Shown here: positions 1 to 64,000 of the stretch, piece after piece
Numbering within the stretch: position 1 is the stretch's first letter
Layout: the number at the start of each line of letters is the position of its first letter
Assembly: GCF_003259155.1 (NCBI RefSeq)
Contig: NZ_QGMQ01000003.1
Coordinates: 62,001-126,000 of the forward strand
DNA from: Marinimicrobium alkaliphilum
Lineage (GTDB): Bacteria > Pseudomonadota > Gammaproteobacteria > Pseudomonadales > Cellvibrionaceae
Direction: 5' to 3'
DNA: 64,000 bases
Made by a program: the position numbers and the translations under genes
The notes under the pieces: model-generated
What the model was told of the DNA's origin: nothing
Databases searched by the model: none
The model's input: only the letters and a program-made list of their open reading frames with translations

Positions 1-1
1 C

Positions 2-616
2 TACCGCGACAGTATTGTCGGCGTGGGCACCGGCTCCACCGCCGCACTTTTTATTGATGAGCTGGGCAAGATCAAAGACGAGTTCAAGGGTGCAGTCGCC
101 AGTTCCGACGCCTCCGCCCGGCAACTCGAAGACCTGGGCATTGAGGTCTACGACCTCAACTCCGTCAACGAACTGATCGTGTATGTGGACGGCGCCGATG
201 AAAGCAACCCGCAACTGGAACTGATCAAAGGCGGTGGTGCGGCACTGACGCGCGAGAAAATCGTGACTGCCGTGGCCAAGGAGTTCATCTGTATCGCCGA
301 TGAAAGCAAGTGGGTCCGGGTGCTGGGGGACTTTCCCCTGCCGGTGGAAGTGATTCCCATGGCGCGCTCCTATGTCGCCCGGCAGCTGGTCAAGATGGGC
401 GGGCGCCCCATCTATCGCGAGGGGGTGGTCACCGACAACGGCAATGTCATTCTGGACGTGTACGACTTTGACATCCCCGAGCCCCGCAAAACGGAGACCG
501 CCATCAACCAGATCCCGGGAGTGGTGACCAACGGCCTGTTTGCCTTGCGCCCGGCGGACGTGCTGCTGCTCGGCAGCGCCGACGGGGTCAAGGAAATCCA
601 CCCCGGGATGACCTAG
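2..616 (+). CDS. rpiA: Ribose-5-phosphate isomerase A (5' truncated)
   Basis: Interconverts ribose 5-phosphate and ribulose 5-phosphate in the non-oxidative pentose phosphate pathway (cytosol). The frame is open from the window edge, and the true start lies upstream. Visible family marks are the phosphate-binding [13 protein letters not shown] near the start, the acidic VDGADE motif, the [11 protein letters not shown] segment with the catalytic base region, and the DESKWV stretch. About 200 codons remain of a usual ~220, so only roughly the first 20 residues are missing. It is followed 12 nt later by trmO on the same strand and may share its transcript. The identification is secure; only the start is unknown. 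Confidence 0.95.
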
Positions 617-628
617 ACCGACGCACCC

Positions 629-1366
629 ATGGCGCACACCTTCGACACCATTGCCATTGCCCACACCGGCTTCAAAGAGAAATTCGGTATTCCCCGGCAG
701 CCGGGCCTGGCGCCCGCCGCCCGGGGACAATTGGAAATTCTGCCGCCCTACGACCAGCCCGAGGCGTTCGATGGGCTGGAACAGTGCAGTCACCTGTGGT
801 TGCAGTTCGTGTTCCACCGGGCCAGCTCCGACCAGTGGCGCCCCCGGGTGCGCCCCCCGCGCCTGGGGGGGCAGAAAAGTCTGGGGGTTTTCGCAACCCG
901 CGCGCCAGTGCGCCCCAACCCCATTGGCTTGTCGGTGGTGCGCTACGAGGGATTGCACAGGCGCGAGGGCAAGCTCTGGCTGGACGTCTCAGGGGTCGAT
1001 CTGCTCGACGGCACACCGATTCTGGATATCAAGCCCTACGTGCCCTATGTCGATGCGCTGACAGCCGCCGAAAACCGGGTGGCGTCCGCGCCGCCGACAC
1101 AGCTCCCGATCCGCTTTACCCCGGCCAGCGTTCAAGCCTGCGCCGACTATCACACCGACACCGGCATCGACTTGCACGCCCTGATTGCTCAGGTACTCGC
1201 GCAAGACCCGCGACCGCGCTATCAAGCACCGGACCCCGAGCGACGCTACGGGATGCGCCTCTATGATCGAGATGTGCACTGGCACTACCGACAGGCAGCA
1301 TCAGAACAAGACACGACGTGGGAAATAGAGGTTGTGGACTTGGTGGTGCCGAAAGACAGCCGCTAG
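629..1366 (+). CDS. trmO: tRNA (t6A37) N6-methyltransferase TrmO (TsaA/YaeB family)
   Basis: Uses S-adenosylmethionine to methylate threonylcarbamoyladenosine at position 37 of certain tRNAs. The 245-residue product begins with the family pattern IAIAHTGFKEKFGIPRQPGL. It then has DGLEQCSHLWLQFVFH, and RAPVRPNPIGLSVV typical of the SAM-binding beta-barrel domain (about residues 1-150). The C-terminal YaeB-type extension is also present. The ATG has no clear Shine-Dalgarno sequence but lies 12 nt after the rpiA stop, which fits translational coupling. Its stop shares bases with the stop of the convergent small gene (CTAG at 1363-1366). The family assignment is strong; the substrate is known from E. 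coli TrmO and inferred here. Confidence 0.92.
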   Translation: MAHTFDTIAIAHTGFKEKFGIPRQPGLAPAARGQLEILPPYDQPEAFDGLEQCSHLWLQFVFHRASSDQWRPRVRPPRLGGQKSLGVFATRAPVRPNPIGLSVVRYEGLHRREGKLWLDVSGVDLLDGTPILDIKPYVPYVDALTAAENRVASAPPTQLPIRFTPASVQACADYHTDTGIDLHALIAQVLAQDPRPRYQAPDPERRYGMRLYDRDVHWHYRQAASEQDTTWEIEVVDLVVPKDSR

Positions 1367-1713
1367 CGACGCCAGCGAGCCAGGGCAATCAGTACAAGGC
1401 CCAGGAGAATAAGCAGCAGGATGGTCGGTTCGCCCAACCGGGTGGTAAAGCCTTGAGCGTAGGGCAAGGCATCCAAGCCACCTTGCGCCGACGCCGCGCG
1501 CCGCTCCGCAATAGACCGGGGGACCTGAGCGTCCAGCCCTGAATCGAAGGTCATGTTCGACCAATCGACGTCCTGCAAGACGTCAGAGTCATCCTTCAAG
1601 GGGGCAAGTGGATCCGGTTCCCGTTCAAAAGCCGTAAAATCGCCCTCACCGTGCACCGATGGCGCGACACCGGCAACCAGCAGACTGCACCATAAAAGCG
1701 CTTTGATCCGCAT
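1363..1713 (-). CDS. Small secreted protein with PEP-CTERM-like C-terminal anchor, unknown function
   Basis: The 116-residue product has an N-terminal signal peptide (about residues 1-22, cut after VHGE or nearby). A polar, acidic middle contains no recognised domain. The C-terminus reads GEPTILLLILLGLVLIALARWRR. A Glu-Pro pair, a ~17-residue hydrophobic helix and a terminal Arg cluster in this order are the layout of PEP-CTERM / exosortase-type sorting signals, although the canonical V-P-E-P is reduced to G-E-P. It could equally be a simple single-pass tail anchor. An AAGGTG ribosome site precedes the ATG. Transcription converges on trmO, and the two stop codons overlap. No exosortase is encoded in the window. 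Confidence 0.65.
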   Translation of the reverse strand: MRIKALLWCSLLVAGVAPSVHGEGDFTAFEREPDPLAPLKDDSDVLQDVDWSNMTFDSGLDAQVPRSIAERRAASAQGGLDALPYAQGFTTRLGEPTILLLILLGLVLIALARWRR

Positions 1714-1832
1714 GAGCTATACACCTTGGGCGTTTGGAGGAATTTACGTATTCGACGTTTCTAAAGACCATAATGATAACACGCCTGTCAAGTTATCCGA
1801 CACCCCAGCCCGGCCAAGTTAGTGGGCGGACG

Positions 1833-1856
1833 ACCACAGCCCCTGGAAGCTGTGGT
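1833..1856. other. 8-bp perfect stem-loop upstream of serA
   Basis: ACCACAGC (1833-1840) and GCTGTGGT (1849-1856) are perfect complements around an 8-nt loop, in the 263-bp gap between the divergent small gene and serA. A T-rich stretch follows nine bases later (1865-1871). This could be a weak terminator of an upstream leader transcript or a structured serA leader. I see nothing else recognisable in this gap. Confidence 0.4.
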
Positions 1857-1976
1857 ATCATTCGCGTTTTTTACGACTCCCCCAAATCAGGGCCAAAATC
1901 CGGGCACCCACCCGCCACCCGTGGGCGCGCGCCCGTCGGCTTTGTCCCCATTCAAAGCGCTATTCTGAGGTCATTC

Positions 1977-3206
1977 ATGAGCAGAGTCTCTCTGGACAAA
2001 GACAAGATCAAGTTCCTGCTGCTGGAAGGCGTCCACCAATCGGCAGTGGACACCCTGAACGCGGACGGCTACCACAACATCGAATACCACAAGACCGCTC
2101 TGGCCGAAGACGAGCTGATCGAACGCATTCAGGATGCGCATTTTGTCGGCCTGCGCTCACGCACCCAGCTGACCCGTCGGGTACTGGAGAACGCCCCCAA
2201 GCTGGTCGCCGCCGGCTGCTTTTGTATCGGTACCAACCAAGTGGATCTGCAGGCCGCCCAGGAGCACGGGGTCGCCGTATTTAACGCGCCTTTTTCCAAC
2301 ACCCGCTCAGTGGCCGAACTGGTATTGGCCGAGGCCATCCTGCTACTGCGCGGTATACCCGCCAAAAACGCGGGCTGCCACCGCGGGGGCTGGGAAAAAT
2401 CCGCCGTCGGCTCTTACGAAATCCGGGGCAAGACGCTGGGTCTGATCGGCTACGGTTCGATCGGCAGCCAGCTCAGTGTGTTGGCCGAATCCCTGGGCAT
2501 GAAAGTGTGCTTCTACGATGTGGTCACCAAACTGCCCCTGGGCAACGCCGAGCAGGTCCGCAGCCTGAAGGAACTGCTTTCCAAGGCCGACATTATCAGC
2601 CTGCATGTGCCCGAAACCCCGGCCACCAAAAATATGATCGGCACCGCCGAGTTGGCCCAGATGAAGCAGGGCGCGATCCTGATCAACGCTTCGCGCGGTA
2701 CCGTCATTGATATCGACGCGCTGGCAGACGCCGTCAAAAAGGAACACCTGTCCGGCGCTGCCATCGACGTCTTCCCGGTAGAGCCCAAAGGCAATAATGA
2801 AGAGTTCGTCAGCCCCCTGCGCGGGCTCGACAATGTCATTCTGACCCCGCACATCGGCGGCTCCACCGTAGAAGCTCAGGCGAATATTGGCGTGGAAGTG
2901 GCCGAAAAGCTGGTGATGTACTCGGACAACGGCACCACCATCAGCTCGGTCAACTTCCCGGAAGTGGCCTTGCCCGGACACCCCGGCGCCCACCGCCTGT
3001 TGCACGTGCACGCCAACGTGCCGGGGGTCATGTCGGCCATCAACCGGGTATTTTCCGACAACGATATCAATATTACGGCCCAGTACCTCCAAACCAACGA
3101 CAAGGTGGGGTATGTTGTATTAGACGTCAACTCCCCCTACAGCGAAAAAGCCCTGGACGAATTACGCCAGATTCCGGGCACGATTCGCTGTCGCGTACTG
3201 TTTTAA
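1977..3206 (+). CDS. serA: D-3-phosphoglycerate dehydrogenase
   Basis: First step of serine synthesis: NAD-dependent oxidation of 3-phosphoglycerate in the cytosol. The start at 1977 (MSRVSLDKDKIKFLLLEG) gives 409 residues, the length of E. coli SerA, and has a GAGG ribosome site. The frame stays open further upstream, but that part lacks family sequence. The Rossmann motif GLIGYGSIGSQ lies near residue 155. INASRGT supplies the substrate Arg, FPVEPKG the catalytic Glu and LTPHIGGST the catalytic His. Residues ~335-409 form the C-terminal ACT domain (HVHANVPGVMSAIN), which in E. coli binds the feedback inhibitor serine. It appears monocistronic. Confidence 0.96.
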   Translation: MSRVSLDKDKIKFLLLEGVHQSAVDTLNADGYHNIEYHKTALAEDELIERIQDAHFVGLRSRTQLTRRVLENAPKLVAAGCFCIGTNQVDLQAAQEHGVAVFNAPFSNTRSVAELVLAEAILLLRGIPAKNAGCHRGGWEKSAVGSYEIRGKTLGLIGYGSIGSQLSVLAESLGMKVCFYDVVTKLPLGNAEQVRSLKELLSKADIISLHVPETPATKNMIGTAELAQMKQGAILINASRGTVIDIDALADAVKKEHLSGAAIDVFPVEPKGNNEEFVSPLRGLDNVILTPHIGGSTVEAQANIGVEVAEKLVMYSDNGTTISSVNFPEVALPGHPGAHRLLHVHANVPGVMSAINRVFSDNDINITAQYLQTNDKVGYVVLDVNSPYSEKALDELRQIPGTIRCRVLF

Positions 3207-3260
3207 CGAGGTCCCGCGGGCACTTTAAACCACGTGCCATATGGACTAGAGTATTGAGAA

Positions 3261-3276
3261 GCGGGCCCAGGCCCGC
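3261..3276. other. GC-rich stem-loop after serA
   Basis: GCGGGCC (3261-3267) and GGCCCGC (3270-3276) form a 7-bp stem 55 nt after the serA stop and 31 nt before the next gene. There is no T-run, so a terminator role is uncertain. It may be part of the leader of the downstream lipoprotein. Confidence 0.35.
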
Positions 3277-3306
3277 GCCTAAATAACCAAATAAAAGGAT
3301 TTCGTC

Positions 3307-4188
3307 ATGCGAGTAACTCTCCCTATTCACAGACTCCAGCCCATTCTCTGGGCCAGTATTCTGCTTACTCTGGCAGCTTGCGGCGGTAGCAGCAGTGATG
3401 ACCAAGCTAACGGCAACGGCTATGAAGGTGAAGAGTCGGCGGCCGAAATCTCCGTCGACAACCAGGGCGACATCGCCATGGCCGCCCGCGCCAGCACCGA
3501 AGACGCCATCGTTCAGTTTCAGGGGGCAGACCTGCCCGGCCTGCCCATGGGCGTAAGCCTCGATCAAGCGCACAATGAACGAGTGGGCGACACCAGCCTC
3601 GGCCTGATTGCTCAGGCCCAGCCCAGCGGCGCCTCAACCCAGACCATCGAGGGTGAGTGCGGCGGTAATGCTCAGTTCAATTTTGAGGACGGCGACACTC
3701 AGGTGGGCCACATCCAGTACAATAACTTCTGCGCCGGTGAGAGCGACGATACGGTGGTTATCAACGGTCGGGTCGACTTTGAAATGAGCGACAGCTTTTA
3801 TGAAGTTCGCTACAACAATGTGACCTTCACTTACCTGGGAGAAACCCACACCCTCAACAGCACCATCAGCTGCGACCTTGGGGGCACCGGCGAATGCAGC
3901 TACAGCTCCGACTTCAGCGGCTCCGACGGCCGCACCTACCGCGCCTCCAACACCCAGGTCAGCGGCAATGAAAGCACCGGCTACAACGTCAGTGCGCGGG
4001 TCTATGACCCGGACCACGGTTACGTGGATTACCAGGCCAGCGGCATCACCCTGTGCAGTGGCGGCGGCATTGGCAGCGGCAACATTACCGTTTCCGACAG
4101 CAGCGGTTCGGTACTGGAGATCACCTTTACCAGCTGTGACAGCATGACCGTTACCTACGACGGTGTTTCTGAGACCTTCAGCCAGTAA
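3307..4188 (+). CDS. Lipoprotein of unknown function, paralogue 1
   Basis: The 293-residue product has a type II signal peptide with lipobox LAAC at residues 22-25, followed by GGSSSDD and an acidic, Gly/Asn-rich tether. No Asp stands at +2, so outer-membrane sorting is expected. The mature part has several Cys pairs (GECGG, NNFC, SCDLGG, GECSY, LCSGG, TSCDS) and alternating polar/hydrophobic strands, suggesting a secreted beta-rich fold with disulfides. The C-terminal half matches the next gene: GECGG, then YDPDHGYVDYQASGITLC, then SGNI, then SCDSMTVT. It heads a co-directional set with a second lipoprotein and a barrel. The start has an AAAAGGA ribosome site. I do not recognise the family. 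Confidence 0.8.
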   Translation: MRVTLPIHRLQPILWASILLTLAACGGSSSDDQANGNGYEGEESAAEISVDNQGDIAMAARASTEDAIVQFQGADLPGLPMGVSLDQAHNERVGDTSLGLIAQAQPSGASTQTIEGECGGNAQFNFEDGDTQVGHIQYNNFCAGESDDTVVINGRVDFEMSDSFYEVRYNNVTFTYLGETHTLNSTISCDLGGTGECSYSSDFSGSDGRTYRASNTQVSGNESTGYNVSARVYDPDHGYVDYQASGITLCSGGGIGSGNITVSDSSGSVLEITFTSCDSMTVTYDGVSETFSQ

Positions 4189-4195
4189 TCCCGCC

Positions 4196-4257
4196 CCGAC
4201 GACCGGCGGGGGCTGCACCCTCGTCGGTCACCCCCCGGTCGCCAAAGACGTTTTTTT
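4196..4257 (+). terminator. Possible terminator or attenuator between the two lipoprotein genes
   Basis: This is a GC-rich self-complementary stretch: CCGACGA (4196-4202) with TCGTCGG (4221-4227), or alternatively GACCGG (4201-4206) with CCGGTC (4235-4240). Seven T residues follow at 4251-4257. The T-run starts about ten bases after the stem, which is long for an intrinsic terminator. The two mutually exclusive stems could allow partial readthrough into the next lipoprotein gene. Confidence 0.35.
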
Positions 4258-4397
4258 ATAGATAATGAGACCTACATCACGCCTTAGGACCTTCTAACTG
4301 AAGCCAAAGTAGGTTATGTTGTTTTATACGCCAAGCACCGCTAGCCGTCGGGTGCCACAAAAACCTTATCTTCGCGCTGACACAACAGGTAACCACT

Positions 4398-5330
4398 ATG
4401 AAATCCCAAACCAACACCCACGCTCTGTGGATCACTCTGCTGCTCGCGGCCTCTCTGGGCTTGAGCGGCTGCCTTCTCGATGACAACGATGACGACGTCG
4501 CCGATACCAACGGCAATGGCGGCGGTAGCGGTGCCGACGAAGTCACCGAAATGCCCGAATACACCGGCAACACCGAGGCTGCGGTCGTCACCGAAGAAAA
4601 CGGCGTCGAAATTTCGATGACCGGCCACCAAGGCGCTCAGACCGCGATCGAGTACGAACAGGCCACCCAGTTGCCGGTGCCCACAGGCATCAGCGCCAGT
4701 GGCGGCGACAGCCTGACCGACCTGCTGGGCAGCCTGAGCAGTGACCTGGTGCAGAGCGACGCAGCCCTGCCCACGGGCGCCATTACCGTGCGCCGTGAAG
4801 AAGGTGAATGTGGCGGCGAAGTCACTCTGTCCCTCGGTGGCCAGTTGGACTACCAGAACTACTGTACCGTCGAATCCGGCGTGGAGTTGGTGGTCAACGG
4901 GCCGGTGCAATTCGAGGAAGACGCCAACGGCGTGCGCACGCTGGGCCTGCGCGGTGTGACCATCGCGGCTCCGGGCAAAACCACTACGCTGACCGCCGAC
5001 GTCACCTGCTACACCCAGGAAACGCCCCGTCGCTGCTACTTCGACACCAATATTGAACTGGACAACGGTGAGGTTCAACGGATTGAAAATGCGCAGGTTA
5101 CCCAAGACGAAAGCAATGGCACCTATGACTTCAGCCTCCGGATATTCGATCCCTTCCATGGCTATACTGATGTCATTGGCACGGGTCTTCTGCTCTGTGC
5201 AACCGGTGGTTTTTCGACCGGAAATATGGTCGGCAGCGTCGACGGACTCGAGCTTTACACCATCGATTTCAGCAATTGCTCTACCATGACCCTGACACTC
5301 TTCGGGGATACCGATGAGGTGTCGCAGTAA
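4398..5330 (+). CDS. Lipoprotein of unknown function, paralogue 2
   Basis: The 310-residue product has a signal peptide with lipobox LSGC near residue 25, then an Asp/Asn/Gly-rich tether (LLDDNDDD). It is a diverged tandem copy of the preceding gene: GECGG, then QNYC, then LVVNGPVQFEE, then CYTQETPRRCYF, then FDPFHGYTDVIGTGLLLC, then SGN-like TGNM, then CSTMTLT. The same Cys pairs occur at comparable spacing. Residues directly after the lipid Cys are Leu-Leu-Asp. The next gene, a predicted barrel, starts 55 nt after its stop. Tandem duplication followed by divergence is the simplest history. The function is unknown. Confidence 0.8.
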   Translation: MKSQTNTHALWITLLLAASLGLSGCLLDDNDDDVADTNGNGGGSGADEVTEMPEYTGNTEAAVVTEENGVEISMTGHQGAQTAIEYEQATQLPVPTGISASGGDSLTDLLGSLSSDLVQSDAALPTGAITVRREEGECGGEVTLSLGGQLDYQNYCTVESGVELVVNGPVQFEEDANGVRTLGLRGVTIAAPGKTTTLTADVTCYTQETPRRCYFDTNIELDNGEVQRIENAQVTQDESNGTYDFSLRIFDPFHGYTDVIGTGLLLCATGGFSTGNMVGSVDGLELYTIDFSNCSTMTLTLFGDTDEVSQ

Positions 5331-5385
5331 AACCTTCCCGGGCGGGTCTAACCAGACCCGCCCCGTTTGCCCCCGGAAGACGCCC

Positions 5386-6183
5386 ATGCGGCTTTTCTCT
5401 CCCCTGATTTTCCTCGCCCTTGCCCTTGTTGGCCTGCCCAACGACGTGCGCGCGCAGGCGCAATTTGACCTCAGCCCAATGCTCAGCCACTACCGCCACC
5501 GGGAAACCACCGACGACGGACGAACACTTAACCGCGAGCGGGGCATGCTGTACGGAGTTGCGCTGAGCACCCGTTACCCACTGGGACCCCAGTGGTACGG
5601 ACGGGCACACGGACAATGGATGGGCGGGCGTATCGATTACACCGGTGTCACCCAGGCCAACCGGCCTCTGAGCACCCACACAGAGTACGATGATCGCCGC
5701 CTGGGGTTGGCATTGGAACACTGTCTGGGGCAGTGCCGCACGCGCTTATCCGCTGGCGTGGAACATACCCGGCGCGAGCGGGACATCCGACCGACCTCTG
5801 ACAGCCTACGTCTGTTTGAAACCTTCACCGGCTGGGATTGGCATCTGGGCGCCAGTCAGCGACTCCTGGCGCCGCTCACAGTAAACGCGCGCGCCGTTTA
5901 TAGCCGCAGCGCCACAGTGAGACCGGATTTGAGTGTGATTGGGTACGGCACACCGACGGTGCCGCTGCCCAGCAGTTGGGGCGCGGACCTGGGGCTGGAT
6001 TGGTCACTGATCAGTCGCAACGGTCTCGATGGGAAAGTCTTTATTCAGTATGAATGGCGCGAAAGTCCGAGCAGTGACGCTGTCCAGGTCAGCAATGCAC
6101 GCGGTCAGCAGATCAGCGTCAACCAACCCAACACCCGGGTCGAGCAGTGGCAGCTGGGCCTGAGCCTGACCTGGCGGCGCTAA
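5386..6183 (+). CDS. Predicted outer-membrane beta-barrel protein
   Basis: The start chosen is the ATG at 5386 (MRLFSPLIFLALALVG). It gives a clean signal peptide ending RAQA, whereas an upstream in-frame ATG at 5314 would add a polar leader and overlap the preceding gene. The mature ~240 residues show alternating aromatic/small residues with short turns (for example GRAHGQWMGGRIDY, WDWHLGASQRLL, GKVFIQYEWRES) and end LGLSLTWRR. This layout is expected for an outer-membrane barrel of about 10-12 strands, although the last residue is not aromatic. It is the third member of the lipoprotein-lipoprotein-barrel set, so a shared surface complex is plausible. No named family is recognised. Confidence 0.7.
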   Translation: MRLFSPLIFLALALVGLPNDVRAQAQFDLSPMLSHYRHRETTDDGRTLNRERGMLYGVALSTRYPLGPQWYGRAHGQWMGGRIDYTGVTQANRPLSTHTEYDDRRLGLALEHCLGQCRTRLSAGVEHTRRERDIRPTSDSLRLFETFTGWDWHLGASQRLLAPLTVNARAVYSRSATVRPDLSVIGYGTPTVPLPSSWGADLGLDWSLISRNGLDGKVFIQYEWRESPSSDAVQVSNARGQQISVNQPNTRVEQWQLGLSLTWRR

Positions 6184-6189
6184 CCCCGC

Positions 6190-7149
6190 TCACCCCTCCA
6201 GCCAGCGCGCCAGATGCGCAAACACCGCGTCGCGGTAAATCGGCAGCTCCTTGACCAGGTGGTGGCGGGCATCGTCGATCATCCGAATCTCGGCATTGGG
6301 CAATTTACCGCTGATCTGGTTGAGATTGTAGCGCCAGTCCACGACCGTATCCCCCGTGCCCTGGACCACCAGCAAAGGCTTGTCTCGGTCCGGCAGATCC
6401 CGAAAGCGGGCATCCCAGGCCTTCATCGCCTTGACCCAGGCGACCGAGACCTGGCGGCTCTGAAGCGGGTCTTCCTGAGCCTGAAAATGATTGAAATCAT
6501 CGTCGTGGGAACTGGGCACAAACACCCGAGGCACGTGCGTCATCCAGCGCCCGAGCAGGCACAGGGTGATCCGCGATAGGGCCCAGCCCTTGGGCAACAA
6601 CAATGGGGCCAGCAGCGCCACCCGGTCAAAGCGCGGGCGATGCAACCACTGATGAATCAATAGCGTCGTGCCCCCAGTGCTCTGGCCGACGGCGTGAAGC
6701 GGCCCGGGCAGGTGCGGCTCAGCGGCGTCCAGCAGAGCGTCGAGCACCTCGGCATATCGCTCAAAGCGATCAATGGCCGCCGGCTCGCCACTGCTCAGCC
6801 CGTGGCCGGGCAAATCAAAGGCGAGCACGCCATAACCCTGGGCCAGGGCGAAATCGATCAAGTGATTGTAGTAGCCAATGTGATCGAAGTAGCCGTGCAC
6901 CACCACCAACGTCGCTTTCGCCCTGGCGGGCAGCCAGTAGTGACAGGCAATATCAAACCCACCAAGGGGAAGCTTGCCAAAACCGTGCACCAGACCGCGC
7001 TCCGGGTCAGCGCCCGGCAAGTCATAAAATTCCAGGTAGGTTTGGGCGAGCGGATCCTGCCCGAAGCGGTCCGCAGCCGGGTCAAAGGTCAGCGGCGGCA
7101 GTGCCGCCGCCAGCTGTTGCAGGCGTTCAACGTCGATCAACATCCTCAA
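6190..7149 (-). CDS. Alpha/beta hydrolase (serine aminopeptidase / lysophospholipase-like)
   Basis: The 319-residue cytosolic hydrolase has no signal peptide. The oxyanion-type motif VVVHGYFDH lies at about 83-90. The nucleophile elbow is GQSTGG with Ser157. The acid is probably the Asp in QGTGDTVVDW, and the base His lies in DARHHLVKE. The pattern matches the Hydrolase_4 group (lysophospholipase, monoacylglycerol lipase). The GH9 gene ends 34 nt upstream on the same strand, so the two are likely co-transcribed. An esterase acting on decorated oligosaccharides is possible, but the substrate cannot be read from the sequence. Its end lies 6 nt from the convergent barrel gene. Confidence 0.85.
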   Translation of the reverse strand: MRMLIDVERLQQLAAALPPLTFDPAADRFGQDPLAQTYLEFYDLPGADPERGLVHGFGKLPLGGFDIACHYWLPARAKATLVVVHGYFDHIGYYNHLIDFALAQGYGVLAFDLPGHGLSSGEPAAIDRFERYAEVLDALLDAAEPHLPGPLHAVGQSTGGTTLLIHQWLHRPRFDRVALLAPLLLPKGWALSRITLCLLGRWMTHVPRVFVPSSHDDDFNHFQAQEDPLQSRQVSVAWVKAMKAWDARFRDLPDRDKPLLVVQGTGDTVVDWRYNLNQISGKLPNAEIRMIDDARHHLVKELPIYRDAVFAHLARWLEG

Positions 7150-7183
7150 AGTATGCCAGAGACCCGAGCGGCCCGCCTACCTT

Positions 7184-8995
7184 TTAGCGCTCATCGGCGG
7201 TCAGCGCCTGCAGTGCCCCGGTGACGTACACCAGGGGCGCATTCCAGTTGATCGCCACCTCGTTGGTGGAATAGCTGCACCAGTGATCGATAAACGACAG
7301 GGCTGGCAGGTTCGAGGGATATTCGTCCGCGCCGCAGTCATCCTGGACGCTGTTGTGTGGTCCCCCTAATACAAAGCCCGGTACCGGGTCCTCAATATCA
7401 TCCGCGTAGGATACCCGGTGGTGGGGGTCCATCACCTGCTGGAGTCCAAAGCCAGTGACAAAACTGTAGCCCGTGGGGTTACGGCCAAGCACGTAATCCA
7501 TTTTCTTGTGGGCCGCATCCAGGTATTCCCGGTTCTCGCTCAGGCGATAGGCCTGAATCAACATCATGGCCTGGTTGAGTGCATAGGAATTGCTGCCCCA
7601 GAAAAAATCCCCCGGCACATTCATGCCCAGGCGCCAGGCCGAGCCCCGCACCTGCGCCAACAACCCATCGCCCAAGGTCTGAAATCGGCCCTCGACCAAT
7701 GTTCGGTCAGCATCGGCAAGCTGATCCAGATGACCCGCGAGGCTCATCCACAACAACCCACCGGAATTTGACCAAGACGGAATGCCCACAGTCATGCGCT
7801 CCAGGTCGACCTGCTCGCGCCACTCCCGATCGCCGGTGGTCAGGTAGAGTTCCGTCGCGGCCCAGGCGCGCACCAGGTCGATATTGGCATTGCTGTAGGC
7901 GCCGGTGACTACATCCGGGTCGTAAACCTCGTTCATGGCATTCTGGTCGTAGCGCACATCCGGGTTGGCCTCTGCCCATTCCCAGGCATCTTTGGCGGCG
8001 GCCAGCATGCGCTCGGACACCTCACCAAAAACCTCGTCGTAGGGCGCATAGACCCGGCTAGCCATAGCCATGGTGGCCGCAAAGTTCAGGGTCGCCTCGG
8101 TGCCTTTGGCGACCATATAGCGGGTGGCGTCAGTGGTATGGGGCATCACCGCGTCGGCAAAGCGGGCGGTGGTCAGCTTGTGGTAAACCCCACCGTCGTA
8201 GGGGTCCTGCATCTCCAGCATCCACTCGAGGTTCCACCAGGACTCATGCAGGATATCCGGCGCGCCACCCTCTCCGCTTTCGGGAATGGTCAGGTCTTGC
8301 GCGGCATAATATGCCGGGAAATGCTCATACGCTGAGAGCAAGGCGTGCATGGTGATGCCGGAGTTGACGATGTACTTGTTGAAGTCACCCGCGTCGTACC
8401 AACCTTTGGGCGCCGACACGATGGTACCCGCCGGGCGGTCTTCAGTGGCCGCGGAGGGGTGAATCTCCACCTCCGTGTCCGGGTGCCCCGCCGGGCGCGC
8501 CCATTGGCCCGCGTGCTCGGGCAGCAGCTCCGTGCTGGCACGGTTGAAATAAAAGGCTTTCAGCGCGGCATCGTTGAGCGACCGGTAGGCCTCTGGCTGG
8601 ATCCTGAACACCTGCGATTCCCCCAGACCGGGAACCCGCAACCGGTATTCACCGGGCTCGGTCAGGTCGGAAAAGTCCGCGATCCGCACCTGTTGATCCG
8701 CCGGCGCCCAAACGGCAGCAATACTCAGGTCGCCGGTCAGCACCGGCTCGCCGGTTTCGGCATCAAGCACACTGAAACGCCCGTCGCCCTCATCCGGCAC
8801 CACGGCGAGCTTGGCGGCACCCGGCAAGAAGCCGACCTGATTGATACGAATCCGGGGCTCCACCTGATTGACATCGCTGTCATTACCGTTTGAAACTACC
8901 TCTGCGTCGCTCTCATCCGGACCATTGCCGGAGCAGGCCACCAACGCCAGGGATGCAAACCCGGCGACCCATGCTGTTACGGTATTTTTCATCAT
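7184..8995 (-). CDS. Glycoside hydrolase family 9 lipoprotein (cellulase/cellodextrinase type)
   Basis: The 603-residue product has lipobox LVAC (lipid Cys21) followed by a short acidic linker. Residues ~46-135 form the N-terminal Ig-like domain of GH9 enzymes (IRINQVGFLPGAAKLAVV). The catalytic (alpha/alpha)6 barrel follows. GWYDAGDFNKY carries the paired Asp residues (about D201 and D204, nucleophilic water). DPHHRVS is the GH9 His signature, and the C-terminal TNEVAINWN supplies the general acid Glu (about E579). The enzyme should invert beta-1,4-glucosidic bonds in cellulose, cellodextrin or mixed-linkage glucan at the outer membrane. A GAGG site precedes the ATG. Divergent transcription from the oxidoreductase gene leaves a 136-bp control region. 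Confidence 0.93.
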   Translation of the reverse strand: MMKNTVTAWVAGFASLALVACSGNGPDESDAEVVSNGNDSDVNQVEPRIRINQVGFLPGAAKLAVVPDEGDGRFSVLDAETGEPVLTGDLSIAAVWAPADQQVRIADFSDLTEPGEYRLRVPGLGESQVFRIQPEAYRSLNDAALKAFYFNRASTELLPEHAGQWARPAGHPDTEVEIHPSAATEDRPAGTIVSAPKGWYDAGDFNKYIVNSGITMHALLSAYEHFPAYYAAQDLTIPESGEGGAPDILHESWWNLEWMLEMQDPYDGGVYHKLTTARFADAVMPHTTDATRYMVAKGTEATLNFAATMAMASRVYAPYDEVFGEVSERMLAAAKDAWEWAEANPDVRYDQNAMNEVYDPDVVTGAYSNANIDLVRAWAATELYLTTGDREWREQVDLERMTVGIPSWSNSGGLLWMSLAGHLDQLADADRTLVEGRFQTLGDGLLAQVRGSAWRLGMNVPGDFFWGSNSYALNQAMMLIQAYRLSENREYLDAAHKKMDYVLGRNPTGYSFVTGFGLQQVMDPHHRVSYADDIEDPVPGFVLGGPHNSVQDDCGADEYPSNLPALSFIDHWCSYSTNEVAINWNAPLVYVTGALQALTADER

Positions 8996-9131
8996 TGCCT
9001 CACTGTTATTATCAACACTGCCGTTCGTTGACCGGCCTAAAGCCTTCTGGCCAAAGAGTCTATCAGACCTTTAGGCGCGGGCTCCAGAGGCCAAACACAA
9101 CCTTACACCCAATGGGCTCACGAGGATTACC

Positions 9132-10118
9132 ATGCAATCACCTTCCACCCCTCTGCGCTGGGGCATGATCGGGGCAGGCGACGTCGCCGAAGTCAAAAGC
9201 GGCCCCGCGCTCTACAAAACCGCCGGCTCAACGCTGGTAGCGGTGATGCGCCGCAACCCCGAGCGCGCCCAGGACTACGCCCGCCGTCACGGCGTCGAGC
9301 GCTGGAGCACCCGCGCGGAAGACATCCTCCAGGCGGAGGACATCGACGCGGTCTATATCGCGACACCACCGGACAGCCACAAAGACTACACCCTGGCCGC
9401 GCTCGCGGCGGGCAAACACGTTTATGTGGAAAAGCCCGTGGCCCTGAACACCCGCGAATGCGATGCCATGATGGCCGCCGAACAGGCGAGTACGGCCTCG
9501 GTCTGCGTCGCGCATTACCGGCGTTTTCTGCCCATTTTCGCGCGCATGAAGAGTCTGCTGGACAGCGGCGCCATCGGCCGGCCTCTGGTCGCGCGCCTGG
9601 ATATGCTGCAACCGGCGGGTTCGGACCTGATCGCGGCCAGCGACCAGAACTGGCGCGTGGACCCGGCGATTGCCGGGGGCGGCCTGTTTCACGATCTGGC
9701 GCCCCACCAACTGGATTTGTTGTTGCACTGGTTCGGGCCGGTGGTGCGCGCCAGCGGCTTCGGCATCAACCAGGGCGGCCACTATCCGGCCGATGATTGT
9801 GTTCACGGCTGGGCCGAACTGGCCCAGGGGGTGGCGTTTCAGGGACGCTGGCACTTCGCTATGCCCGAGACCGAGCGCCTTGACCTGTGCGAGATTATTG
9901 GCACTGAAGGCCGCCTGAGCATCAACTTTTTTGGCGAACAGTGCCTGACCCTGGACAACGGCGATGGGCAGCAGACCTTCCGCATACCCAACCCGCCCCA
10001 CATTCAGCAGCCGATGATTGAGCAGGTATTGCGCTACTGGCGCGAGGGCGGCGACAACCCCTGCAGCCTCGCGGAAGCCCGGGCAGTCACGGCCCTGATG
10101 GACGACTTTACCCGCTGA
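9132..10118 (+). CDS. Gfo/Idh/MocA-family NAD(P)-dependent oxidoreductase
   Basis: The 328-residue product has an N-terminal Rossmann domain (WGMIGAGDVAEVKSGPAL), the IATPPDSH motif and the diagnostic EKP triad (HVYVEKPVALN, about residues 95-105). A C-terminal substrate domain contains the conserved GGGLFHDLAPHQLDLL helix. Members oxidise or epimerise sugars and cyclitols. The position divergent from the GH9 gene suggests a sugar substrate, but this is inference. A GAGG ribosome site supports the start. The gene ends at a strong bidirectional terminator shared with pgk. Confidence 0.9.
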   Translation: MQSPSTPLRWGMIGAGDVAEVKSGPALYKTAGSTLVAVMRRNPERAQDYARRHGVERWSTRAEDILQAEDIDAVYIATPPDSHKDYTLAALAAGKHVYVEKPVALNTRECDAMMAAEQASTASVCVAHYRRFLPIFARMKSLLDSGAIGRPLVARLDMLQPAGSDLIAASDQNWRVDPAIAGGGLFHDLAPHQLDLLLHWFGPVVRASGFGINQGGHYPADDCVHGWAELAQGVAFQGRWHFAMPETERLDLCEIIGTEGRLSINFFGEQCLTLDNGDGQQTFRIPNPPHIQQPMIEQVLRYWREGGDNPCSLAEARAVTALMDDFTR

Positions 10119-10128
10119 ACCGACACAA

Positions 10129-10156
10129 AAAAGGCGGCCCCGAAGGGCCGCCTTTT
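10129..10156. terminator. Bidirectional intrinsic terminator
   Basis: A perfect 12-bp stem AAAAGGCGGCCC (10129-10140) / GGGCCGCCTTTT (10145-10156) with a CGAA tetraloop is flanked by A- and T-runs. It lies between the convergent oxidoreductase and pgk genes and can stop transcription in both directions. Confidence 0.93.
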
Positions 10157-10181
10157 GCTATCGCCATTGGCTGCGCTGGAC

Positions 10182-11357
10182 TCAGCCTTTGGCGCGCTGC
10201 TCCAGAATTTCTACCGCCGGCAGTTTTTTACCTTCTACAAACTCGAGGAAGGCACCGCCGCCCGTGGAAATGTAGGACACCTGATCTGCCAGCTGCCACT
10301 TGTCGATGGCGGCCAGGGTATCGCCACCACCGGCGACCGAGAAAGCCTCACTTTCGGCAATGGCCCGGGAAATGGCTTCGGTACCCTTGGAGAAGGCCTT
10401 GAACTCAAATACGCCACAGGGGCCGTTCCACAGAATGGTTTTGGCACCCTTGATGATGTTGGCCACCCGGGCAATGGTTTCCGGGCCGTAGTCGATGATT
10501 TCTTCATCGGTCTTGATCTCAGTCACTTTGCGCACTTCAGTGGCCGAGTCATCACGCCAGTCATCAAATCCGTCTTTGGTCACGCGCACGTCGGTGGCGT
10601 AGATGACCTCGGTGGTCTTGGTCAGGGCCTGAGCGACCGGAATCAGGTCCTTCTCGTGCAGGGAGTTGCCCACTTCGTTGCCGGCCGCGGCGACGAAGGT
10701 GTTGGAAATACCTCCGCCTACAACCAGGGTGTCAGCGATTTTGGACACGGCTTCCAGCACACCCAGCTTGGAAGACACCTTGGCGCCACCCACAATGGCC
10801 ACCAGCGGACGATCGGGGTTATCCAGAGCCTTGCCCAAGGCATCCAGCTCACCGGCCAGCAGCGGGCCGGCGCAAGCGATGGGTGCGTACTTGGCAACAC
10901 CGTGGGTAGAGGCCTGGGCGCGGTGCGCGGTGCCGAAAGCGTCCATGACGAAAACGTCGCACAGGGCCGCCATTTTCTTGGCCAGGGCATCGTCGTTGGC
11001 TTTCTCGCCGGCATTGAAGCGCACATTCTCCAGCAGGACCAGGTCGTGGTCGCCCATGTCCACACCGTCGACCCAGTCGCGAATCACCGGGATTTCACGT
11101 CCCAGCTTTTCACTCAGGTAGGTCGCTACCGGCGCAAGAGAGGCCGACTCGTCAAACTGGCCCTCCTCCGGACGCCCCAAGTGGGACATCACCATCACTT
11201 TGGCGCCTTTTTCCAGGGCCAGTTTCAAGCTCGGAATAACCGCATCCGGGCGCACGGTACTGGTAATCTTGCCGTCTTTCAGCGGCACATTCAGGTCTTC
11301 GCGGATCAGCACCCGCTTGCCGGACAAATCCTGGTCTTGCATGCGTTTTACGCTCAT
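10182..11357 (-). CDS. pgk: Phosphoglycerate kinase
   Basis: Transfers phosphate from 1,3-bisphosphoglycerate to ADP in glycolysis. The start at 11357 ([13 protein letters not shown]) has a GGAG site 8 nt upstream and gives 391 residues. An in-frame ATG 15 codons earlier (11402) adds non-family sequence. Hallmarks are [40 protein letters not shown] in the hinge and nucleotide region, [11 protein letters not shown], and the Gly-rich [10 protein letters not shown] and [10 protein letters not shown] near the C-terminus. It follows tkt on the same strand. In Pseudomonas an epd gene lies between the two, and it is absent here. Confidence 0.97.
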
Positions 11358-11401
11358 GAAGAACTCCAATAGGTTATAAAAAGGGTTATGGGCCGGAAAC
11401 A

Positions 11402-11433
11402 ATTAACCCGACAACCGCAATCGTCGGGTTAAT
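11402..11433. other. 11-bp perfect stem-loop between tkt and pgk
   Basis: ATTAACCCGAC (11402-11412) and GTCGGGTTAAT (11423-11433) pair perfectly around a 10-nt loop, halfway between the tkt stop and the pgk start. No T-run follows on either strand. It is better read as an mRNA processing, stability or partial attenuation element of a tkt-pgk transcript than as a full terminator. Confidence 0.5.
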
Positions 11434-11488
11434 GATACCGCACCTGGGGCGACGCCTGGGCGCCTCCCCTGTCGCAGTCAATCGGGCC

Positions 11489-13486
11489 TTAAAGCAGGCT
11501 CTCTGCGGTCTTGGCAATGTTTTCAGCGGTAAAGCCGAAGTGCTTCATCAGGTCGCCACCCTTGCCGGACTCGCCAAAGGTGTCCAGGGACACAGTCGCG
11601 CCATCCAGGCCCACGTATTTGCGCCACTGATCGCCGTGCGCCGCTTCCACAGATACCCGCGCCTTGACGCTGCGCGGCAGCACCTGCTCCTGGTAATCCT
11701 TGCTCTGCTGATCGAACAGGCTGGTGCAGGGCATGGATACCACGCGCACCTTGCGGCCCTTATCGCTCAACAGATTGGCAGCGGCAACTGTCGGGTCCAC
11801 TTCCGAACCGGTGGCCATCAGAATCACCTCGGGCTCACCCTCGCAATCGCTCAGGATGTAACCGCCGCGGGCGATCGCCTCCACCTGCTCTGACGTACGA
11901 TCGAGGGCGTTCAAGCCCTGACGGCTGAACACCAGAACGCTCGGGTGATCCTTGCTCTCAATCGCCATCTTCCACGCGGTGGCGGTTTCAGCGGCATCAC
12001 AGGGACGCCAGATGTCGGAGTTCGGGGTCGCGCGCAGGGTCGCCATATGCTCGACCGGCTGGTGCGTCGGGCCATCTTCGCCCTGACCGATGGAGTCGTG
12101 AGTGTAGACGAAAATGTTCGGCAGCTTCATCAGCGCAGACATGCGCACGGCGTTGCGGGCGTAGTCCATGAACATCAGGAAGGTGGCGCCGTAGTGGATA
12201 AATCCACCGTGAGCGGTGATGCCGTTCATCATGGCGCTCATGCCAAACTCGCGCACACCGTAGTAAATGTAGTTGCCCGAGGCATCCTCTTTGGTGATCG
12301 GCGTGGAGCCGTCCCAGATGGTCAGGTTCGAGCCCGCCAGGTCGGCAGAGCCACCGAGCATTTCCGGCAACAGCTTGTTGTAGGCTTCGATGGACTTGAG
12401 CGAGGCCTTACGGCTCGGCATGGCCTCTTTCTTTTCCTGGCACTGTTTGATGAATTCGTTGGCCTTGGCGGCGAAATCGGTGGGCAGCTCGCGCTTGATC
12501 ACGCGGCGCTCAAATTCGGCGGCCAGCTCCGGGTGAGCCTGGCGGTAAGCGTCAAACTTCTCGTTCCAGCTCTTCTCAGTCGCCGCGCCCTTGGCTTTCG
12601 CGTCCCAGCCTTCGTAAACATCCGCCGGTACTTCGAAGGGGCCGTGCTCCCACTTCAACTGCTTGCGCACCAGGGCCACTTCATCGTCGCCCAGGGGCGA
12701 GCCGTGGGAGGCGTGACTGCCGGCTTTGTTCGGTGAACCAAAACCGATCACGGTCTTGCAGCAGATCAGCGTGGGCTTGGCGGTTTCCGCCTGCGCGGCT
12801 TCGATCGCGGCCTTGATCGCGGCCGGGTCGTGGCCGTCAACGTTGGGGATGACATGCCAGCCGTAGGACTCAAAACGCTTGGGCGTGTCGTCGGTAAACC
12901 AGCCTTCGACTTCACCGTCGATGGAGATGCCGTTGTCATCGTAGAAAGTGATCAGCTTGCCCAGACCCAAGGTACCGGCCAGAGAGCAGGCTTCGTGGGA
13001 GATACCTTCCATCAGGCACCCGTCGCCGGCAAACACGTAAGTGTAGTGGTCGACAATGTCATGGCCGTCGCGGTTAAACTGTGCCGCCAGGGTTTTTTCT
13101 GCCAGCGCCATACCAACGCCGTTGGCCAGGCCCTGGCCGAGCGGACCGGTGGTGGTTTCAACGCCCGGGGTGTAGCCCAGCTCCGGGTGACCCGGGGTCT
13201 TGGAGTGCAGTTGGCGGAAGTTTTTCAGCTCTTCCATCGGCAGGTCATAACCGCTCAGGTGCAACAGTGAGTACACCAGCATGGAGCCGTGGCCGTTGGA
13301 CAGAATAAAGCGGTCGCGGTCGGCCCAGTGGGGGTTCTGCGGGTTATGGTTGAGAAAGTCATTCCAGAGGACTTCCGCGATGTCCGCCATCCCCATGGGC
13401 GCACCCGGGTGACCACTGTTGGCTTTTTGAACGGCGTCGACAGCGAGAACGCGGATGGCGTTGGCAAGTTCAGTGCGTGAGGGCAT
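11489..13486 (-). CDS. tkt: Transketolase
   Basis: Thiamine-diphosphate enzyme moving two-carbon units between ketoses and aldoses in the pentose phosphate pathway. The 665 residues are full length. The N-terminal [31 protein letters not shown] carries the conserved His. [13 protein letters not shown] is the Mg/ThDP motif (about residue 155). The pyrimidine-binding domain has [17 protein letters not shown] and TYVFAGDG, and the C-terminal domain starts near 540. An AGGAG site precedes the ATG. It is divergent from the ArsR-type gene, and the 198-bp gap between them holds the palindrome at 13634-13657. Confidence 0.97.
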
Positions 13487-13633
13487 GTGGCTAGAAACTC
13501 CTGAATTTATCCGAAAATGAAAGGGCGCTACAGCAAAAACGCAGTATTGTAATACAAATAACCCCTAAAAATCAGCCGCTATTTTCCCTGAGTTACCCGG
13601 TCAGGTAAAGGGAAAGACTAAAAGTCATCTTAA

Positions 13634-13657
13634 CTATATCAAAAACTTTTGATATAG
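13634..13657. promoter_or_regulatory. Perfect 11-bp inverted repeat, probable operator of the ArsR-type regulator
   Basis: CTATATCAAAA (13634-13644) and TTTTGATATAG (13647-13657) are exact complements separated by AC. The repeat covers the -35 box of the promoter reading into the adjacent ArsR-family gene, a position suited to autorepression. It may also affect the divergent tkt. AT-rich dyads of this size are usual targets of winged-helix ArsR dimers. Binding itself is inferred. Confidence 0.7.
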
Positions 13658-13677
13658 GTTGCGTCTGTTGCTAGAAT
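13649..13677 (+). promoter_or_regulatory. Sigma70-type promoter giving a leaderless or near-leaderless mRNA
   Basis: TTGATA (13649-13654), a 17-nt spacer and TAGAAT (13672-13677) make a near-consensus promoter. A start site about seven bases after the -10 box would fall at 13684-13685, on the ATG itself. No Shine-Dalgarno sequence precedes that ATG. Confidence 0.6.
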
Positions 13678-13684
13678 CCGCACC

Positions 13685-14680
13685 ATGACTTTAGCCGCTG
13701 CAACAGACTCAGCCCTGCCGGTCGGGGATCTGACGGCCACGGCCAGCCTGCTCAAGGCGGCGGCGGACCCTTTGCGCCTGGATATCCTGCGCCTGCTCGC
13801 CCAGGACTCTTTTGGGGTGCTGGAGCTGTGCCAGCTGCTGACCATCAAGCAGTCGGGCATGAGCCACCACCTGAAAGTGCTGGCCAACGCCGGACTGGTG
13901 ACCTCCCGGCGCGAGGGCAACTCGATTTTTTACCGGCGCGCCTATTTCAGCGCCGACGACCCGCTCGCGGCCCTGCAACAGAGCCTGTTTGCGACCCTGG
14001 ACAACAACGCCTTGAGCGATGAGCGCGCCGAGGCCCTCGAACGTATCAGGGAAGAGCGCGCCCGGGCCTCCCAGGCGTTCTTTGCGAGTAATGTGCGTAA
14101 ATTCCGGGCCCAACAGGATTTGATCGCCAGCTACCCGGTGTACGCCGAGCAGGTGTCCCAGTTGCTCGCGGATACGCCTTTGCCCGGCCAGAAGCTGGCA
14201 CTGGAAGTCGGCCCGGGCGAAGGGGATTTTCTGGCGGTGCTCAGTGAGCGCTTTGAACGGGTGCTGGCGGTGGACAACTCCCCCATCATGCTGACCCGCT
14301 CGCGCGATCGGGTGAACACTCTGGGGCTGAACAATGTCGAGCTGGTGCTGGGCGATACCCGCAAGCTGCCCGAGCGCCAACTGGACGCGGATTGTGTGGT
14401 GCTCAATATGGTGCTCCACCACACGCCCTCACCGGCGGATATTCTGCGCGATATCAGTACCGCGCTGGCGCCGGGTGGGGCTTTGCTGATGACGGATTTG
14501 TGCCGCCACGAGCAAGCCTGGGCGCGGGAGGCGTGCGGGGATTTGTGGCAGGGATTTGAGCCGGAGGATTTGGGCCACTGGGCGCGGGAAGCCGGGCTGG
14601 TGGAAGGCCAAAGTGTGTACTTTGCCCTGCGCAACGGCTTCCAGATCCAACTACGACAATTTTTTAAGCCATCGAGGTAA
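13685..14680 (+). CDS. ArsR-family regulator fused to a SAM-dependent methyltransferase domain (SahR-like)
   Basis: The 331-residue product is a two-domain protein. Residues ~17-95 form an ArsR winged helix (DPLRLDILRLLAQ, then IKQSGMSHHLKVLANAGL as recognition helix, then RREGNSIFYRR wing). It has no Cys pair for metal sensing. Residues ~150-331 form a class I methyltransferase fold with the SAM site LALEVGPGEGDF, the acidic LAVDNSPIML and the VVLNMVLHHT motif. The position beside metK-ahcY-metF fits SahR-type regulators, known to control methionine and S-adenosylhomocysteine genes. The methyltransferase domain may act as the SAM/SAH sensor rather than as an enzyme. The ATG appears leaderless. 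Its stop codon overlaps the first arm of a fold-back repeat. Confidence 0.85.
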   Translation: MTLAAATDSALPVGDLTATASLLKAAADPLRLDILRLLAQDSFGVLELCQLLTIKQSGMSHHLKVLANAGLVTSRREGNSIFYRRAYFSADDPLAALQQSLFATLDNNALSDERAEALERIREERARASQAFFASNVRKFRAQQDLIASYPVYAEQVSQLLADTPLPGQKLALEVGPGEGDFLAVLSERFERVLAVDNSPIMLTRSRDRVNTLGLNNVELVLGDTRKLPERQLDADCVVLNMVLHHTPSPADILRDISTALAPGGALLMTDLCRHEQAWAREACGDLWQGFEPEDLGHWAREAGLVEGQSVYFALRNGFQIQLRQFFKPSR

Positions 14681-14916
14681 TCTTTCAGGCTTTTTCGAAT
14701 AGACGGTATACGGGTTGCGCCAGGGGCGCTACGCAAGCTGGGCCAGGAAGAGCGGCGACCGTGTTCTGAGACACGCAACGAGTACATCCATGTATGCTTG
14801 AAGTCGGCATCCATGCCTCCTACAGTCTCAGAACACGGTCGCCGCTCTCCCTTCACCGCTCCGCTTCCCCCTTCTGTTTTCTTTTCGACCCACTATTCGA
14901 AAAAGCCTGAAAGATT
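14679..14916. repeat. Nested fold-back repeat, copy 1 (short loop)
   Basis: The outer arms 14679-14702 and 14893-14916 are perfect 24-bp complements. Inside them, arms 14749-14772 and 14825-14848 are another perfect 24-bp pair enclosing a 52-nt loop. The loop contains GCTTGAAGTCGGC (14796-14808) and CCATGCCTCCTACAG (14811-14825), both shared in inverted orientation with the neighbouring element at 14933-15116. The outer arm begins inside the stop codon of the ArsR-methyltransferase gene. No coding sequence is visible in it. Confidence 0.85.
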
Positions 14917-14932
14917 GCCCCGATGGCCGGGA

Positions 14933-15116
14933 GGGATGAGGGGGTAAGGGGTGCGCGACTGTAGGAGGCATGGGTGAAGCCAAGTGTATGCAAAGCACTG
15001 CTTTGCGCTTGGCTGAACGCCCGTAGCCTATGCGAAGGGCCGGTCCGCTTGCGGCCGACTTCAAGCGTACAGGGACGTATTCACAGCGTGTCGCGCACCC
15101 CTTACCCCCTCATCCC
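14933..15116. repeat. Fold-back repeat, copy 2 (long loop), in the metK leader
   Basis: Arms 14933-14959 and 15090-15116 are perfect 27-bp complements around a 130-nt loop. The reverse complement of the loop starts and ends like the loop of copy 1 (GCTTGAAGTCGGC at 15054-15066 and CTGTAGGAGGCATGG at 14959-14973 on the complementary side). It carries about 78 extra bases in the middle, including smaller hairpins. The arm sequences of the two copies are unrelated. Its end lies 53 nt before the metK ATG, so the metK mRNA may carry this structure. Confidence 0.85.
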
Positions 15117-15169
15117 CTACCACCAAATTTTTATTCAATTCAGAGAAAAGAAGGCAGAAGGACACCCCT

Positions 15170-16324
15170 ATGGCTGAGTATTCTGTATTTACCTCCGAGT
15201 CCGTCTCCGAGGGTCACCCCGACAAAATGGCCGATCAGATCTCCGATGCGGTGCTGGACGCGATTTTGAAAGATGACAAAGACGCGCGCGTCGCGGTTGA
15301 GACCCTGGTCAAAACCGGTATGGCGATTGTCGCCGGCGAAGTGCGTACCTCCACCTACGTCGACCTGGAAGACCTGATCCGTCAGGTGATTCTCGACATC
15401 GGTTACGACTCCAGCGACGTCGGCTTTGACGGTGCCTCCTGTGCGGTACTCAATGCCATTGGCAAGCAGTCCGCCGATATCGCCGTGGGCGTGGACGAAG
15501 GAGACAACAAGGATCAGGGCGCCGGTGACCAGGGCCTGATGTTTGGCTACGCCTCCGACGAAACCGACGTGCTGATGCCAGCGCCGATTTATTTCTCGCA
15601 CCGACTGGTCGAACGCCAGGCCTACCTGCGTAAACAGGGTGTACTCACCTGGTTGCGTCCGGACGCCAAAAGCCAGGTAACCCTGCGCTACGAGAACGGC
15701 AAGCCGGTGGCGGTGGATGCGGTGGTGCTTTCCACCCAGCACGACCCGGGTATCAGCCAGGCGGATATTCGCGAAGCGGTCATGGAAGAGATCGTTCGCC
15801 ACGTGTTGCCGGCCGAGTGGCTGCACGCGGGGACCCAGTACCATATCAATCCGACCGGCCAATTCATCATCGGTGGCCCGGTGGGCGATTGCGGACTGAC
15901 CGGACGCAAGATCATCGTCGATACCTATGGCGGTATGGCTCGTCACGGCGGCGGCGCTTTCTCGGGTAAAGACCCGTCCAAGGTGGACCGTTCGGCGGCC
16001 TATGCCGGTCGTTACGTGGCCAAGAATATTGTCGCCGCTGGGCTCGCGGCCCGCTGTGAGATTCAGGTGTCCTACGCCATTGGTGTGGCCGAGCCGACTT
16101 CGATCTCGATCAACACCTTTGGCACCGGCAAACTGACCGACGAAGAAATTGCGGATCTGGTGCGCGAGCACTTTGACCTGCGGCCCAAGGGTTTGATCGA
16201 GATGCTCGATCTTAAGCGCCCGATTTACCGCGCGACGGCGGCCTACGGACATTTTGGGCGCGAGCTGCCGGAGTTTACCTGGGAAAAAACCGACAAGGCC
16301 GCGTTGCTTAAGAAGCATCTTTGA
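15170..16324 (+). CDS. metK: S-adenosylmethionine synthetase
   Basis: Makes SAM from methionine and ATP. The 384-residue length is typical. Motifs are [17 protein letters not shown] (ATP-binding His), [12 protein letters not shown] (about residue 120), and [19 protein letters not shown] (phosphate loop, about residue 260). The conserved C-terminal GHFGR-like [12 protein letters not shown] is also present. The start follows a GAAGGCAGAAGG purine stretch. The 490-bp gap before it is largely filled by two fold-back repeats. The gap after it (324 bp) holds four copies of a short palindrome and no gene. Together with ahcY and metF it forms a SAM-cycle block. Confidence 0.98.
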
Positions 16325-16357
16325 CGGATGAGGTTTCTGTCAGGTTTGGAGTGACAC

Positions 16358-16591
16358 TGTCGGATTACGGCTACGCCTAATCCGACCTACTGGAGGCAAC
16401 GTGCCACTGGTTGGAATGGACGTACTTCTGTCGGATTACGGCTGCGCCTAATCCGACCTACTGGAGGCATCGTGCCACTGGTTGGAATGGACGCACATCT
16501 GTCGGATTACGGCTGCGCCTAATCCGACCTACTGGATGCGGCGTGCCGTTGTTTGAGTAGGTCGGATTAGCCCGCAGGGCGTAATCCGACA
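16358..16591. repeat. REP-like palindrome array between metK and ahcY (4 copies)
   Basis: The palindrome TGTCGGATTACG...CTAATCCGACCTAC occurs at 16358-16390, 16429-16461 and 16500-16532 in one orientation and at 16557-16591 inverted. The first three copies are exactly 71 bp apart, and the DNA between them is also repeated with few changes, so a whole 71-bp unit is tandemly duplicated. Each copy folds into a hairpin. No other signal is visible in this gap apart from the ahcY ribosome site. Confidence 0.92.
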
Positions 16592-16648
16592 AAACGCACC
16601 AAACGTTAAACGAATTTTTTGATCACCGCCCACGAGGGGAGAGACACC

Positions 16649-18049
<1,401 letters not shown>

Positions 18050-18060
18050 TCGAATTTACC

Positions 18061-18086
18061 GGCACCGCCCCTGCCAGGGCGGCGCC
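18061..18086 (+). other. Imperfect GC-rich hairpin between ahcY and metF
   Basis: GGCACCGCCC and GGGCGGCGCC (one A-C mismatch) can pair across a six-base loop directly after the ahcY stop and 21 nt before the metF start. No T-run follows. It is likely an intercistronic mRNA structure rather than a terminator. Confidence 0.4.
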
Positions 18087-18107
18087 GGGTATCCACGAGA
18101 GACAATT

Positions 18108-18959
18108 ATGAGTAACCAGGACGTGCGTCTGAGTTTCGAGTTCTTTCCTCCCAAGACCCCGGCGGGCCAGGAGAAACTCGACACCGTTAAAGACCAACTG
18201 AATCAATTTGCACCGGACTTTTTCTCGGTCACCTACGGTGCCGGCGGCTCCACCCGCGACAACACCAAAGATATCGTCACCCGCTTCAAGCAGGCCGGCC
18301 TGAGCGTAGCGCCGCACCTGTCTTTCGGAGGCGATAATGCGGATACCGTCAAGGCACTGATCGCCGAGTACCAGGCGGCGGGCATCGACCGTATTGTGGC
18401 TCTGCGCGGCGATATGCCCTCGGGCGTTGGCGGCGCCTACCAACTGGTCTACGCCAACGAGCTGGTGGCGTTTATCCGCGAGCATTTTGGTGACCATTTC
18501 CAGCTCGAGGTGGCGGCCTACCCGGAAATTCACCCGCAAGCAAAAAGCTACGATGACGATATCCGCTACCTGAAAGGCAAGTTCGATGCGGGCGCCAACA
18601 GCGGCATCACCCAGTACTTCTACAACCCGGACGCCTACTTCCATTTTATGGAGCAGTGCGCCAAGGCCGGCATCAGTCAGCCCATTTACCCCGGGATCAT
18701 GCCGATCATCAACTTCCGCAACCTGATGCGTTTTTCCGACACCTGCGGCGCCGAGATCCCGCGCTGGCTGCGCAAGCGCCTGGAGAGCTTTTACGACGAT
18801 AACGACAGTTTGCGGGCTTTTGGCGTAGACTTGGTAACAGAGTTGTGTGAAACCCTGCTCGAAAACGGCGCGCCCGGGCTTCACTTCTACACCATGAACC
18901 AGTACGAGCCCTGCGCCACCGTCGTCAAAAACCTCGGTTTAACACCGCAGGCGGATTGA
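18108..18959 (+). CDS. metF: Methylenetetrahydrofolate reductase
   Basis: Reduces 5,10-methylene-THF to 5-methyl-THF, the methyl donor for methionine synthesis (FAD enzyme, cytosol). The ATG at 18108 with GAGAGA upstream gives 283 residues. An open extension upstream overlaps ahcY and lacks family sequence. Motifs are LSFEFFPPKTPAG (catalytic Glu), FFSVTYGAGGSTR, HLSFGGDNAD, IVALRGDMP (FAD) and the C-terminal GLHFYTMNQ. It is third in the metK-ahcY-metF block, probably co-transcribed with ahcY. Confidence 0.97.
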   Translation: MSNQDVRLSFEFFPPKTPAGQEKLDTVKDQLNQFAPDFFSVTYGAGGSTRDNTKDIVTRFKQAGLSVAPHLSFGGDNADTVKALIAEYQAAGIDRIVALRGDMPSGVGGAYQLVYANELVAFIREHFGDHFQLEVAAYPEIHPQAKSYDDDIRYLKGKFDAGANSGITQYFYNPDAYFHFMEQCAKAGISQPIYPGIMPIINFRNLMRFSDTCGAEIPRWLRKRLESFYDDNDSLRAFGVDLVTELCETLLENGAPGLHFYTMNQYEPCATVVKNLGLTPQAD

Positions 18960-18969
18960 CACGGCCCTG

Positions 18970-18993
18970 TGCCCGCCCAATAATTGGCGGGCA
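18970..18993 (+). other. Stem-loop after metF
   Basis: TGCCCGCC (18970-18977) and GGCGGGCA (18986-18993) form an 8-bp stem ten bases after the metF stop. The following TTAC is too short for a canonical T-run, so it is either a weak terminator or a 3'-end stabiliser. Confidence 0.45.
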
Positions 18994-19067
18994 TTACGTC
19001 AACTGCGGGAAGCGGGACGTAGACACATAACAATAGAGCCAAGCCACTTGGCCAGTGAGGTTCCAGC

Positions 19068-20126
19068 ATGAAAGAGGGTAGACCCACCTCGTTCGATATT
19101 GCCTATCGAGCGGGCGTATCGCAATCGACGGTATCCCGGGCGCTGCGCAACAGTCCCCTGGTGAGTGAGGAGACGCGCCGCAAAGTCCAGGAAATCGCGC
19201 AAGAACTCAACTATAAGGTCGACAAAAACGCGCGCAACCTGCGTTCGCGTAGCACCTGCACTATCGCACTACTACTGTGCGAGGACCACGGCACCGCCAA
19301 TTCGGTGATCAACCCCTTCTTTTTGTCGATGCTCGGGAGCATCACCCGCGCCTGCGCCAATCGCGGCTACGACCTGCTGGTATCGTTTCAACAGGCCAGC
19401 GAAGACTGGCATGCGGACTACGAGGACGCCAACCGCGCCGACGGCATTATTTTTCTCGGCTACGGTGACTACGTCACTTACGTGGAGAAGCTTAACCAGC
19501 TGACTGAAGTCGGTGCCCACTACATCACCTGGGGTCCGGTTCTGCCGGGGCAGCCCGGGTTTTCCATTGGTTGCGACAACTTCAACAGTGCCTGTAAAGC
19601 CACCAAGCACCTGATCGATCTGGGGTATCGCAATATCGCCTTTATCGGCGATATCTCCGAGCACAGCCCGGAGTTCAACTCCCGCTACAAAGGCTACTGC
19701 AAGGCATTGAAGGCGGCGGGCATTGAGGTCAACCCACAGCTCCAGGTGGCGGCGGAAACCTTCGAGGACTCAGGTTACCAGGCCATCAAAACCCTGGAAA
19801 AACGCGGCATCAAGTTTGATGCAGTGTTTGGCGCGAGCGATCTGATCGCAATCGGCTGCGTGATGGCCCTGGAAGAATCGGGCCTTACCATTCCCGACGA
19901 TATCGCCCTGATGGGCTTCGACGATATCCCCATGTCCGGTTACACCCATCCGCCGCTGTCTACGGTTCGCCAGGACACCAATAAAGCCGGTGAAATGCTG
20001 GTGGAGAACCTGCTCAAGCTGGTTGCCGGTGATGTGGTCGAGTCGCAACTGCTACCGGCCGAACTGATCGTCCGTGGCTCTTGCGGCGCCCAAAAAGGCC
20101 GCCGCAAGCAACCCCCCGCCGCTTAA
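19068..20126 (+). CDS. LacI-family transcriptional regulator of the starch/maltodextrin locus
   Basis: 352 residues. Residues 6-30 form the LacI helix-turn-helix and hinge entry (SFDIAYRAGVSQSTVSRALRN), residues ~45-60 the hinge helix region, and residues ~62-340 the periplasmic-binding-like effector domain (CTIALLLCEDHG, RADGIIFLGYG, LIDLGYRNIAFIGD, GFDDIPMSGYTHPPLSTVRQD). The protein sits at the edge of the maltodextrin genes, and five LacI-style CG-centred palindromes lie in their control regions. I therefore infer that it binds TGCATACGTATGCA. The operator placement hints at activation. No such site is seen before its own start. A GAGG site supports the ATG. Its TAA stop overlaps the TAA of the convergent amylase gene. 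Confidence 0.9.
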   Translation: MKEGRPTSFDIAYRAGVSQSTVSRALRNSPLVSEETRRKVQEIAQELNYKVDKNARNLRSRSTCTIALLLCEDHGTANSVINPFFLSMLGSITRACANRGYDLLVSFQQASEDWHADYEDANRADGIIFLGYGDYVTYVEKLNQLTEVGAHYITWGPVLPGQPGFSIGCDNFNSACKATKHLIDLGYRNIAFIGDISEHSPEFNSRYKGYCKALKAAGIEVNPQLQVAAETFEDSGYQAIKTLEKRGIKFDAVFGASDLIAIGCVMALEESGLTIPDDIALMGFDDIPMSGYTHPPLSTVRQDTNKAGEMLVENLLKLVAGDVVESQLLPAELIVRGSCGAQKGRRKQPPAA

Positions 20127-21835
20127 CGGGGGCTGGCGGGAATCCGCAGCTCTTCCAGGCGTGCAGCCAGCGCCGGATTGTTGACCGGCTCGTTAAAGGC
20201 CAGCACACGGACGCCATGGGCGGGCACCTCCAGCGTAATAGCGGGATGGGCGCCCGTGTCGTCAACTGTAATCACAGCGTCACCACCCAGCTCTTCCCAA
20301 CGACCGGTATTGATCATACCTTCGGCTGTCACTGCCGTAGCCCGGTCACCTTTGTTCAGTAGCACCAGTGCCGTCTGGGCAACACCGTCGACCTGATAGA
20401 CCCGCAGGAAGGCGGCGGTATCGCCGGCAAAGTCCAGGTTCACCTGCAAGCCCTTCTGGAGCGCAACAGATTGCTGACGGATGTGGGCGATATGGCGCAG
20501 GGCTTCGGCGATCGGATGGCCTTCAGCACGGGCAATATTCTCCTCGCCGTAATAGTTGCGATTGCCGTAGTGCTCCGCCAGGCCTGACTGGAAACCGATT
20601 TCTGACCCGTAGTAAACCACCGGAATCCCGCGCGCGGTAAAGAGCCAGTTATTGGCGCTCATGTAACCACCGGTGTCCGCATCCAGACGACTCATATCGT
20701 GGTTGTCGTAGAACGTCGCCAGCTCATAAGGGTTCTGGTAAGGACTGTTTTCCAGATACAGATAGCCGAGAATCTCGGCGAAATCACTGCCCGGATTCTC
20801 AAACACCTGAGTCATGTGCTGCCGACCCGGAAAATCAATCACACTCACGCCGCCGTTCTCCGGATAAGTGTGTTCGGCAATCTCGGCCGCTTCATAGCTC
20901 CAGCTTTCCCCGAACATAAAGAAATCCGGATGCTCGGCGCGAATACGCCCCACAAACTCCTTCCAGAAGTGGTGCGGTTGGTGCTTGATGGTGTCGATAC
21001 GGAACGCCGCGGCACCCTGCTCAATCCACTGCAAGTAGGCGTTGACGAAATAGTCCATCACCTCCGGGTTGTCCGGGTCGAGGCTGGCCAGCTCGGCAAT
21101 ATCCGGCTCGTGCAGAAACCAGCGCTGCAGGGGATTGCTGGCGGGATCAAGATCATTCGGATGAACGTTACCGTGGTCGGCCAAAAGCTCACCCTCAGGT
21201 CCGTAAATCTGACCGAAGTTGCCGTGCGGCTCGTCCATACCCCAGGCGGGAGAACCGTGGTTGGCCACGATATCGAGGACGAGCTTCAAGCCGTACTCTT
21301 CTTCCAGCGCCTGGGTGAGGTCCGCAAAGCTCAGGTCGTCCGACTCCAGGTGCTCATCCACCTTGAAAAAGTTGACGCCCCAATAACCATGGTAACCGGT
21401 TTTGCCGCCGTCGCCGCTACCGCCAAAAGTGACTTCATCGCCACCGCTGAAGGCTGCATCCGGGTTGTCGATAATGGGCGTGACCCAGACTGAGGTGAAA
21501 CCCAGGTCGCGAATATAGTCAGCGTTGTTGAGCAAGCCCCGAAAGTCGCCCCCCATATAGCCAATAAAGGCTTCCTCGCCGTCAGGCCCTTGCAGACGCC
21601 CCTCCCAGCTCGGATGATCGCCACCCTGATCTTCAAAGTTGTTGCTCGAATCGCCATCGACAAAACGGTCGGTCATCACAAAATAGATGGCCTCGCGGGC
21701 CCAAGGCTCGCGCGTACCGTAGTACTCGGCGCCGGGATCTACGCTTACCTTCGGATCGGCACTGCGCTCGCTGGCACAGCCGATCATCAGGGCGGCTGCC
21801 AACGGCAGCAGGGCAAAACCTTTCAAAGCATTCAT
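20123..21835 (-). CDS. GH13 alpha-amylase / CGTase-like lipoprotein
   Basis: The 570-residue product has lipobox MIGC (lipid Cys20). The GH13 catalytic barrel spans ~45-450. Conserved region I is LDIVANH, region II AFRIDTIKH with nucleophile D281, region III MFGESW with acid/base E310, and region IV FYDNHD with D380. GYHGYWGVNFFKVD is the pattern seen in cyclodextrin glucanotransferase and maltogenic amylase groups. A C-terminal beta-domain follows (to ~555). It should cut alpha-1,4 bonds of starch or maltodextrin at the outer membrane. It starts 11 nt after the permease stop, so it shares the permease's regulated promoter. All catalytic residues are present. The exact product profile cannot be told. 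Confidence 0.9.
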   Translation of the reverse strand: MNALKGFALLPLAAALMIGCASERSADPKVSVDPGAEYYGTREPWAREAIYFVMTDRFVDGDSSNNFEDQGGDHPSWEGRLQGPDGEEAFIGYMGGDFRGLLNNADYIRDLGFTSVWVTPIIDNPDAAFSGGDEVTFGGSGDGGKTGYHGYWGVNFFKVDEHLESDDLSFADLTQALEEEYGLKLVLDIVANHGSPAWGMDEPHGNFGQIYGPEGELLADHGNVHPNDLDPASNPLQRWFLHEPDIAELASLDPDNPEVMDYFVNAYLQWIEQGAAAFRIDTIKHQPHHFWKEFVGRIRAEHPDFFMFGESWSYEAAEIAEHTYPENGGVSVIDFPGRQHMTQVFENPGSDFAEILGYLYLENSPYQNPYELATFYDNHDMSRLDADTGGYMSANNWLFTARGIPVVYYGSEIGFQSGLAEHYGNRNYYGEENIARAEGHPIAEALRHIAHIRQQSVALQKGLQVNLDFAGDTAAFLRVYQVDGVAQTALVLLNKGDRATAVTAEGMINTGRWEELGGDAVITVDDTGAHPAITLEVPAHGVRVLAFNEPVNNPALAARLEELRIPASPR

Positions 21836-21846
21836 AGTTACCTACC

Positions 21847-23367
21847 TTACAGGGACGCTTCCGCGCCCTCATCTTCTACCAAAAGAGTGGCCGCAGCCGC
21901 GATAAAGAAACACACACCGGCCAGCGCCAAGGCATAGATTGCCTGACCACCGAAAAGATCGCGCACCAGCATTCCCAAAATACTCACCGCCAAGATCTGC
22001 GGAATCACAATAAAGAAGTTGAAGATCCCCATGTAAATGCCCATTTTGTGCGCGGGCAGGGAACAGGACAGAATCGCATAGGGCATGGACAGGATTGACG
22101 CCCAGGCAATACCGATACCCACCATCGACACCAACAACCAACTGGGGTCGCGGATCAGCAGCAGCGAGATCATACCCAGGCCACCCATGATCAAATTGAC
22201 CATATGGGTACTCTTGCGCGAGATCAGTTTAGCAATCACGGGAATCAGGAATGCGGCCATGGCGGCAAAGACATTGTAAGAGGCAAAGAGTACGCCCACC
22301 CAGTCAGCGCCCTGATTGTAGGCAACCGACGCGGTATCGCTGGTGCCGTAGTGATAACCGGTAATGGCCGGCGTGGCGTAAATCCACAAGCAAAAAAGCG
22401 CAAACCAGGAGAAAAACTGCACGACCGCCAGCTGCTTCATGGTCTTGGGCATGTGGAAAAAATCGTGGGTAAAGTGATAAAAGCCGTTGTTGATCTTGCC
22501 ATTGCCGAGCATGTAACCGCTGATCAATTGCAGAATACCGAACACGCACACGCCCCCGGCAATAATGTGCAGGCGCCAATCCAGTCCGAAACCGGAAATC
22601 AGTGCAACCAAAGCCACGCCTGAGGCCAGCCAGAGCTTGCCGCCGCGCGCGTACTGCCCGTGGGTACGCGTTTCCGCCAGGATTTCATCGGTGCGTTTTT
22701 CTTTCAGGCTATCGTCGTACTCGGCGAACGCCTTCAGTTGCTCCGGGCTGTACTCCTTGGTCGTCACCACCGTCCAGAGCACCGCGAAGAAAAATACCGC
22801 CGCACCCACATAAAAGGCATACATCACCGAAGGCGGAATCACGCCCGGGGCTGCGGTATTGGCCACATCCAGCCAGTTGGTCAACATCCAGGGTAGCGCC
22901 GAAGCCACTACCGACCCTATCCCGATAAAGAAGCTCTGCATGGCGAAGCCCGCAGTACGCTGCTTTTCCGGCAGCATATCACCGACAAACGCGCGGAAAG
23001 GCTCCATGGAGACGTTGATCGAAGCGTCGAGAATCCAGAGCATACCCGCCGCGACCCACAGGTAAGGCGAATGGGGCATGAACACCAGGGCCAGACTCGC
23101 CGCGATCGCACCATACAGAAAGTAAGGACGCCGCCGGCCCAGACCGGTCCAGGTTTTGTCACTGAAATAGCCAATGATGGGCTGCACGATCAAACCCGTC
23201 ATGGGCGCTGCGAGCCACAGGATGGGGAGTGTATCTACACCGGCACCGAGAGTTTGAAAAATCCGGCTGACGTTCGAGTTCTGCAGGGCAAAGCCAAACT
23301 GAATGCCCAGGAAGCCGAAACTCATGTTCCAAATCTGCCAGAAGCTGAGCTGAGGTTTTTTTGTCAT
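21847..23367 (-). CDS. MFS maltose/maltodextrin:cation symporter (SLC45-like)
   Basis: The 506-residue inner-membrane protein has about 12 hydrophobic segments. The N-terminal pattern QIWNMSFGFLGIQFGFALQ, then QPIIGYFSDKTWTGLGRRRPYFL is diagnostic for the SLC45/GPH-like sugar symporters. These replace ABC maltose transporters in Xanthomonas, Caulobacter and Shewanella. A long cytoplasmic loop (about 205-245) separates the two halves. It should import the oligosaccharides left by periplasmic GH13 enzymes. It is the first gene of a two-gene minus-strand operon with the amylase lipoprotein. It is driven from the promoter at 23414-23442, with a regulator site directly upstream. Confidence 0.9.
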   Translation of the reverse strand: MTKKPQLSFWQIWNMSFGFLGIQFGFALQNSNVSRIFQTLGAGVDTLPILWLAAPMTGLIVQPIIGYFSDKTWTGLGRRRPYFLYGAIAASLALVFMPHSPYLWVAAGMLWILDASINVSMEPFRAFVGDMLPEKQRTAGFAMQSFFIGIGSVVASALPWMLTNWLDVANTAAPGVIPPSVMYAFYVGAAVFFFAVLWTVVTTKEYSPEQLKAFAEYDDSLKEKRTDEILAETRTHGQYARGGKLWLASGVALVALISGFGLDWRLHIIAGGVCVFGILQLISGYMLGNGKINNGFYHFTHDFFHMPKTMKQLAVVQFFSWFALFCLWIYATPAITGYHYGTSDTASVAYNQGADWVGVLFASYNVFAAMAAFLIPVIAKLISRKSTHMVNLIMGGLGMISLLLIRDPSWLLVSMVGIGIAWASILSMPYAILSCSLPAHKMGIYMGIFNFFIVIPQILAVSILGMLVRDLFGGQAIYALALAGVCFFIAAAATLLVEDEGAEASL

Positions 23368-23413
23368 GGTCAGGTACTGCCTATTCTGCTGAAGTCATGG
23401 TTATTTACGGACA

Positions 23414-23442
23414 ACAGTAATCTTCCAGCCCCCGCCACACAA
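23414..23442 (-). promoter_or_regulatory. Promoter of the permease-amylase operon
   Basis: On the minus strand, TTGTGT (23442-23437) and TACTGT (23419-23414) are separated by 17 bases. The -35 box begins 5 nt after the degenerate operator 23448-23461, the same gap as at the two plus-strand promoters of this locus. The -10 box is a moderate match. Confidence 0.6.
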
Positions 23443-23447
23443 GACTT

Positions 23448-23461
23448 TGCATACGTATTCA
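23448..23461. promoter_or_regulatory. LacI-type operator O1 (one mismatch)
   Basis: TGCATACGTATTCA is the 14-bp palindrome TGCATACGTATGCA with one changed base. It belongs to the permease-amylase promoter, on its upstream side. Confidence 0.75.
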
Positions 23462-23488
23462 GGCTTTTAGGCCCCGACCGGACCACCC

Positions 23489-23502
23489 TGCATACGTATG
23501 CA
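23489..23502. promoter_or_regulatory. LacI-type operator O2
   Basis: A perfect TGCATACGTATGCA palindrome in the middle of the divergent control region, 29 bp centre-to-centre from O3 and 41 bp from O1. It could serve either promoter or allow side-by-side binding. Confidence 0.85.
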
Positions 23503-23517
23503 TTGAGCAAACCGGTA

Positions 23518-23531
23518 TGCATACGTATGCA
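23518..23531. promoter_or_regulatory. LacI-type operator O3
   Basis: A perfect TGCATACGTATGCA palindrome ending 5 nt before the -35 box of the alpha-glucosidase promoter (TTGCGG at 23537-23542). Confidence 0.85.
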
Positions 23532-23536
23532 GTCTA

Positions 23537-23566
23537 TTGCGGTGATATCAGCGCCAGGCGTATGTT
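23537..23566 (+). promoter_or_regulatory. Promoter of the alpha-glucosidase / TonB receptor genes
   Basis: TTGCGG (23537-23542), an 18-nt spacer and TATGTT (23561-23566). This is a mediocre sigma70 match directly downstream of operator O3. A weak core promoter of this kind often needs an activator. Confidence 0.55.
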
Positions 23567-23653
23567 AGATCAACAGTCAATTTTCACAGGCTGTCGACTC
23601 GACACAGATCGGACAGTCTGAATAACGAACAATCACAATAGGTTTTCAGTACT

Positions 23654-25285
23654 ATGCAAAATTATCCCTGGTGGCGCGGCGCCGTCATCTATCAGGTCTA
23701 CCCCCGCAGCCTGATGGACAGCAATGGCGATGGCATCGGCGATCTGCCGGGCATCATCGACAAGCTGGACTACATCGCCAGTCTGGGTGTGGACGCCATC
23801 TGGATCTCACCTTTTTTCAAATCGCCAATGAAAGACTTTGGTTATGACATCAGCGATTACCGCGATATTGACCCCATTTTTGGCACGCTGAACGACTTTG
23901 ACCGTTTGATCAGCGAGGCTCACGCCCGCGATATCAAGATCATCATTGATCAAGTGCTCAGTCACACCTCAGACCAGCATCCCTGGTTTGAAGAAAGCCG
24001 CCAGTGCCGCGAGAATGACAAAGCCGACTGGTATGTCTGGGTCGATCCGGCTGAAGACGGCTCACCGCCCAACAACTGGCTGTCCATTTTTGGCGGTGTC
24101 GCCTGGGAGTGGGAGCCGCGCCGGTGCCAGTACTACCTGCATAACTTCCTTAAGACTCAGCCGGATCTGAATTTCCACAACCCGGCTGTACAGAAAGAAA
24201 TTTTGTCTGAAGTCGAATTCTGGTTGAAGAAAGGCGTGGATGGCTTTCGCCTGGATGCCATCAACTTCTGCTTCCACGACAAAGAGTTGCGGAACAACCC
24301 GTCAAAACCGGAAGCCGAGCGCAAAGGTCGCGGCTTCACCACCGACAACCCCTACGCCTATCAGCGCCACCTGTATGACAACACCCGGCCGGAAAACCTC
24401 GATTTTCTCAAGCACCTGCGCCAGCTGATTGATCAGTATCCCGGCGTCGTGACCCTGGGCGAAATCTCTTCTGAAGACTCGCTCAAAACCATGGCCGAGT
24501 ACACGGCGGGCAACGAACGCCTGCACATGGCCTACAGTTTCGAGTTGCTGGCCGAGTCGGTGTCGCCCCAGTACGTACGCGACACCGTGGCCACTCTGGA
24601 AGCGGGACTCGGTGAAGGCTGGCCCTGCTGGGCCATCGGCAACCACGACGTCATTCGGGTAATGAGCCGCTGGGGCGACACACCCTACAACCCCGAACAG
24701 GCCAAGATGCTCAACGCCATGCAGCTGTCACTGCGCGGCAGCGTGTGCAGCTACCAAGGCGAAGAACTGGGTCTGACCGAGGCGGAAATTCGCCAGGATC
24801 AACTCCAGGACCCTTACGGCATCACCTTCTGGCCCCGATTCAAAGGTCGCGATGGTTGCCGCACGCCCATGCCCTGGCAGAAAGAAGCCACACAGGCCGG
24901 TTTCAGTGACGCGGTACACACCTGGTTGCCAATTCCGGACGAACACCGGGCCCTGGCAGTTGACCAGCAAGCCGACAAAGCCGATTCCATTCTCAATCAC
25001 TACCGGGGCTTTATTCACTGGCGCAAGCAACAGCCGGCACTGGTACTGGGTGATATCGAGTTTGTGCACGCGGATGACGACATCCTCGTGTTCACACGCA
25101 CCAACGCGCAACAGCAACTGCTGGTTGCCTTCAACTTCAGTAAAGAATCCAGGGCATATGACACGAGCGCCCAGCAGATTTCGCATTTGCTGGACGGTCA
25201 TGGCCTGGTACCGGGGGAGTGGAAGAGTGAGACCCTGACGCTCCCCGGATACGGTGCAGCATTTGCCCTGCTCCACTCACGTTAA
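23654..25285 (+). CDS. Cytoplasmic alpha-glucosidase, GH13 (oligo-1,6-glucosidase-like subfamily)
   Basis: 543 residues without a signal peptide. The opening WWRGAVIYQVYPRSLMDSNGDGIGDL is the signature of the GH13 alpha-glucosidase / oligo-1,6-glucosidase branch. Region I is IDQVLSHTSDQHPWF (about 98-112). Region II is GFRLDAINF with nucleophile D201, region III is TLGEISSED with acid/base E270, and region IV is IGNHDVIRV with HD at 331-332. A C-terminal beta-domain completes the protein. The family suggests release of glucose from maltose and short maltodextrins in the cytosol. It is the first gene after the control region with operators O1-O3, and the TonB receptor follows 37 nt later. Confidence 0.94.
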   Translation: MQNYPWWRGAVIYQVYPRSLMDSNGDGIGDLPGIIDKLDYIASLGVDAIWISPFFKSPMKDFGYDISDYRDIDPIFGTLNDFDRLISEAHARDIKIIIDQVLSHTSDQHPWFEESRQCRENDKADWYVWVDPAEDGSPPNNWLSIFGGVAWEWEPRRCQYYLHNFLKTQPDLNFHNPAVQKEILSEVEFWLKKGVDGFRLDAINFCFHDKELRNNPSKPEAERKGRGFTTDNPYAYQRHLYDNTRPENLDFLKHLRQLIDQYPGVVTLGEISSEDSLKTMAEYTAGNERLHMAYSFELLAESVSPQYVRDTVATLEAGLGEGWPCWAIGNHDVIRVMSRWGDTPYNPEQAKMLNAMQLSLRGSVCSYQGEELGLTEAEIRQDQLQDPYGITFWPRFKGRDGCRTPMPWQKEATQAGFSDAVHTWLPIPDEHRALAVDQQADKADSILNHYRGFIHWRKQQPALVLGDIEFVHADDDILVFTRTNAQQQLLVAFNFSKESRAYDTSAQQISHLLDGHGLVPGEWKSETLTLPGYGAAFALLHSR

Positions 25286-25322
25286 CCCACTATAGTCATA
25301 ATAACCGACGAGGAAACTCATC

Positions 25323-28178
25323 ATGATCAACAGCAAAAAAATGTTACTGCCATCAGCCATTGGCTGTATCCTGGCCGGCGCTTACAGCGTACCGGCTGTG
25401 GCCCAAGATGACGGAATGATCCTGGAAGAAGTGGTCGTTACCGGTATTCGTCGCAGTTTGATGAACTCCATCAGCATCAAGCAGGACTCCAGCTCCATCG
25501 TCGAAGCTCTGTCGGCGGAAGACATCGGTAAGCTGCCCGACACCAGTATCGCCGAGTCCCTGGCGCGCCTGCCCGGCCTGGCCGGTGAGCGCGTCAACGG
25601 TCGCACCAGCGGTGTTTCCGTGCGCGGCTTTAACGAAGACTATGTCGCTACCACCATGAACGGCCGCGAGCTGCTCGGTATCGGTGACAACCGCGGTGTT
25701 GAGTATGATCTCTACCCCTCAGAGATCATCTCCAACGCGGTCGTCTATAAGTCGCCCGACGCCAGCCTGGTCAACCAGGGTCTGGGCGGTATCGTTGACC
25801 TGCGCACCATTCGCCCGCTGGAAAACGAGCGCATTATCGCCATCAACGCCAACCTCGAGCAGAATGGCATGAGCTCCGCCAACCCGGACTTCAGCGATCG
25901 CGGTCACCGTTTGGCATTCACCTTCTCTGATACTTTTAACGACGGCACCATGGGCTTCGCCCTGACCCTCGCCACCATGGACTCTCCGAGCCAGGAAGAG
26001 CAGGTACGGATGTGGGGCTTCCCCGATAACAACGAAGCCGGTAACTGGGAAGAGCTCGGTGGTCCGGAGTTCGAAGACTTCCCGGATGCCGAATACATTA
26101 TGGGCGGTCACGATACCTACGTGCGCTCTGGCTCCATGCAACGCGACACCGTGTCCTCCATTTTCCAGTGGGCACCGAATGATCGCCTGACCATGACCGC
26201 CGACTTGCTGTACATCGACTTTTCGGAAGAAAAAGTCTTCCGGGGTCTGGAAGAAGGTGGGCCGATCTGGAGCGGTGCGGAGTTTGAAGTCTTCAATGTT
26301 GAAGACGGCCTGGTCACTGAAGGTCAATTCGATGGCTTTCACTCCGTTATTCGGAACGATGCAGAATCTAAAGAAGGCGACCTGACCGCGTTTGGCTTCA
26401 ACCTTGAGTATTTGCTGAACGACGACTGGAAACTGGGATTTGACGCCGCTCGCAGCGAATCCTCAAAAAGCTTTATCAACATGGAAAGCTATTCCGGTAC
26501 CGGCCGCGCCCGGACCGACACTCAAGGCGGTGCCGCAGCGCGCTCGTGGACCCATACTGGTGACGCCGGCATCACCTTTGGCCCACACAACAGCATCACC
26601 ATGCCAGACTACACGGACCCCAACGTCATCCGCCTGGCCGGCCCACAGAACTGGGGCGGTGGTATTGCTGACCTGGTGGGCACCGATAATGCTCAGGACG
26701 GCTTCGTCAACCAGCCGATATTCGATGAAGAGCTGACCACTGTGCGTCTGAACGTTGATGGTCATGTCGACTGGTCTATCTTCAATCGTGCCGAATTCGG
26801 TATTAACTTCTCCGACCGCTCCAAGTCTAAAGCCAACACCGGCGCTTATCTGGTGGGCCCGGGCTTTACCGACAACGAGCCGGCTGAAACCCAAACCGAT
26901 GCGCCGGTACCGGAAGAGTTCCGCGTAGGGAACACCGATCTGAGTTTTGTGGGTCTTCCCCCTATGCTGGCTTACGATAGTGTCGGCCTGTACCAGAGCG
27001 GTTTCTACCGTGAAATTGATGCGACGCTGTACGAACCCGGCCGCCTGGGCGACACCTGGACCGTGGACGAGCAAGTTACTACGCTTTACAGCATGCTCGA
27101 CTTCGAACAGGGCATCATCAGCGGTAACATCGGTCTGCAAGCGGTTCACACTGACCAATGGGCCACCGGCTTTGATACCCAGACCGAGCGCGTCGATGGT
27201 GTTGCTACGGTAGTGACGACCCCAACCGAAGGCGGCGATGACTTCTGGAACTTCCTGCCCAGTCTGAACATGACCTTTGACGTGGCCGAAAACCAATATG
27301 TGCGTTTTGCGGCGTCTCAGACCATGTCTCGCGCTCGACTCGACGACATGCGCCCGAACAACACCATCGGCTTTGACTTCGACGACGGTATTCGCCAGTC
27401 CACTGACCCCGAGCGCAGCGCCTGGAACGGCAGTTCCGGTAGCCCCCAGCTGCGGCCTCTGCGCGCTTATCAGGCCGATCTCGGGTACGAGTGGTACTTT
27501 GCTGACGACGGCATGCTCGGTGCCGGCATCTTCTACAAAGACCTGCGTAACTGGCACTTCAACCGTCAAGTCCTGACTGACTTCAGTGAGTTCATCATCG
27601 AAGGCTATCACGACAACGGCATCGACGAACTGCGTTCCACCCAGGGCTTCACCAACTTTATGGCGGAAGCCGGTTCGGGTAGCGTGAAGGGTCTGGAGCT
27701 GCAGGCGAGCGTGCCCTTCTACATGTTCAGCGACATTCTGGATGGTTTCGGCCTGATCGCCAGCGCCACCTTCCTTGACGGTGAGCTGACCGATATAGAT
27801 GAAGAGGGTAACCCCGTCACCGCCGATATCCCGGGCTTGTCCGAGCGCATCTACCAGGCCACACTCTACTACGAGCGCAACGGTTTCGAGGCCCGTATCA
27901 GCGGCCGCTACCGTGACAAGTACGCGACCGAGTTCTACGGCCTGAGCATGGCCCTGACTCCGACCACCGACCTGGGTGCGGAGATCTGGGATGCACAGAT
28001 CGGCTATGACTTCGGCGCAGGTGGTTGGGACAACCTGGATGGCTTGAGCATCAGCCTGCAGGCACAGAACATCACCGATGAAACCACCATCTCAGCTGCA
28101 GAAGATGACCCGCGTCGGGTCAACACCTACCAGCGCTTTGGTGCCAACTACCTGCTGGGTGTGAACTACCGCTTCTAA
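25323..28178 (+). CDS. TonB-dependent receptor, probable maltodextrin importer
   Basis: The 951-residue outer-membrane receptor has a signal peptide of ~27 residues ending PAVAQ. The TonB-box region is MILEEVVVTGIRRSL. The plug domain (about 45-180) has IGKLPDTSIAESLARLPG and GVSVRGFNEDYVATTMNGREL. The long barrel ends in the aromatic GVNYRF used for barrel assembly. The plug wording is that of the sugar-type receptors of Caulobacter, Xanthomonas and Cellvibrio. No SusD partner is present, as usual outside Bacteroidetes. The maltodextrin substrate is inferred from its neighbours. A GAGGAAA ribosome site precedes the ATG. A strong terminator follows the stop. Confidence 0.93.
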   Translation: MINSKKMLLPSAIGCILAGAYSVPAVAQDDGMILEEVVVTGIRRSLMNSISIKQDSSSIVEALSAEDIGKLPDTSIAESLARLPGLAGERVNGRTSGVSVRGFNEDYVATTMNGRELLGIGDNRGVEYDLYPSEIISNAVVYKSPDASLVNQGLGGIVDLRTIRPLENERIIAINANLEQNGMSSANPDFSDRGHRLAFTFSDTFNDGTMGFALTLATMDSPSQEEQVRMWGFPDNNEAGNWEELGGPEFEDFPDAEYIMGGHDTYVRSGSMQRDTVSSIFQWAPNDRLTMTADLLYIDFSEEKVFRGLEEGGPIWSGAEFEVFNVEDGLVTEGQFDGFHSVIRNDAESKEGDLTAFGFNLEYLLNDDWKLGFDAARSESSKSFINMESYSGTGRARTDTQGGAAARSWTHTGDAGITFGPHNSITMPDYTDPNVIRLAGPQNWGGGIADLVGTDNAQDGFVNQPIFDEELTTVRLNVDGHVDWSIFNRAEFGINFSDRSKSKANTGAYLVGPGFTDNEPAETQTDAPVPEEFRVGNTDLSFVGLPPMLAYDSVGLYQSGFYREIDATLYEPGRLGDTWTVDEQVTTLYSMLDFEQGIISGNIGLQAVHTDQWATGFDTQTERVDGVATVVTTPTEGGDDFWNFLPSLNMTFDVAENQYVRFAASQTMSRARLDDMRPNNTIGFDFDDGIRQSTDPERSAWNGSSGSPQLRPLRAYQADLGYEWYFADDGMLGAGIFYKDLRNWHFNRQVLTDFSEFIIEGYHDNGIDELRSTQGFTNFMAEAGSGSVKGLELQASVPFYMFSDILDGFGLIASATFLDGELTDIDEEGNPVTADIPGLSERIYQATLYYERNGFEARISGRYRDKYATEFYGLSMALTPTTDLGAEIWDAQIGYDFGAGGWDNLDGLSISLQAQNITDETTISAAEDDPRRVNTYQRFGANYLLGVNYRF

Positions 28179-28193
28179 ACCCACGCAGCAAGG

Positions 28194-28232
28194 AAGCCCC
28201 TGCTATAGTCAGCCTGTAGCAGGGGCTTTTTT
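28194..28232 (+). terminator. Intrinsic terminator after the TonB receptor
   Basis: AAGCCCCTGCTA (28194-28205) pairs with TAGCAGGGGCTT (28217-28228), and a run of six T follows (28227-28232). It separates the receptor from the halogenase gene 28 nt later. Expression of that gene therefore needs readthrough or a promoter close by; no obvious promoter is seen. Confidence 0.9.
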
Positions 28233-28260
28233 ATGGTCGGTGCTCGGCAGGAGTTCATTC

Positions 28261-29769
28261 ATGAATACACAAAAACCCATAACAAAGGTTGCGATTGTTG
28301 GCGGCGGCTCATCGGGATGGATGGCGGCGGCAATGGTCAGTCGGTTCCTGGGCCCACAGCTTGATATCACCCTGATAGAATCGAGCGCCATCGGTACCGT
28401 GGGTGTTGGCGAAGCGACTATCCCGCCCATTCGCACCTTCAACAATGTCCTGGGTATCGACGAGAACGAGTTTCTGCGTCGCACCGGCGGCACCATCAAG
28501 CTCGGTATCGAGTTTGAGAACTGGGGCCGGCAAGGTGACCGCTATATGCACGCCTTTGGTGACATTGGCCGCAACCTCGGCTTTACCGGGTTTCACCACT
28601 ACTGGCTGCGCGGCCAGCAATCAGGTGAAGCTCACAACTACTGGGACTTCTCCCTCAATTATCGCGCTGCCAAAAACCACCGTTTTCAACCTTTGGAGAC
28701 TATCCCGAATACGCCCCTGTGTGGATTGGTGCACGCCTACCACTTCGATGCCGGGCTCTACGCGCAGCTGCTGCGCGAGTACAGCGAGGCGCGAGGCGTC
28801 AAGCGTATCGACGGCACCATCCAGCAGGTACATCAGCACCCGGATACCGGTGAAGTCACCGAATTAACGCTGGCAGATGGTCAACAGCTGGACGCCGAGC
28901 TGTTTATCGACTGCTCGGGCTTTCGCGGTTTACTGATCAAGGAAACCCTCAAGGTCGAATTTGACGATTGGTCACATTGGCTGCCGTGCAACCGGGCTTT
29001 GGCTGTACCCAGCGAAACCGCCGCCCAAACCACCCCCTACACCCGGGCCATCGCCCATGAGGGCGGCTGGCAGTGGCGCATTCCCCTGCAGCACCGCAAT
29101 GGCAACGGCCTGGTCTATTGCAGCGATTTCCTGTCGGATGATCAGGCCAGTACACGGCTGCTCGATAACCTGGATACACCCGCCCTGGGTGAGCCGCGAC
29201 CGATCAGCTTTACGACCGGCCGACGTCGGCAACAGTGGCACAAAAACGTAATCGCCCTGGGGCTGTCTAGCGGTTTTCTGGAGCCCCTCGAATCCACCAG
29301 TCTGCACCTGGTGCAATCGGGCATTGTGCGCCTGATCAAACATTTCCCCCATCGCGGATTACAAAGCGCAGTGATCGATGAGTACAACCGTCAGTCACAG
29401 GACGAGTTTGAAAAGATTCGCGATTTCATCATCCTTCATTATCACCTGAATCAGAAGCATGACAGTCCCTTCTGGCGCGCCTGCCGCGAATCCGACAAGC
29501 CCGACTCCCTGTTGCGTCGGATCGAACTGTTCAGAACCAGCGGGCTGGTCTTTCGGGAACAGGACGAGCTGTTCAGCGAAACTGCCTGGCAGCAGGTGTT
29601 TATCGGTCAGGGACTGATCCCGGAAGATTACCATCCACTGGCGAACGAGCTGCCGGGCGCACAATTGACAGAATTTTTCCGCAACCTGAACACCACATTT
29701 GAACGCACTGTCGATCAGCTTTCTGATCACGATGCCTACCTACAACAACACGCAAAAGCCACATTATGA
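28261..29769 (+). CDS. Flavin-dependent tryptophan-halogenase family protein
   Basis: The start at 28261 has AGGAG upstream and gives 502 residues; an ATG 7 codons earlier is less likely. The N-terminal FAD motif is VAIVGGGSSGWMAAAMV. GVGEATIPPI follows. The halogenase signature GGWQWRIP (WxWxIP) is intact. A Lys in GGTIKLGIEF (about K80) sits where PrnA has its catalytic Lys79, and LEPLEST holds the conserved Glu. The family chlorinates or brominates tryptophan or other aromatics with reduced flavin. Relatives are often found next to TonB receptors in sugar loci, where their role is unknown. The last codons overlap the next gene in ATGA, so the two are translationally coupled. No flavin reductase is nearby. 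Confidence 0.88.
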   Translation: MNTQKPITKVAIVGGGSSGWMAAAMVSRFLGPQLDITLIESSAIGTVGVGEATIPPIRTFNNVLGIDENEFLRRTGGTIKLGIEFENWGRQGDRYMHAFGDIGRNLGFTGFHHYWLRGQQSGEAHNYWDFSLNYRAAKNHRFQPLETIPNTPLCGLVHAYHFDAGLYAQLLREYSEARGVKRIDGTIQQVHQHPDTGEVTELTLADGQQLDAELFIDCSGFRGLLIKETLKVEFDDWSHWLPCNRALAVPSETAAQTTPYTRAIAHEGGWQWRIPLQHRNGNGLVYCSDFLSDDQASTRLLDNLDTPALGEPRPISFTTGRRRQQWHKNVIALGLSSGFLEPLESTSLHLVQSGIVRLIKHFPHRGLQSAVIDEYNRQSQDEFEKIRDFIILHYHLNQKHDSPFWRACRESDKPDSLLRRIELFRTSGLVFREQDELFSETAWQQVFIGQGLIPEDYHPLANELPGAQLTEFFRNLNTTFERTVDQLSDHDAYLQQHAKATL

Positions 29770-31616
29770 AACTGATATATTCCTCTCTGATACTGTTAAC
29801 CCTGGTTCTGACACTGCCTGCCAAGGCAGCCTCAATTGATCGTATCGACCCACCCTTCTGGTGGGCCGGCATGGCAGAGCCCTCATTGCAACTGATGGTT
29901 TACGGCGACGCCATCGGCGACCTCCAGGTCGACGCCAAGCACGACGCTGTGAAGGTTGAGCGCGTCATACCGGTAGAAAATGACAACTACCTGTTTGTCG
30001 ATCTCCTCATTAACCCTGCATTCGAAGGCGGCAGCGTCACCCTGACCTTTTCCAATGCCGATGGCGCGCAAATGGAACAGCGCTATGAGATTCTGCCCCG
30101 ACGCGAAGGTTCAGCCCAACGCCAGGGGCTGTCGACTCAGGATGCCATCTACCTGATTGTGCCGGATCGCTTTGCCAATGCCGATCCCGAGAACGACACG
30201 TTGCCCGGCATGAAAGAGGCAGCCAATCCAGACAGCCATGTAGGACGCCACGGTGGCGACATCGCGGGTATCATTCAGCATATGGATTATATTGCCGACA
30301 TGGGCTTCACCGCCGTTTGGGCCACGCCCTTCCTGGAGAACGATCAGCCGGCCTACTCCTATCACGGTTACTCCACCACCGACCACTACCGCATCGATCC
30401 CCGCTTCGGCAGCAATCGCGACTATCAGCGCCTGTCAGAAGTCGGCGCCGGGCACGGTGTAAAACTGGTGAAAGACCTTATCGTCAACCACATCGGCGAC
30501 CAGCACTGGTGGATGGATGATCTACCCACTGACGACTGGCTCAATTTTCAGGACGGCTTTGTCCCCACCACCCACTACCGCACCACCATTCAGGATATTC
30601 ACGCGGCGGATATCGACCGCAAACACTTTGTCGACGGCTGGTTTGTGGAGACCATGCCCGACCTCAATCAGCGCAACCCCCTGATGGCGAACTACCTGAT
30701 CCAGAACAGTATCTGGTGGATCGAGTACGCCAACCTCAAGGGCATTCGGGCCGACACCTGGTCCTATTCCGACCGCGACTTTCTCGCGGACTGGACCCGC
30801 CGATTGCTGGACGAGTACCCCAACTTTACCATCGTGGGTGAAGAGTGGACTCCCAACCCCAACACCATCGCCTACTGGCAGAAAGGACAGAGTAACCCGG
30901 ACGGTTACGAGGCCTACACCCCCAGCATGATGGACTTCCCGGTGTACTACGCTTTGCGCGACGCCATGACCGAAGAAGAGAACTGGGGCGAAGGGCTGAT
31001 CAACCTGTACCTGGCATTGGCGGACGACTATATCTATCCGGATCCCTGGTCGCTGGTCATTTTTGCCGAGAACCACGATACCAGCCGCATCTACAGCTAC
31101 CTGGATGAAGATCTTGCACGCTTTAAACTCACCATGACCTTTCTCGCTACCATGCGCGGCACACCGCAGTTCTTTTACGGCTCGGAAGTACTCGCCACCA
31201 GCCCCAAGACCCGGGCCGACGGCGAAGTTCGCAGTCAGTTTCCCGGCGGTTGGCCCGAGCACGAGCGTAACGCCTTCACCGGCAGGGGCTTGAGTGATGA
31301 TCAGGCAAGTGCCCAGAACCACCTGCGCCGCCTACTTAATTGGCGTAAAAGCGCCGCGGTCATTCATGACGGTCGGCTTCTGCATTACGCACCGGAAACG
31401 GGCGTGTACGTGTATTTTCGCTATACCGATGATGAACGGGTGATGGTGGTACTGAACAAGAATGATACAGATAGAACTCTCGATCTTTCCCGTTTCCGTC
31501 AGGGATTGGCCGAGCACGCCAAGGGCGAAGATATTCTATCCGGTGAAGCCTACACGCTAACGGATACGATAACCGTAGGCGCAGGCCGGAGCCTTGTGTT
31601 GGAGCTGAAACGCTGA
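29766..31616 (+). CDS. Periplasmic GH13 cyclomaltodextrinase / neopullulanase-like enzyme
   Basis: The 616-residue product has a cleavable signal peptide (~1-21, ending AKA). An N-terminal beta-sandwich of the cyclomaltodextrinase-N type (~24-112) includes IDRIDPPFWWAGM. The GH13 barrel follows: region I KDLIVNH, region II GIRADTWSY with nucleophile D330, region III IVGEEW with acid/base E359, and region IV FAENHDTSR with HD at 437-438. A C-terminal beta-domain ends the protein. It should shorten or debranch maltodextrins or cyclodextrins after uptake by the receptor. Its ATG overlaps the halogenase stop. A terminator lies 60 nt after its stop. All catalytic residues are present. Confidence 0.93.
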   Translation: MKLIYSSLILLTLVLTLPAKAASIDRIDPPFWWAGMAEPSLQLMVYGDAIGDLQVDAKHDAVKVERVIPVENDNYLFVDLLINPAFEGGSVTLTFSNADGAQMEQRYEILPRREGSAQRQGLSTQDAIYLIVPDRFANADPENDTLPGMKEAANPDSHVGRHGGDIAGIIQHMDYIADMGFTAVWATPFLENDQPAYSYHGYSTTDHYRIDPRFGSNRDYQRLSEVGAGHGVKLVKDLIVNHIGDQHWWMDDLPTDDWLNFQDGFVPTTHYRTTIQDIHAADIDRKHFVDGWFVETMPDLNQRNPLMANYLIQNSIWWIEYANLKGIRADTWSYSDRDFLADWTRRLLDEYPNFTIVGEEWTPNPNTIAYWQKGQSNPDGYEAYTPSMMDFPVYYALRDAMTEEENWGEGLINLYLALADDYIYPDPWSLVIFAENHDTSRIYSYLDEDLARFKLTMTFLATMRGTPQFFYGSEVLATSPKTRADGEVRSQFPGGWPEHERNAFTGRGLSDDQASAQNHLRRLLNWRKSAAVIHDGRLLHYAPETGVYVYFRYTDDERVMVVLNKNDTDRTLDLSRFRQGLAEHAKGEDILSGEAYTLTDTITVGAGRSLVLELKR

Positions 31617-31675
31617 GATTTTAAGCGTTAAAACAACTAAAAAAGTGTTTTCATAGTCATTTTCAGTTGCCCCCG

Positions 31676-31703
31676 AAGCCCGCATTTTCTGCGGGCTTTT
31701 TTT
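31676..31703 (+). terminator. Intrinsic terminator after the halogenase-GH13 pair
   Basis: AAGCCCGCA (31676-31684) pairs with TGCGGGCTT (31690-31698) around TTTTC, followed by a T-run to 31703. It isolates the upstream genes from the next control region, which begins ten bases later. Confidence 0.92.
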
Positions 31704-31712
31704 GTGGCTCGT

Positions 31713-31726
31713 TGCATACGTATGCA
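31713..31726. promoter_or_regulatory. LacI-type operator O4
   Basis: A perfect TGCATACGTATGCA palindrome, 19 bp centre-to-centre upstream of O5 (about two helical turns), allowing two dimers on the same DNA face. Confidence 0.85.
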
Positions 31727-31731
31727 TTCAA

Positions 31732-31745
31732 TGCATACGTATGCA
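31732..31745. promoter_or_regulatory. LacI-type operator O5
   Basis: A perfect TGCATACGTATGCA palindrome ending 5 nt before the -35 box TTGTGA of the pullulanase-leader promoter. Confidence 0.85.
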
Positions 31746-31750
31746 AGCTA

Positions 31751-31779
31751 TTGTGACCCCCGCAGCATAAGCCTAGTAT
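31751..31779 (+). promoter_or_regulatory. Promoter of the pullulanase-amylase transcript
   Basis: TTGTGA (31751-31756), a 17-nt spacer and TAGTAT (31774-31779). The transcript should start near 31786, which leaves a leader of roughly 275 nt before the pullulanase ATG. The distance to O5 equals that at the other two promoters of the locus. Confidence 0.65.
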
Positions 31780-31833
31780 GAACTCAACGTTAGATAACAC
31801 TGAATAACAACGACAACGCACAAAGGTACTCCC

Positions 31834-31881
31834 ATGGTCCTTTATTGCAAACGCAGTAGCGACAGAATTCCGGACAACTAA
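31834..31881 (+). CDS. Possible 15-residue leader peptide
   Basis: ATG with an AAAGG stretch ten bases upstream opens a 15-codon frame (MVLYCKRSSDRIPDN) inside the pullulanase leader, about 90 nt before the intrinsic terminator at 31971-31997. It is too short for composition to be informative. It is noted because a short ORF followed by a terminator is the layout of transcription attenuators. It may well be chance. Confidence 0.2.
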   Translation: MVLYCKRSSDRIPDN

Positions 31882-31948
31882 GTCTACAGGCGACGTGTGT
31901 AGCCCCGCGCCGAAACCAGTGTCTCTCTCCAACCCTCCAAGTGTTGGG

Positions 31949-31997
31949 ACTCCTCTGCCAGGAGTTTTTCGGGCGCAGTTTACTGCGCCCTTTTTTT
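31949..31997 (+). terminator. Tandem hairpins with strong intrinsic terminator in the pullulanase leader
   Basis: Hairpin a: ACTCCT (31949-31954) with AGGAGT (31960-31965) and five T. Hairpin b: GGGCGCAGT (31971-31979) with ACTGCGCCC (31982-31990) and seven T (31991-31997). They lie between the regulated promoter and the pullulanase ATG at 32062. No convincing promoter is seen in the 64 bases that remain. The element therefore either attenuates the pullulanase operon or ends a ~210-nt small RNA. Confidence 0.85.
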
Positions 31998-32061
31998 ATC
32001 CCCACAACGCGTAGAACTCATAAAACCCTAACAAACAAACCACCCGAAAGGAGCGATAATA

Positions 32062-35000
32062 ATGAAAACGCTGTTACGCAATATCGGTATCGCTGGCGTC
32101 GCCAGTATGCTGAGCCTGCACGTTTTTGCCGACCACACGAGCACGCCCAACACCGTCACCCTGGTGGGCAGCGTGCAAGAAGCCCTGGGCTGTCCCGGTG
32201 ACTGGCAACCCGATTGTAGCGAAACTTTCCTTGAGAACACCGAAGGCACAATCTGGTTCGGGAGTTTTGACGTGCCCGTCGGTGAGTACGAAATAAAAAT
32301 TGCCATCAATGGCGGTTGGGATGAAAACTACGGTGCCGGTGGCGCTCAAGATGGTCCGAATATTCCGCTGGACGTCGAGGAAGCTGAAACCATCGATTTC
32401 TTCTACGATCACAGCAACCACCGCCTGTTTATCGGCGAGATGGCCGCTGGCGACCTGAGCGCTGCGACCGCCCACTGGGTCAGTGCCGACACTTTCGTCT
32501 GGGAAGCCCCGGCCGGTGCCGAGGTCAGTTTGCATTACGCTGAAAATGCCGGCATTTCCATCACCCCGGAAAGTACCGTCGACGGCAGCGAGTCCATCGC
32601 ATTGACCCCTACCGGCGACACGCTGGGCGGGGAACTGGCCGAGCGCTTCCCGCACCTGTCGGGCCTGCAGACCTTTACCCTGTCCGAAGAAGCTCACACG
32701 CAGGTCCCGTCGCTGTTACGTCAGCAGATTGTGCTGATTGCCACCAACGATGAGGACGAAGTGGTCGATGCCACCGGCCTGCAGATTCCCGGCGTACTCG
32801 ATGACGTGTTCGGCTACGATGGCGAACTGGGCCCGGTGTACAACGCCGAAGGCATTCACGCCAAAGTCTGGGCACCCACCGCTCGCTCGGTCAACCTGCA
32901 CGTCTTTGCCGATGGTCACCCGGAAACCGACGCCGTCGTCCACCCCATGACCCGCGATGACGACACCGGGGTCTGGTCGGTATCCGGCGACGAAGGCTGG
33001 GATCGCATGTACTACCTGTACGAAACCGAAGTCTATGTACCGCTGACTCAAAGCGTCGAGACAACCCTCAGCACGGACCCGTACACCGTGAGCGCCGCCA
33101 CCGACGGCAAACGCAGCCAGTTCGTCAACCTCATGGACGCGGACCTGAAACCCGAAGGCTGGGATGAACTCGAGAAACCGAGCCTTGAGCGCATCGCCGA
33201 CGCCATCATCTATGAAATCCATGTGCGCGACTTCAGCGTGCACGACCCTGAAGTTCCCGAGGAGCACCGCGGCAAGTTCACGGCCTTTACCCTTGAAGGC
33301 ACCCACGGTATCGAACACTTGAAAAAGCTGATCGATGCAGGCATGACCCATATTCACCTGCTGCCAGTAAACGACTGCGCGACCATTCCCGAAGACCCTG
33401 AAGACCGCGTCGACGAGCGTGACCTGGGCCTGGACACGCATGGCCCGGCGAGCGAAGAGCAACAAGCGATCATCTGGGAGATTCGCGACCAGAACGCTTT
33501 CAACTGGTGCTATGACCCCCACCACTTCAATCTGCCCGAGGGCAGCTACGCCTCCGATCCGGACGGCACCGCGCGCATCATCGAGTTCCGTCAGATGGTT
33601 CAGGCCCTGAACGCACTGGGCCTGCGGGTTGTGGTCGACGTGGTCTATAACCACACCAACAGCGCCGGTCTCGGTGAGAAGTCTGTGTTCGACAAAATCG
33701 TACCCGGCTACTACCACCGCCTCGAAGGCTCTGGCGGCGTTGCCATGAGCACCTGCTGCCCCGGTACTGCGACCGAGCACAGCATGATGGAGAAGTTCAT
33801 GATCGACTCCATCGTACTCTGGGCCGATGCCTACAAGGTCGACGGCTTCCGCTTTGACCTGATGGGCCACCATTCCCTCGACAATATGCGCAAGGTGCGT
33901 GACGCACTCGACGCGATGACCACTGAAGAGCACGGTGTCGATGGCGAGAAGATCCTGCTCTACGGCGAGGGCTGGAACTTTGGCGAAGTGGCCAATAATG
34001 CCCGGTTTATCCAGGCCACCCAAGACAACATGGCCGGCGAAGACATTGCTGCCACATTTAACGATCGCTTCCGCGACGCCATCCGCGGCGGCAGCCCCTT
34101 TGACAGTGGCGTCAACCACGTGCGCAGCCAGGTGTTTGTCAATGGACTCTACCTGAACCCCAATGATGAAACCGGCGGTGCCACCCTGCAACAACTGCTG
34201 CGCAATAAAGACTCACTGCGTATCGGTCTGGCCGGTTCTCTGCGCGACTTCAGCATCATCGACCATGAAGGCAACACCACCGTAGGCAGCAACGTTCGCC
34301 ATCACGGTCAGGCCGGGTATGCGCGCAGCCCGCTGGATATCATCAACTACGCGGGCAAGCACGATAACGAAACCCTGTTTGACATCAACCAGTACAAACT
34401 CCCGCTGGATACCAGCCCGGAAGATCGCGCGCGGGTCCAAGTGGTCGCCAACAGTCTGGTACTGATGGCTCAGGGCACGCCCTTTATGCAAGCCGGTCAG
34501 GAACTGCTGCGTTCAAAATCCATGGATCGCAACACCTACAACTCCGGTGACTGGTTCAATGTGCTCGACTTTACCTATGAGGATAACGGCTGGGCACGCG
34601 GCCTCCCGGTCGCCAATGAGAACGAAGCCAGCTGGGACGAAATTCGTCCGCGTCTGGAAAACCCGGAACTGGCGGTTAGCAGCGCTGAAATCGCCCACGC
34701 GCTTGAAGCCACCGCTGCGCTCCTGACGATCCGTGCTTCTTCACCGCTATTCAGCCTGGAAAGTGCCGAGCAGGTCATGGACGTGCTCGACTTCCACAAC
34801 ACCGGTGCCGATCAAGTTCCAGGCCTGATTGTGATGAGCCTGACCGACACGCTTGAGATCGACGCCCACTACGCGCAAATCGTGGTGATCTTCAATGCCG
34901 ATACCGAAGCCCAAAGCTTCGAGTGGAACGTCAACGACAACGCCTTTGAACTGCATCCGGCCCAGGCAGCGTCGAGCGATGACGCGCTGGAGGACGCCCA

Positions 35001-35286
35001 CTTCGATGGCAGCTTCCACGTACCGGCGCGCACTACTGCCGTCTTTGTCAGCGCCATCCCGGACGACGGTGACAATGGCAATGGCAATGGCAATGGCAAT
35101 GGCAATGGCAACGGTAATGGCGGAGACAATGGTAACGGCAATGGCGCAGACAACGGCAACGGCAATGGCGGCGACGCTGAGGCACCCCGCAGTCGCAGCA
35201 GCGGTAGCCTGTCCGGCCTGGGCGCGCTGATGCTGCTGTTAATGCTCGGCGCACTTGCGCTCAACCGTCAACAACGGAGTCTGTAA
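32062..35286 (+). CDS. Pullulanase-type alpha-1,6-glucosidase (GH13) with C-terminal sorting tail
   Basis: The 1074-residue product has a signal peptide (~1-23). An N-terminal starch-binding-like domain follows (~29-115, TLVGSVQEALGCPGDW), then a pullulanase N2-type domain. A CBM48-like module (~255-345) includes IHAKVWAPTARSVNLHVF. The GH13 catalytic domain has YEIHVRDFSVHDP, region I VVDVVYNHTNS, region II GFRFDLMGH (nucleophile D599), region III LYGEGWNF (acid/base E636) and region IV GKHDNE (D768). An Asn-Gly repeat linker (~1005-1037) leads to SGSLSGLGALMLLLMLGALALN followed by RQQR. This layout resembles GlyGly-CTERM / rhombosortase tails, so surface anchoring is likely. It debranches starch for uptake. 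An AAAGGAG site precedes the ATG, and the amylase lipoprotein follows after 2 nt. Confidence 0.94.
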   Translation: MKTLLRNIGIAGVASMLSLHVFADHTSTPNTVTLVGSVQEALGCPGDWQPDCSETFLENTEGTIWFGSFDVPVGEYEIKIAINGGWDENYGAGGAQDGPNIPLDVEEAETIDFFYDHSNHRLFIGEMAAGDLSAATAHWVSADTFVWEAPAGAEVSLHYAENAGISITPESTVDGSESIALTPTGDTLGGELAERFPHLSGLQTFTLSEEAHTQVPSLLRQQIVLIATNDEDEVVDATGLQIPGVLDDVFGYDGELGPVYNAEGIHAKVWAPTARSVNLHVFADGHPETDAVVHPMTRDDDTGVWSVSGDEGWDRMYYLYETEVYVPLTQSVETTLSTDPYTVSAATDGKRSQFVNLMDADLKPEGWDELEKPSLERIADAIIYEIHVRDFSVHDPEVPEEHRGKFTAFTLEGTHGIEHLKKLIDAGMTHIHLLPVNDCATIPEDPEDRVDERDLGLDTHGPASEEQQAIIWEIRDQNAFNWCYDPHHFNLPEGSYASDPDGTARIIEFRQMVQALNALGLRVVVDVVYNHTNSAGLGEKSVFDKIVPGYYHRLEGSGGVAMSTCCPGTATEHSMMEKFMIDSIVLWADAYKVDGFRFDLMGHHSLDNMRKVRDALDAMTTEEHGVDGEKILLYGEGWNFGEVANNARFIQATQDNMAGEDIAATFNDRFRDAIRGGSPFDSGVNHVRSQVFVNGLYLNPNDETGGATLQQLLRNKDSLRIGLAGSLRDFSIIDHEGNTTVGSNVRHHGQAGYARSPLDIINYAGKHDNETLFDINQYKLPLDTSPEDRARVQVVANSLVLMAQGTPFMQAGQELLRSKSMDRNTYNSGDWFNVLDFTYEDNGWARGLPVANENEASWDEIRPRLENPELAVSSAEIAHALEATAALLTIRASSPLFSLESAEQVMDVLDFHNTGADQVPGLIVMSLTDTLEIDAHYAQIVVIFNADTEAQSFEWNVNDNAFELHPAQAASSDDALEDAHFDGSFHVPARTTAVFVSAIPDDGDNGNGNGNGNGNGNGNGGDNGNGNGADNGNGNGGDAEAPRSRSSGSLSGLGALMLLLMLGALALNRQQRSL
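35074..35172 (+). repeat. Hexanucleotide AATGGC tandem repeat encoding an Asn-Gly linker
   Basis: Six perfect AATGGC copies (35074-35109) are followed by degenerate copies to 35172, all in the pullulanase frame. Copy-number change by slippage would add or remove Asn-Gly pairs without a frameshift, altering tether length between the catalytic part and the membrane tail. Confidence 0.9.
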
Positions 35287-35288
35287 TC

Positions 35289-37439
35289 ATGAAAACCCTG
35301 CACAAATTGGTACTCCCGATTGTGCTGGGTGCGTTGGTGGGCTGCGGCAGCAGCTCATCCGACGACACCCCCACAAACGGCAATGGCAACGGTAACGGTA
35401 ACGGCGGCGCGAACGGCAACGGTAATGGCAATGGGGGCGACCCCATTGCCAGCCTGAGCTGCGACACACCCGCTTACGAAACCGCCAAAAGCCTGCGCAT
35501 CTATCAGGTCATGACCGAGGCTTTCATCAACGGTAATCCCTCCATTGGCCACGGAGTAAGCTACGGCACCAGTCATCATATGGGCGATATTCAGGGCATT
35601 ACTGACAGCCTGGAATACATCGCCGACATGGGTTTCAACGCCATCTGGATGACCCCGATCTTTGACGCGGTACCCATCGAAGGGCAAGACTGGTGGGCCG
35701 ACCGCCTGGATGCCACCGGCTACTACGCCAGCAACTACTTCGCGATCGACCCGCGCTTCGGCACCCTCGACGATGCCCGCGAAATGGTCGAGAAGGCACA
35801 CGAGCTGGGTCTGTACGTTTTCTTTGACGGGGTCTTTGGCCACTTCAAGGAAAACGCCCACGAATACCCCTCGATCAACGATCTGACCGTTACCACCGAG
35901 GGCGACCTGCGCTCCGGCGTCGGTCGCCAGGCCATCTACCCGGACGATCTCGAGTTCTTCAAGGAAGTCGCTACCTACTGGATCGAGGAACTGAAGATCG
36001 ACGGCTGGCGTCTCGACCAGGCCTACGAAGTGCCCCTCGAAGGTTGGCGAGAAATCCGCGCCGCCGTGGAAGAAACCTCTGCCTCGGTGACCTATACCAA
36101 CGCCGACGGCGAAGCGGTCAACCCACTCGGTTACATGGTCGCGGAAATCTGGCGTGGTGCCGGCGAAATCAGCGCTGAGGCCTACGGCCCCGAGGACGAT
36201 CCGGCGCTGTGTTCAGCCTTCGACTTTCCGGTCCGCTATTCGCTGGTGCAGACCCTTGCGGTTGAAGAAAGCGGCCAACGCAACGCCACCGCCACCAACC
36301 TCAACGCCGGTCTGACCAGCACCCACGGCCAGTACCCGAGCCACGCCATCCCCAACGGCTTTATCGGCAACCACGACCTGGTGCGCTTCGGCGATCTGCT
36401 TCAGCGCGGCGACATCGCCGAGCCCGAAGAGGCAGAGTACTGGCAGCGTCACAAAGCCGCCTACAGCTTTCTCGCGGCCTACACCGGCCCTATCACCCTG
36501 TACTATGGTGAAGAAATCGGGGATGAAGTACCGGACTTTGCCGATCAGGTGACGGAAGACTGTATCGCGGAGGGGCATTGTGACGATCACGTCGCCCGCA
36601 GCGATGGCAAAGTAGAAGGCCTGCCAAGCGGCGAGACTCACGAGGTGTTCAGCGCCAACGAGCAACAGGCAGACCTGCGTGACTACGTGCGTGACCTGAT
36701 GCACATGCGCGCCGCCAACCCGGCACTCTACCGGGGTGAACGCACCCAGGTGGCCGTACCGACCGACGCCGCCAGCCATCTCTATGCGGCCCACAAGGCG
36801 GATGACGACTCGGCGGTGCTCTACCTGCTCAACGTCAGTGAAGAAGCGCTGGAAGTCACCTTTGATGCCTGCGCCATCGGCAGCAACGGCGGCCTCGCGG
36901 ACCTGTTGAGCGACGACACCATCAGCGCGGAAGACGGTACTTACACGATCCAGGTCCCGGCACTGAGCGCGCGCTTCCTGGACATTGAGGATCCCGCCGA
37001 GGATGGCCCGGGCTGCGACGCCGGCAGCATCATCGGTGAAGGCCCGCTGGCGGCCTGCGATTTGCCTGATGCCGACGGCAGTGGCCCATTGGGGCAGACG
37101 CTGTACATTCGCGGCACCTACCCGGGTGGCGATGCCTTCGGCGCTACCCCCGGCTACCGTGCCTTCAACTACAAAGGCGACAACCTGTACCAGGTGGTCG
37201 TAGACGAGTTCGAGGGCAGCTTCTCGTTCAAGTTCGCCAGCAGCACCTGGAGCCGCGAATACGCGGTTGCAGGTAGCGCCGCCGTGATCCTCGGCACCGA
37301 GCAGCCACTGGCTGTTGCCGCCGGGCCGGGCACCGAATCCTCAATCACCATTCCTGAGGCCGGTGACTACGTCTACAGCTTTGAAATCGATGAAGACCTC
37401 GATGGCGGCACCATGATGGTGAGCCGCTGCGCCGAATGA
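35289..37439 (+). CDS. GH13 alpha-amylase lipoprotein with C-terminal starch-binding-like domain
   Basis: The 716-residue product has lipobox LVGC (lipid Cys19), then an Asn-Gly repeat tether (residues 30-50) like the one at the pullulanase C-terminus. The GH13 barrel follows: region I FFDGVFGHFKENAHEY, region II GWRLDQAYEV with nucleophile D243, region III MVAEIWRG with E286, and region IV IGNHDLVRF with D363. A beta-domain ends near 580. Residues ~600-716 (LGQTLYIRGTYPGGDAFGA...) resemble the pullulanase-associated starch-binding module. The protein should act on the outer surface with the pullulanase, 2 nt upstream. The order of regions I-IV is normal, but region I lacks the usual Asn-His pair and has Gly-His instead, which points to an outlying subfamily. 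Confidence 0.9.
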   Translation: MKTLHKLVLPIVLGALVGCGSSSSDDTPTNGNGNGNGNGGANGNGNGNGGDPIASLSCDTPAYETAKSLRIYQVMTEAFINGNPSIGHGVSYGTSHHMGDIQGITDSLEYIADMGFNAIWMTPIFDAVPIEGQDWWADRLDATGYYASNYFAIDPRFGTLDDAREMVEKAHELGLYVFFDGVFGHFKENAHEYPSINDLTVTTEGDLRSGVGRQAIYPDDLEFFKEVATYWIEELKIDGWRLDQAYEVPLEGWREIRAAVEETSASVTYTNADGEAVNPLGYMVAEIWRGAGEISAEAYGPEDDPALCSAFDFPVRYSLVQTLAVEESGQRNATATNLNAGLTSTHGQYPSHAIPNGFIGNHDLVRFGDLLQRGDIAEPEEAEYWQRHKAAYSFLAAYTGPITLYYGEEIGDEVPDFADQVTEDCIAEGHCDDHVARSDGKVEGLPSGETHEVFSANEQQADLRDYVRDLMHMRAANPALYRGERTQVAVPTDAASHLYAAHKADDDSAVLYLLNVSEEALEVTFDACAIGSNGGLADLLSDDTISAEDGTYTIQVPALSARFLDIEDPAEDGPGCDAGSIIGEGPLAACDLPDADGSGPLGQTLYIRGTYPGGDAFGATPGYRAFNYKGDNLYQVVVDEFEGSFSFKFASSTWSREYAVAGSAAVILGTEQPLAVAAGPGTESSITIPEAGDYVYSFEIDEDLDGGTMMVSRCAE
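35376..35438 (+). repeat. Asn-Gly codon repeat in the amylase lipoprotein tether
   Basis: Alternating AAC/AAT and GGC/GGT/GGG codons encode residues 30-50. The repeat is more codon-mixed than the pullulanase one, so slippage is less likely here. It probably spaces the catalytic barrel from the lipid anchor. Confidence 0.85.
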
Positions 37440-37464
37440 TGCTCGATAAGCGTCTTTAACATTC

Positions 37465-37486
37465 AGGGGCCTTCGGGCCCCTTTTT
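37465..37486 (+). terminator. Intrinsic terminator after the amylase lipoprotein
   Basis: GGGGCC (37466-37471) and GGCCCC (37476-37481) enclose a TTCG tetraloop and are followed by five T. The element marks the end of the starch locus transcript. Confidence 0.94.
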
Positions 37487-37568
37487 GTGTGCGTCAGGTC
37501 GTGGTCGCCGCTCCGCGCATCTGTTATCTTTACCGGATCGAAATTCCGGGTTTAGAGGAAACATCCCC

Positions 37569-38846
37569 ATGCGTTTACTGGCTACCAGCCTGCTCATCAC
37601 CTCAACTCTGCTCGCCGCCTGCGGTGGCTCATCCGGCGGCAGTGACACCCGCGACCTCAATCGCAACAGCGAACAGGTACAGCGGGAATCCCGCACCCTC
37701 GACACGCCCGAGCCCGGCTACCTCGCCACCAAGGATTTTTACCACTTCATTGACCAGAACGCTGTGCTCGCCCTGCACTTCCCCAACGATTCCCGGGACT
37801 TCCGCATGCTCGCCTCGGTCGCCATTTTTGAGCAGGATGCTGCCAGCGACAGCATCAACCGCTGGATCCGTAATCAGACCAGCAGCGCCACTGATCCGCG
37901 CGCGGCCGTGCCCCGGGAAGTGATTGAACTGACCTCGGGCGAAGACTTTGCGACCCAGGACAGCCTGCCCGACGGCAGCGAAGCGCGCTCCAACGGCGCC
38001 CTCTACGAGCGTTACACCCTCGGCTATCAGCTTGAAAACGTAGAGCACGAGGCCTTCGACTTGCGCGGCTTCTCGTCCTTCACCGACGTCTATCTGTGGG
38101 TCAACGACTTTAACGACATCGTCAACACCGCTCTGCCTATCGTCGAAACCTTCAGCGCGCCCGATAGCACCGCCGAATTTTTCAGCCCTGACCACAAGGC
38201 GCTGCGTACCCGCTATGCCCGCTACGCGCCGTCCCTGGTGGATGAGTTGCCCGCCTTCTATTATCCCCTGTGCTGTTTCGACGGCATCGGTAGCAATGGT
38301 CGCCCAGTAGTTGACGAAGAGCGCCTGAGCCTCACTGACACAGGTCTGCGCCTGCGCGATGCCCAGTTCACCCTCGGTCAGACCCTGCACCGGTACCCTG
38401 AAGGGAATGGCGACAACCCCAAGATCGACTCGCGCCTGTACCACTACGACTTCGCCGGCATCACCAGCTGGGGCGAACTCAATCTGTCAGAATCCTATCG
38501 GGTGAGCTTCTGCGTACGCAGCGCCAGTGCCGATGGCCAACTGGGGCTGTGGGTCGACAACAATGCCGGGGAGGACATTTTCAATATGCCCCACAGTGTC
38601 ACCAGCCGTCTGATCAACCTGGACACCGGCATCCTCATTCCGGGCGAACGGGTGAGCGTCAACGTCCCGGGTGATGTGACCATTGGATCCAGCCCCACGA
38701 CCAGCATTGCCACTCATCGCGGCACCGCCAAGTCATTTTTGCAGGTGCGCGTCAGCGGCGGTGGCGATGTGACCCTGAGCGATCTGGTGGTTGAACGCCA
38801 GAGCGATAACAATACCGGCGACCTCACCTGCGAGGCCGACGGCTAG
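37569..38846 (+). CDS. Lipoprotein of unknown function with C-terminal beta-sandwich-like region
   Basis: The start at 37569 has GAGGAAA upstream and gives 425 residues. Earlier in-frame codons encode no signal peptide. Lipobox LLAAC puts the lipid Cys at residue 18, followed by GGSSGGSD. The middle (~60-290) has helical and acidic stretches and a CC pair (YYPLCCFDGIG). The last ~110 residues (YRVSFCVRSASADGQLGLWVDN...) look like a beta-sandwich of the type seen in carbohydrate-binding or pectate-lyase-associated modules, but this is only a pattern impression. The predicted barrel gene follows 4 nt later. No family recognised. Proximity to the starch locus is suggestive, yet a terminator lies between. 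Confidence 0.75.
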   Translation: MRLLATSLLITSTLLAACGGSSGGSDTRDLNRNSEQVQRESRTLDTPEPGYLATKDFYHFIDQNAVLALHFPNDSRDFRMLASVAIFEQDAASDSINRWIRNQTSSATDPRAAVPREVIELTSGEDFATQDSLPDGSEARSNGALYERYTLGYQLENVEHEAFDLRGFSSFTDVYLWVNDFNDIVNTALPIVETFSAPDSTAEFFSPDHKALRTRYARYAPSLVDELPAFYYPLCCFDGIGSNGRPVVDEERLSLTDTGLRLRDAQFTLGQTLHRYPEGNGDNPKIDSRLYHYDFAGITSWGELNLSESYRVSFCVRSASADGQLGLWVDNNAGEDIFNMPHSVTSRLINLDTGILIPGERVSVNVPGDVTIGSSPTTSIATHRGTAKSFLQVRVSGGGDVTLSDLVVERQSDNNTGDLTCEADG

Positions 38847-38850
38847 CGCC

Positions 38851-39633
38851 ATGCGCCTCTGGCTCGCAGCCACCTGCCTGTGCCTGTCAGCCCCCGCACT
38901 GACAGATACAGGCCCGTGGCGCGCGAGCTATACCGACTGGGAAAAAGACCAACCCGAGCGGCGCGCCTACAAGCTGGGCTACCAGTACCGCAACAACGAA
39001 CACCTGCGCGACTACCAGTACATCCATCAACCTCTGCTGATCCGCACCGGCGACCCCGGCCACAACGGCTACTTTCACCAGTTTGACGCCCGCCATGGCT
39101 ACGCTCTGGACAACCTCTGGATCGAAGCCCAGCTGGGCGTGCACGGTTCCTCCAATATCTTCAAATACCAGCGCTTTCATCGCCAAGCCCTGGTGACCAC
39201 CTTCCATGCCCACTGGACACCCGACGCAGGCCCGAGCGCCGTTGGAATCAACGGCGACTACCGCTTCGGCGGTTTCAAGGTCTACCCGCACCTGCGCCTT
39301 GAGCGCGAACTGCCCGGCGCCACAGAACTGGTGCTCGAACTGCCCATCGGCGTCCACTGGCGCGCCGCCAATCAACGCTGGCAGCTGGGGTTTGAACGCT
39401 ACGGAGAAAAGTGGGGTGCGCTCGACAGTGAACGCGAGCTGAAAACCGCCACCTACTTGCGCGAGTGGCGATTGCAGGCGCTATGGCGAGCGCCCTTACA
39501 GGGGCGCTTGTCCGCCCAGGTGCATATGGGAGTGAGCTTCGACAGTCGCTTTCGTCAGTACGATTTGGCCGAGGGCTGGCAGACCCTGAATCTGGACGAC
39601 GCCAGCTATCTCGGCTTCGGGTTCAACTGGTAG
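38851..39633 (+). CDS. Predicted outer-membrane protein, partner of the preceding lipoprotein
   Basis: The start at 38851, four bases after the lipoprotein stop, gives a signal peptide (MRLWLAATCLCLSAPALT) and 260 residues. An upstream in-frame ATG would bury the signal. The mature part alternates aromatic and polar residues with short turns (YKLGYQYRNNEHL, GINGDYRFGGFKVYPHLRLE, WRLQALWRAPLQGRLSAQVHMGV) and ends in SYLGFGFNW, an aromatic C-terminus of the barrel-assembly type. Barrel prediction is good; function unknown. Its 3' end overlaps the convergent hemY by 11 bp. It has little resemblance to the barrel at 5386-6183, although the gene arrangement is the same. Confidence 0.72.
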   Translation: MRLWLAATCLCLSAPALTDTGPWRASYTDWEKDQPERRAYKLGYQYRNNEHLRDYQYIHQPLLIRTGDPGHNGYFHQFDARHGYALDNLWIEAQLGVHGSSNIFKYQRFHRQALVTTFHAHWTPDAGPSAVGINGDYRFGGFKVYPHLRLERELPGATELVLELPIGVHWRAANQRWQLGFERYGEKWGALDSERELKTATYLREWRLQALWRAPLQGRLSAQVHMGVSFDSRFRQYDLAEGWQTLNLDDASYLGFGFNW

Positions 39634-40903
39634 CGCGACGGGTTTGATCCTGGATGGCGTAACCCGGCTTGGGCTTGGGCTGGGGTAATTCCGGCAGGGG
39701 CTGAGTGGTCAGACGTAAACCTTCCTGGTAGTAGTGGGTGCTCTTCTCGTGCTCACCCAGATTGGCCAACAACCGCGCCAGCTCGGCGCAGGCTTCCGGG
39801 TCTTTGGCCAACTGCAAACTGCTCTGAAAATACTCCCGGGCGCGTCCCCACTGCTCGTTGCGCAGGCACAAGCGGCCAATGGTCAGCATCAGCGTGGCGT
39901 CAGCGGGGCGCTGTTTGAGCCAACCCTCGGCCACCAACAGGGCGTGGGCCGGGTCTTTGGTGGCCAACATCCCGTACTGGCGCACCAGTGCCTGATGCCA
40001 GCCTTTGGGCAGCACTTTACGCAATACCTGTTCGGCGTCGTCCGCCTGCCCCAGTGCCACCAAATGCTCCACGTACACCTGTACCAGAGCCGGCTGTTTC
40101 TGCAAGGGGCCAGGCACCTTCTGCCAGACTTTGCGCAGGGCCTGAACCTGCTCTGCCGCAGACAGATGGCGGGAATTCTCGCGCACCTGGCGCAACTGCT
40201 CCCGGTAGATGGTCAGCTCCAGCTGCCGCAAGTCCTCAAGCCCGAGGTTGCCATAAGCGCGCAGACTGTCGAGCAGCCCCGCCAGCGACTCCCAATCATT
40301 CAGGGCAACATACACCTGGCGCAACAGATCCAGAATCACCGGGTGCTGAGGCGCAAGACGATGCACACGCTGCAACGTTGCCAGGCACTGCTCATAGCGC
40401 TGGGCCTGCAACTGCATGCGCGCCTGAGTCAGGGCCACCGCCAGCTCGCTGCCCTCGCTGCTTTTCTCGGCCTCGTGCAAGAGCGCCAAGGCGTCCTTGC
40501 GATCGCCCAATTCAAACGCGCAGCGTGCCGCCGCCAGATAGTTGATCAGGGGCTGATCGGCCCGGGGCGCGGCCTTGATCAGCTTCTTGCGCGCCTGCTT
40601 CCAATTGCCCTCGATAAAATCGATCAGGCCCCGAGCGGTGCGTTTGCGCGCGCGCTCGCGACTGCCAAACAATAGCTGGCCGGAGGCCCGACGGGTCACC
40701 GAGACGCTGCCGCGCAATATCGCCCACAGCAGCCAGAGCACAAAGGCGCCGCCAAACACCAACAGCAGCGCAAACCACAGGCTCATTTCCACCGAGGTCT
40801 GGCCGAAGGCAATCAACACATAGCCGCTGTCCTGCTCTACAAACTGGAGGCCCCAGGCCCCCACCAGCATAAACAGCAGGAAGAAGATCAGCGCGCGTCT
40901 CAT
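39623..40903 (-). CDS. hemY: HemY-type inner-membrane TPR protein
   Basis: 426 residues. Two N-terminal membrane helices (about 3-20 and 42-63) surround a short periplasmic loop (FVEQDSGYVLIAFGQTSVEMSLW, a HemY hallmark). Cytoplasmic TPR-like helical repeats follow (~95-400). The last gene of the hemCDXY operon; its ATG overlaps the hemX stop (ATGA). The name is historical: this is not protoporphyrinogen oxidase. A role in haem or membrane-protein homeostasis is proposed in the literature but not settled. Confidence 0.92.
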   Translation of the reverse strand: MRRALIFFLLFMLVGAWGLQFVEQDSGYVLIAFGQTSVEMSLWFALLLVFGGAFVLWLLWAILRGSVSVTRRASGQLLFGSRERARKRTARGLIDFIEGNWKQARKKLIKAAPRADQPLINYLAAARCAFELGDRKDALALLHEAEKSSEGSELAVALTQARMQLQAQRYEQCLATLQRVHRLAPQHPVILDLLRQVYVALNDWESLAGLLDSLRAYGNLGLEDLRQLELTIYREQLRQVRENSRHLSAAEQVQALRKVWQKVPGPLQKQPALVQVYVEHLVALGQADDAEQVLRKVLPKGWHQALVRQYGMLATKDPAHALLVAEGWLKQRPADATLMLTIGRLCLRNEQWGRAREYFQSSLQLAKDPEACAELARLLANLGEHEKSTHYYQEGLRLTTQPLPELPQPKPKPGYAIQDQTRRATS

Positions 40904-42156
40904 TCATCGCCCTCCGCGCGCTGGGACCGGCGATAGCGCTCCAGGCGCTCCAGGGCCTCACCGACACTGGGCAGTTCAATACTCATCGGTTGCTCGGCGA
41001 GTGCCGACAGTTCCTCGCGCACTTGCTCCGCCCGGGTGCTGCCCGGGTAGTAGCGCTCCAGCCAGTCACCGGCGGCCGAGAGGCTCGCGCGGTAAATCTC
41101 CGGCTCCTCACGCAGCCAGGCCATCTGGGCCTGTTGAATTTTGAGTTGCAGATTCATTGCCAGGTACACCTGGTTCTCCGGTGCCATCACTTCGTCGACG
41201 GCCGCGCCGTCGTGGCGACGGATACGCAGGTGGTCGCTGAACGTGCGTTTGACGCGCAGCCAGGCTGCCTCGAGACGGCCGCGCCAGCCTTCAGCACCAG
41301 ACCCCTCTGCCTCAGTATCTGCAGCACCGTCTCCGGCCCGCCCCTCCAGTCCCGGCGCTGGGGCACTCAGGCTCAGGGCCTCTTCGCTCAGAGCCGCCAG
41401 GCGCAAGTAAATACCTTCACGATCGACCGGCTCAACGCCTTCCAGGGCGTTGATTTCCCGCGCCAATGCACGCCGCACCTGACTGAGGTCACTGCGTCCG
41501 GCATCACGGAGCTGGCGATCAGCCGCCCGGCTCAAGTTGAGGGCCACAGCCGCATTTCGATCCACACTCAGACGCTGACCGGCCAGCCGCAACAGATGTT
41601 CTGCCTCGGCTAACTGCCAACTGATACGATCCGTGGCCGCGAGATCACTGAGGCGGTCGCGGGCCTGGCGCAAATCATCGGCCAAAGCGCGCAGTTCGCC
41701 AGCCTGTTCATCCAGGCGTTCATCCCGTTCCGCCAGTGCAGAGCGCACCTGCCCGGCGAGCGCCTCGTCCTGGCTATCCAGCTGTCGGCGCTGATCATCG
41801 AGCTGTCGGCGTTGCTCGTCCAAGCGCTCGGCCAAAGCACTCACCTGCGCGTTGTGTTCTTCCAGTTCCAACCAGAGCCAGTACCCGCCAGCTCCGGCAC
41901 CCAACAGCACGACCAGTAGCAACAGCCAGACCAAGCCCAGTCGTCGCGGCCGAGGGCCGGCGATCGGGCGTGCGGGTGCGCCTTTGGCGTGGGCCGGTGG
42001 CTCAGTGCTTTTGTCTTTGTCGTTCTGCGGAGGGCTGGTTTCGGCTTCATCCCGGGCTTCAGGAGAGTCGCGGCCCGGAGCCAGGTCGGCTTCGACCGCC
42101 GCCGGCTTGGTGGAGTCTTGGGAATCAGATTGGTCGGTGCGCGGGTCGTCAGTCAC
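40900..42156 (-). CDS. hemX: HemX, putative uroporphyrinogen-III C-methyltransferase-like membrane protein
   Basis: 418 residues. An acidic, Pro/Asp-rich cytoplasmic N-terminus (1-70) is followed by one membrane helix (~74-93, LGLVWLLLLVVLLGAGAGG). A periplasmic coiled coil (~98-165) has repeated LDEQRRQLDDQRRQLDSQ heptads. The HemX domain proper (~175-395) includes WQLAEAEHLLRLAGQRL and LAMNLQLKIQQAQMAWLR. No Rossmann-like methyltransferase motif is visible, so the annotation as methyltransferase is historical. It is third in hemCDXY, 45 nt after hemD. Confidence 0.9.
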   Translation of the reverse strand: MTDDPRTDQSDSQDSTKPAAVEADLAPGRDSPEARDEAETSPPQNDKDKSTEPPAHAKGAPARPIAGPRPRRLGLVWLLLLVVLLGAGAGGYWLWLELEEHNAQVSALAERLDEQRRQLDDQRRQLDSQDEALAGQVRSALAERDERLDEQAGELRALADDLRQARDRLSDLAATDRISWQLAEAEHLLRLAGQRLSVDRNAAVALNLSRAADRQLRDAGRSDLSQVRRALAREINALEGVEPVDREGIYLRLAALSEEALSLSAPAPGLEGRAGDGAADTEAEGSGAEGWRGRLEAAWLRVKRTFSDHLRIRRHDGAAVDEVMAPENQVYLAMNLQLKIQQAQMAWLREEPEIYRASLSAAGDWLERYYPGSTRAEQVREELSALAEQPMSIELPSVGEALERLERYRRSQRAEGDE

Positions 42157-42201
42157 AGGACGCTCTCGTCGGTGATGTTGGTTTTCACTCAGGATAGCAC
42201 G

Positions 42202-43020
42202 CTACGAGCGGTTAACGTAGCGCTCCAGGGCGGCAAACATGGCGGGGTCTGTGGCATTTTCCGCCATTATCACCCGATCGAAGCCAGCCTCACGGGCCAG
42301 GCCCGCCACCCGGTTGCCGGGCACCACCAAAGGCTGGCGCCAAAGGTACTGCGCCAGTGTGGCACTGTCCGGCGAGGTTGTCAGGCCGTTCAGCACGGTC
42401 ACCAGGTTGGTCAGGCTCTCGCCGCTGTGCACCGTAACCAGGGTCTCGCCCTCCGGGGGCAATGCTCGAGCGAGTGCCTGAGCGGTTCCCTCCGGCAGCA
42501 AGCGCTCATAGAGCTCGCAGTAATCCACTTGGGCACCCCGTTCACGCAAGATTTCAGCCATCGCGCCCCGACCGCCGCAACCGCGAAAAATCACGATTTT
42601 CTGTCCGGTCACCGCCTGCAAGTCTGGCGCGGCCAACAGGGTTTCACTGGTCATGGCGCCGGACTGCGCCGCAGTCAGGGCACTGACCGCCACGCCGTGG
42701 TCAGCCAGCGCCCGGGCGGTAGCGTCGCCGACGGCGTAGTATTCAATACCCATGGGCAACTGGGGCCAGAAATCTTCCAGCCATTCAAAGGCGTAATGGA
42801 CCGCATTACGGCTGACAAAAATGGCTTTCTGATACAGGTCGAAATCCATAATGCGCTGCTTGATCGCCTGGCATTGATCGGCGCCGGTGACCGGCGCCAG
42901 CGCCAGTACTGGCACCGCCACCGCGTCGGCTCCACAAGCGCGCAGCTGCTCACACCAGGGCTCTGCCTGAGCCAGCGGACGGGTCACCAGGACCCGGTAA
43001 CCGGACAGAACGCCCGCCAC
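42202..43020 (-). CDS. hemD: Uroporphyrinogen-III synthase
   Basis: Cyclises hydroxymethylbilane to uroporphyrinogen III with inversion of ring D. The 272 residues form the two-domain HemD fold: domain 1 (VLVTRPLAQAEPWCEQL, then FVSRNAVHYAF), domain 2 (KIVIFRGCGGRGAMAEIL, then CELYERLLP, then VTVHSGESLTNLV), and the conserved late VVPGNRVAGLAREAGF. The family is poorly conserved, but these landmarks and the position between hemC and hemX are decisive. The hemC stop directly abuts its ATG. Confidence 0.94.
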   Translation of the reverse strand: MAGVLSGYRVLVTRPLAQAEPWCEQLRACGADAVAVPVLALAPVTGADQCQAIKQRIMDFDLYQKAIFVSRNAVHYAFEWLEDFWPQLPMGIEYYAVGDATARALADHGVAVSALTAAQSGAMTSETLLAAPDLQAVTGQKIVIFRGCGGRGAMAEILRERGAQVDYCELYERLLPEGTAQALARALPPEGETLVTVHSGESLTNLVTVLNGLTTSPDSATLAQYLWRQPLVVPGNRVAGLAREAGFDRVIMAENATDPAMFAALERYVNRS

Positions 43021-43956
43021 TCAGAGCCCCTGAGCGTAAACGTCAGCCAGGATCTTGTCGGCCCCGGCGCCGAGCAGGCGCTCGGCCAGGGTCACACCCA
43101 TGGCCTCGGCCTCAGACACCGGGCCGCGAATCTCGTCAAACAACATCGTCGAACCATCGGGCTGGCCCACCAACCCCCGCAGCCACAAGCCCTCGGGCAC
43201 GTGTAGGGCGTAGCAAGCAATGGGTACCTGGCAACCACCTTCGAGGCGACGGTTCATGGCCCGCTCCGCCAACACCTGTTCCGCCGTAAGGTCGTGGTGC
43301 AGGGGTTTGAGTAGCGCCAGGGTCTCGCTATCGTCCATGCGGCACTCAATCCCCACCGCGCCCTGACCACCCGCCGGCAGACTCTGCTCCGGCGCCATAA
43401 AGGCGCGAATGCGCTCTTTGAGCTCCAGGCGCAGCAGCCCTGCCGCGGCCAGGATGATGGCATCGTATTCGCCATCATCAAGCTTCTTAAGGCGGGTCTG
43501 GACATTGCCCCGGAGAAATTTCACGGTCAGATCCGGGCGTGCCGCCAACACCTGGCACTGGCGACGGAGGCTGGAGGTGCCGACCACGCTGCCCTGGGGC
43601 AGCTCATCCAGGCTGGCAAAACGGTTGGACACAAAGGCATCGCGGGGGTCGCCACGCTCACAGATCACCGCCAAACCCAGGCCCTCGGGGAACTCCATGG
43701 GCACATCCTTCATGGAGTGGACAGCGATGTCCGCTTCGTCCGCGAGCATGGCGTTCTCCAGCTCTTTGACAAACAGGCCCTTGCCACCCACCTTGGCGAG
43801 CGGCACATCCAGAATTTTGTCACCCTTGCTCGACAGGGGCACCAACTCTACGGCCAGGTCGGGGTGGTGTCGCTCCAGCTCGGCTTTCACGTATTCCGCC
43901 TGCCACAGGGCGAGCAGACTCTTGCGGGTGGCGATGCGCAGGGTTTTGGAGGGCAT
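43021..43956 (-). CDS. hemC: Porphobilinogen deaminase (hydroxymethylbilane synthase)
   Basis: Links four porphobilinogen units into hydroxymethylbilane. The start chosen at 43956 ([20 protein letters not shown]) gives 311 residues; the frame extends 35 codons upstream without family sequence. [13 protein letters not shown], the catalytic Asp84 in [26 protein letters not shown] and Cys242 in EGGCQVPIA for the dipyrromethane cofactor all match E. coli numbering. First gene of the hemCDXY operon. Upstream lies a palindrome pair (44087-44176) and no convincing promoter. Confidence 0.97.
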
Positions 43957-44086
43957 AGTGGTCTCTTGGGTCGATTCAACACGGCCCCGACCGGCGCCGG
44001 GGGCTGGCGGTATCATACCAAAGACCGGCAACCGGGGCTCGATTGGCGGGGTATTGTGCACATCGATTGGGTGTCGTCGCGCTTTT

Positions 44087-44176
44087 TGTCGGATTACGCT
44101 GCGCTAATCCGACCTACTGGAGGCGGCGTACCGATGTTTAAGTAGGTCGGATTAGCCCGCAGGGCGTAATCCGACA
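44087..44176. repeat. REP-like palindrome pair upstream of hemC
   Basis: Two inverted copies of the TGTCGGATTACG...AATCCGACCTAC palindrome, at 44087-44117 and 44142-44176. They belong to the family found in three other gaps of this window. The pair lies between the hemC start and a possible gene remnant. Confidence 0.92.
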
Positions 44177-44192
44177 CTGTGGCACCAATATT

Positions 44193-44378
44193 TCAAAGCG
44201 GAACTTTTACCGCCCCGGCTAAAAACGAATACTCCGTATCGCTCGACTGGCTTCCATCGTCATCCGATGCATGAGCCGCATCAGGATGTTGCGCATAAAA
44301 GCTTGAGTCAACTGCTCCACCGTTGCGGCCGCCTCCGTATCCAACGCCTATTGGTTTTAACTTCGGAATACTGACATG
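44193..44378 (-). pseudogene. Coding-like open frame without a usual start codon (possible gene remnant)
   Basis: On the minus strand the frame between the TAG at 44381-44379 and the TGA at 44195-44193 reads SIPKLKPIGVGYGGG and then a Gly/Asp/Ser-rich tail ending FLAGAVKVPL. It looks protein-like in composition but has no ATG, GTG or TTG. An ATG two codons before the plausible beginning is in another frame, as if shifted by a small indel. It lies directly downstream of the DUF6795-like gene. It may be a decayed small gene or chance. The rest of the 44177-44386 gap shows nothing. Confidence 0.25.
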
Positions 44379-44386
44379 CTAGGCAG

Positions 44387-44866
44387 TTACTTCCATTTGC
44401 AGGATGTGAAAATGAACCCATACTCCACATCAACCCTGCGCGGATCGTCTGTCAGCTCACACGTAAACTCCAAAGGCTTTCGTCCCACCTCAGCATACTC
44501 CTCCTTGCCAAGCTTTCCCGTACCCCAGATTTGTACTCGTTCGTCTCTATACACCACAAATATACTTTGGTGCGCCACAAACTGTGCAGGCAAGAACTGC
44601 CGGAGTTTTCGCTTCATGGACGGAAAACTGAAGTAACCGTTTTCATCGGCAACCGTCTCTTCAGATTCGCCTTCGCGATCTTTCCAGGCAACATGACGGA
44701 TGATTTTTGCCCCGGCGGCGGGCTGACCCTGATAGGTAAGGTGTCCATCCATGGCGGAGAACACATAGACATCTTCACCACTGAACAGTGACATAGCAAC
44801 TCCCTGTGCGGAATAAAGGCTGGAGAAAATCAGCAAGGCAATACTGACAACAACGGCGGCTTTCAT
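44387..44866 (-). CDS. Secreted DUF6795-like protein (carboxypeptidase-regulatory-like fold)
   Basis: The start at 44866 with GGAGG upstream gives 159 residues. The frame extends 12 codons further but without a ribosome site. Signal-peptide-like N-terminus (MKAAVVVSIALLIFSSLYSAQG, ~1-22). The mature domain opens MDGHLTYQGQPAAGAKIIRHV and then has an acidic EGESEETVADENGYFSFPS, the transthyretin/Ig-like pattern of carboxypeptidase-regulatory domains. It ends CELTDDPRRVDVEYGFIFTSC. I match it to DUF6795 from memory, and its function is unknown. The base composition looks more AT-rich than the flanking hem genes, so acquisition is possible. Confidence 0.65.
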   Translation of the reverse strand: MKAAVVVSIALLIFSSLYSAQGVAMSLFSGEDVYVFSAMDGHLTYQGQPAAGAKIIRHVAWKDREGESEETVADENGYFSFPSMKRKLRQFLPAQFVAHQSIFVVYRDERVQIWGTGKLGKEEYAEVGRKPLEFTCELTDDPRRVDVEYGFIFTSCKWK

Positions 44867-45039
44867 AGGATCCTCCCTGATTTTCTTGCAAGCGTAGCAC
44901 ACGCGCTACAAACGAATCACGTCGACTCGTTCACAAATTATCAACCTGGCACTAAAGACCGCGCGACATCCGTTTTTGTGTGTCCGACGATGTCCAACGG
45001 CTACATGTCCGCGCTTATCAGTAAAGGCAAAAACGCTGG

Positions 45040-45071
45040 GCAGTGACTGGATCGTCCACCCCAGTCACTGC
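45040..45071 (-). terminator. Possible terminator of the PrcB-like gene
   Basis: GCAGTGACTGG (45040-45050) and CCAGTCACTGC (45061-45071) pair perfectly. Reading on the minus strand, a GTTTTT run follows five bases after the stem. It lies 30 nt beyond the PrcB-like stop codon. The rest of the 44867-45100 gap shows nothing I can name. Confidence 0.5.
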
Positions 45072-45100
45072 TGTGGCTTATAGAGAGCCGGTCACTGCAC

Positions 45101-45592
45101 TCAAGGGCAAACCAGGAGTTCATCCCGCTCGGTCAGGTGAAGCGGTATCTCATGGCGAGGAATGGCGACAACCTGATAGGGCGACGTAATCGCCAAGGTT
45201 ACCGGGCAGGCCTCGCCGGGAGATGTGTTCAATACATTGGCCAGCAGATGATTGCGGGTTGCCACCACGCGCTCGACGCTGATGTTATAGCCGCCCGTTG
45301 GCCGCTCTCCCATAAATACCGCAAGCACCATGTAGCGCTCCAGATCGACATCGAGACTGGTGCCAATCAGACGCGATATCTCCCGCAGGCGGTTCTCATC
45401 TTTAGCCAAAAGAAAACGCTTGGTCACCACATGTTGCGTGTAGAAACCCGACGCCAACTCTCGAGTCGGTATGGGGCGGCAATCTGGACACACCGGCAGA
45501 GCATCAGCCTCCGCCTGCTTGACCTCCGCGTGCACGGCCCCTGCAACAACCAGAAGCACAGCCATAAGCAGTTTGCTTGCATACTGAGTCAT
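45101..45592 (-). CDS. PrcB-like secreted protein
   Basis: 163 residues with a signal peptide (~1-22, ending VHA). The central AVFMGERPTGGYNISVERV is the core motif of the PrcB C-terminal domain, first seen in a protease-complex subunit of Treponema. The C-terminus has TSPYQVVAIPRHEIP. A CPDC pair near the start of the mature protein and a Cys at the end could form disulfides. It lies between algR and the hem operon on the same strand, with a ~190-bp gap on the algR side. Family membership is moderately certain; the role in this organism is unknown. Confidence 0.7.
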   Translation of the reverse strand: MTQYASKLLMAVLLVVAGAVHAEVKQAEADALPVCPDCRPIPTRELASGFYTQHVVTKRFLLAKDENRLREISRLIGTSLDVDLERYMVLAVFMGERPTGGYNISVERVVATRNHLLANVLNTSPGEACPVTLAITSPYQVVAIPRHEIPLHLTERDELLVCP

Positions 45593-45779
45593 AAATCCTC
45601 CATTAGATTTTTAATCATTCGTACTGCCATAAAGCATCCAACAGCGTGTTGGACACAACAAGGTTAGACGGAGAGGATGGCCAGGCGCGCGATGAGGGTC
45701 TCAGTTCGCAAAAGCAATAACAGAATGTTACAGGATGCTAACAATTGGCATGTTAAGCATTGCGCTTTCTTGATCGCGA

Positions 45780-46520
45780 TTAGAGCTGTTGAATCAATGA
45801 ACGAATACTCTGGGTGTGCCGTCGGCTGACCACCGGTGCGGTATCGATGCCTTCCAGGCGAACACGACACTGGCCCATGGCGTTGCGCTCCAGGCCCTGA
45901 ATGTGAGCAATGGCCACCAGGGCGTTGCGGTGGATGCGCACCAGTTGCTGGGCAAATTCCTGCTCCAGGTCCTTGAGCGTTTCATCGAGCAGATGCTCGC
46001 CTTCGGTGTGGTAAACAGTGACGTATTTCTGGTCGGCAATCAGACAGCGGATATTGTCGATGGGGATCAAATCCACGCCCCGGTGGGTTTTCGCGCTCAG
46101 GTAAGTACGCTGGCCGTTACCCGCTGCGGGGGCACTGTCGGTCAGTTCTGCCCGCTGCAGTTTATTCGTGCGCCGGGCCTTGTCCAATACCTGGGTGAGC
46201 TGTTCGGTTTTGACCGGCTTGAGCAGGTAACCCACGGCACTGGTGCCGAAGGCATCCAGGGCGTGTTCATCGAAAGCCGTACAGAAAATCACGGCGGGTG
46301 GATTGGGCCGCTCGGCGATCTGCTCGGCCGCCACCAGGCCGTCAGTGCCAGGCATACGGATGTCGAGCAACACCACATCCGGATCACGCTCTTCGATCAA
46401 TTGCAGCGCCGCTTCCGCGTTGGCCGCCTGGGCCACCAACTCGTGGCCGTCCAGGCGCTCGACCATGCGCGCCAGACGCTCCCGCGCTAACGGCTCATCA
46501 TCTACGACCAGTATCTTCAT
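45780..46520 (-). CDS. algR: LytTR-type response regulator (AlgR-like)
   Basis: The start at 46520 (MKILVVDDEPLARERL) gives 246 residues; an extended frame upstream overlaps the kinase and is not family sequence. Receiver domain ~1-120 with acidic pocket DDE (7-9) and phosphoacceptor Asp53 in VVLLDIRMPG. Linker to ~145, then LytTR DNA-binding domain (~145-246, VDLIPIDNIRCLIADQKYVTVY, then VRIHRNALVAI). It pairs with the sensor kinase, whose gene overlaps by 23 bp. In Pseudomonas AlgR controls alginate, type IV pili and virulence; targets here are unknown. Confidence 0.93.
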   Translation of the reverse strand: MKILVVDDEPLARERLARMVERLDGHELVAQAANAEAALQLIEERDPDVVLLDIRMPGTDGLVAAEQIAERPNPPAVIFCTAFDEHALDAFGTSAVGYLLKPVKTEQLTQVLDKARRTNKLQRAELTDSAPAAGNGQRTYLSAKTHRGVDLIPIDNIRCLIADQKYVTVYHTEGEHLLDETLKDLEQEFAQQLVRIHRNALVAIAHIQGLERNAMGQCRVRLEGIDTAPVVSRRHTQSIRSLIQQL

Positions 46521-47562
46521 AAGCTTGCCTTGGATAGCTGATGTGGACGTGGTAGTGGTTGTCATGCTGCTCCACCGCCAGTCCGGCCTGCGGGCCGAAA
46601 TGGGCCTCCAGACGGTGACGAACATTGTCGAGCGCCATATGGTTGTGTGGCCGCTGCGCACGCGCAGTGCCCGAGGTGTCGGGCGGCAGCGGGTTGTGGA
46701 TGGCCAAATGGACCTGGCGCTCATCACAGCCAACTTTCAGGACCACTGCCCCCCCATCAGGCAGGGGCTCAATGCCGTGAAAAACCGCATTCTCAAGCAG
46801 CGGCTGTAACAGAAGACTAGGCACAAGTACGCCTTTGGGCAAGTCCGGCACCTGCCAGTCGACCTTCAAACGCTCTCCCAGCCGCAGTTGCTCAATAGCC
46901 AGATAGCGCCGGGCCAGTGCCAGCTCCCGCTCCAGCGGCACCAGCGCCGGTTCCGCCAAACTCGCGCGAAACAGCTCAGAGAGGTCTTCCACCACCCGCT
47001 CGGCAGTCTCGGGCGCGGTTTCGATCAGGCTGGCGATGCTGTTCATGCTGTTGAACAGAAAATGAGGCCGGATACGGGCCTGTAAGGCGTCAATTCTGGC
47101 GCTTAAAATCGCAGACTGCTGGTTGCGCAGCTGTTGTTGCAGATAAAGGTAGCGCAGGCCAATACCCGCGACGATGACCGCTATCAGCAATTGTTCCGCC
47201 ACGCCCCACAGGCTGAATACCGGCGGCTGAGGCCAGTAGACGTACTGCAACCACTGGCCGCTGAGCGCCACCAGCGCGGTCACCCCGAGCACCAGACCGT
47301 AGCTGATCAGCCCCGCGTGGGTAGGGCGCAGGCGGTTGAGCAGCTGACGCGCGCGGCACAGAAGCGCGGCGCTCAGCAGCACCACCCATTGCACATGAAA
47401 GGAGATCATCCCCAGCAGCTCCCAACTGAAGTGGCGCAGGCCACTGCTGGCCAACGCCAACAGGACCGCCAGGAGCTGCGCCACCAACACCAGCAGCAGC
47501 ACGGCCTGGGAGCTACACAGATTGGGTAGAAAGTCGTTGTCTGAGTCGAGCTGTGAATTCAC
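46498..47562 (-). CDS. algZ: LytS-type sensor histidine kinase (AlgZ/FimS-like)
   Basis: The preferred start is GTG at 47562, with AGGAG eight bases upstream; a TTG seven codons earlier has no such site. 354 residues. Four to five membrane helices (about 20-38, 50-68, 84-102, 118-137) form the sensor. Coiled-coil entry LQQQLRNQQSAILSARIDAL is followed by the His_kinase block with RPHFLFNSMNSI (phosphoacceptor His167). A degenerate ATPase part follows (LLLQPLLENAVFHGIEP, DNVRHRLEAHFG). The gene order argH / algZ-algR is that of Pseudomonas. It is divergent from argH with a ~156-bp shared upstream region. Confidence 0.9.
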   Translation of the reverse strand: MNSQLDSDNDFLPNLCSSQAVLLLVLVAQLLAVLLALASSGLRHFSWELLGMISFHVQWVVLLSAALLCRARQLLNRLRPTHAGLISYGLVLGVTALVALSGQWLQYVYWPQPPVFSLWGVAEQLLIAVIVAGIGLRYLYLQQQLRNQQSAILSARIDALQARIRPHFLFNSMNSIASLIETAPETAERVVEDLSELFRASLAEPALVPLERELALARRYLAIEQLRLGERLKVDWQVPDLPKGVLVPSLLLQPLLENAVFHGIEPLPDGGAVVLKVGCDERQVHLAIHNPLPPDTSGTARAQRPHNHMALDNVRHRLEAHFGPQAGLAVEQHDNHYHVHISYPRQAYEDTGRR

Positions 47563-47718
47563 CGCGGCAACTCCTGCGCTCAAAGGTTAAGTGGGCTATA
47601 ATGCGGCCCATTCTTATTGTGGCCTATCCTACGCGATTTTGCGGCGAACAGCCCGGGATAGCCGTCAAATTGTGACCGACTTGTCACCCAATCACCTAGA
47701 GCGAGCGATATCAGACCC

Positions 47719-49119
47719 ATGAGCAAGAGCGATCAGAAGCCGGAGCAAACCAACCAGTCCTGGGGCGGACGCTTTTCCGAGCCCGTCGATGCCTTTGTCG
47801 AGCGCTTCACCGCGTCCGTAGGTTTCGACCAGCGCCTGTACAATCAGGACATCAACGGCTCCATCGCCCACGCCACCATGCTCGCCGAGGTCGGGGTACT
47901 GACCAGTGAGGAGAAAGAGCTGATCATTGACGGGCTCGAAGCTGTGCGCGCCGATATCGACGCAGGCAACTTTACCTGGTCCGTCAGTCTTGAAGACGTG
48001 CACATGAATATCGAGGCGGCGCTGACCGAGCGCATCGGCATCGCCGGCAAGAAACTGCACACCGGGCGCTCCCGTAACGACCAGGTGGCCACGGACATCC
48101 GTCTGTATCTGCGCGACGAGATCGACGCGATCAGCCGCGAGCTGACCCGTCTGCAACAGGGCCTGCTGGATCTGGCCGAACGCGAAGCCGACACCATCAT
48201 GCCCGGCTTTACCCACTTGCAGACGGCGCAGCCAGTCACCTTTGGGCACCACCTGCTGGCCTGGTTTGAAATGCTCCAGCGCGATCACGGTCGCCTGATC
48301 GACTGTCGCGCACGCCTGAACCAGTCGCCCCTGGGCGCCGCCGCGCTGGCAGGCACCACCTACCCCATCAACCGCGCGCGCACCGCCGAGCTGCTGGGCT
48401 TTGACAAGCCCACGGAAAACTCCCTCGACTCGGTGAGCGACCGGGACTTTGCCATCGAGTTCTGCAGCTTTGCCAGCATTCTGCTGACCCACCTCTCCCG
48501 CGCCAGTGAGGAGTTGGTGCTCTGGACCTCGGCCCAATTCGGTTTTATCGAACTGCCCGATCGCTTCTGCACCGGCTCGTCGATCATGCCGCAAAAGAAA
48601 AACCCGGACGTGCCCGAGTTGGTGCGCGGCAAAACCGGTCGGGTCAACGGCCACCTGATCAGCCTGCTGACCCTGATGAAATCGCAGCCGCTGGCCTACA
48701 ACAAAGACAACCAGGAAGACAAAGAGCCGCTGTTCGACACCGCGGACACCGTGAAGGATTGTCTGCGCGCCTTTGCCGATATGGTGCCGGCGATCAAGCC
48801 GCGCAAAGAGAACATGTACGAAGCCGCGCGCCGGGGTTTCTCCACCGCCACCGATCTGGCGGATTATCTGGTGCGCAAAGGCACACCCTTCCGCGATGCC
48901 CACGAAGTGGTGGGCAAGTCCGTGGCCTACGGCATTGAGACCGGCAAGGATCTGTCGGAAATGAGTCTGGAAGAGTTGCAGCAGTTCTCCGATACCATCA
49001 CGGCGGATGTGTTTGACGTGTTGACCCTGGAAGGCTCAGTGGCGGCGCGCGATCATATCGGCGGCACCGCGCCGGATCAGGTGCGTGCTGCGGTCAAGCG
49101 GGCGCGGGCGGGGTTGTAA
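47719..49119 (+). CDS. argH: Argininosuccinate lyase
   Basis: Last step of arginine synthesis, splitting argininosuccinate to arginine and fumarate. The 466 residues are full length. Start region [66 protein letters not shown] with the catalytic His, and the superfamily signature [20 protein letters not shown] with the catalytic Ser. The ribosome site is weak. The upstream region contains a perfect -10 hexamer TATAAT (47597-47602) and a GTGAC-N6-GTCAC dyad (47672-47687), whose roles are unclear. Confidence 0.98.
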
Positions 49120-49165
49120 GCGGTCAGATTTTTGATGTTCGCTCTTTCGGGGTCGGTGCCTCATT

Positions 49166-49255
49166 TGTCGGATTACGCCCTGCGGGCTAATCCGACCTAC
49201 TGCATACGAGGTGCCATTGTTCGAGCAGGTCGGATTAGCGCAGCGTAATCCGACA
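49166..49255. repeat. REP-like palindrome pair downstream of argH
   Basis: Inverted copies of the TGTCGGATTACG...AATCCGACCTAC palindrome at 49166-49200 and 49225-49255 (the second has one changed end base). They form the left border of the AT-richer glycosidase-like gene. Confidence 0.9.
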
Positions 49256-49290
49256 CTGAGGCACCTAACTTCAACCTAGAAGGGGCAAAC

Positions 49291-50799
49291 ATGATAATTA
49301 ATAATCGTAAAACCTCACTACCGGCAAGATTGCTTCTCACAATGACCGCCCTGCTGCTGTCATGGTCTGCACCGTTTGGTTTCGCAGCCGAGGAGGACGG
49401 TTCGATCAGCCCCTTCAGCGATAACCCCTGGTACTGGGCGTATCGGGGAGAGCCGGTTCTGCTCAGGGGCGCAACTGACGATGACAATCTCTTTCAATGG
49501 ACGGGCGAAACGCTCACCAACCATCTCGATCTGCTTGTATCGGTGGGCGGTAATTATGTCCGGAACACCATGTCCGATCGCGAGACAGGAAATGTTTACG
49601 CATTCAAGGAGGATGACGAGGGCGTATACGACCTCGACCAGTGGAACGATGAATACTGGGATCGTTTCGAGACCTTCCTGCGCGAGACGCATAAGCGCGG
49701 CATTATCGTTCAGCTCACCCTGTGGGATCAGTTTGATCTGAGTCCCGAGCATCCGTGGCTGAGCAATAAAAATATCGACACCACCTCAACGTCTGCAGGC
49801 ACTGAAGCGGCGAGTGGGCAAGAAGTCTTTCACGAATTCAGCCGTTCTGATTTCTACAATGCGGTTGAAGACAACAATGAAAACTTACTCCAGTACCAAC
49901 GAAAATACGTAGACAAGTTACTGTCCTACACCCTCTCGTATGGCCATGTCCTGTACAACATTAATAATGAAAGTAGCGAAGGCGCGGTCTGGGAGAATTA
50001 CTGGGCGCAGCATCTCAATCAGGCGGGCCGGGAAGCCGGTCGCGATGTCTATGTAACCTCGATGCAGTTCGACCCCTCGAACTCCGTCCGTCATGTCATG
50101 TCTTTTCCGGATATCTACGGGTTCTATGAAATATCGCAGAACAACCAGGATTCACGCGGAGCGAGAGGACATGGACACTGGGATAACATCATGCACTGGC
50201 GCCAGAAGATCGCCTCGCATGGCCCCAAACCGATGAACAACGAAAAAGTCTATGGCGGTGGGGATGGCGTAAACAACTATTCTGCCGGCACAGAGACGGA
50301 AGCCATCAATCGCTTCTGGCGCAACATTTTTGCAGGCAGCGCGTCAAGTCGTTTCCATCGGCCTACCGATTTAGATAACACCGTCAATCCGCGCACCTGG
50401 GGTTCCGGTTTGAACGCGCGGGTACAGACGAACCTGAAAGCCATGGACATGCTCCTGGAAGAGCTGGATATTTTCTCAACATCACCACACAACGACTTAC
50501 TGTCACATGCAGTTGCGGCTACCCCCGCAGCTGTAGAGGCCTATGTGCTGGCCAACATCGGCAAGCAGTACGCGGTGTACTTTCCGCAGGGGCGGTACAT
50601 GGTCAACCTTGATCCGTGGGTGTATGTAGATCGGGTGGAGGTTCGGTGGCTCGACATTGACCAGTTGACCTGGTCCGAACCTGAAGTGGTCGAGGTCCGG
50701 TGGGAAGGCAGCGAACTGGACTGGGGCGACCGCGGTACCATCAGTCTCAAGACGCCGAGCAACCGCTCGTACGTGGTGCTCGTGACGGCAATTGAATAG
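49291..50799 (+). CDS. Secreted TIM-barrel glycoside-hydrolase-like protein
   Basis: 502 residues with a signal peptide (~1-32, ending FAA). The sequence opens SDNPWYWAYRGEPVLLRGATDDDNLFQW, followed by LLVSVGGNYVRNTM and RGIIVQLTLWDQFDL. It then has YNINNESSEG, whose Asn-Glu (Glu227) sits where clan GH-A enzymes carry the acid/base. The last ~90 residues (YAVYFPQGRYMVNLDPWV...) resemble the putative collagen-binding or beta-sandwich end of DUF4038/GH140-like proteins. I call it a clan A-like glycosidase without naming a family. Codon use is visibly more AT-rich than argH or the ABC genes, and palindrome arrays flank both sides, consistent with acquisition. Confidence 0.7.
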   Translation: MIINNRKTSLPARLLLTMTALLLSWSAPFGFAAEEDGSISPFSDNPWYWAYRGEPVLLRGATDDDNLFQWTGETLTNHLDLLVSVGGNYVRNTMSDRETGNVYAFKEDDEGVYDLDQWNDEYWDRFETFLRETHKRGIIVQLTLWDQFDLSPEHPWLSNKNIDTTSTSAGTEAASGQEVFHEFSRSDFYNAVEDNNENLLQYQRKYVDKLLSYTLSYGHVLYNINNESSEGAVWENYWAQHLNQAGREAGRDVYVTSMQFDPSNSVRHVMSFPDIYGFYEISQNNQDSRGARGHGHWDNIMHWRQKIASHGPKPMNNEKVYGGGDGVNNYSAGTETEAINRFWRNIFAGSASSRFHRPTDLDNTVNPRTWGSGLNARVQTNLKAMDMLLEELDIFSTSPHNDLLSHAVAATPAAVEAYVLANIGKQYAVYFPQGRYMVNLDPWVYVDRVEVRWLDIDQLTWSEPEVVEVRWEGSELDWGDRGTISLKTPSNRSYVVLVTAIE

Positions 50800-50820
50800 A
50801 GCACCATTGTGAGGTCGGTT

Positions 50821-51261
50821 TGTCGGATTACGCTGCGCTAATCCGACCTACTTGGGCGAGGGTGCGTTGATTTTGGGGCGGTGCCGTTTTTGTCGGATTA
50901 CGCTGCGCTAATCCGACCTACTTGGGCGGGGGTGCGTTGATTTTGGGGCGGCGCCGTTTTTGTCGGATTACGCTGCGCTAATCCGACCTACTTGGGCATG
51001 GGTGCGCTGATTTTGGGGCGGTGCCGTTTTGTCGGATTACGCTGCGCTAATCCGACCTACTTGGGCATGGGTGCGCTGATTTTGGGGCGGTGCCGTTTTG
51101 TCGGATTACGCTGCGCTAATCCGACCTACTTGGGCGGCGGTGCGTTGGTTTTGGGGTGGGGTTGGCTTGTCGGATTACGCGCTTCGCGCTAATCCGACCT
51201 ACTGGATGCAGCGTGCCCATGTTCGAGTAGGTCGGATTAGCCCGTAGGGCGTAATCCGACA
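50821..51261. repeat. Tandem REP-like palindrome array (7 copies)
   Basis: Direct copies at 50821-50851, 50891-50921, 50961-50991, 51030-51060, 51099-51129 and 51168-51202, then an inverted copy at 51227-51261. Spacings are 70, 70, 69, 69 and 69 bp. The bases between copies are also nearly identical for the first five, so the tandem unit is the whole ~70 bp. It fills the gap between the glycosidase-like gene and the ABC operon, and no gene is seen in it. Confidence 0.95.
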
Positions 51262-51288
51262 CTGAGGCACCCCACGTCAATTTATAAC

Positions 51289-52368
51289 CTACTGGGGTTG
51301 GCGTTTGATGAGATCGGATTCGGTTAGCCCTTCGGTGATTTCGATGACCAATCCATCCGACAGGCCTACCTTGACCTCGCGCTTTTCAAACTGCTGCGGC
51401 GCGGTCTGTACTTCGACGTAATAACGCTCACCTTCAATCAACAGATTCCGTTCGTTAATGGTGAGTACGTCGTCGCGCTGGGCCAAAACGATGTCGGCAT
51501 TGGCGCTGTAGTTGGCGCGCAGAAACCACTCCTCATCCAGCTCAACCGCAGCGCGGATTTCGAACTTGATGGTGCCCTGATCTTCCTGCCCCTTCGGTGC
51601 AATATGTTCCAGGGTCGCGTCAAAGGTCTGCTCCTGAAGCGCCCCCACGTGCAAAATCAGGTTCATGCCTTCACGGATTTTCCCAACTTCGGCTTCGTCG
51701 ATCAGACCTTCAAAAATCATGTCGTTCATATTGGCCATGACTGCCACCGCCGTACCCGCACCGTAGGTGCTCGACTCGACAATAAAGGTACCTTCCCGAT
51801 TGGGCACATCCAGAATCATGCCATCCACCGGCGCGCGAATAATATTCGACACCAGATCCGATTCCCGGGTGGACCCCTCACGAATCAGCAACAGATGATT
51901 TTCCGCCGACTTGACCGCTTCCTGGCGTAGCTCATGATCCAGCTGGAAACGATTGAACTCTGAGGCCGAAATGAGGTTGGTTTCGTACAGGCGACGCTGG
52001 CGGTCCAACTCGCGTTCGGCATTATTGAGGTTGATTCGGGCCGACTGCAATTGCGACTCCGCCGAGTTCAAGGTCACCATATTCGGTGCCAGCGTGATAT
52101 GCGAAATCAGGTCGCCGCGCTGGACGGTATCACCGGCCTCCACATAGACCCGCTCAACAACCCCGGACACCTGGGAGGTGACATTGACTTCCATACGCGG
52201 CACCACACGACCGGTTGCCACGGTTTTTTCGATAATGTTGCCGATCACCGGAGCTTCGGTTTCAAAGACTTCCGGTGCCTCCTGGGACTTACCGTAAAGA
52301 AACAACGCGGTACTGATAAACACCAGGGCAACCAGCAGCACTACAAACCAGGTTACTATTTTTTTCAT
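51289..52368 (-). CDS. Periplasmic adaptor of a MacA/HlyD-type ABC system
   Basis: 359 residues. One N-terminal membrane helix (~5-25). Lipoyl-like half motifs VSGVVERVYVEAGDTVQRGDLI and RAPVDGMILDVPNREGTFI bracket a helical hairpin (~100-165, SAESQLQSARINLNNAERELDRQRRL). Beta-barrel and membrane-proximal domains follow. It would link inner-membrane permeases to an outer-membrane channel of the TolC type, which is not encoded here. It is the last gene of a four-gene minus-strand operon (ATPase, two permeases, adaptor). Confidence 0.9.
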   Translation of the reverse strand: MKKIVTWFVVLLVALVFISTALFLYGKSQEAPEVFETEAPVIGNIIEKTVATGRVVPRMEVNVTSQVSGVVERVYVEAGDTVQRGDLISHITLAPNMVTLNSAESQLQSARINLNNAERELDRQRRLYETNLISASEFNRFQLDHELRQEAVKSAENHLLLIREGSTRESDLVSNIIRAPVDGMILDVPNREGTFIVESSTYGAGTAVAVMANMNDMIFEGLIDEAEVGKIREGMNLILHVGALQEQTFDATLEHIAPKGQEDQGTIKFEIRAAVELDEEWFLRANYSANADIVLAQRDDVLTINERNLLIEGERYYVEVQTAPQQFEKREVKVGLSDGLVIEITEGLTESDLIKRQPQ

Positions 52369-52407
52369 CCTGAAACTCTCTATAGGTGTATAAATAAAAG
52401 AAAAACG

Positions 52408-53667
52408 TTATTCGTCTTGCAACGCAACAATCGGATTAACACTGGCGGCCTTGGCCGCCGGCAGCAGCGACGCCAGCACACCGGAAATCACCAACACGCC
52501 CAGCGCCAGCAACGCCGTCTGAAAATCTACCTGCGGATTGATAAAGGCACCACCGCCACCGCCCGCTTCAAGCATCGCGTTGACGCCCTCCAGCACCAGG
52601 ACACCAACCACCAGGCCCGTGTAACCGGCCACCGCCGTGATCAACACCGACTCTTGCACAATGGTGATCACTATCGACGCCGGAGTGGCACCCAGGGCCT
52701 TGCGCAAACCGATTTCCCGCGTGCGTTCGCGCACCACAATCAGCATGATATTACCCACGCCGATAGCACCCGCGATAATGGTGCCGATGGCCACCACCCA
52801 GCTGAATGCCGTGATCCCGGTAAACAGACCCGAGACCTTGTCGAACTCGACCTGCAAGTTAAAACTGCCGAAGACTCCCGCATCATCAGGTGCGACCTGA
52901 CGGCGCTCATGCAGAAAGCGTTTTACATCCGCTTCAACCTGCGCGGCGTGAATCCCGGGCTTGGGAATCACCACCATACTGCCCACCCAACCGAGCTGGT
53001 TAAACGTATGGCGCAGGGTTTCATTGGGCATAAAGACCCGCTCTTCATCGGAGGCATTAGGGTTGCTCGAGGTACTGCGGAACACCCCCACCACCTGAAA
53101 ACTGATGCCGTCGATAATCACATAGTCACCGATCGGGCTCACTCCGGAGCCAAACAGCTGATCCCGCACACGCGTGCCGATGATGACCACTTTGCGTTTG
53201 CGCTGATCATCGAGTTCATTGATATAGCGACCTTCGACAATGCCCTGCTGATGAATACTGGCCATGCCGGCATTGGCACCCTGAACCGAGAAGCTACCGC
53301 TGTTGGAGCCGTAAACGGTATAAGCGGGTGAGCCGCCCCAAATACCGACACTGTTTTGCGGGTAGAGCCGGTCGACACTGGCCACATTCTCGCGAATCGC
53401 TTGAATATCTTCCCCGAGCAGGCGGATTTGCCGACCGGTAGGCATACCCTGATAGGGGATTTGGGTGCGCCCCTGGGACCAGATCCATACCGAGTTGGCC
53501 GTGGGCGGGAAACCGGACATGGCGCCGTTCTCCAACGCTTTGCCCGCACCCAACAGCACCGTGAGCATAAAGATGCCCCAAAACACCCCAAAGGCGGTTA
53601 GCGCCGTGCGCAGCTTGTGCTGCCCGAGGGTAAGAAAAATTTCCTGCCATTTCTGAACGTCAATCAT
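52408..53667 (-). CDS. MacB-type ABC transporter permease 2
   Basis: 419 residues. N-terminal membrane helix (~15-42, LRTALTAFGVFWGIFMLTVLLG), then a large periplasmic MacB-core domain (~45-270, with QIPYQGMPTGRQIRLLGEDIQAI). Three C-terminal helices of the FtsX domain follow, with the cytoplasmic coupling segment VRERTREIGLRKALGATPASI. It is a paralogue of the neighbouring permease (same opening LRTALTAFGVFWGI). It probably forms a heterodimer that transmits ATP-driven movement to the adaptor. Substrate unknown (peptide, lipid or antibiotic). Confidence 0.9.
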   Translation of the reverse strand: MIDVQKWQEIFLTLGQHKLRTALTAFGVFWGIFMLTVLLGAGKALENGAMSGFPPTANSVWIWSQGRTQIPYQGMPTGRQIRLLGEDIQAIRENVASVDRLYPQNSVGIWGGSPAYTVYGSNSGSFSVQGANAGMASIHQQGIVEGRYINELDDQRKRKVVIIGTRVRDQLFGSGVSPIGDYVIIDGISFQVVGVFRSTSSNPNASDEERVFMPNETLRHTFNQLGWVGSMVVIPKPGIHAAQVEADVKRFLHERRQVAPDDAGVFGSFNLQVEFDKVSGLFTGITAFSWVVAIGTIIAGAIGVGNIMLIVVRERTREIGLRKALGATPASIVITIVQESVLITAVAGYTGLVVGVLVLEGVNAMLEAGGGGGAFINPQVDFQTALLALGVLVISGVLASLLPAAKAASVNPIVALQDE

Positions 53668-53672
53668 CCCGG

Positions 53673-54908
53673 CTACTCCGCGCGCATCGCTTCAATGGGC
53701 GGAATACGCGCCGCTTTGAGCGCGGGCATCAAGCCCGCCAGGGCACCGACTACCACCAACAAAACAATCGCCGTGAGCGCCGCCTGAAAATTCACCTCGG
53801 GGTTCTGGAAGTACGCCATGTCCGCACCGGAAGTGGCCAGTCCCAAACTCACCAGCTCGATCAGCCCGACACCCACCACCAAACCGGCGTAGCCCGCGAT
53901 ACTGGTCACCAACACCGACTCCAGCAACAAGGTACGCACGATATGGCCAGGGGAGGCCCCCAACGCTTTGCGGATGCCAATCTCCCGGGTACGCTCCTTG
54001 ACGGTAATAATCATGATGTTACTCACCCCCACAATCCCTGCCGCCAATGTTCCGAGCCCCACAAACCAGATGAAGGCATTGATCGCGATAAACATGCCCG
54101 ACACCATCTGGGCTGGCTCGGCCATATTGAACGACTGGATCGCGCGCCTATCTTCCGGAGACACCCCATGACGGCGCTGCAGGAGCGCGATCACCTGGCG
54201 CTCGAACTCAAAACCGTCGATGCCGGCCTCCGGTCGCAGCCACAAGCTCTGGACATTGTCGCCGCCGCCAAACACAGTGCGATAGGTGGAATCGGCGATA
54301 TAGATGCGCTCGGAATCACGCCCCCGGTTGCCGCGATCATAAAAAATGCCGACCACGGTCATCACCACGTTATTGACCTCCACCTGGCGTCCGACCGGAT
54401 CGACACCGGCGCCAAAAATGCGGTCCGCCACCGTGCGTCCGAGCAGCGCGGATTTGCGAGTCCGATCCTGATCAAGGGGGTTCAACCGACGACCGAAGTC
54501 AAACGCCCCCGGCTCCTTGATGCGCAAAAAATCATCGGGAATGCCGCGCAGGGAAAAACTGCCGGTGCGATTGCCGTGGCGAATGGTGGCGTTGCCCATC
54601 TGGTTTTCCGAGGCGATAAAGCGCACACCCGGCACCTGGCGCTTGACCGCGTCGACGTCCGCCGTGGTCAGGCGGATCTGCCGCCCCAAGCCCATGCCCT
54701 GATGCGCCACCGAGGTGGTGTTGGTCCAGACAACAACGAAGTCGCGCACATCGGTACCAAAGGTACTGTAGACCCCGTTTTGCAGGCCGCGCCCGGCGCC
54801 GAGCAGGAGAATCAGCATCAAAATGCCCCAGAACACGCCGAAGGCGGTCAGGGCCGTACGCAACTTGTTCTTGCGCAGGGTATAAAGAATTTCCTGTAAA
54901 CCGTCCAT
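53673..54908 (-). CDS. MacB-type ABC transporter permease 1
   Basis: 411 residues with the same plan as its downstream paralogue: an N-terminal helix (KLRTALTAFGVFWGILMLILLLG), a periplasmic core (~45-265) and a three-helix FtsX domain with KERTREIGIRKALGASPGHI. It starts 3 nt after the ATPase stop and ends 5 nt before the second permease, so it is tightly coupled. ATP hydrolysis is supplied by the separate ATPase, not by a fused domain as in true MacB. Confidence 0.9.
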   Translation of the reverse strand: MDGLQEILYTLRKNKLRTALTAFGVFWGILMLILLLGAGRGLQNGVYSTFGTDVRDFVVVWTNTTSVAHQGMGLGRQIRLTTADVDAVKRQVPGVRFIASENQMGNATIRHGNRTGSFSLRGIPDDFLRIKEPGAFDFGRRLNPLDQDRTRKSALLGRTVADRIFGAGVDPVGRQVEVNNVVMTVVGIFYDRGNRGRDSERIYIADSTYRTVFGGGDNVQSLWLRPEAGIDGFEFERQVIALLQRRHGVSPEDRRAIQSFNMAEPAQMVSGMFIAINAFIWFVGLGTLAAGIVGVSNIMIITVKERTREIGIRKALGASPGHIVRTLLLESVLVTSIAGYAGLVVGVGLIELVSLGLATSGADMAYFQNPEVNFQAALTAIVLLVVVGALAGLMPALKAARIPPIEAMRAE

Positions 54909-54911
54909 GGC

Positions 54912-55619
54912 TTATTCCTCAGTCACCGCCACCGGCGTTTCATTGTGAAGTTCATGACCATCCACAATCAAACCATCCCTGAGCACAATCTGACGCTGTG
55001 TCTGGTCAGCCACATCCTGTTCGTGGGTCACAATCACGATGGTGTTACCCAGATTGTGCACCTCCTTGATCAGCGCCATGATGTCTTCGGTGGTATGGCT
55101 GTCGAGCGCCCCGGTGGGTTCATCCGCCAGAATCACTTTGGGCTGGGTCACGAGCGCGCGGGCGATAGCGACGCGCTGCTTCTGTCCACCGGAGAGCTCA
55201 TTGGGCATGTGATGACCACGGTCATCCAGGCCCACCATCTCCAGGTAGCGGGCCGCACGGCGGTTGCGCTCGCGCCGGCCCACCCCCTGATAGTAGAGCG
55301 GTAAGGCAACGTTTTCGATCGCGTTCTTGAAGGGCAGAAGATTGAACGACTGGAACACAAACCCGAGCAACTGGTTGCGCATCTGCGCTGCCGCCTTCTG
55401 CTTGAGGTTTCGAATCTCACGCCCGGCAAGCAAATAGTTACCCTCGTCATAGTCGTCGAGGATACCGAGGATGTTAAGTAGAGTAGACTTACCAGAACCG
55501 GAGGAGCCCATAATGGACACCAGCTCCCCTTCACGGATATGCAGGTCGATGCCCTGGAGCACATGCAAACGCTGCTCGCCGGTGGTGTAATATTTGTGGA
55601 TATTCTCAAGCTTAATCAT
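54912..55619 (-). CDS. ABC transporter ATPase (MacB/LolD type)
   Basis: The start at 55619 ([18 protein letters not shown]) with a GGGAAG site gives 235 residues; a longer frame upstream is unlike the family. Walker [10 protein letters not shown] (about 41-49), Q-loop [10 protein letters not shown], signature [15 protein letters not shown], Walker [13 protein letters not shown] and switch His in VTHE are all intact. First gene of the four-gene export or mechanotransmission operon. The 172-bp gap upstream, to the DASS gene, shows nothing specific. Confidence 0.94.
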
Positions 55620-55791
55620 GACTTCCCACCTGATATAACGCGCCTTTCCCGGGCGCCGCTTTATTGTGTTCCACCTTTTCGGGAACATCCAACCGTCGCC
55701 GTGTTACGACTTAACAGAGGGTTAGACGTCGCCGAAGTGAAAATGGATTCAAAGGCGGGGAAAAGTATATCAGGTCGGCGGGACTATATCC

Positions 55792-57291
55792 TTATCCTAA
55801 GATCCCCCACTGAATCAGCGCTGTGCCCACCAGGCTCACCACCACGATCCCGGCGACGTTGAGTGCCAAACCGGCGCTGACCATCTGCTTAATGCGCAGC
55901 TGACCCGAGCCGAACACGATGGCGTTGGGGGGCGTGGCCACCGGCAGCATAAAGGCACAGCTGGCGGCGATGGCGGCGGGCACCGCCAGGGCTTCCGGCG
56001 GCAGGCCGATGGCCAGGGCCAGGGCGCCGAGCAGCGGCAGAAATGCAGCGGTAGTGGCGGTGTTGCTGGTCACCTCGGTGAGGAAAATCACCGTCACGGT
56101 CACGGCGCCGATGATCAACAGAATGGGCAGGCCGCCTACGGCTTGCAAACCCTCAGCAATCGCACCCGCCAGGCCCGAGCTCTGAATGATCGCCGCCAAT
56201 GCCAAACCGCCACCGAACAACAACAGGACATCCCAGGGCAATTTTTTGGTGGTGGCCCAGTTCATCAAGGAGCCTCCCGCCTTGTCACCGGAGGGAATCG
56301 CGTGGAGGACAATGGCACAACTGATGGCGATGGAGGTATCGGTAATCGGCACGCCGGGCAACAGGCGCGCCAACAGCGGTTGAAAAATCCAGGCCAGCGC
56401 GGTCAAAGCAAACACCGCCGCCACACGCTTTTCCATGGTGGTCATGGCGCCCAGTTCACGCAGCCGGTCCTTGAAAACGGAATGGTCACCATCATTGCCC
56501 ACGTCGGCCTCAGCGTCAGTGCCCGCGGTCAGGCCACGGGCCACCACTTTCGAGAGCCAGAACCAGGCGAGCACCAGCATGATCGCCGACACCGGCAGTC
56601 CGATCACCATCCACTGGGCAAACCCGATGTTCATCTCATGCTGATCCGACAGATAGGCCGCCAGCAACGCGTTGGGCGGCGTACCAATAAGAGTGGCGAT
56701 GCCGCCGATACTGGCGGCGTAGGCAACCCCCAGCAACAGCGCGACGGCGTAAGGATTGCCTTCGGTGGCCGCGGATGCCCCCTTGAACTTCACCACCGAC
56801 AATACAATCGGTAGCATCATGATCGCCGTGGCGGTGTTGCTCACCCACATACTCAAAAAGGCCGTAGCGAGCATAAATCCGGCCAGCTCCCTGGCCGGCG
56901 TACCACCCACTGTCGAGAGCGTGAACAGAGCGATGCGTTCGTGCAGACGCCAACGCTCCATGGCCAGCCCCAACACAAAGCCCCCCAGGAACAGGAAAAT
57001 CAGCGGATGGGCATAGCCTCGCGTAACGTCGCCCGGGTTGGCAATCCCCAGGGCCGGACCCAGCACAATGGGCAGCAGCGAGGTAATGGCGAGCGGCAGC
57101 ACCTCGGCAATCCAGAAGGTGGCCATCAAAAACGCCAACCCGGCCGCCCGCCAAGCCTCGGGCTCCAGGCCGAAGGGCGCGGGTACTACCCAGGTCAAGA
57201 TCAGCCCGGTCAGGCCGATACCACCGCCTATCAGGCGGCCACGGTTGTCGGCGGCAGCAGGCACGACGTTGTTGGGGGCGGCTTCAGTCAT
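55792..57291 (-). CDS. DASS/SLC13-family sodium:dicarboxylate-type transporter
   Basis: 499 residues from the ATG at 57291 (MTEAAPNNVVPAA). An ATG 17 codons earlier (57342) is also possible and would leave only 24 bp to the divergent cyaA start. About 11-12 hydrophobic segments. Family motifs: VSNTATAIMMLPI with the first Ser-Asn-Thr signature (~165), GIATLIGTPPNALL, and the mirrored TSNTATTAAFLPLL plus LPVATPPNAIVFGSG in the second half. The two SNT motifs bind Na+ and carboxylate. Likely substrates are C4-dicarboxylates or other anions. Confidence 0.92.
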   Translation of the reverse strand: MTEAAPNNVVPAAADNRGRLIGGGIGLTGLILTWVVPAPFGLEPEAWRAAGLAFLMATFWIAEVLPLAITSLLPIVLGPALGIANPGDVTRGYAHPLIFLFLGGFVLGLAMERWRLHERIALFTLSTVGGTPARELAGFMLATAFLSMWVSNTATAIMMLPIVLSVVKFKGASAATEGNPYAVALLLGVAYAASIGGIATLIGTPPNALLAAYLSDQHEMNIGFAQWMVIGLPVSAIMLVLAWFWLSKVVARGLTAGTDAEADVGNDGDHSVFKDRLRELGAMTTMEKRVAAVFALTALAWIFQPLLARLLPGVPITDTSIAISCAIVLHAIPSGDKAGGSLMNWATTKKLPWDVLLLFGGGLALAAIIQSSGLAGAIAEGLQAVGGLPILLIIGAVTVTVIFLTEVTSNTATTAAFLPLLGALALAIGLPPEALAVPAAIAASCAFMLPVATPPNAIVFGSGQLRIKQMVSAGLALNVAGIVVVSLVGTALIQWGILG

Positions 57292-57366
57292 AGTGTTGAA
57301 TCTCACGCAATTGGGCTCAGAAGTTGTTATGCTTTCTATCATAGCCGCCTGAAACGGGGTCTGCCT

Positions 57367-60192
57367 TTGACCCGACGCAAACCGACACGCATCGAGGGAA
57401 CTTTGCCCGAGCTAGACCGCCATCAACTGATTGCCGCCGCCAAACGCTTCAGCGCTTTGAACGAGGTCCGGCGCACCCGCATGCTGGATGCCCTGCGCGA
57501 TCGTCAGCACAGCTTTGTTGCGCTCCTGCCACTGTTTTTCCACCTCAACCACCGGCAACTGCCCGGCTATATCGATGAGGACACCCCCGTCGGGGTATTT
57601 GGTTACAGCCCGGACAAAAACCAACAACGCCTGGCTCAGGGCCTGGCGCCAGGCTACTACTACCGGCATGAACCGGCGCGCGGCAAACCCGCCATCGATG
57701 CGCTCTTCGTCATGGGCAGTGCGGGTACCATCGCCCAGGGCCACAAAAGCGACTTCGATATCTGGGTGTGCGTCAACCCGGCGCTCACCTACGAGCAACG
57801 CCAACAAGTTCAGCGAAAGTGCAGCGCACTCAGCCAGTGGGCCGAGCAGCAGCTGCGCCTGGAAGTGCACTGCTTTTTGATGGACCCGATCAAATTTCGC
57901 GCCGGCGCCACGTCCGCCATGAGCGGTGAAGCCAGCGGGTCCACCCAACACTACCTGTTGCTCGATGAATTCTACCGCACCGCCATCTGGCTGGCGGGCA
58001 AAAAACCGCTGTGGTGGTCTATCCCCGCAGAACGCGAAAGCGAATACGCGGCCCTCGCGGCCGAGCTGGAGCACACGCGCATGCTGCGCACCGACGAGCT
58101 GGTGGACTTTGGTCCGGTGGCGGAAATCCCCACGGCGGAATTTGTCGGCGCCGGGATGTGGCAGCTGTACAAGGGCATCCACTCGCCCCACAAATCGATA
58201 CTCAAACTGTTGTTGTTGGAAGTCTGCGCCAGCCACCCGGCGCGCCGCCCCCTGTGCCTGGACTACAAACTCCAGGTTCAGAGCGAAGCCCGTACCCCGG
58301 AGACCTTGCCCGACCCCTACCTGCTGATCTACCAGCACCTCGCGCGGCACCTCGAAGAGCGCCAACAGCCCCGGCGCCTGGAACTGGTGCGCCGGTGCCT
58401 GTACTTCAAAATCGACAAACCCCTATCGCGGCGCGAACGCAGCGCCTCACCAAGCTGGCAGCGGCAACAACTTGAGGCTCTGGTGAGCGAATGGGGCTGG
58501 TCGGAGGCGCAGATCCACAGCCTGGACAACCGGCGCCAGTGGCGCACCCCCGAGGTCACCGAGGAGTACAGCCTGCTGGTCAACGAACTGACCAACAGCT
58601 ATCGACTGATCAGCAACCTGAGCAAAACGTCCGCCGGCGCATCGGCAATCGATCGCCAGGAGCTGGCCATACTCGGGCGCAAACTGCATGCAGCGTTCGA
58701 GCGCAAGGCGGGTAAAATCAACCCGATCAACCCGGATATCGCCTTGTCCCTGGAAGAGCCGGCACTGAGTTTTCTCGAGGAACGCAGCGCGCAGCCGGAT
58801 ACCCATGGCTGGCGAGTCTACGCCGGGCGCCTCAACACACTGCCCGCGGGCGAGGCGCCGCTTAAACGCGCGCGCCACCTGCTTGAACTGTTCTGGTGGT
58901 GCTACTACAACGGCATTGTTTCCGGTGCCTCCCGAGTCGATATCCAAAGCCAGCGACTCAGCCTGTCCGCACCCCAGCAACAGGCGCTGCTCAACCAATT
59001 GCGCCAATGGCTGCCTTTGCCGGCACCGAGCCCGAGTCACGAGGCTTTTACCCACAAGGCCGAGGTCGAACAGCTGCTGTTAACCCTCAATATCGGGGTC
59101 AGCGCTGCGGCACAGGACCGGGTCCTGCGCGCCGACCAGGACCCGATCAACCTGCCCACGGCACCGGGCAGCCTGGTGCGCGAGGCCGAACTCAGCTACA
59201 CCAACAGTTGGCAAGAACTGGTCTGCCGACACTTCGACGGCGATGCACTGATCAGCGCTCTGATCCACGCCCTGCGCCTGACACCGCCGGATACCCGCGC
59301 CCACTTGCCAAGCCCCACGGTGTTTACCCTCCCGCACCCCAATGCCCAGAGCCTCATCCAGAGAGTTCAGCACCTGTGGCAAGACATCGACCGTGCCTTC
59401 TACCGCCACAACACCCCCGGGGCGCGCTACATCATGGAATACAGCGGGGACTACCTGCTGATCCAGCTGTTGCATCAGCAGCCCCAGGTCACTCGTTTTA
59501 CATCGGTAGACGCCTTGATGACCAAGCTGGGGGACGCCCAGGCCCAGTTCAGCCCCCTGCGTATCGACCGCTACGCCCTGCGCCACCACCTACTGGGGCA
59601 ACTGAGCGAACTCCTGGAGCAACCGGCCGTTACCCTCTGCTACCGTCCTGCCCAATCCGCCCGCAAGGCGCAACTGTTGATCGCTGACGAGCGCGCCTCA
59701 CTCTTTACCCTGGGCGGAGGCATTTTCGATCCACGCTTCTCTCTGCGTCCGCTGCAACAGTTTATTGAAGCCACCCAGGAACGTCAGCTGCAAGACGGCG
59801 ACCTGAACGAACTACCCCCGGTCCGCTGGTACACGCTCAACGGCGGCGACACCCTGCAACCGAGCCAGGTTGCCCCCGGCAGCAGCCTGCCCATGGCCAA
59901 CCTGCGCGCGATTGCCGAGCCCGATGACAACGGCGGTCTGGGTTACACCCTGCTGTGCGAGGAGCAGGAATTCAGCGCCCTGGAGCACGGCTCGGATCTG
60001 TTTCCGGCGGTCGCCCGCTACATCCTCTCCATGCGCCAAAAGCGCCAGCGCTACCCCTGTCACATCACCGACCTGGACCTGTCCCAGTGCCGCGACCTGC
60101 TGGCGCCCGCCAGCGGGCTGCAACTGAGCCACTACCTGCGCATCAAAGCCCGAATTGAACAACGCCTGAACCTCGCGATTCAGCAGGTCTGA
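57367..60192 (+). CDS. cyaA: Class I adenylate cyclase, probable UUG start
   Basis: Makes cyclic AMP for Crp/Vfr control. No ATG is available at the expected N-terminus. TTG at 57367 opens TRRKPTRIEGTLPELDRHQL, aligning with the MTRTHEIRPDLDEG-type beginning of Pseudomonas CyaA, and gives 941 residues. The next ATG (57481) would cut conserved sequence. Catalytic N-terminal half: FHLNHRQLPGYID, FVMGSAGTIAQGHKSDFDIWV (nucleotidyl-transferase GS...DxD motif), and FSKL-like landmarks. The C-terminal half is regulatory. E. coli cyaA also starts with UUG, which limits its expression. It is divergent from the DASS gene. Confidence 0.92.
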   Translation: MTRRKPTRIEGTLPELDRHQLIAAAKRFSALNEVRRTRMLDALRDRQHSFVALLPLFFHLNHRQLPGYIDEDTPVGVFGYSPDKNQQRLAQGLAPGYYYRHEPARGKPAIDALFVMGSAGTIAQGHKSDFDIWVCVNPALTYEQRQQVQRKCSALSQWAEQQLRLEVHCFLMDPIKFRAGATSAMSGEASGSTQHYLLLDEFYRTAIWLAGKKPLWWSIPAERESEYAALAAELEHTRMLRTDELVDFGPVAEIPTAEFVGAGMWQLYKGIHSPHKSILKLLLLEVCASHPARRPLCLDYKLQVQSEARTPETLPDPYLLIYQHLARHLEERQQPRRLELVRRCLYFKIDKPLSRRERSASPSWQRQQLEALVSEWGWSEAQIHSLDNRRQWRTPEVTEEYSLLVNELTNSYRLISNLSKTSAGASAIDRQELAILGRKLHAAFERKAGKINPINPDIALSLEEPALSFLEERSAQPDTHGWRVYAGRLNTLPAGEAPLKRARHLLELFWWCYYNGIVSGASRVDIQSQRLSLSAPQQQALLNQLRQWLPLPAPSPSHEAFTHKAEVEQLLLTLNIGVSAAAQDRVLRADQDPINLPTAPGSLVREAELSYTNSWQELVCRHFDGDALISALIHALRLTPPDTRAHLPSPTVFTLPHPNAQSLIQRVQHLWQDIDRAFYRHNTPGARYIMEYSGDYLLIQLLHQQPQVTRFTSVDALMTKLGDAQAQFSPLRIDRYALRHHLLGQLSELLEQPAVTLCYRPAQSARKAQLLIADERASLFTLGGGIFDPRFSLRPLQQFIEATQERQLQDGDLNELPPVRWYTLNGGDTLQPSQVAPGSSLPMANLRAIAEPDDNGGLGYTLLCEEQEFSALEHGSDLFPAVARYILSMRQKRQRYPCHITDLDLSQCRDLLAPASGLQLSHYLRIKARIEQRLNLAIQQV

Positions 60193-60247
60193 GGTTATAC
60201 TGCCCGGCTATTACACCCGCAGCGCGAACCACCGTCGGAGTTCTGAT

Positions 60248-60397
60248 ATGGCACACCCGAAAATCCTCGCCCTGAGCCTGGGCAGCCTGTTGCTGGCGGC
60301 GACCCTGGCTGGCTGCGGTCAAACCGGGCCGCTGTATTTGCCCGAACAGGAACAGCCGCCCGAGTTGGAAGAAACGGTCCCCGCAGACGCGGATTAA
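60248..60397 (+). CDS. lptM: LptM (YifL) small lipoprotein
   Basis: 49 codons. Signal peptide MAHPKILALSLGSLLLAATL, lipobox LAGC (lipid Cys23), then the invariant CGQTGPLYLPE of the LptM family, and an acidic Pro/Glu tail. In E. coli LptM helps assemble the LptD-LptE lipopolysaccharide translocon at the outer membrane. GGAG lies ahead of the ATG. The position between cyaA and the lysA-dapF genes is the one seen across gammaproteobacteria. Confidence 0.92.
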   Translation: MAHPKILALSLGSLLLAATLAGCGQTGPLYLPEQEQPPELEETVPADAD

Positions 60398-60421
60398 TTC
60401 ACGACACAATCAGAGAACACT

Positions 60422-61669
60422 ATGGAGCACTTTACCGAGCGCCAGGGCGAATTGTTTGTCGAATCCCTGCCCCTGCGCCAATTGGCCGAGCAGTTCGGCA
60501 CGCCCACTTACGTCTACAGCCGCGCCGCCTTCACCGAGCGCTACCTGGCTTACGCCCAGGCTCTGGGTGAGCACCCGGGCATGATCTGCTACGCGGTCAA
60601 AGCCAACGCCAACCTGTCGGTACTGAATGTACTGGCGCGTCTGGGTGCGGGCTTTGATATCGTCTCGGGGGGCGAGCTGGAGCGGGTCTTGCGCGCGGGC
60701 GGCAAACCCGAACGCATCCTGTTCTCGGGCGTCGGCAAAACCGCCGAGGAGATGGCGCGCGCGCTCGAGGTAGGCATTTTCTGCTTTAATGTCGAGTCCG
60801 AAGCCGAGCTGACGCTGCTCAGTGAAGTCGCGACCCGTCTGGGTAAAACCGCCAACATCTCCCTGCGGGTCAATCCGGACGTGGATGCCAAAACCCATCC
60901 CTATATTTCCACCGGATTGAAGGAAAACAAATTCGGTGTCGATATTACCCAGGCGCCCGCGGTCTATCGGCGGGCGGCAGCGCTGCCGGGGATCAGCATC
61001 CAGGGCCTGGACTGCCACATCGGCTCACAACTGACCGAATTGACGCCGTTTCTCGATGCCCTCGACCGGCTGTTGCTGCTGATTGACGAGCTGGCTGAGA
61101 ACGACATCCGGATCCATCACCTGGATCTGGGCGGCGGCCTGGGCGTGACCTATCGGGACGAGCAACCGCCAGCGGTAGCGGACTATATGGCTGCCGTCAA
61201 AGCCAGACTGGGCGACCGCCCGCTGAGCCTGATGTTCGAGCCCGGCCGCTCCATCGCCGCCAATGCCGGTGTGCTGCTCACCCGGGTGCTCTACCTCAAG
61301 CCCACCGAGCACAAAAACTTTGCGGTGATCGACGCGGCCATGAACGACAACATCCGCCCGGCGCTCTACCAGGCCTGGCAGGCCATTCGCCCACTGCAAG
61401 CGCGCGCCGAAGGCGAAAAAACCTGGGATCTGGTGGGCCCGATCTGCGAAACCGGCGACTTCCTGGGCAAAGACCGCAATTTGTCGCTCGAAGCCGGAGA
61501 TTTGCTGGCAATTATGTCCGCAGGCGCTTATGGTTTCGCTATGAGCTCCAACTACAATACCCGCGGGCGCGCCGCCGAGGTCCTGGTAGACGGTGACCAG
61601 GTACACCTGGCCCGCGCCCGGGAAACTTTTGAGGATCAGGTACGCGGCGAAACCGTACTGCCGGAATAA
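60422..61669 (+). CDS. lysA: Diaminopimelate decarboxylase
   Basis: PLP enzyme making L-lysine from meso-diaminopimelate. 415 residues. Lys60 in [13 protein letters not shown] binds PLP. The barrel has the motif [20 protein letters not shown], and [21 protein letters not shown] forms the phosphate site, and the second active-site Cys/Glu lies in [29 protein letters not shown] follows near the C-terminus. It starts 25 nt after lptM and is followed after 11 nt by dapF, so both lysine-branch enzymes are co-transcribed. Confidence 0.97.
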
Positions 61670-61680
61670 CAGGGATACCA

Positions 61681-62511
61681 ATGCGACTGCGCTTTACCAA
61701 AATGCACGGCCTGGGCAACGACTTTATGGTGATCGACGGGATCAGCCAGCGCGTGCGCCTAAGCCCGGAAGAGATTCGGCGATTGGGCGACCGTCATTTC
61801 GGGGTCGGCTTCGACCAGTTATTGCTGGTGGAAATCCCCACCCGCCCGGACGTGGATTTTGGCTACCGGATTTTTAACGCCGATGGCTCCGAAGTCGAGA
61901 ACTGCGGCAACGGCGCGCGCTGCTTTGCCCGCTTTGTCATCGACCGGCAACTGACCGGCAAGCGCACCATCCGCGTGGAAACCGCCGGGGGCCTACTCAC
62001 CCTGGACGTCGACGACAATGACGATGTTCAGGTCGACATGGGCGTGCCGCGTCTCGCGCCCGCCGACCTGCCGTTTACAGCCGACGCGCAAGCGGTGACC
62101 TATCCGCTGACGGTCGATGACCAGACGCTGGACATTTCTGCCGTCTCCATGGGCAACCCTCATGCGGTGACGCTGGTCGACGATATCGAGCAGGCGCCGG
62201 TTGAACAGCTGGGGCCGCTGGTGGAAAACCACCCGCGCTTCGCCAAGCGCGTCAACGCCGGTTTTATGCAAGTACTCTCGCGCTCGGAAGTGTGCGTGCG
62301 GGTATACGAGCGCGGCGCGGGCGAGACCCTCGCCTGCGGCACCGGCGCCTGTGCGGCGGTGGTGGCGGGACGCTTGCGCGGTCTACTCGACCCGGCGGTG
62401 ACGGTTCACCTGCCCGGCGGCGCACTGCGCATTCACTGGGAAGGGGAAGGTCAAACGGTTATCATGACCGGACCTGCCACCACTGTGTATCACGGACAAA
62501 TCAAACTATAA
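61681..62511 (+). CDS. dapF: Diaminopimelate epimerase
   Basis: Converts LL- to meso-diaminopimelate for lysine and peptidoglycan. The 276 residues are full length. Opening [15 protein letters not shown]; first catalytic Cys75 in [23 protein letters not shown]; second catalytic Cys219 in [15 protein letters not shown]. An AGGGAT site precedes the ATG. Ends one base before the DUF484 gene. Confidence 0.97.
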
Positions 62512-62512
62512 A

Positions 62513-63205
62513 ATGACTGATAAAACTCGCCAGACAGCTTCTCTCAGCGCCCAGCAAGTGGCCGACTACCTGCAGGCGCATCCGGATTTTTTTGTTGAGC
62601 ACGGCAACCTGCTCGGCGACCTGAACCTGCCCCACGATAGCGGCAAGGCGGTGTCGCTGATTGAACGGCAAGTTGCGGTACTGCGCGAGCGCAACATGGA
62701 TATGCGCCACCGCCTGGGCAAACTGCTCGACAACGCCCGGGAGAACGATCGACTGTTCGACAAAACCAAGCGTCTGGTGCTGACGCTGATCGAAGGCCAG
62801 GACATGGGCGACGTGGTCGATGCGCTTTACTTCGCCTTCGACAAGGAATTCGACATCCACTACACCAGCCTGGTGCTGTTTGGCTACGCCAACAAAATCC
62901 CCAGCAGCCAGGCGCGAGTCGTCACCGTCAATGAAGCTCGGGACAACATCCCGGATCTGCTCAAAAGCAGCCGCGCCACCTGTGGCCGTCTGGGCGATAA
63001 AGAAAAGCAGTTTCTGTTCGGCAAGGACAGCGCCGAAGTCGGCTCCGTCGCCACTATTCCGCTGATGCACGGCACCGCCTTCGGCCTGCTCGCCATCGGC
63101 AACCGGGATCCGGATTACTACCGTTCCAGCATGGGCACCCTGTTTCTCGGCTACATTGCCGAAGTGCTCAACCGCCTGCTGCCCCGGCACCTGCCCCGGG
63201 GCTGA
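62513..63205 (+). CDS. DUF484 (GAF-like) family protein
   Basis: 230 residues. Opens with VADYLQAHPDFFVEHGNLLGDL, the DUF484 hallmark. A predicted coiled coil (~50-75, LIERQVAVLRERNMDMRHRL) follows, then a GAF-like domain (~85-225) ending ADNVNRLLPR-like YIAEVLNRLLPRHL. Universally found between dapF and xerC in these bacteria. The function is unknown; a role linked to XerC or to signalling is only a guess. Spacing of one base from dapF implies coupling. Confidence 0.9.
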   Translation: MTDKTRQTASLSAQQVADYLQAHPDFFVEHGNLLGDLNLPHDSGKAVSLIERQVAVLRERNMDMRHRLGKLLDNARENDRLFDKTKRLVLTLIEGQDMGDVVDALYFAFDKEFDIHYTSLVLFGYANKIPSSQARVVTVNEARDNIPDLLKSSRATCGRLGDKEKQFLFGKDSAEVGSVATIPLMHGTAFGLLAIGNRDPDYYRSSMGTLFLGYIAEVLNRLLPRHLPRG

Positions 63206-63229
63206 TGGCCCGACGCCGGGAGGCTGCGT

Positions 63230-64000
63230 ATGCCCCACGAGACCAACGACACACTGCCGTTTCACACCGAAGTGGACGCCTTTCTGCATTACCTGCGCAC
63301 CCAAAAGCAGCTCTCACCGCACACCTGCAACAGCTATGGCCGTGACCTGGCGAGCTTTCAGAGCGGCTGCGCGCGCCTCGGCTTCGAGCATCTGGACGCG
63401 CTCCACCCCCAGGATATTCGCCAACTGTTGGCCGCCGAGTTCCGCCGCGGCCTGGCCAGTAAAAGCCTGCAGCGCTGGCTCTCGGCCCTGCGCAGCTTTT
63501 TTCGCTACGGTATTCGCAAAGGCTGGCTCAAACACAACCCCGCCGATGGCATTCGCGCGCCCAAGGCCACCAAAAAACTCCCCAAACTCCTGGACGTGGA
63601 CCAGGCTGGGCAGTTTATGGAACTGGGGGGCGACGGCTTTCTGGATTACCGGGATCGGGCGCTGCTGGAGTTGATGTATTCCTCAGGCCTGCGCCTGGCG
63701 GAAGCGGTGAGCTTGAACGTGGCCGACATCGACCTGCGCGAAGCCATGGTCAGTGTCACCGGTAAGGGAAGTAAAACCCGTATGCTGCCCATCGGGCGAC
63801 TGGCGGTGAAAGCACTCAAGGCCTGGTTGGGGCACCGGGAGACCTGCGTAAAAACCGGCGAGCATGCACTCTTTATCAGCCAGAAAGGCACCCGCCTGAG
63901 CCACCGCGCAGTACAGGCGCGGCTCCAGCGCCTGAGCCTGCGTCAGGGCATGGATACGCCCGTACACCCGCACATGCTGCGCCACTCTTTCGCCAGCCAC
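63230..64000 (+). CDS. xerC: Tyrosine recombinase XerC (3' truncated)
   Basis: With XerD resolves chromosome dimers at dif. The start at 63230 with GGGAGG upstream gives MPHETNDTLPFHTEVDAFLHYL. SAM-like N-terminal domain ~10-110, catalytic domain from ~118. Catalytic Arg155 in YSSGLRLAEAVSL, Lys179 in GKGSKTR and His248/Arg251 in HPHMLRHSFASH are visible. The window ends in that motif, so the last His/Trp and the Tyr nucleophile lie outside it. About 257 of ~300 residues are seen. Confidence 0.95.
   Translation, partial: MPHETNDTLPFHTEVDAFLHYLRTQKQLSPHTCNSYGRDLASFQSGCARLGFEHLDALHPQDIRQLLAAEFRRGLASKSLQRWLSALRSFFRYGIRKGWLKHNPADGIRAPKATKKLPKLLDVDQAGQFMELGGDGFLDYRDRALLELMYSSGLRLAEAVSLNVADIDLREAMVSVTGKGSKTRMLPIGRLAVKALKAWLGHRETCVKTGEHALFISQKGTRLSHRAVQARLQRLSLRQGMDTPVHPHMLRHSFASH

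Follow-up and report, generated by a model that had tools for sequence, protein, structure and literature searches.

Fixed operator-to-promoter spacing suggests an activating role for a LacI-family maltodextrin regulator of Gammaproteobacteria

A LacI-family regulator and its predicted operators in Marinimicrobium alkaliphilum

We analyzed a 64,000-nt stretch of the M. alkaliphilum genome (contig NZ_QGMQ01000003.1, positions 62,001 to 126,000), referred to below as the window. Numbering starts at its first letter. The features on which the analysis centers are the following.

19068-20126, plus strand: LacI-family regulator of 352 aa, with a LacI helix-turn-helix (HTH) and a periplasmic-binding-protein-like sensor domain
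21847-23367, minus strand: MFS sugar permease gene, predicted target (PF07690/PF13347)
23414-23442, minus strand: predicted permease promoter; −35 TTGTGT (23442-23437), 17 nt, −10 TACTGT (23419-23414)
23448-23461, minus strand: permease operator, one mismatch, reading TGAATACGTATGCA towards the permease
23489-23502, no strand assigned: middle operator, perfect, 29 bp start to start above the glucosidase-proximal copy
23518-23531, plus strand: glucosidase-proximal operator, perfect, from the operator scan
23537-23566, plus strand: predicted alpha-glucosidase promoter; −35 TTGCGG (23537-23542), 18 nt, −10 TATGTT (23561-23566)
23654-25285, plus strand: GH13 alpha-glucosidase-like gene, predicted target (PF00128, 1.7e-130)
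25323-28178, plus strand: TonB-dependent receptor gene, downstream of the glucosidase-like gene and in the same direction (TIGR01782, PF00593/PF07715)
31713-31726, no strand assigned: distal pullulanase operator, perfect, 19 bp above the proximal copy
31732-31745, plus strand: pullulanase-proximal operator, perfect, from the operator scan
31751-31779, plus strand: predicted pullulanase promoter; −35 TTGTGA (31751-31756), 17 nt, −10 TAGTAT (31774-31779)
32062-35286, plus strand: pullulanase gene, predicted target (TIGR02103, PF11852)

The cluster also holds a GH13 amylase gene, a cyclomaltodextrinase-like gene and a halogenase-like gene. The last of these resembles tryptophan halogenases (28240-29769; PF04820, 5e-192) and lies between the receptor and cyclomaltodextrinase-like genes.

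Pfam searches of the regulator recovered the HTH at residues 10-50 (PF00356, 4.5e-16) and the sensor domain (PF13377, 2.8e-34; PF00532, 4.2e-19), with the last match ending at residue 339, while no NCBIfam model scored above its cut-off. RbsR, CcpA, PurR and LacI are its relatives with solved structures. HTH, sensor domain and a predicted palindromic operator with central CG (TGCATACGTATGCA) together place the protein in the LacI/GalR family. Orthologues are 51-88% identical to the regulator (58-61% in Shewanella), while other LacI-type matches in the searched genomes reach only 34-46%. This similarity, well above that of the paralogues, suggests that the protein belongs to the gammaproteobacterial MalR orthologue group, whose operator precedes genes for a maltodextrin permease, a glucosidase and TonB receptors in Shewanella and, judging gene names by eye, in the class-level sample described below.

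A scan of the window for the 14-bp operator TGCATACGTATGCA returned the four perfect copies listed above, and the fifth, at the permease, reads TGCATACGTATTCA with one mismatch. By itself, the operator count is weak evidence at up to three mismatches (five against 2.23 expected; 6 of 100 shuffles reach five), yet none of the five copies deviates at more than one position. As the earlier note had claimed, the proximal operator ends 5 nt before the predicted −35 box at the permease, alpha-glucosidase and pullulanase promoters, and the centers of operator and −35 are 15 bp apart in all three, on both strands. Measured from the operator end to the start of the predicted −10, the distances are 28, 29 and 28 nt, respectively. 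A second, more distant operator, missed by the earlier note, accompanies both the glucosidase promoter (29 bp start to start) and the pullulanase promoter (19 bp). In the window, operator copies neither cover nor lie downstream of any predicted core promoter. Both boxes, −35 and −10, are predictions here, from which we infer the start sites. A consensus promoter scan requiring at least 9 of 12 matches called no promoter in 31600-32100, which fits the weakness of the predicted boxes, and an Rfam search of 18500-33000 gave no match.

Elsewhere in the genome, only two more places match the operator with at most one mismatch (C23:26122, L011; C23:297191, L012). Both carry one mismatch and precede alpha-amylase genes (PF00128). 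The exact spacing is absent there, the nearest −10-like hexamer lying at 26 nt rather than 28 or 29 nt when inspected by eye.

Terminator-like hairpins were seen in some leaders. One (GGGCGCAGTTTACTGCGCCC followed by T7) resembles an intrinsic terminator and lies at 31971-31990, in the pullulanase leader downstream of the predicted promoter. A near-identical hairpin follows the same operator-promoter arrangement in four related genomes (G054, G060, G061 and G062; loci L028, L035, L036 and L037), where the next gene is a pullulanase relative with 40-85% identity over the aligned parts. This pullulanase-leader hairpin may be an attenuator or the end of a short leader RNA. In Litorilituus lipolyticus and Colwellia sp. 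RSH04, a terminator-like hairpin likewise separates the operator-promoter from the start of the permease gene (L099, position 8193, and L125, position 8069, both counted on the reverse strand).

Operator spacing in related genomes

A search of 144 genomes from the family of the organism, its own among them, found operator-N5-TTG in 18 and the reversed control pattern in none. Each of these 18 belongs to the 57 genomes, out of 143, whose listed regulator match reaches 52% identity or more. For closer analysis, we assembled a named set, the best-80 set, comprising the best 80 loci listed with regulator relatives, the window and the two additional loci of the own genome. Genera among the 80 best loci include Cellvibrio, Gilvimarinus, Marinimicrobium, Shewanella, Colwellia, Thalassotalea, Pseudoalteromonas, Catenovulum, Rhodanobacter, Dyella and Lysobacter. 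Operators were picked by operator sequence alone with at most two mismatches, and promoter elements were located afterwards. Directions were excluded when no open reading frame (ORF) of 150 aa lay within 450 nt, when the ORF was less than 30 nt away, when flanks were short or when another operator lay downstream. This reduced 280 directed sites to 125, of which 95 remained after a 65% identity filter on the first 50 nt.

In the best-80 set, TTG stood exactly 5 nt past the operator in 33 of 95 directions, with 0-6 occurrences (mean about 2) at other offsets. A TANNNT −10 was found at 28 or 29 nt in 51 of 95 (30 and 21, respectively), again against 0-6 at other offsets (mean 1.7). Binomial comparison with the other offsets gave 3e-31 for TTG and 7e-48 for TANNNT, values that ignore shared ancestry. 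The other 44 of the 95 directions in this set had no TANNNT at 28/29 nt; many of them may represent the non-promoter side of a site. Among 78 control directions without a detected gene, a set not filtered for redundancy, the counts were lower yet above chance (TTG at 5 nt in 4, −10 at 28/29 nt in 9), perhaps from real genes that had been missed.

The earlier note had proposed the distance in related genomes as a check, and it turned out favorably: wherever a promoter was recognizable, the spacing was the same within about 1 nt in distant lineages. The −10 distance (28/29 nt) is more broadly conserved than the −35 TTG, which makes the note's exact 5 nt the local form of a broader operator-to-−10 rule.

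Shewanella provided a close comparison. We examined eight loci from genome-wide matches in Shewanella sp. ANA-3 and S. insulae, leaving out weaker ones (for example, L154 and L158-L161). In ANA-3, operator-5-TTG-18-TANNNT precedes three genes, that of the permease, that of a TonB receptor and one other, and S. insulae has the same pattern. The alpha-glucosidase promoters of both are 1 nt longer (TTG at 6 nt, −10 at 30 nt), so that spacing equals that of the window at six of the eight promoters. The sites came from a genome-wide scan, and a three-mismatch search of 21 kb around the ANA-3 regulator gene found no operator.

Spacing in an independent sample of the class

A second sample comprised 369 genomes drawn over the class, searched with the oriented form TGAATACGTATGYA as seed. 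This seed was present in 20 genomes, own included, and, being oriented, defines a set that by itself cannot test symmetric operators. Without the own genome, there were 40 directions with a proximal site and an ORF in 16 genomes (38 after filtering); G169, G294 and G366 had no ORF and stand outside the 40. TANNNT was found at 28 nt in 19 of the 38 and at 29 nt in 6, against a mean of 0.69 at other offsets, and TTG at 5 nt in 7. With the own genome set aside, nine of the remaining 19 have a detected orthologue of the regulator (51-58% identity), and the −10 occupied its expected place at 25 of 32 sites in these nine versus 2 of 8 in genomes lacking it. The two exceptions are G379, where the site lies on a 3.9-kb contig with a receptor-like gene and the regulator is perhaps unassembled, and G385, where the −10 is perhaps due to chance.

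Seven loci from a single genus (L191, L200, L204, L205, L207, L208 and L209 in G288, G401 and G497) carry tandem operator pairs 31-32 bp apart. The hexamer 5 nt past the proximal copy begins with TTC in four and with TTT in two of them. G288 has 11 operator matches in total, and its regulon may be large.

Weak −35 elements and a polar operator

At the −35 position of the 51 best-80 promoters with a −10 at 28/29 nt, T, T and G were present in 47, 33 and 40 cases, while A at position 4 occurred in only 5. The mean match to TTGACA was 3.18, compared with 2.46 ± 0.13 for shuffled sequences, and none of the 51 had an extended −10. Four GC-rich genomes of the second sample (G157, G310, G379 and G419), probably xanthomonad-like, showed TTG at 5 nt in none of nine promoters, with the −10 at 28/29 nt in eight and at 27 nt in one. 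Hexamers at their −35 position include CTTCCC, TGGGCG, GATGCG, GTTCCG and ATTCCC. This falls short of a full loss of the −35, as the hexamers still match TTGACA slightly above shuffles (2.67 versus 2.09 ± 0.27 for the nine promoters). For the seven promoters in genomes with an orthologue and a −10 at 28/29 nt, a count that omits the G379 promoter and the one with its −10 at 27 nt, the values were 2.71 versus 2.09 ± 0.30 (P = 0.03), an excess about equal to that of the 51. The −35 is thus weak throughout, and in some lineages it lacks its TTG core, but it is not absent.

The operator, a near-palindrome, is polar, with the C-to-A half pointing away from the promoter. In the non-redundant best-80 set, 32 of 42 directions facing the intact half had a −10 at 28/29 nt, compared with 5 of 23 facing the other half (p = 5e-5). 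The unfiltered best-80 set (49/60 versus 7/27) and the second sample (25/32 versus 1/17) gave the same picture.

Activation or repression

To assess the sign of regulation, we counted promoter-like −35/−10 pairs by their position relative to the operator in the 95 best-80 directions. With the −10 at offsets 27-30, there were 18 pairs versus 1.2 ± 1.3 in shuffled sequences, which puts the operator ahead of the −35 and clear of the core promoter, as in LacI-family activators. Pairs with the operator over the −35 or spacer numbered 1 versus 3.3 shuffled (offsets 1-15) and 0 versus 2.6 (16-26), and those with the operator past the −10 numbered 3 versus 6.1 (offsets −35 to −15). A −10 starting inside the operator (offsets −14 to 0) occurred three times versus 1.1 ± 1.0, a slight excess that cannot be called real. 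Across the 95 directions, no clear sign was therefore seen of the classical repressor layout, in which the operator covers the core promoter or closely follows it. The 40 nt upstream of the 51 best-80 promoters contained no conserved motif (at most 0.13 bits per column), which does not indicate a second activator with a fixed site.

PurR of Escherichia coli, a LacI-family repressor whose palindromic operator likewise has a central CG, served as a control. Under a looser promoter rule, this small and weak K-12 control placed the −10 4-7 nt past the box at three of eight sites, so that the box covers the −35; four sites had no promoter call, and at glyA the distance was 30 nt. In six Shewanella/Colwellia-type genomes, the PurR box gave two-mismatch matches only, at 6 places versus 10 for the reversed control.

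Published fitness data point in the same direction as the geometry. In S. loihica, the malR fitness pattern matches that of malT (cofitness 0.94, rank 1), and ANA-3 and S. amazonensis behave alike (PMC5443562); the authors regard MalR as a likely activator, at least with maltose. According to the same paper, RegPrecise lists MalR as a repressor, and another study, cited there, places MalR binding over 300 bp before the start site of malT. This figure may refer to the translation start, since the operator lies 361 nt (ANA-3) and 301 nt (S. insulae) from the predicted start codon; taken as a true transcription start, it would conflict with the promoter proposed here. For Xanthomonas citri, the authors of PMC10714752 suggest that the starch cluster is repressed by its LacI-family regulator, arguing from the family to which that protein belongs. 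The best 80 matches to the window regulator include xanthomonad proteins; the X. citri protein is at most a candidate orthologue.

The earlier note had offered two options, activation or repression by an unusual upstream mode, each through a fixed contact with RNA polymerase. Its activation half is supported by the spacing, the weak −35 (as expected of promoters needing help), the polarity, the lack of clear repressor-type sites and of a second motif, and the published Shewanella fitness data; its other half appears improbable, as discussed below. Points that weigh against this reading are the two own-genome operators at alpha-amylase genes, the longer glucosidase spacing in Shewanella, the 44 directions lacking a −10 at 28/29 nt and the residual TTGACA match of the −35 in GC-rich relatives. 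We conclude that the regulator is probably in the main a transcription activator, a description that includes dual regulators that mostly activate.

Proposed mode of action

Transcription typically starts 6-8 nt after the −10. Placing the start accordingly, a regulator dimer bound to the 14-bp operator would be centered at about −48. Class II activators sit at about −41.5 and class I activators at about −61.5, so the predicted position would fall between the two. The promoter-facing half-site (CGTATGYA) would adjoin the −35 region, 5 nt away, and the dimer would touch RNA polymerase in a fixed position and orientation, making up for a −35 that lacks its ACA half. Plausible partners are sigma region 4 and/or an alphaCTD that occupies the gap. 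Binding or occupancy may often be raised by another operator located 17-39 bp upstream of the first: 21 of the 51 best-80 promoters have one within 40 nt upstream, in 17 of the 21 at 19-20, 28-29 or 39 bp start to start, and these steps of about 10 bp suggest a shared helical face. Maltose or a maltodextrin would be the signal that activates the bound regulator, judging from the gene set and from the maltose induction of the XCC2469 receptor gene of X. campestris (PMC1790865), at most a candidate orthologue of the window receptor gene.

In a bolder reading, the whole LacI-family orthologue group, despite a fold regarded as a repressor fold, would have become dedicated activators that take over much of the −35 contact. 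The polar operator would be locked at about −48, its distance to the −10 selected more strictly than the −35, and such promoters would form a class of their own beside those activated from class I (about −61) and class II (about −41) positions. We consider this bolder reading somewhat less likely than not.

Alternative explanations

The strongest alternative, which overlaps with the activator reading, is a dual regulator whose dimers, helped by tandem copies, would repress without sugar and activate with sugar from the same site. The frequent second operators noted above would suit it. The window, however, has no operator over or after a predicted core promoter, the best-80 relatives show no clear excess of such sites, and the sensor domain reaches nearly to the C-terminus of the protein, which makes a looping LacI-type tetramer unlikely; tetramer looping was set aside on this ground. 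Overall, we consider a dual mode rather unlikely, though a serious contender.

Repression from about −48 would instead require that the bound regulator freezes RNA polymerase or blocks the alphaCTD until maltodextrin releases it. The LacI family is mostly repressive, and GalR at the upstream gal operator offers a precedent for upstream repression. An inhibitory contact could likewise require fixed spacing, the glyA site in the PurR control has its −10-like hexamer 30 nt downstream, and repression is what RegPrecise and the Xanthomonas authors assume. Such a mechanism nevertheless predicts a good basal promoter, whereas the −35 is weak, most clearly at position 4, and it leaves the positive malR/malT cofitness in Shewanella unexplained. 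These points make upstream repression improbable in comparison with activation.

In a third scheme, the regulator would displace or block another activator, CRP-like or other, at the operator, as CytR does with CRP. TTGTGA at some −35 positions resembles half a CRP site, and PMC3463425 describes an upstream LacI-family site, the lev cre, at which CcpA represses by blocking LevR. The upstream regions lacking a conserved motif speak against anti-activation, and positions 12-28 downstream of the operator are nearly flat in the best-80 set (at most 0.10 bits), leaving no second CRP half-site; CRP overlap was set aside for these two reasons, and the scheme as a whole is very improbable. Finally, an accident of shared ancestry among a few promoters, conceivable insofar as the sites come from related gene clusters and the binomial values ignore kinship, is largely contradicted and hardly credible, as the spacing is kept in 95 best-80 and 38 second-sample directions filtered to below 65% identity over the first 50 nt, before different genes and with differing spacers, in the own family and at least four other orthologue-holding families (f15, f142, f146 and f163).

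Relation to known regulators

The proposed activation has precedents, as LacI-family activators are already known. The closest system is MalR of Shewanella (PMC2996990, PMC5443562), an orthologous regulator (58% identity in ANA-3) with the same operator, accompanied by permeases 60-62% identical to the window protein over the part compared (61% over 357 aa in ANA-3) and glucosidases at 71-74%. The available excerpts of these papers report the regulon and, from fitness, the activator sign, with no mention of a fixed −10 distance, a weak −35 or polarity. A limited literature check likewise found no statement that gammaproteobacterial MalR acts at a single fixed −10 distance with a polar operator.

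CcpA of Bacillus, also of the LacI family and with a 14-bp operator, activates ackA, pta and ilvB from upstream of the −35 in a helix-face-dependent manner (PMC3463425). Unlike the window regulator, it is described there as global, partnered by HPr-Ser-P and mostly repressing, and the three activating cre boxes tabulated there (−103, +30 and +88) share no common distance, unlike the operators in the window. MdxR of Enterococcus faecium is a LacI-family activator of maltodextrin genes, with mdxB at 0.14-fold in the deletion mutant (PMC3737153). It differs in being from a Firmicute with an ABC transporter operon; the main text of that paper lacks the terms 'binding site' and 'promoter'. Cra/FruR of Enterobacteria, finally, is a LacI-family protein that activates some promoters and represses others, global and two-signed (PMC4052901).

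Implications

LacI-family regulators are often labeled repressors by default, as RegPrecise did for MalR according to PMC5443562. The geometry described here argues for an activator sign across the orthologue group in several gammaproteobacterial families, in agreement with the fitness data. If this is true, models of starch and maltodextrin uptake would have the wrong sign in marine Gammaproteobacteria and perhaps in xanthomonads, and operator-to-−10 spacing would offer a cheap genomic test for the sign of LacI-family regulators. The group would also provide a simple system for studying how a fold typical of repressors acquired the ability to attract RNA polymerase. Across many marine and soil bacteria, the regulator appears to be positioned at one set distance before the promoters of starch-digestion genes, where it most likely serves as an on-switch.
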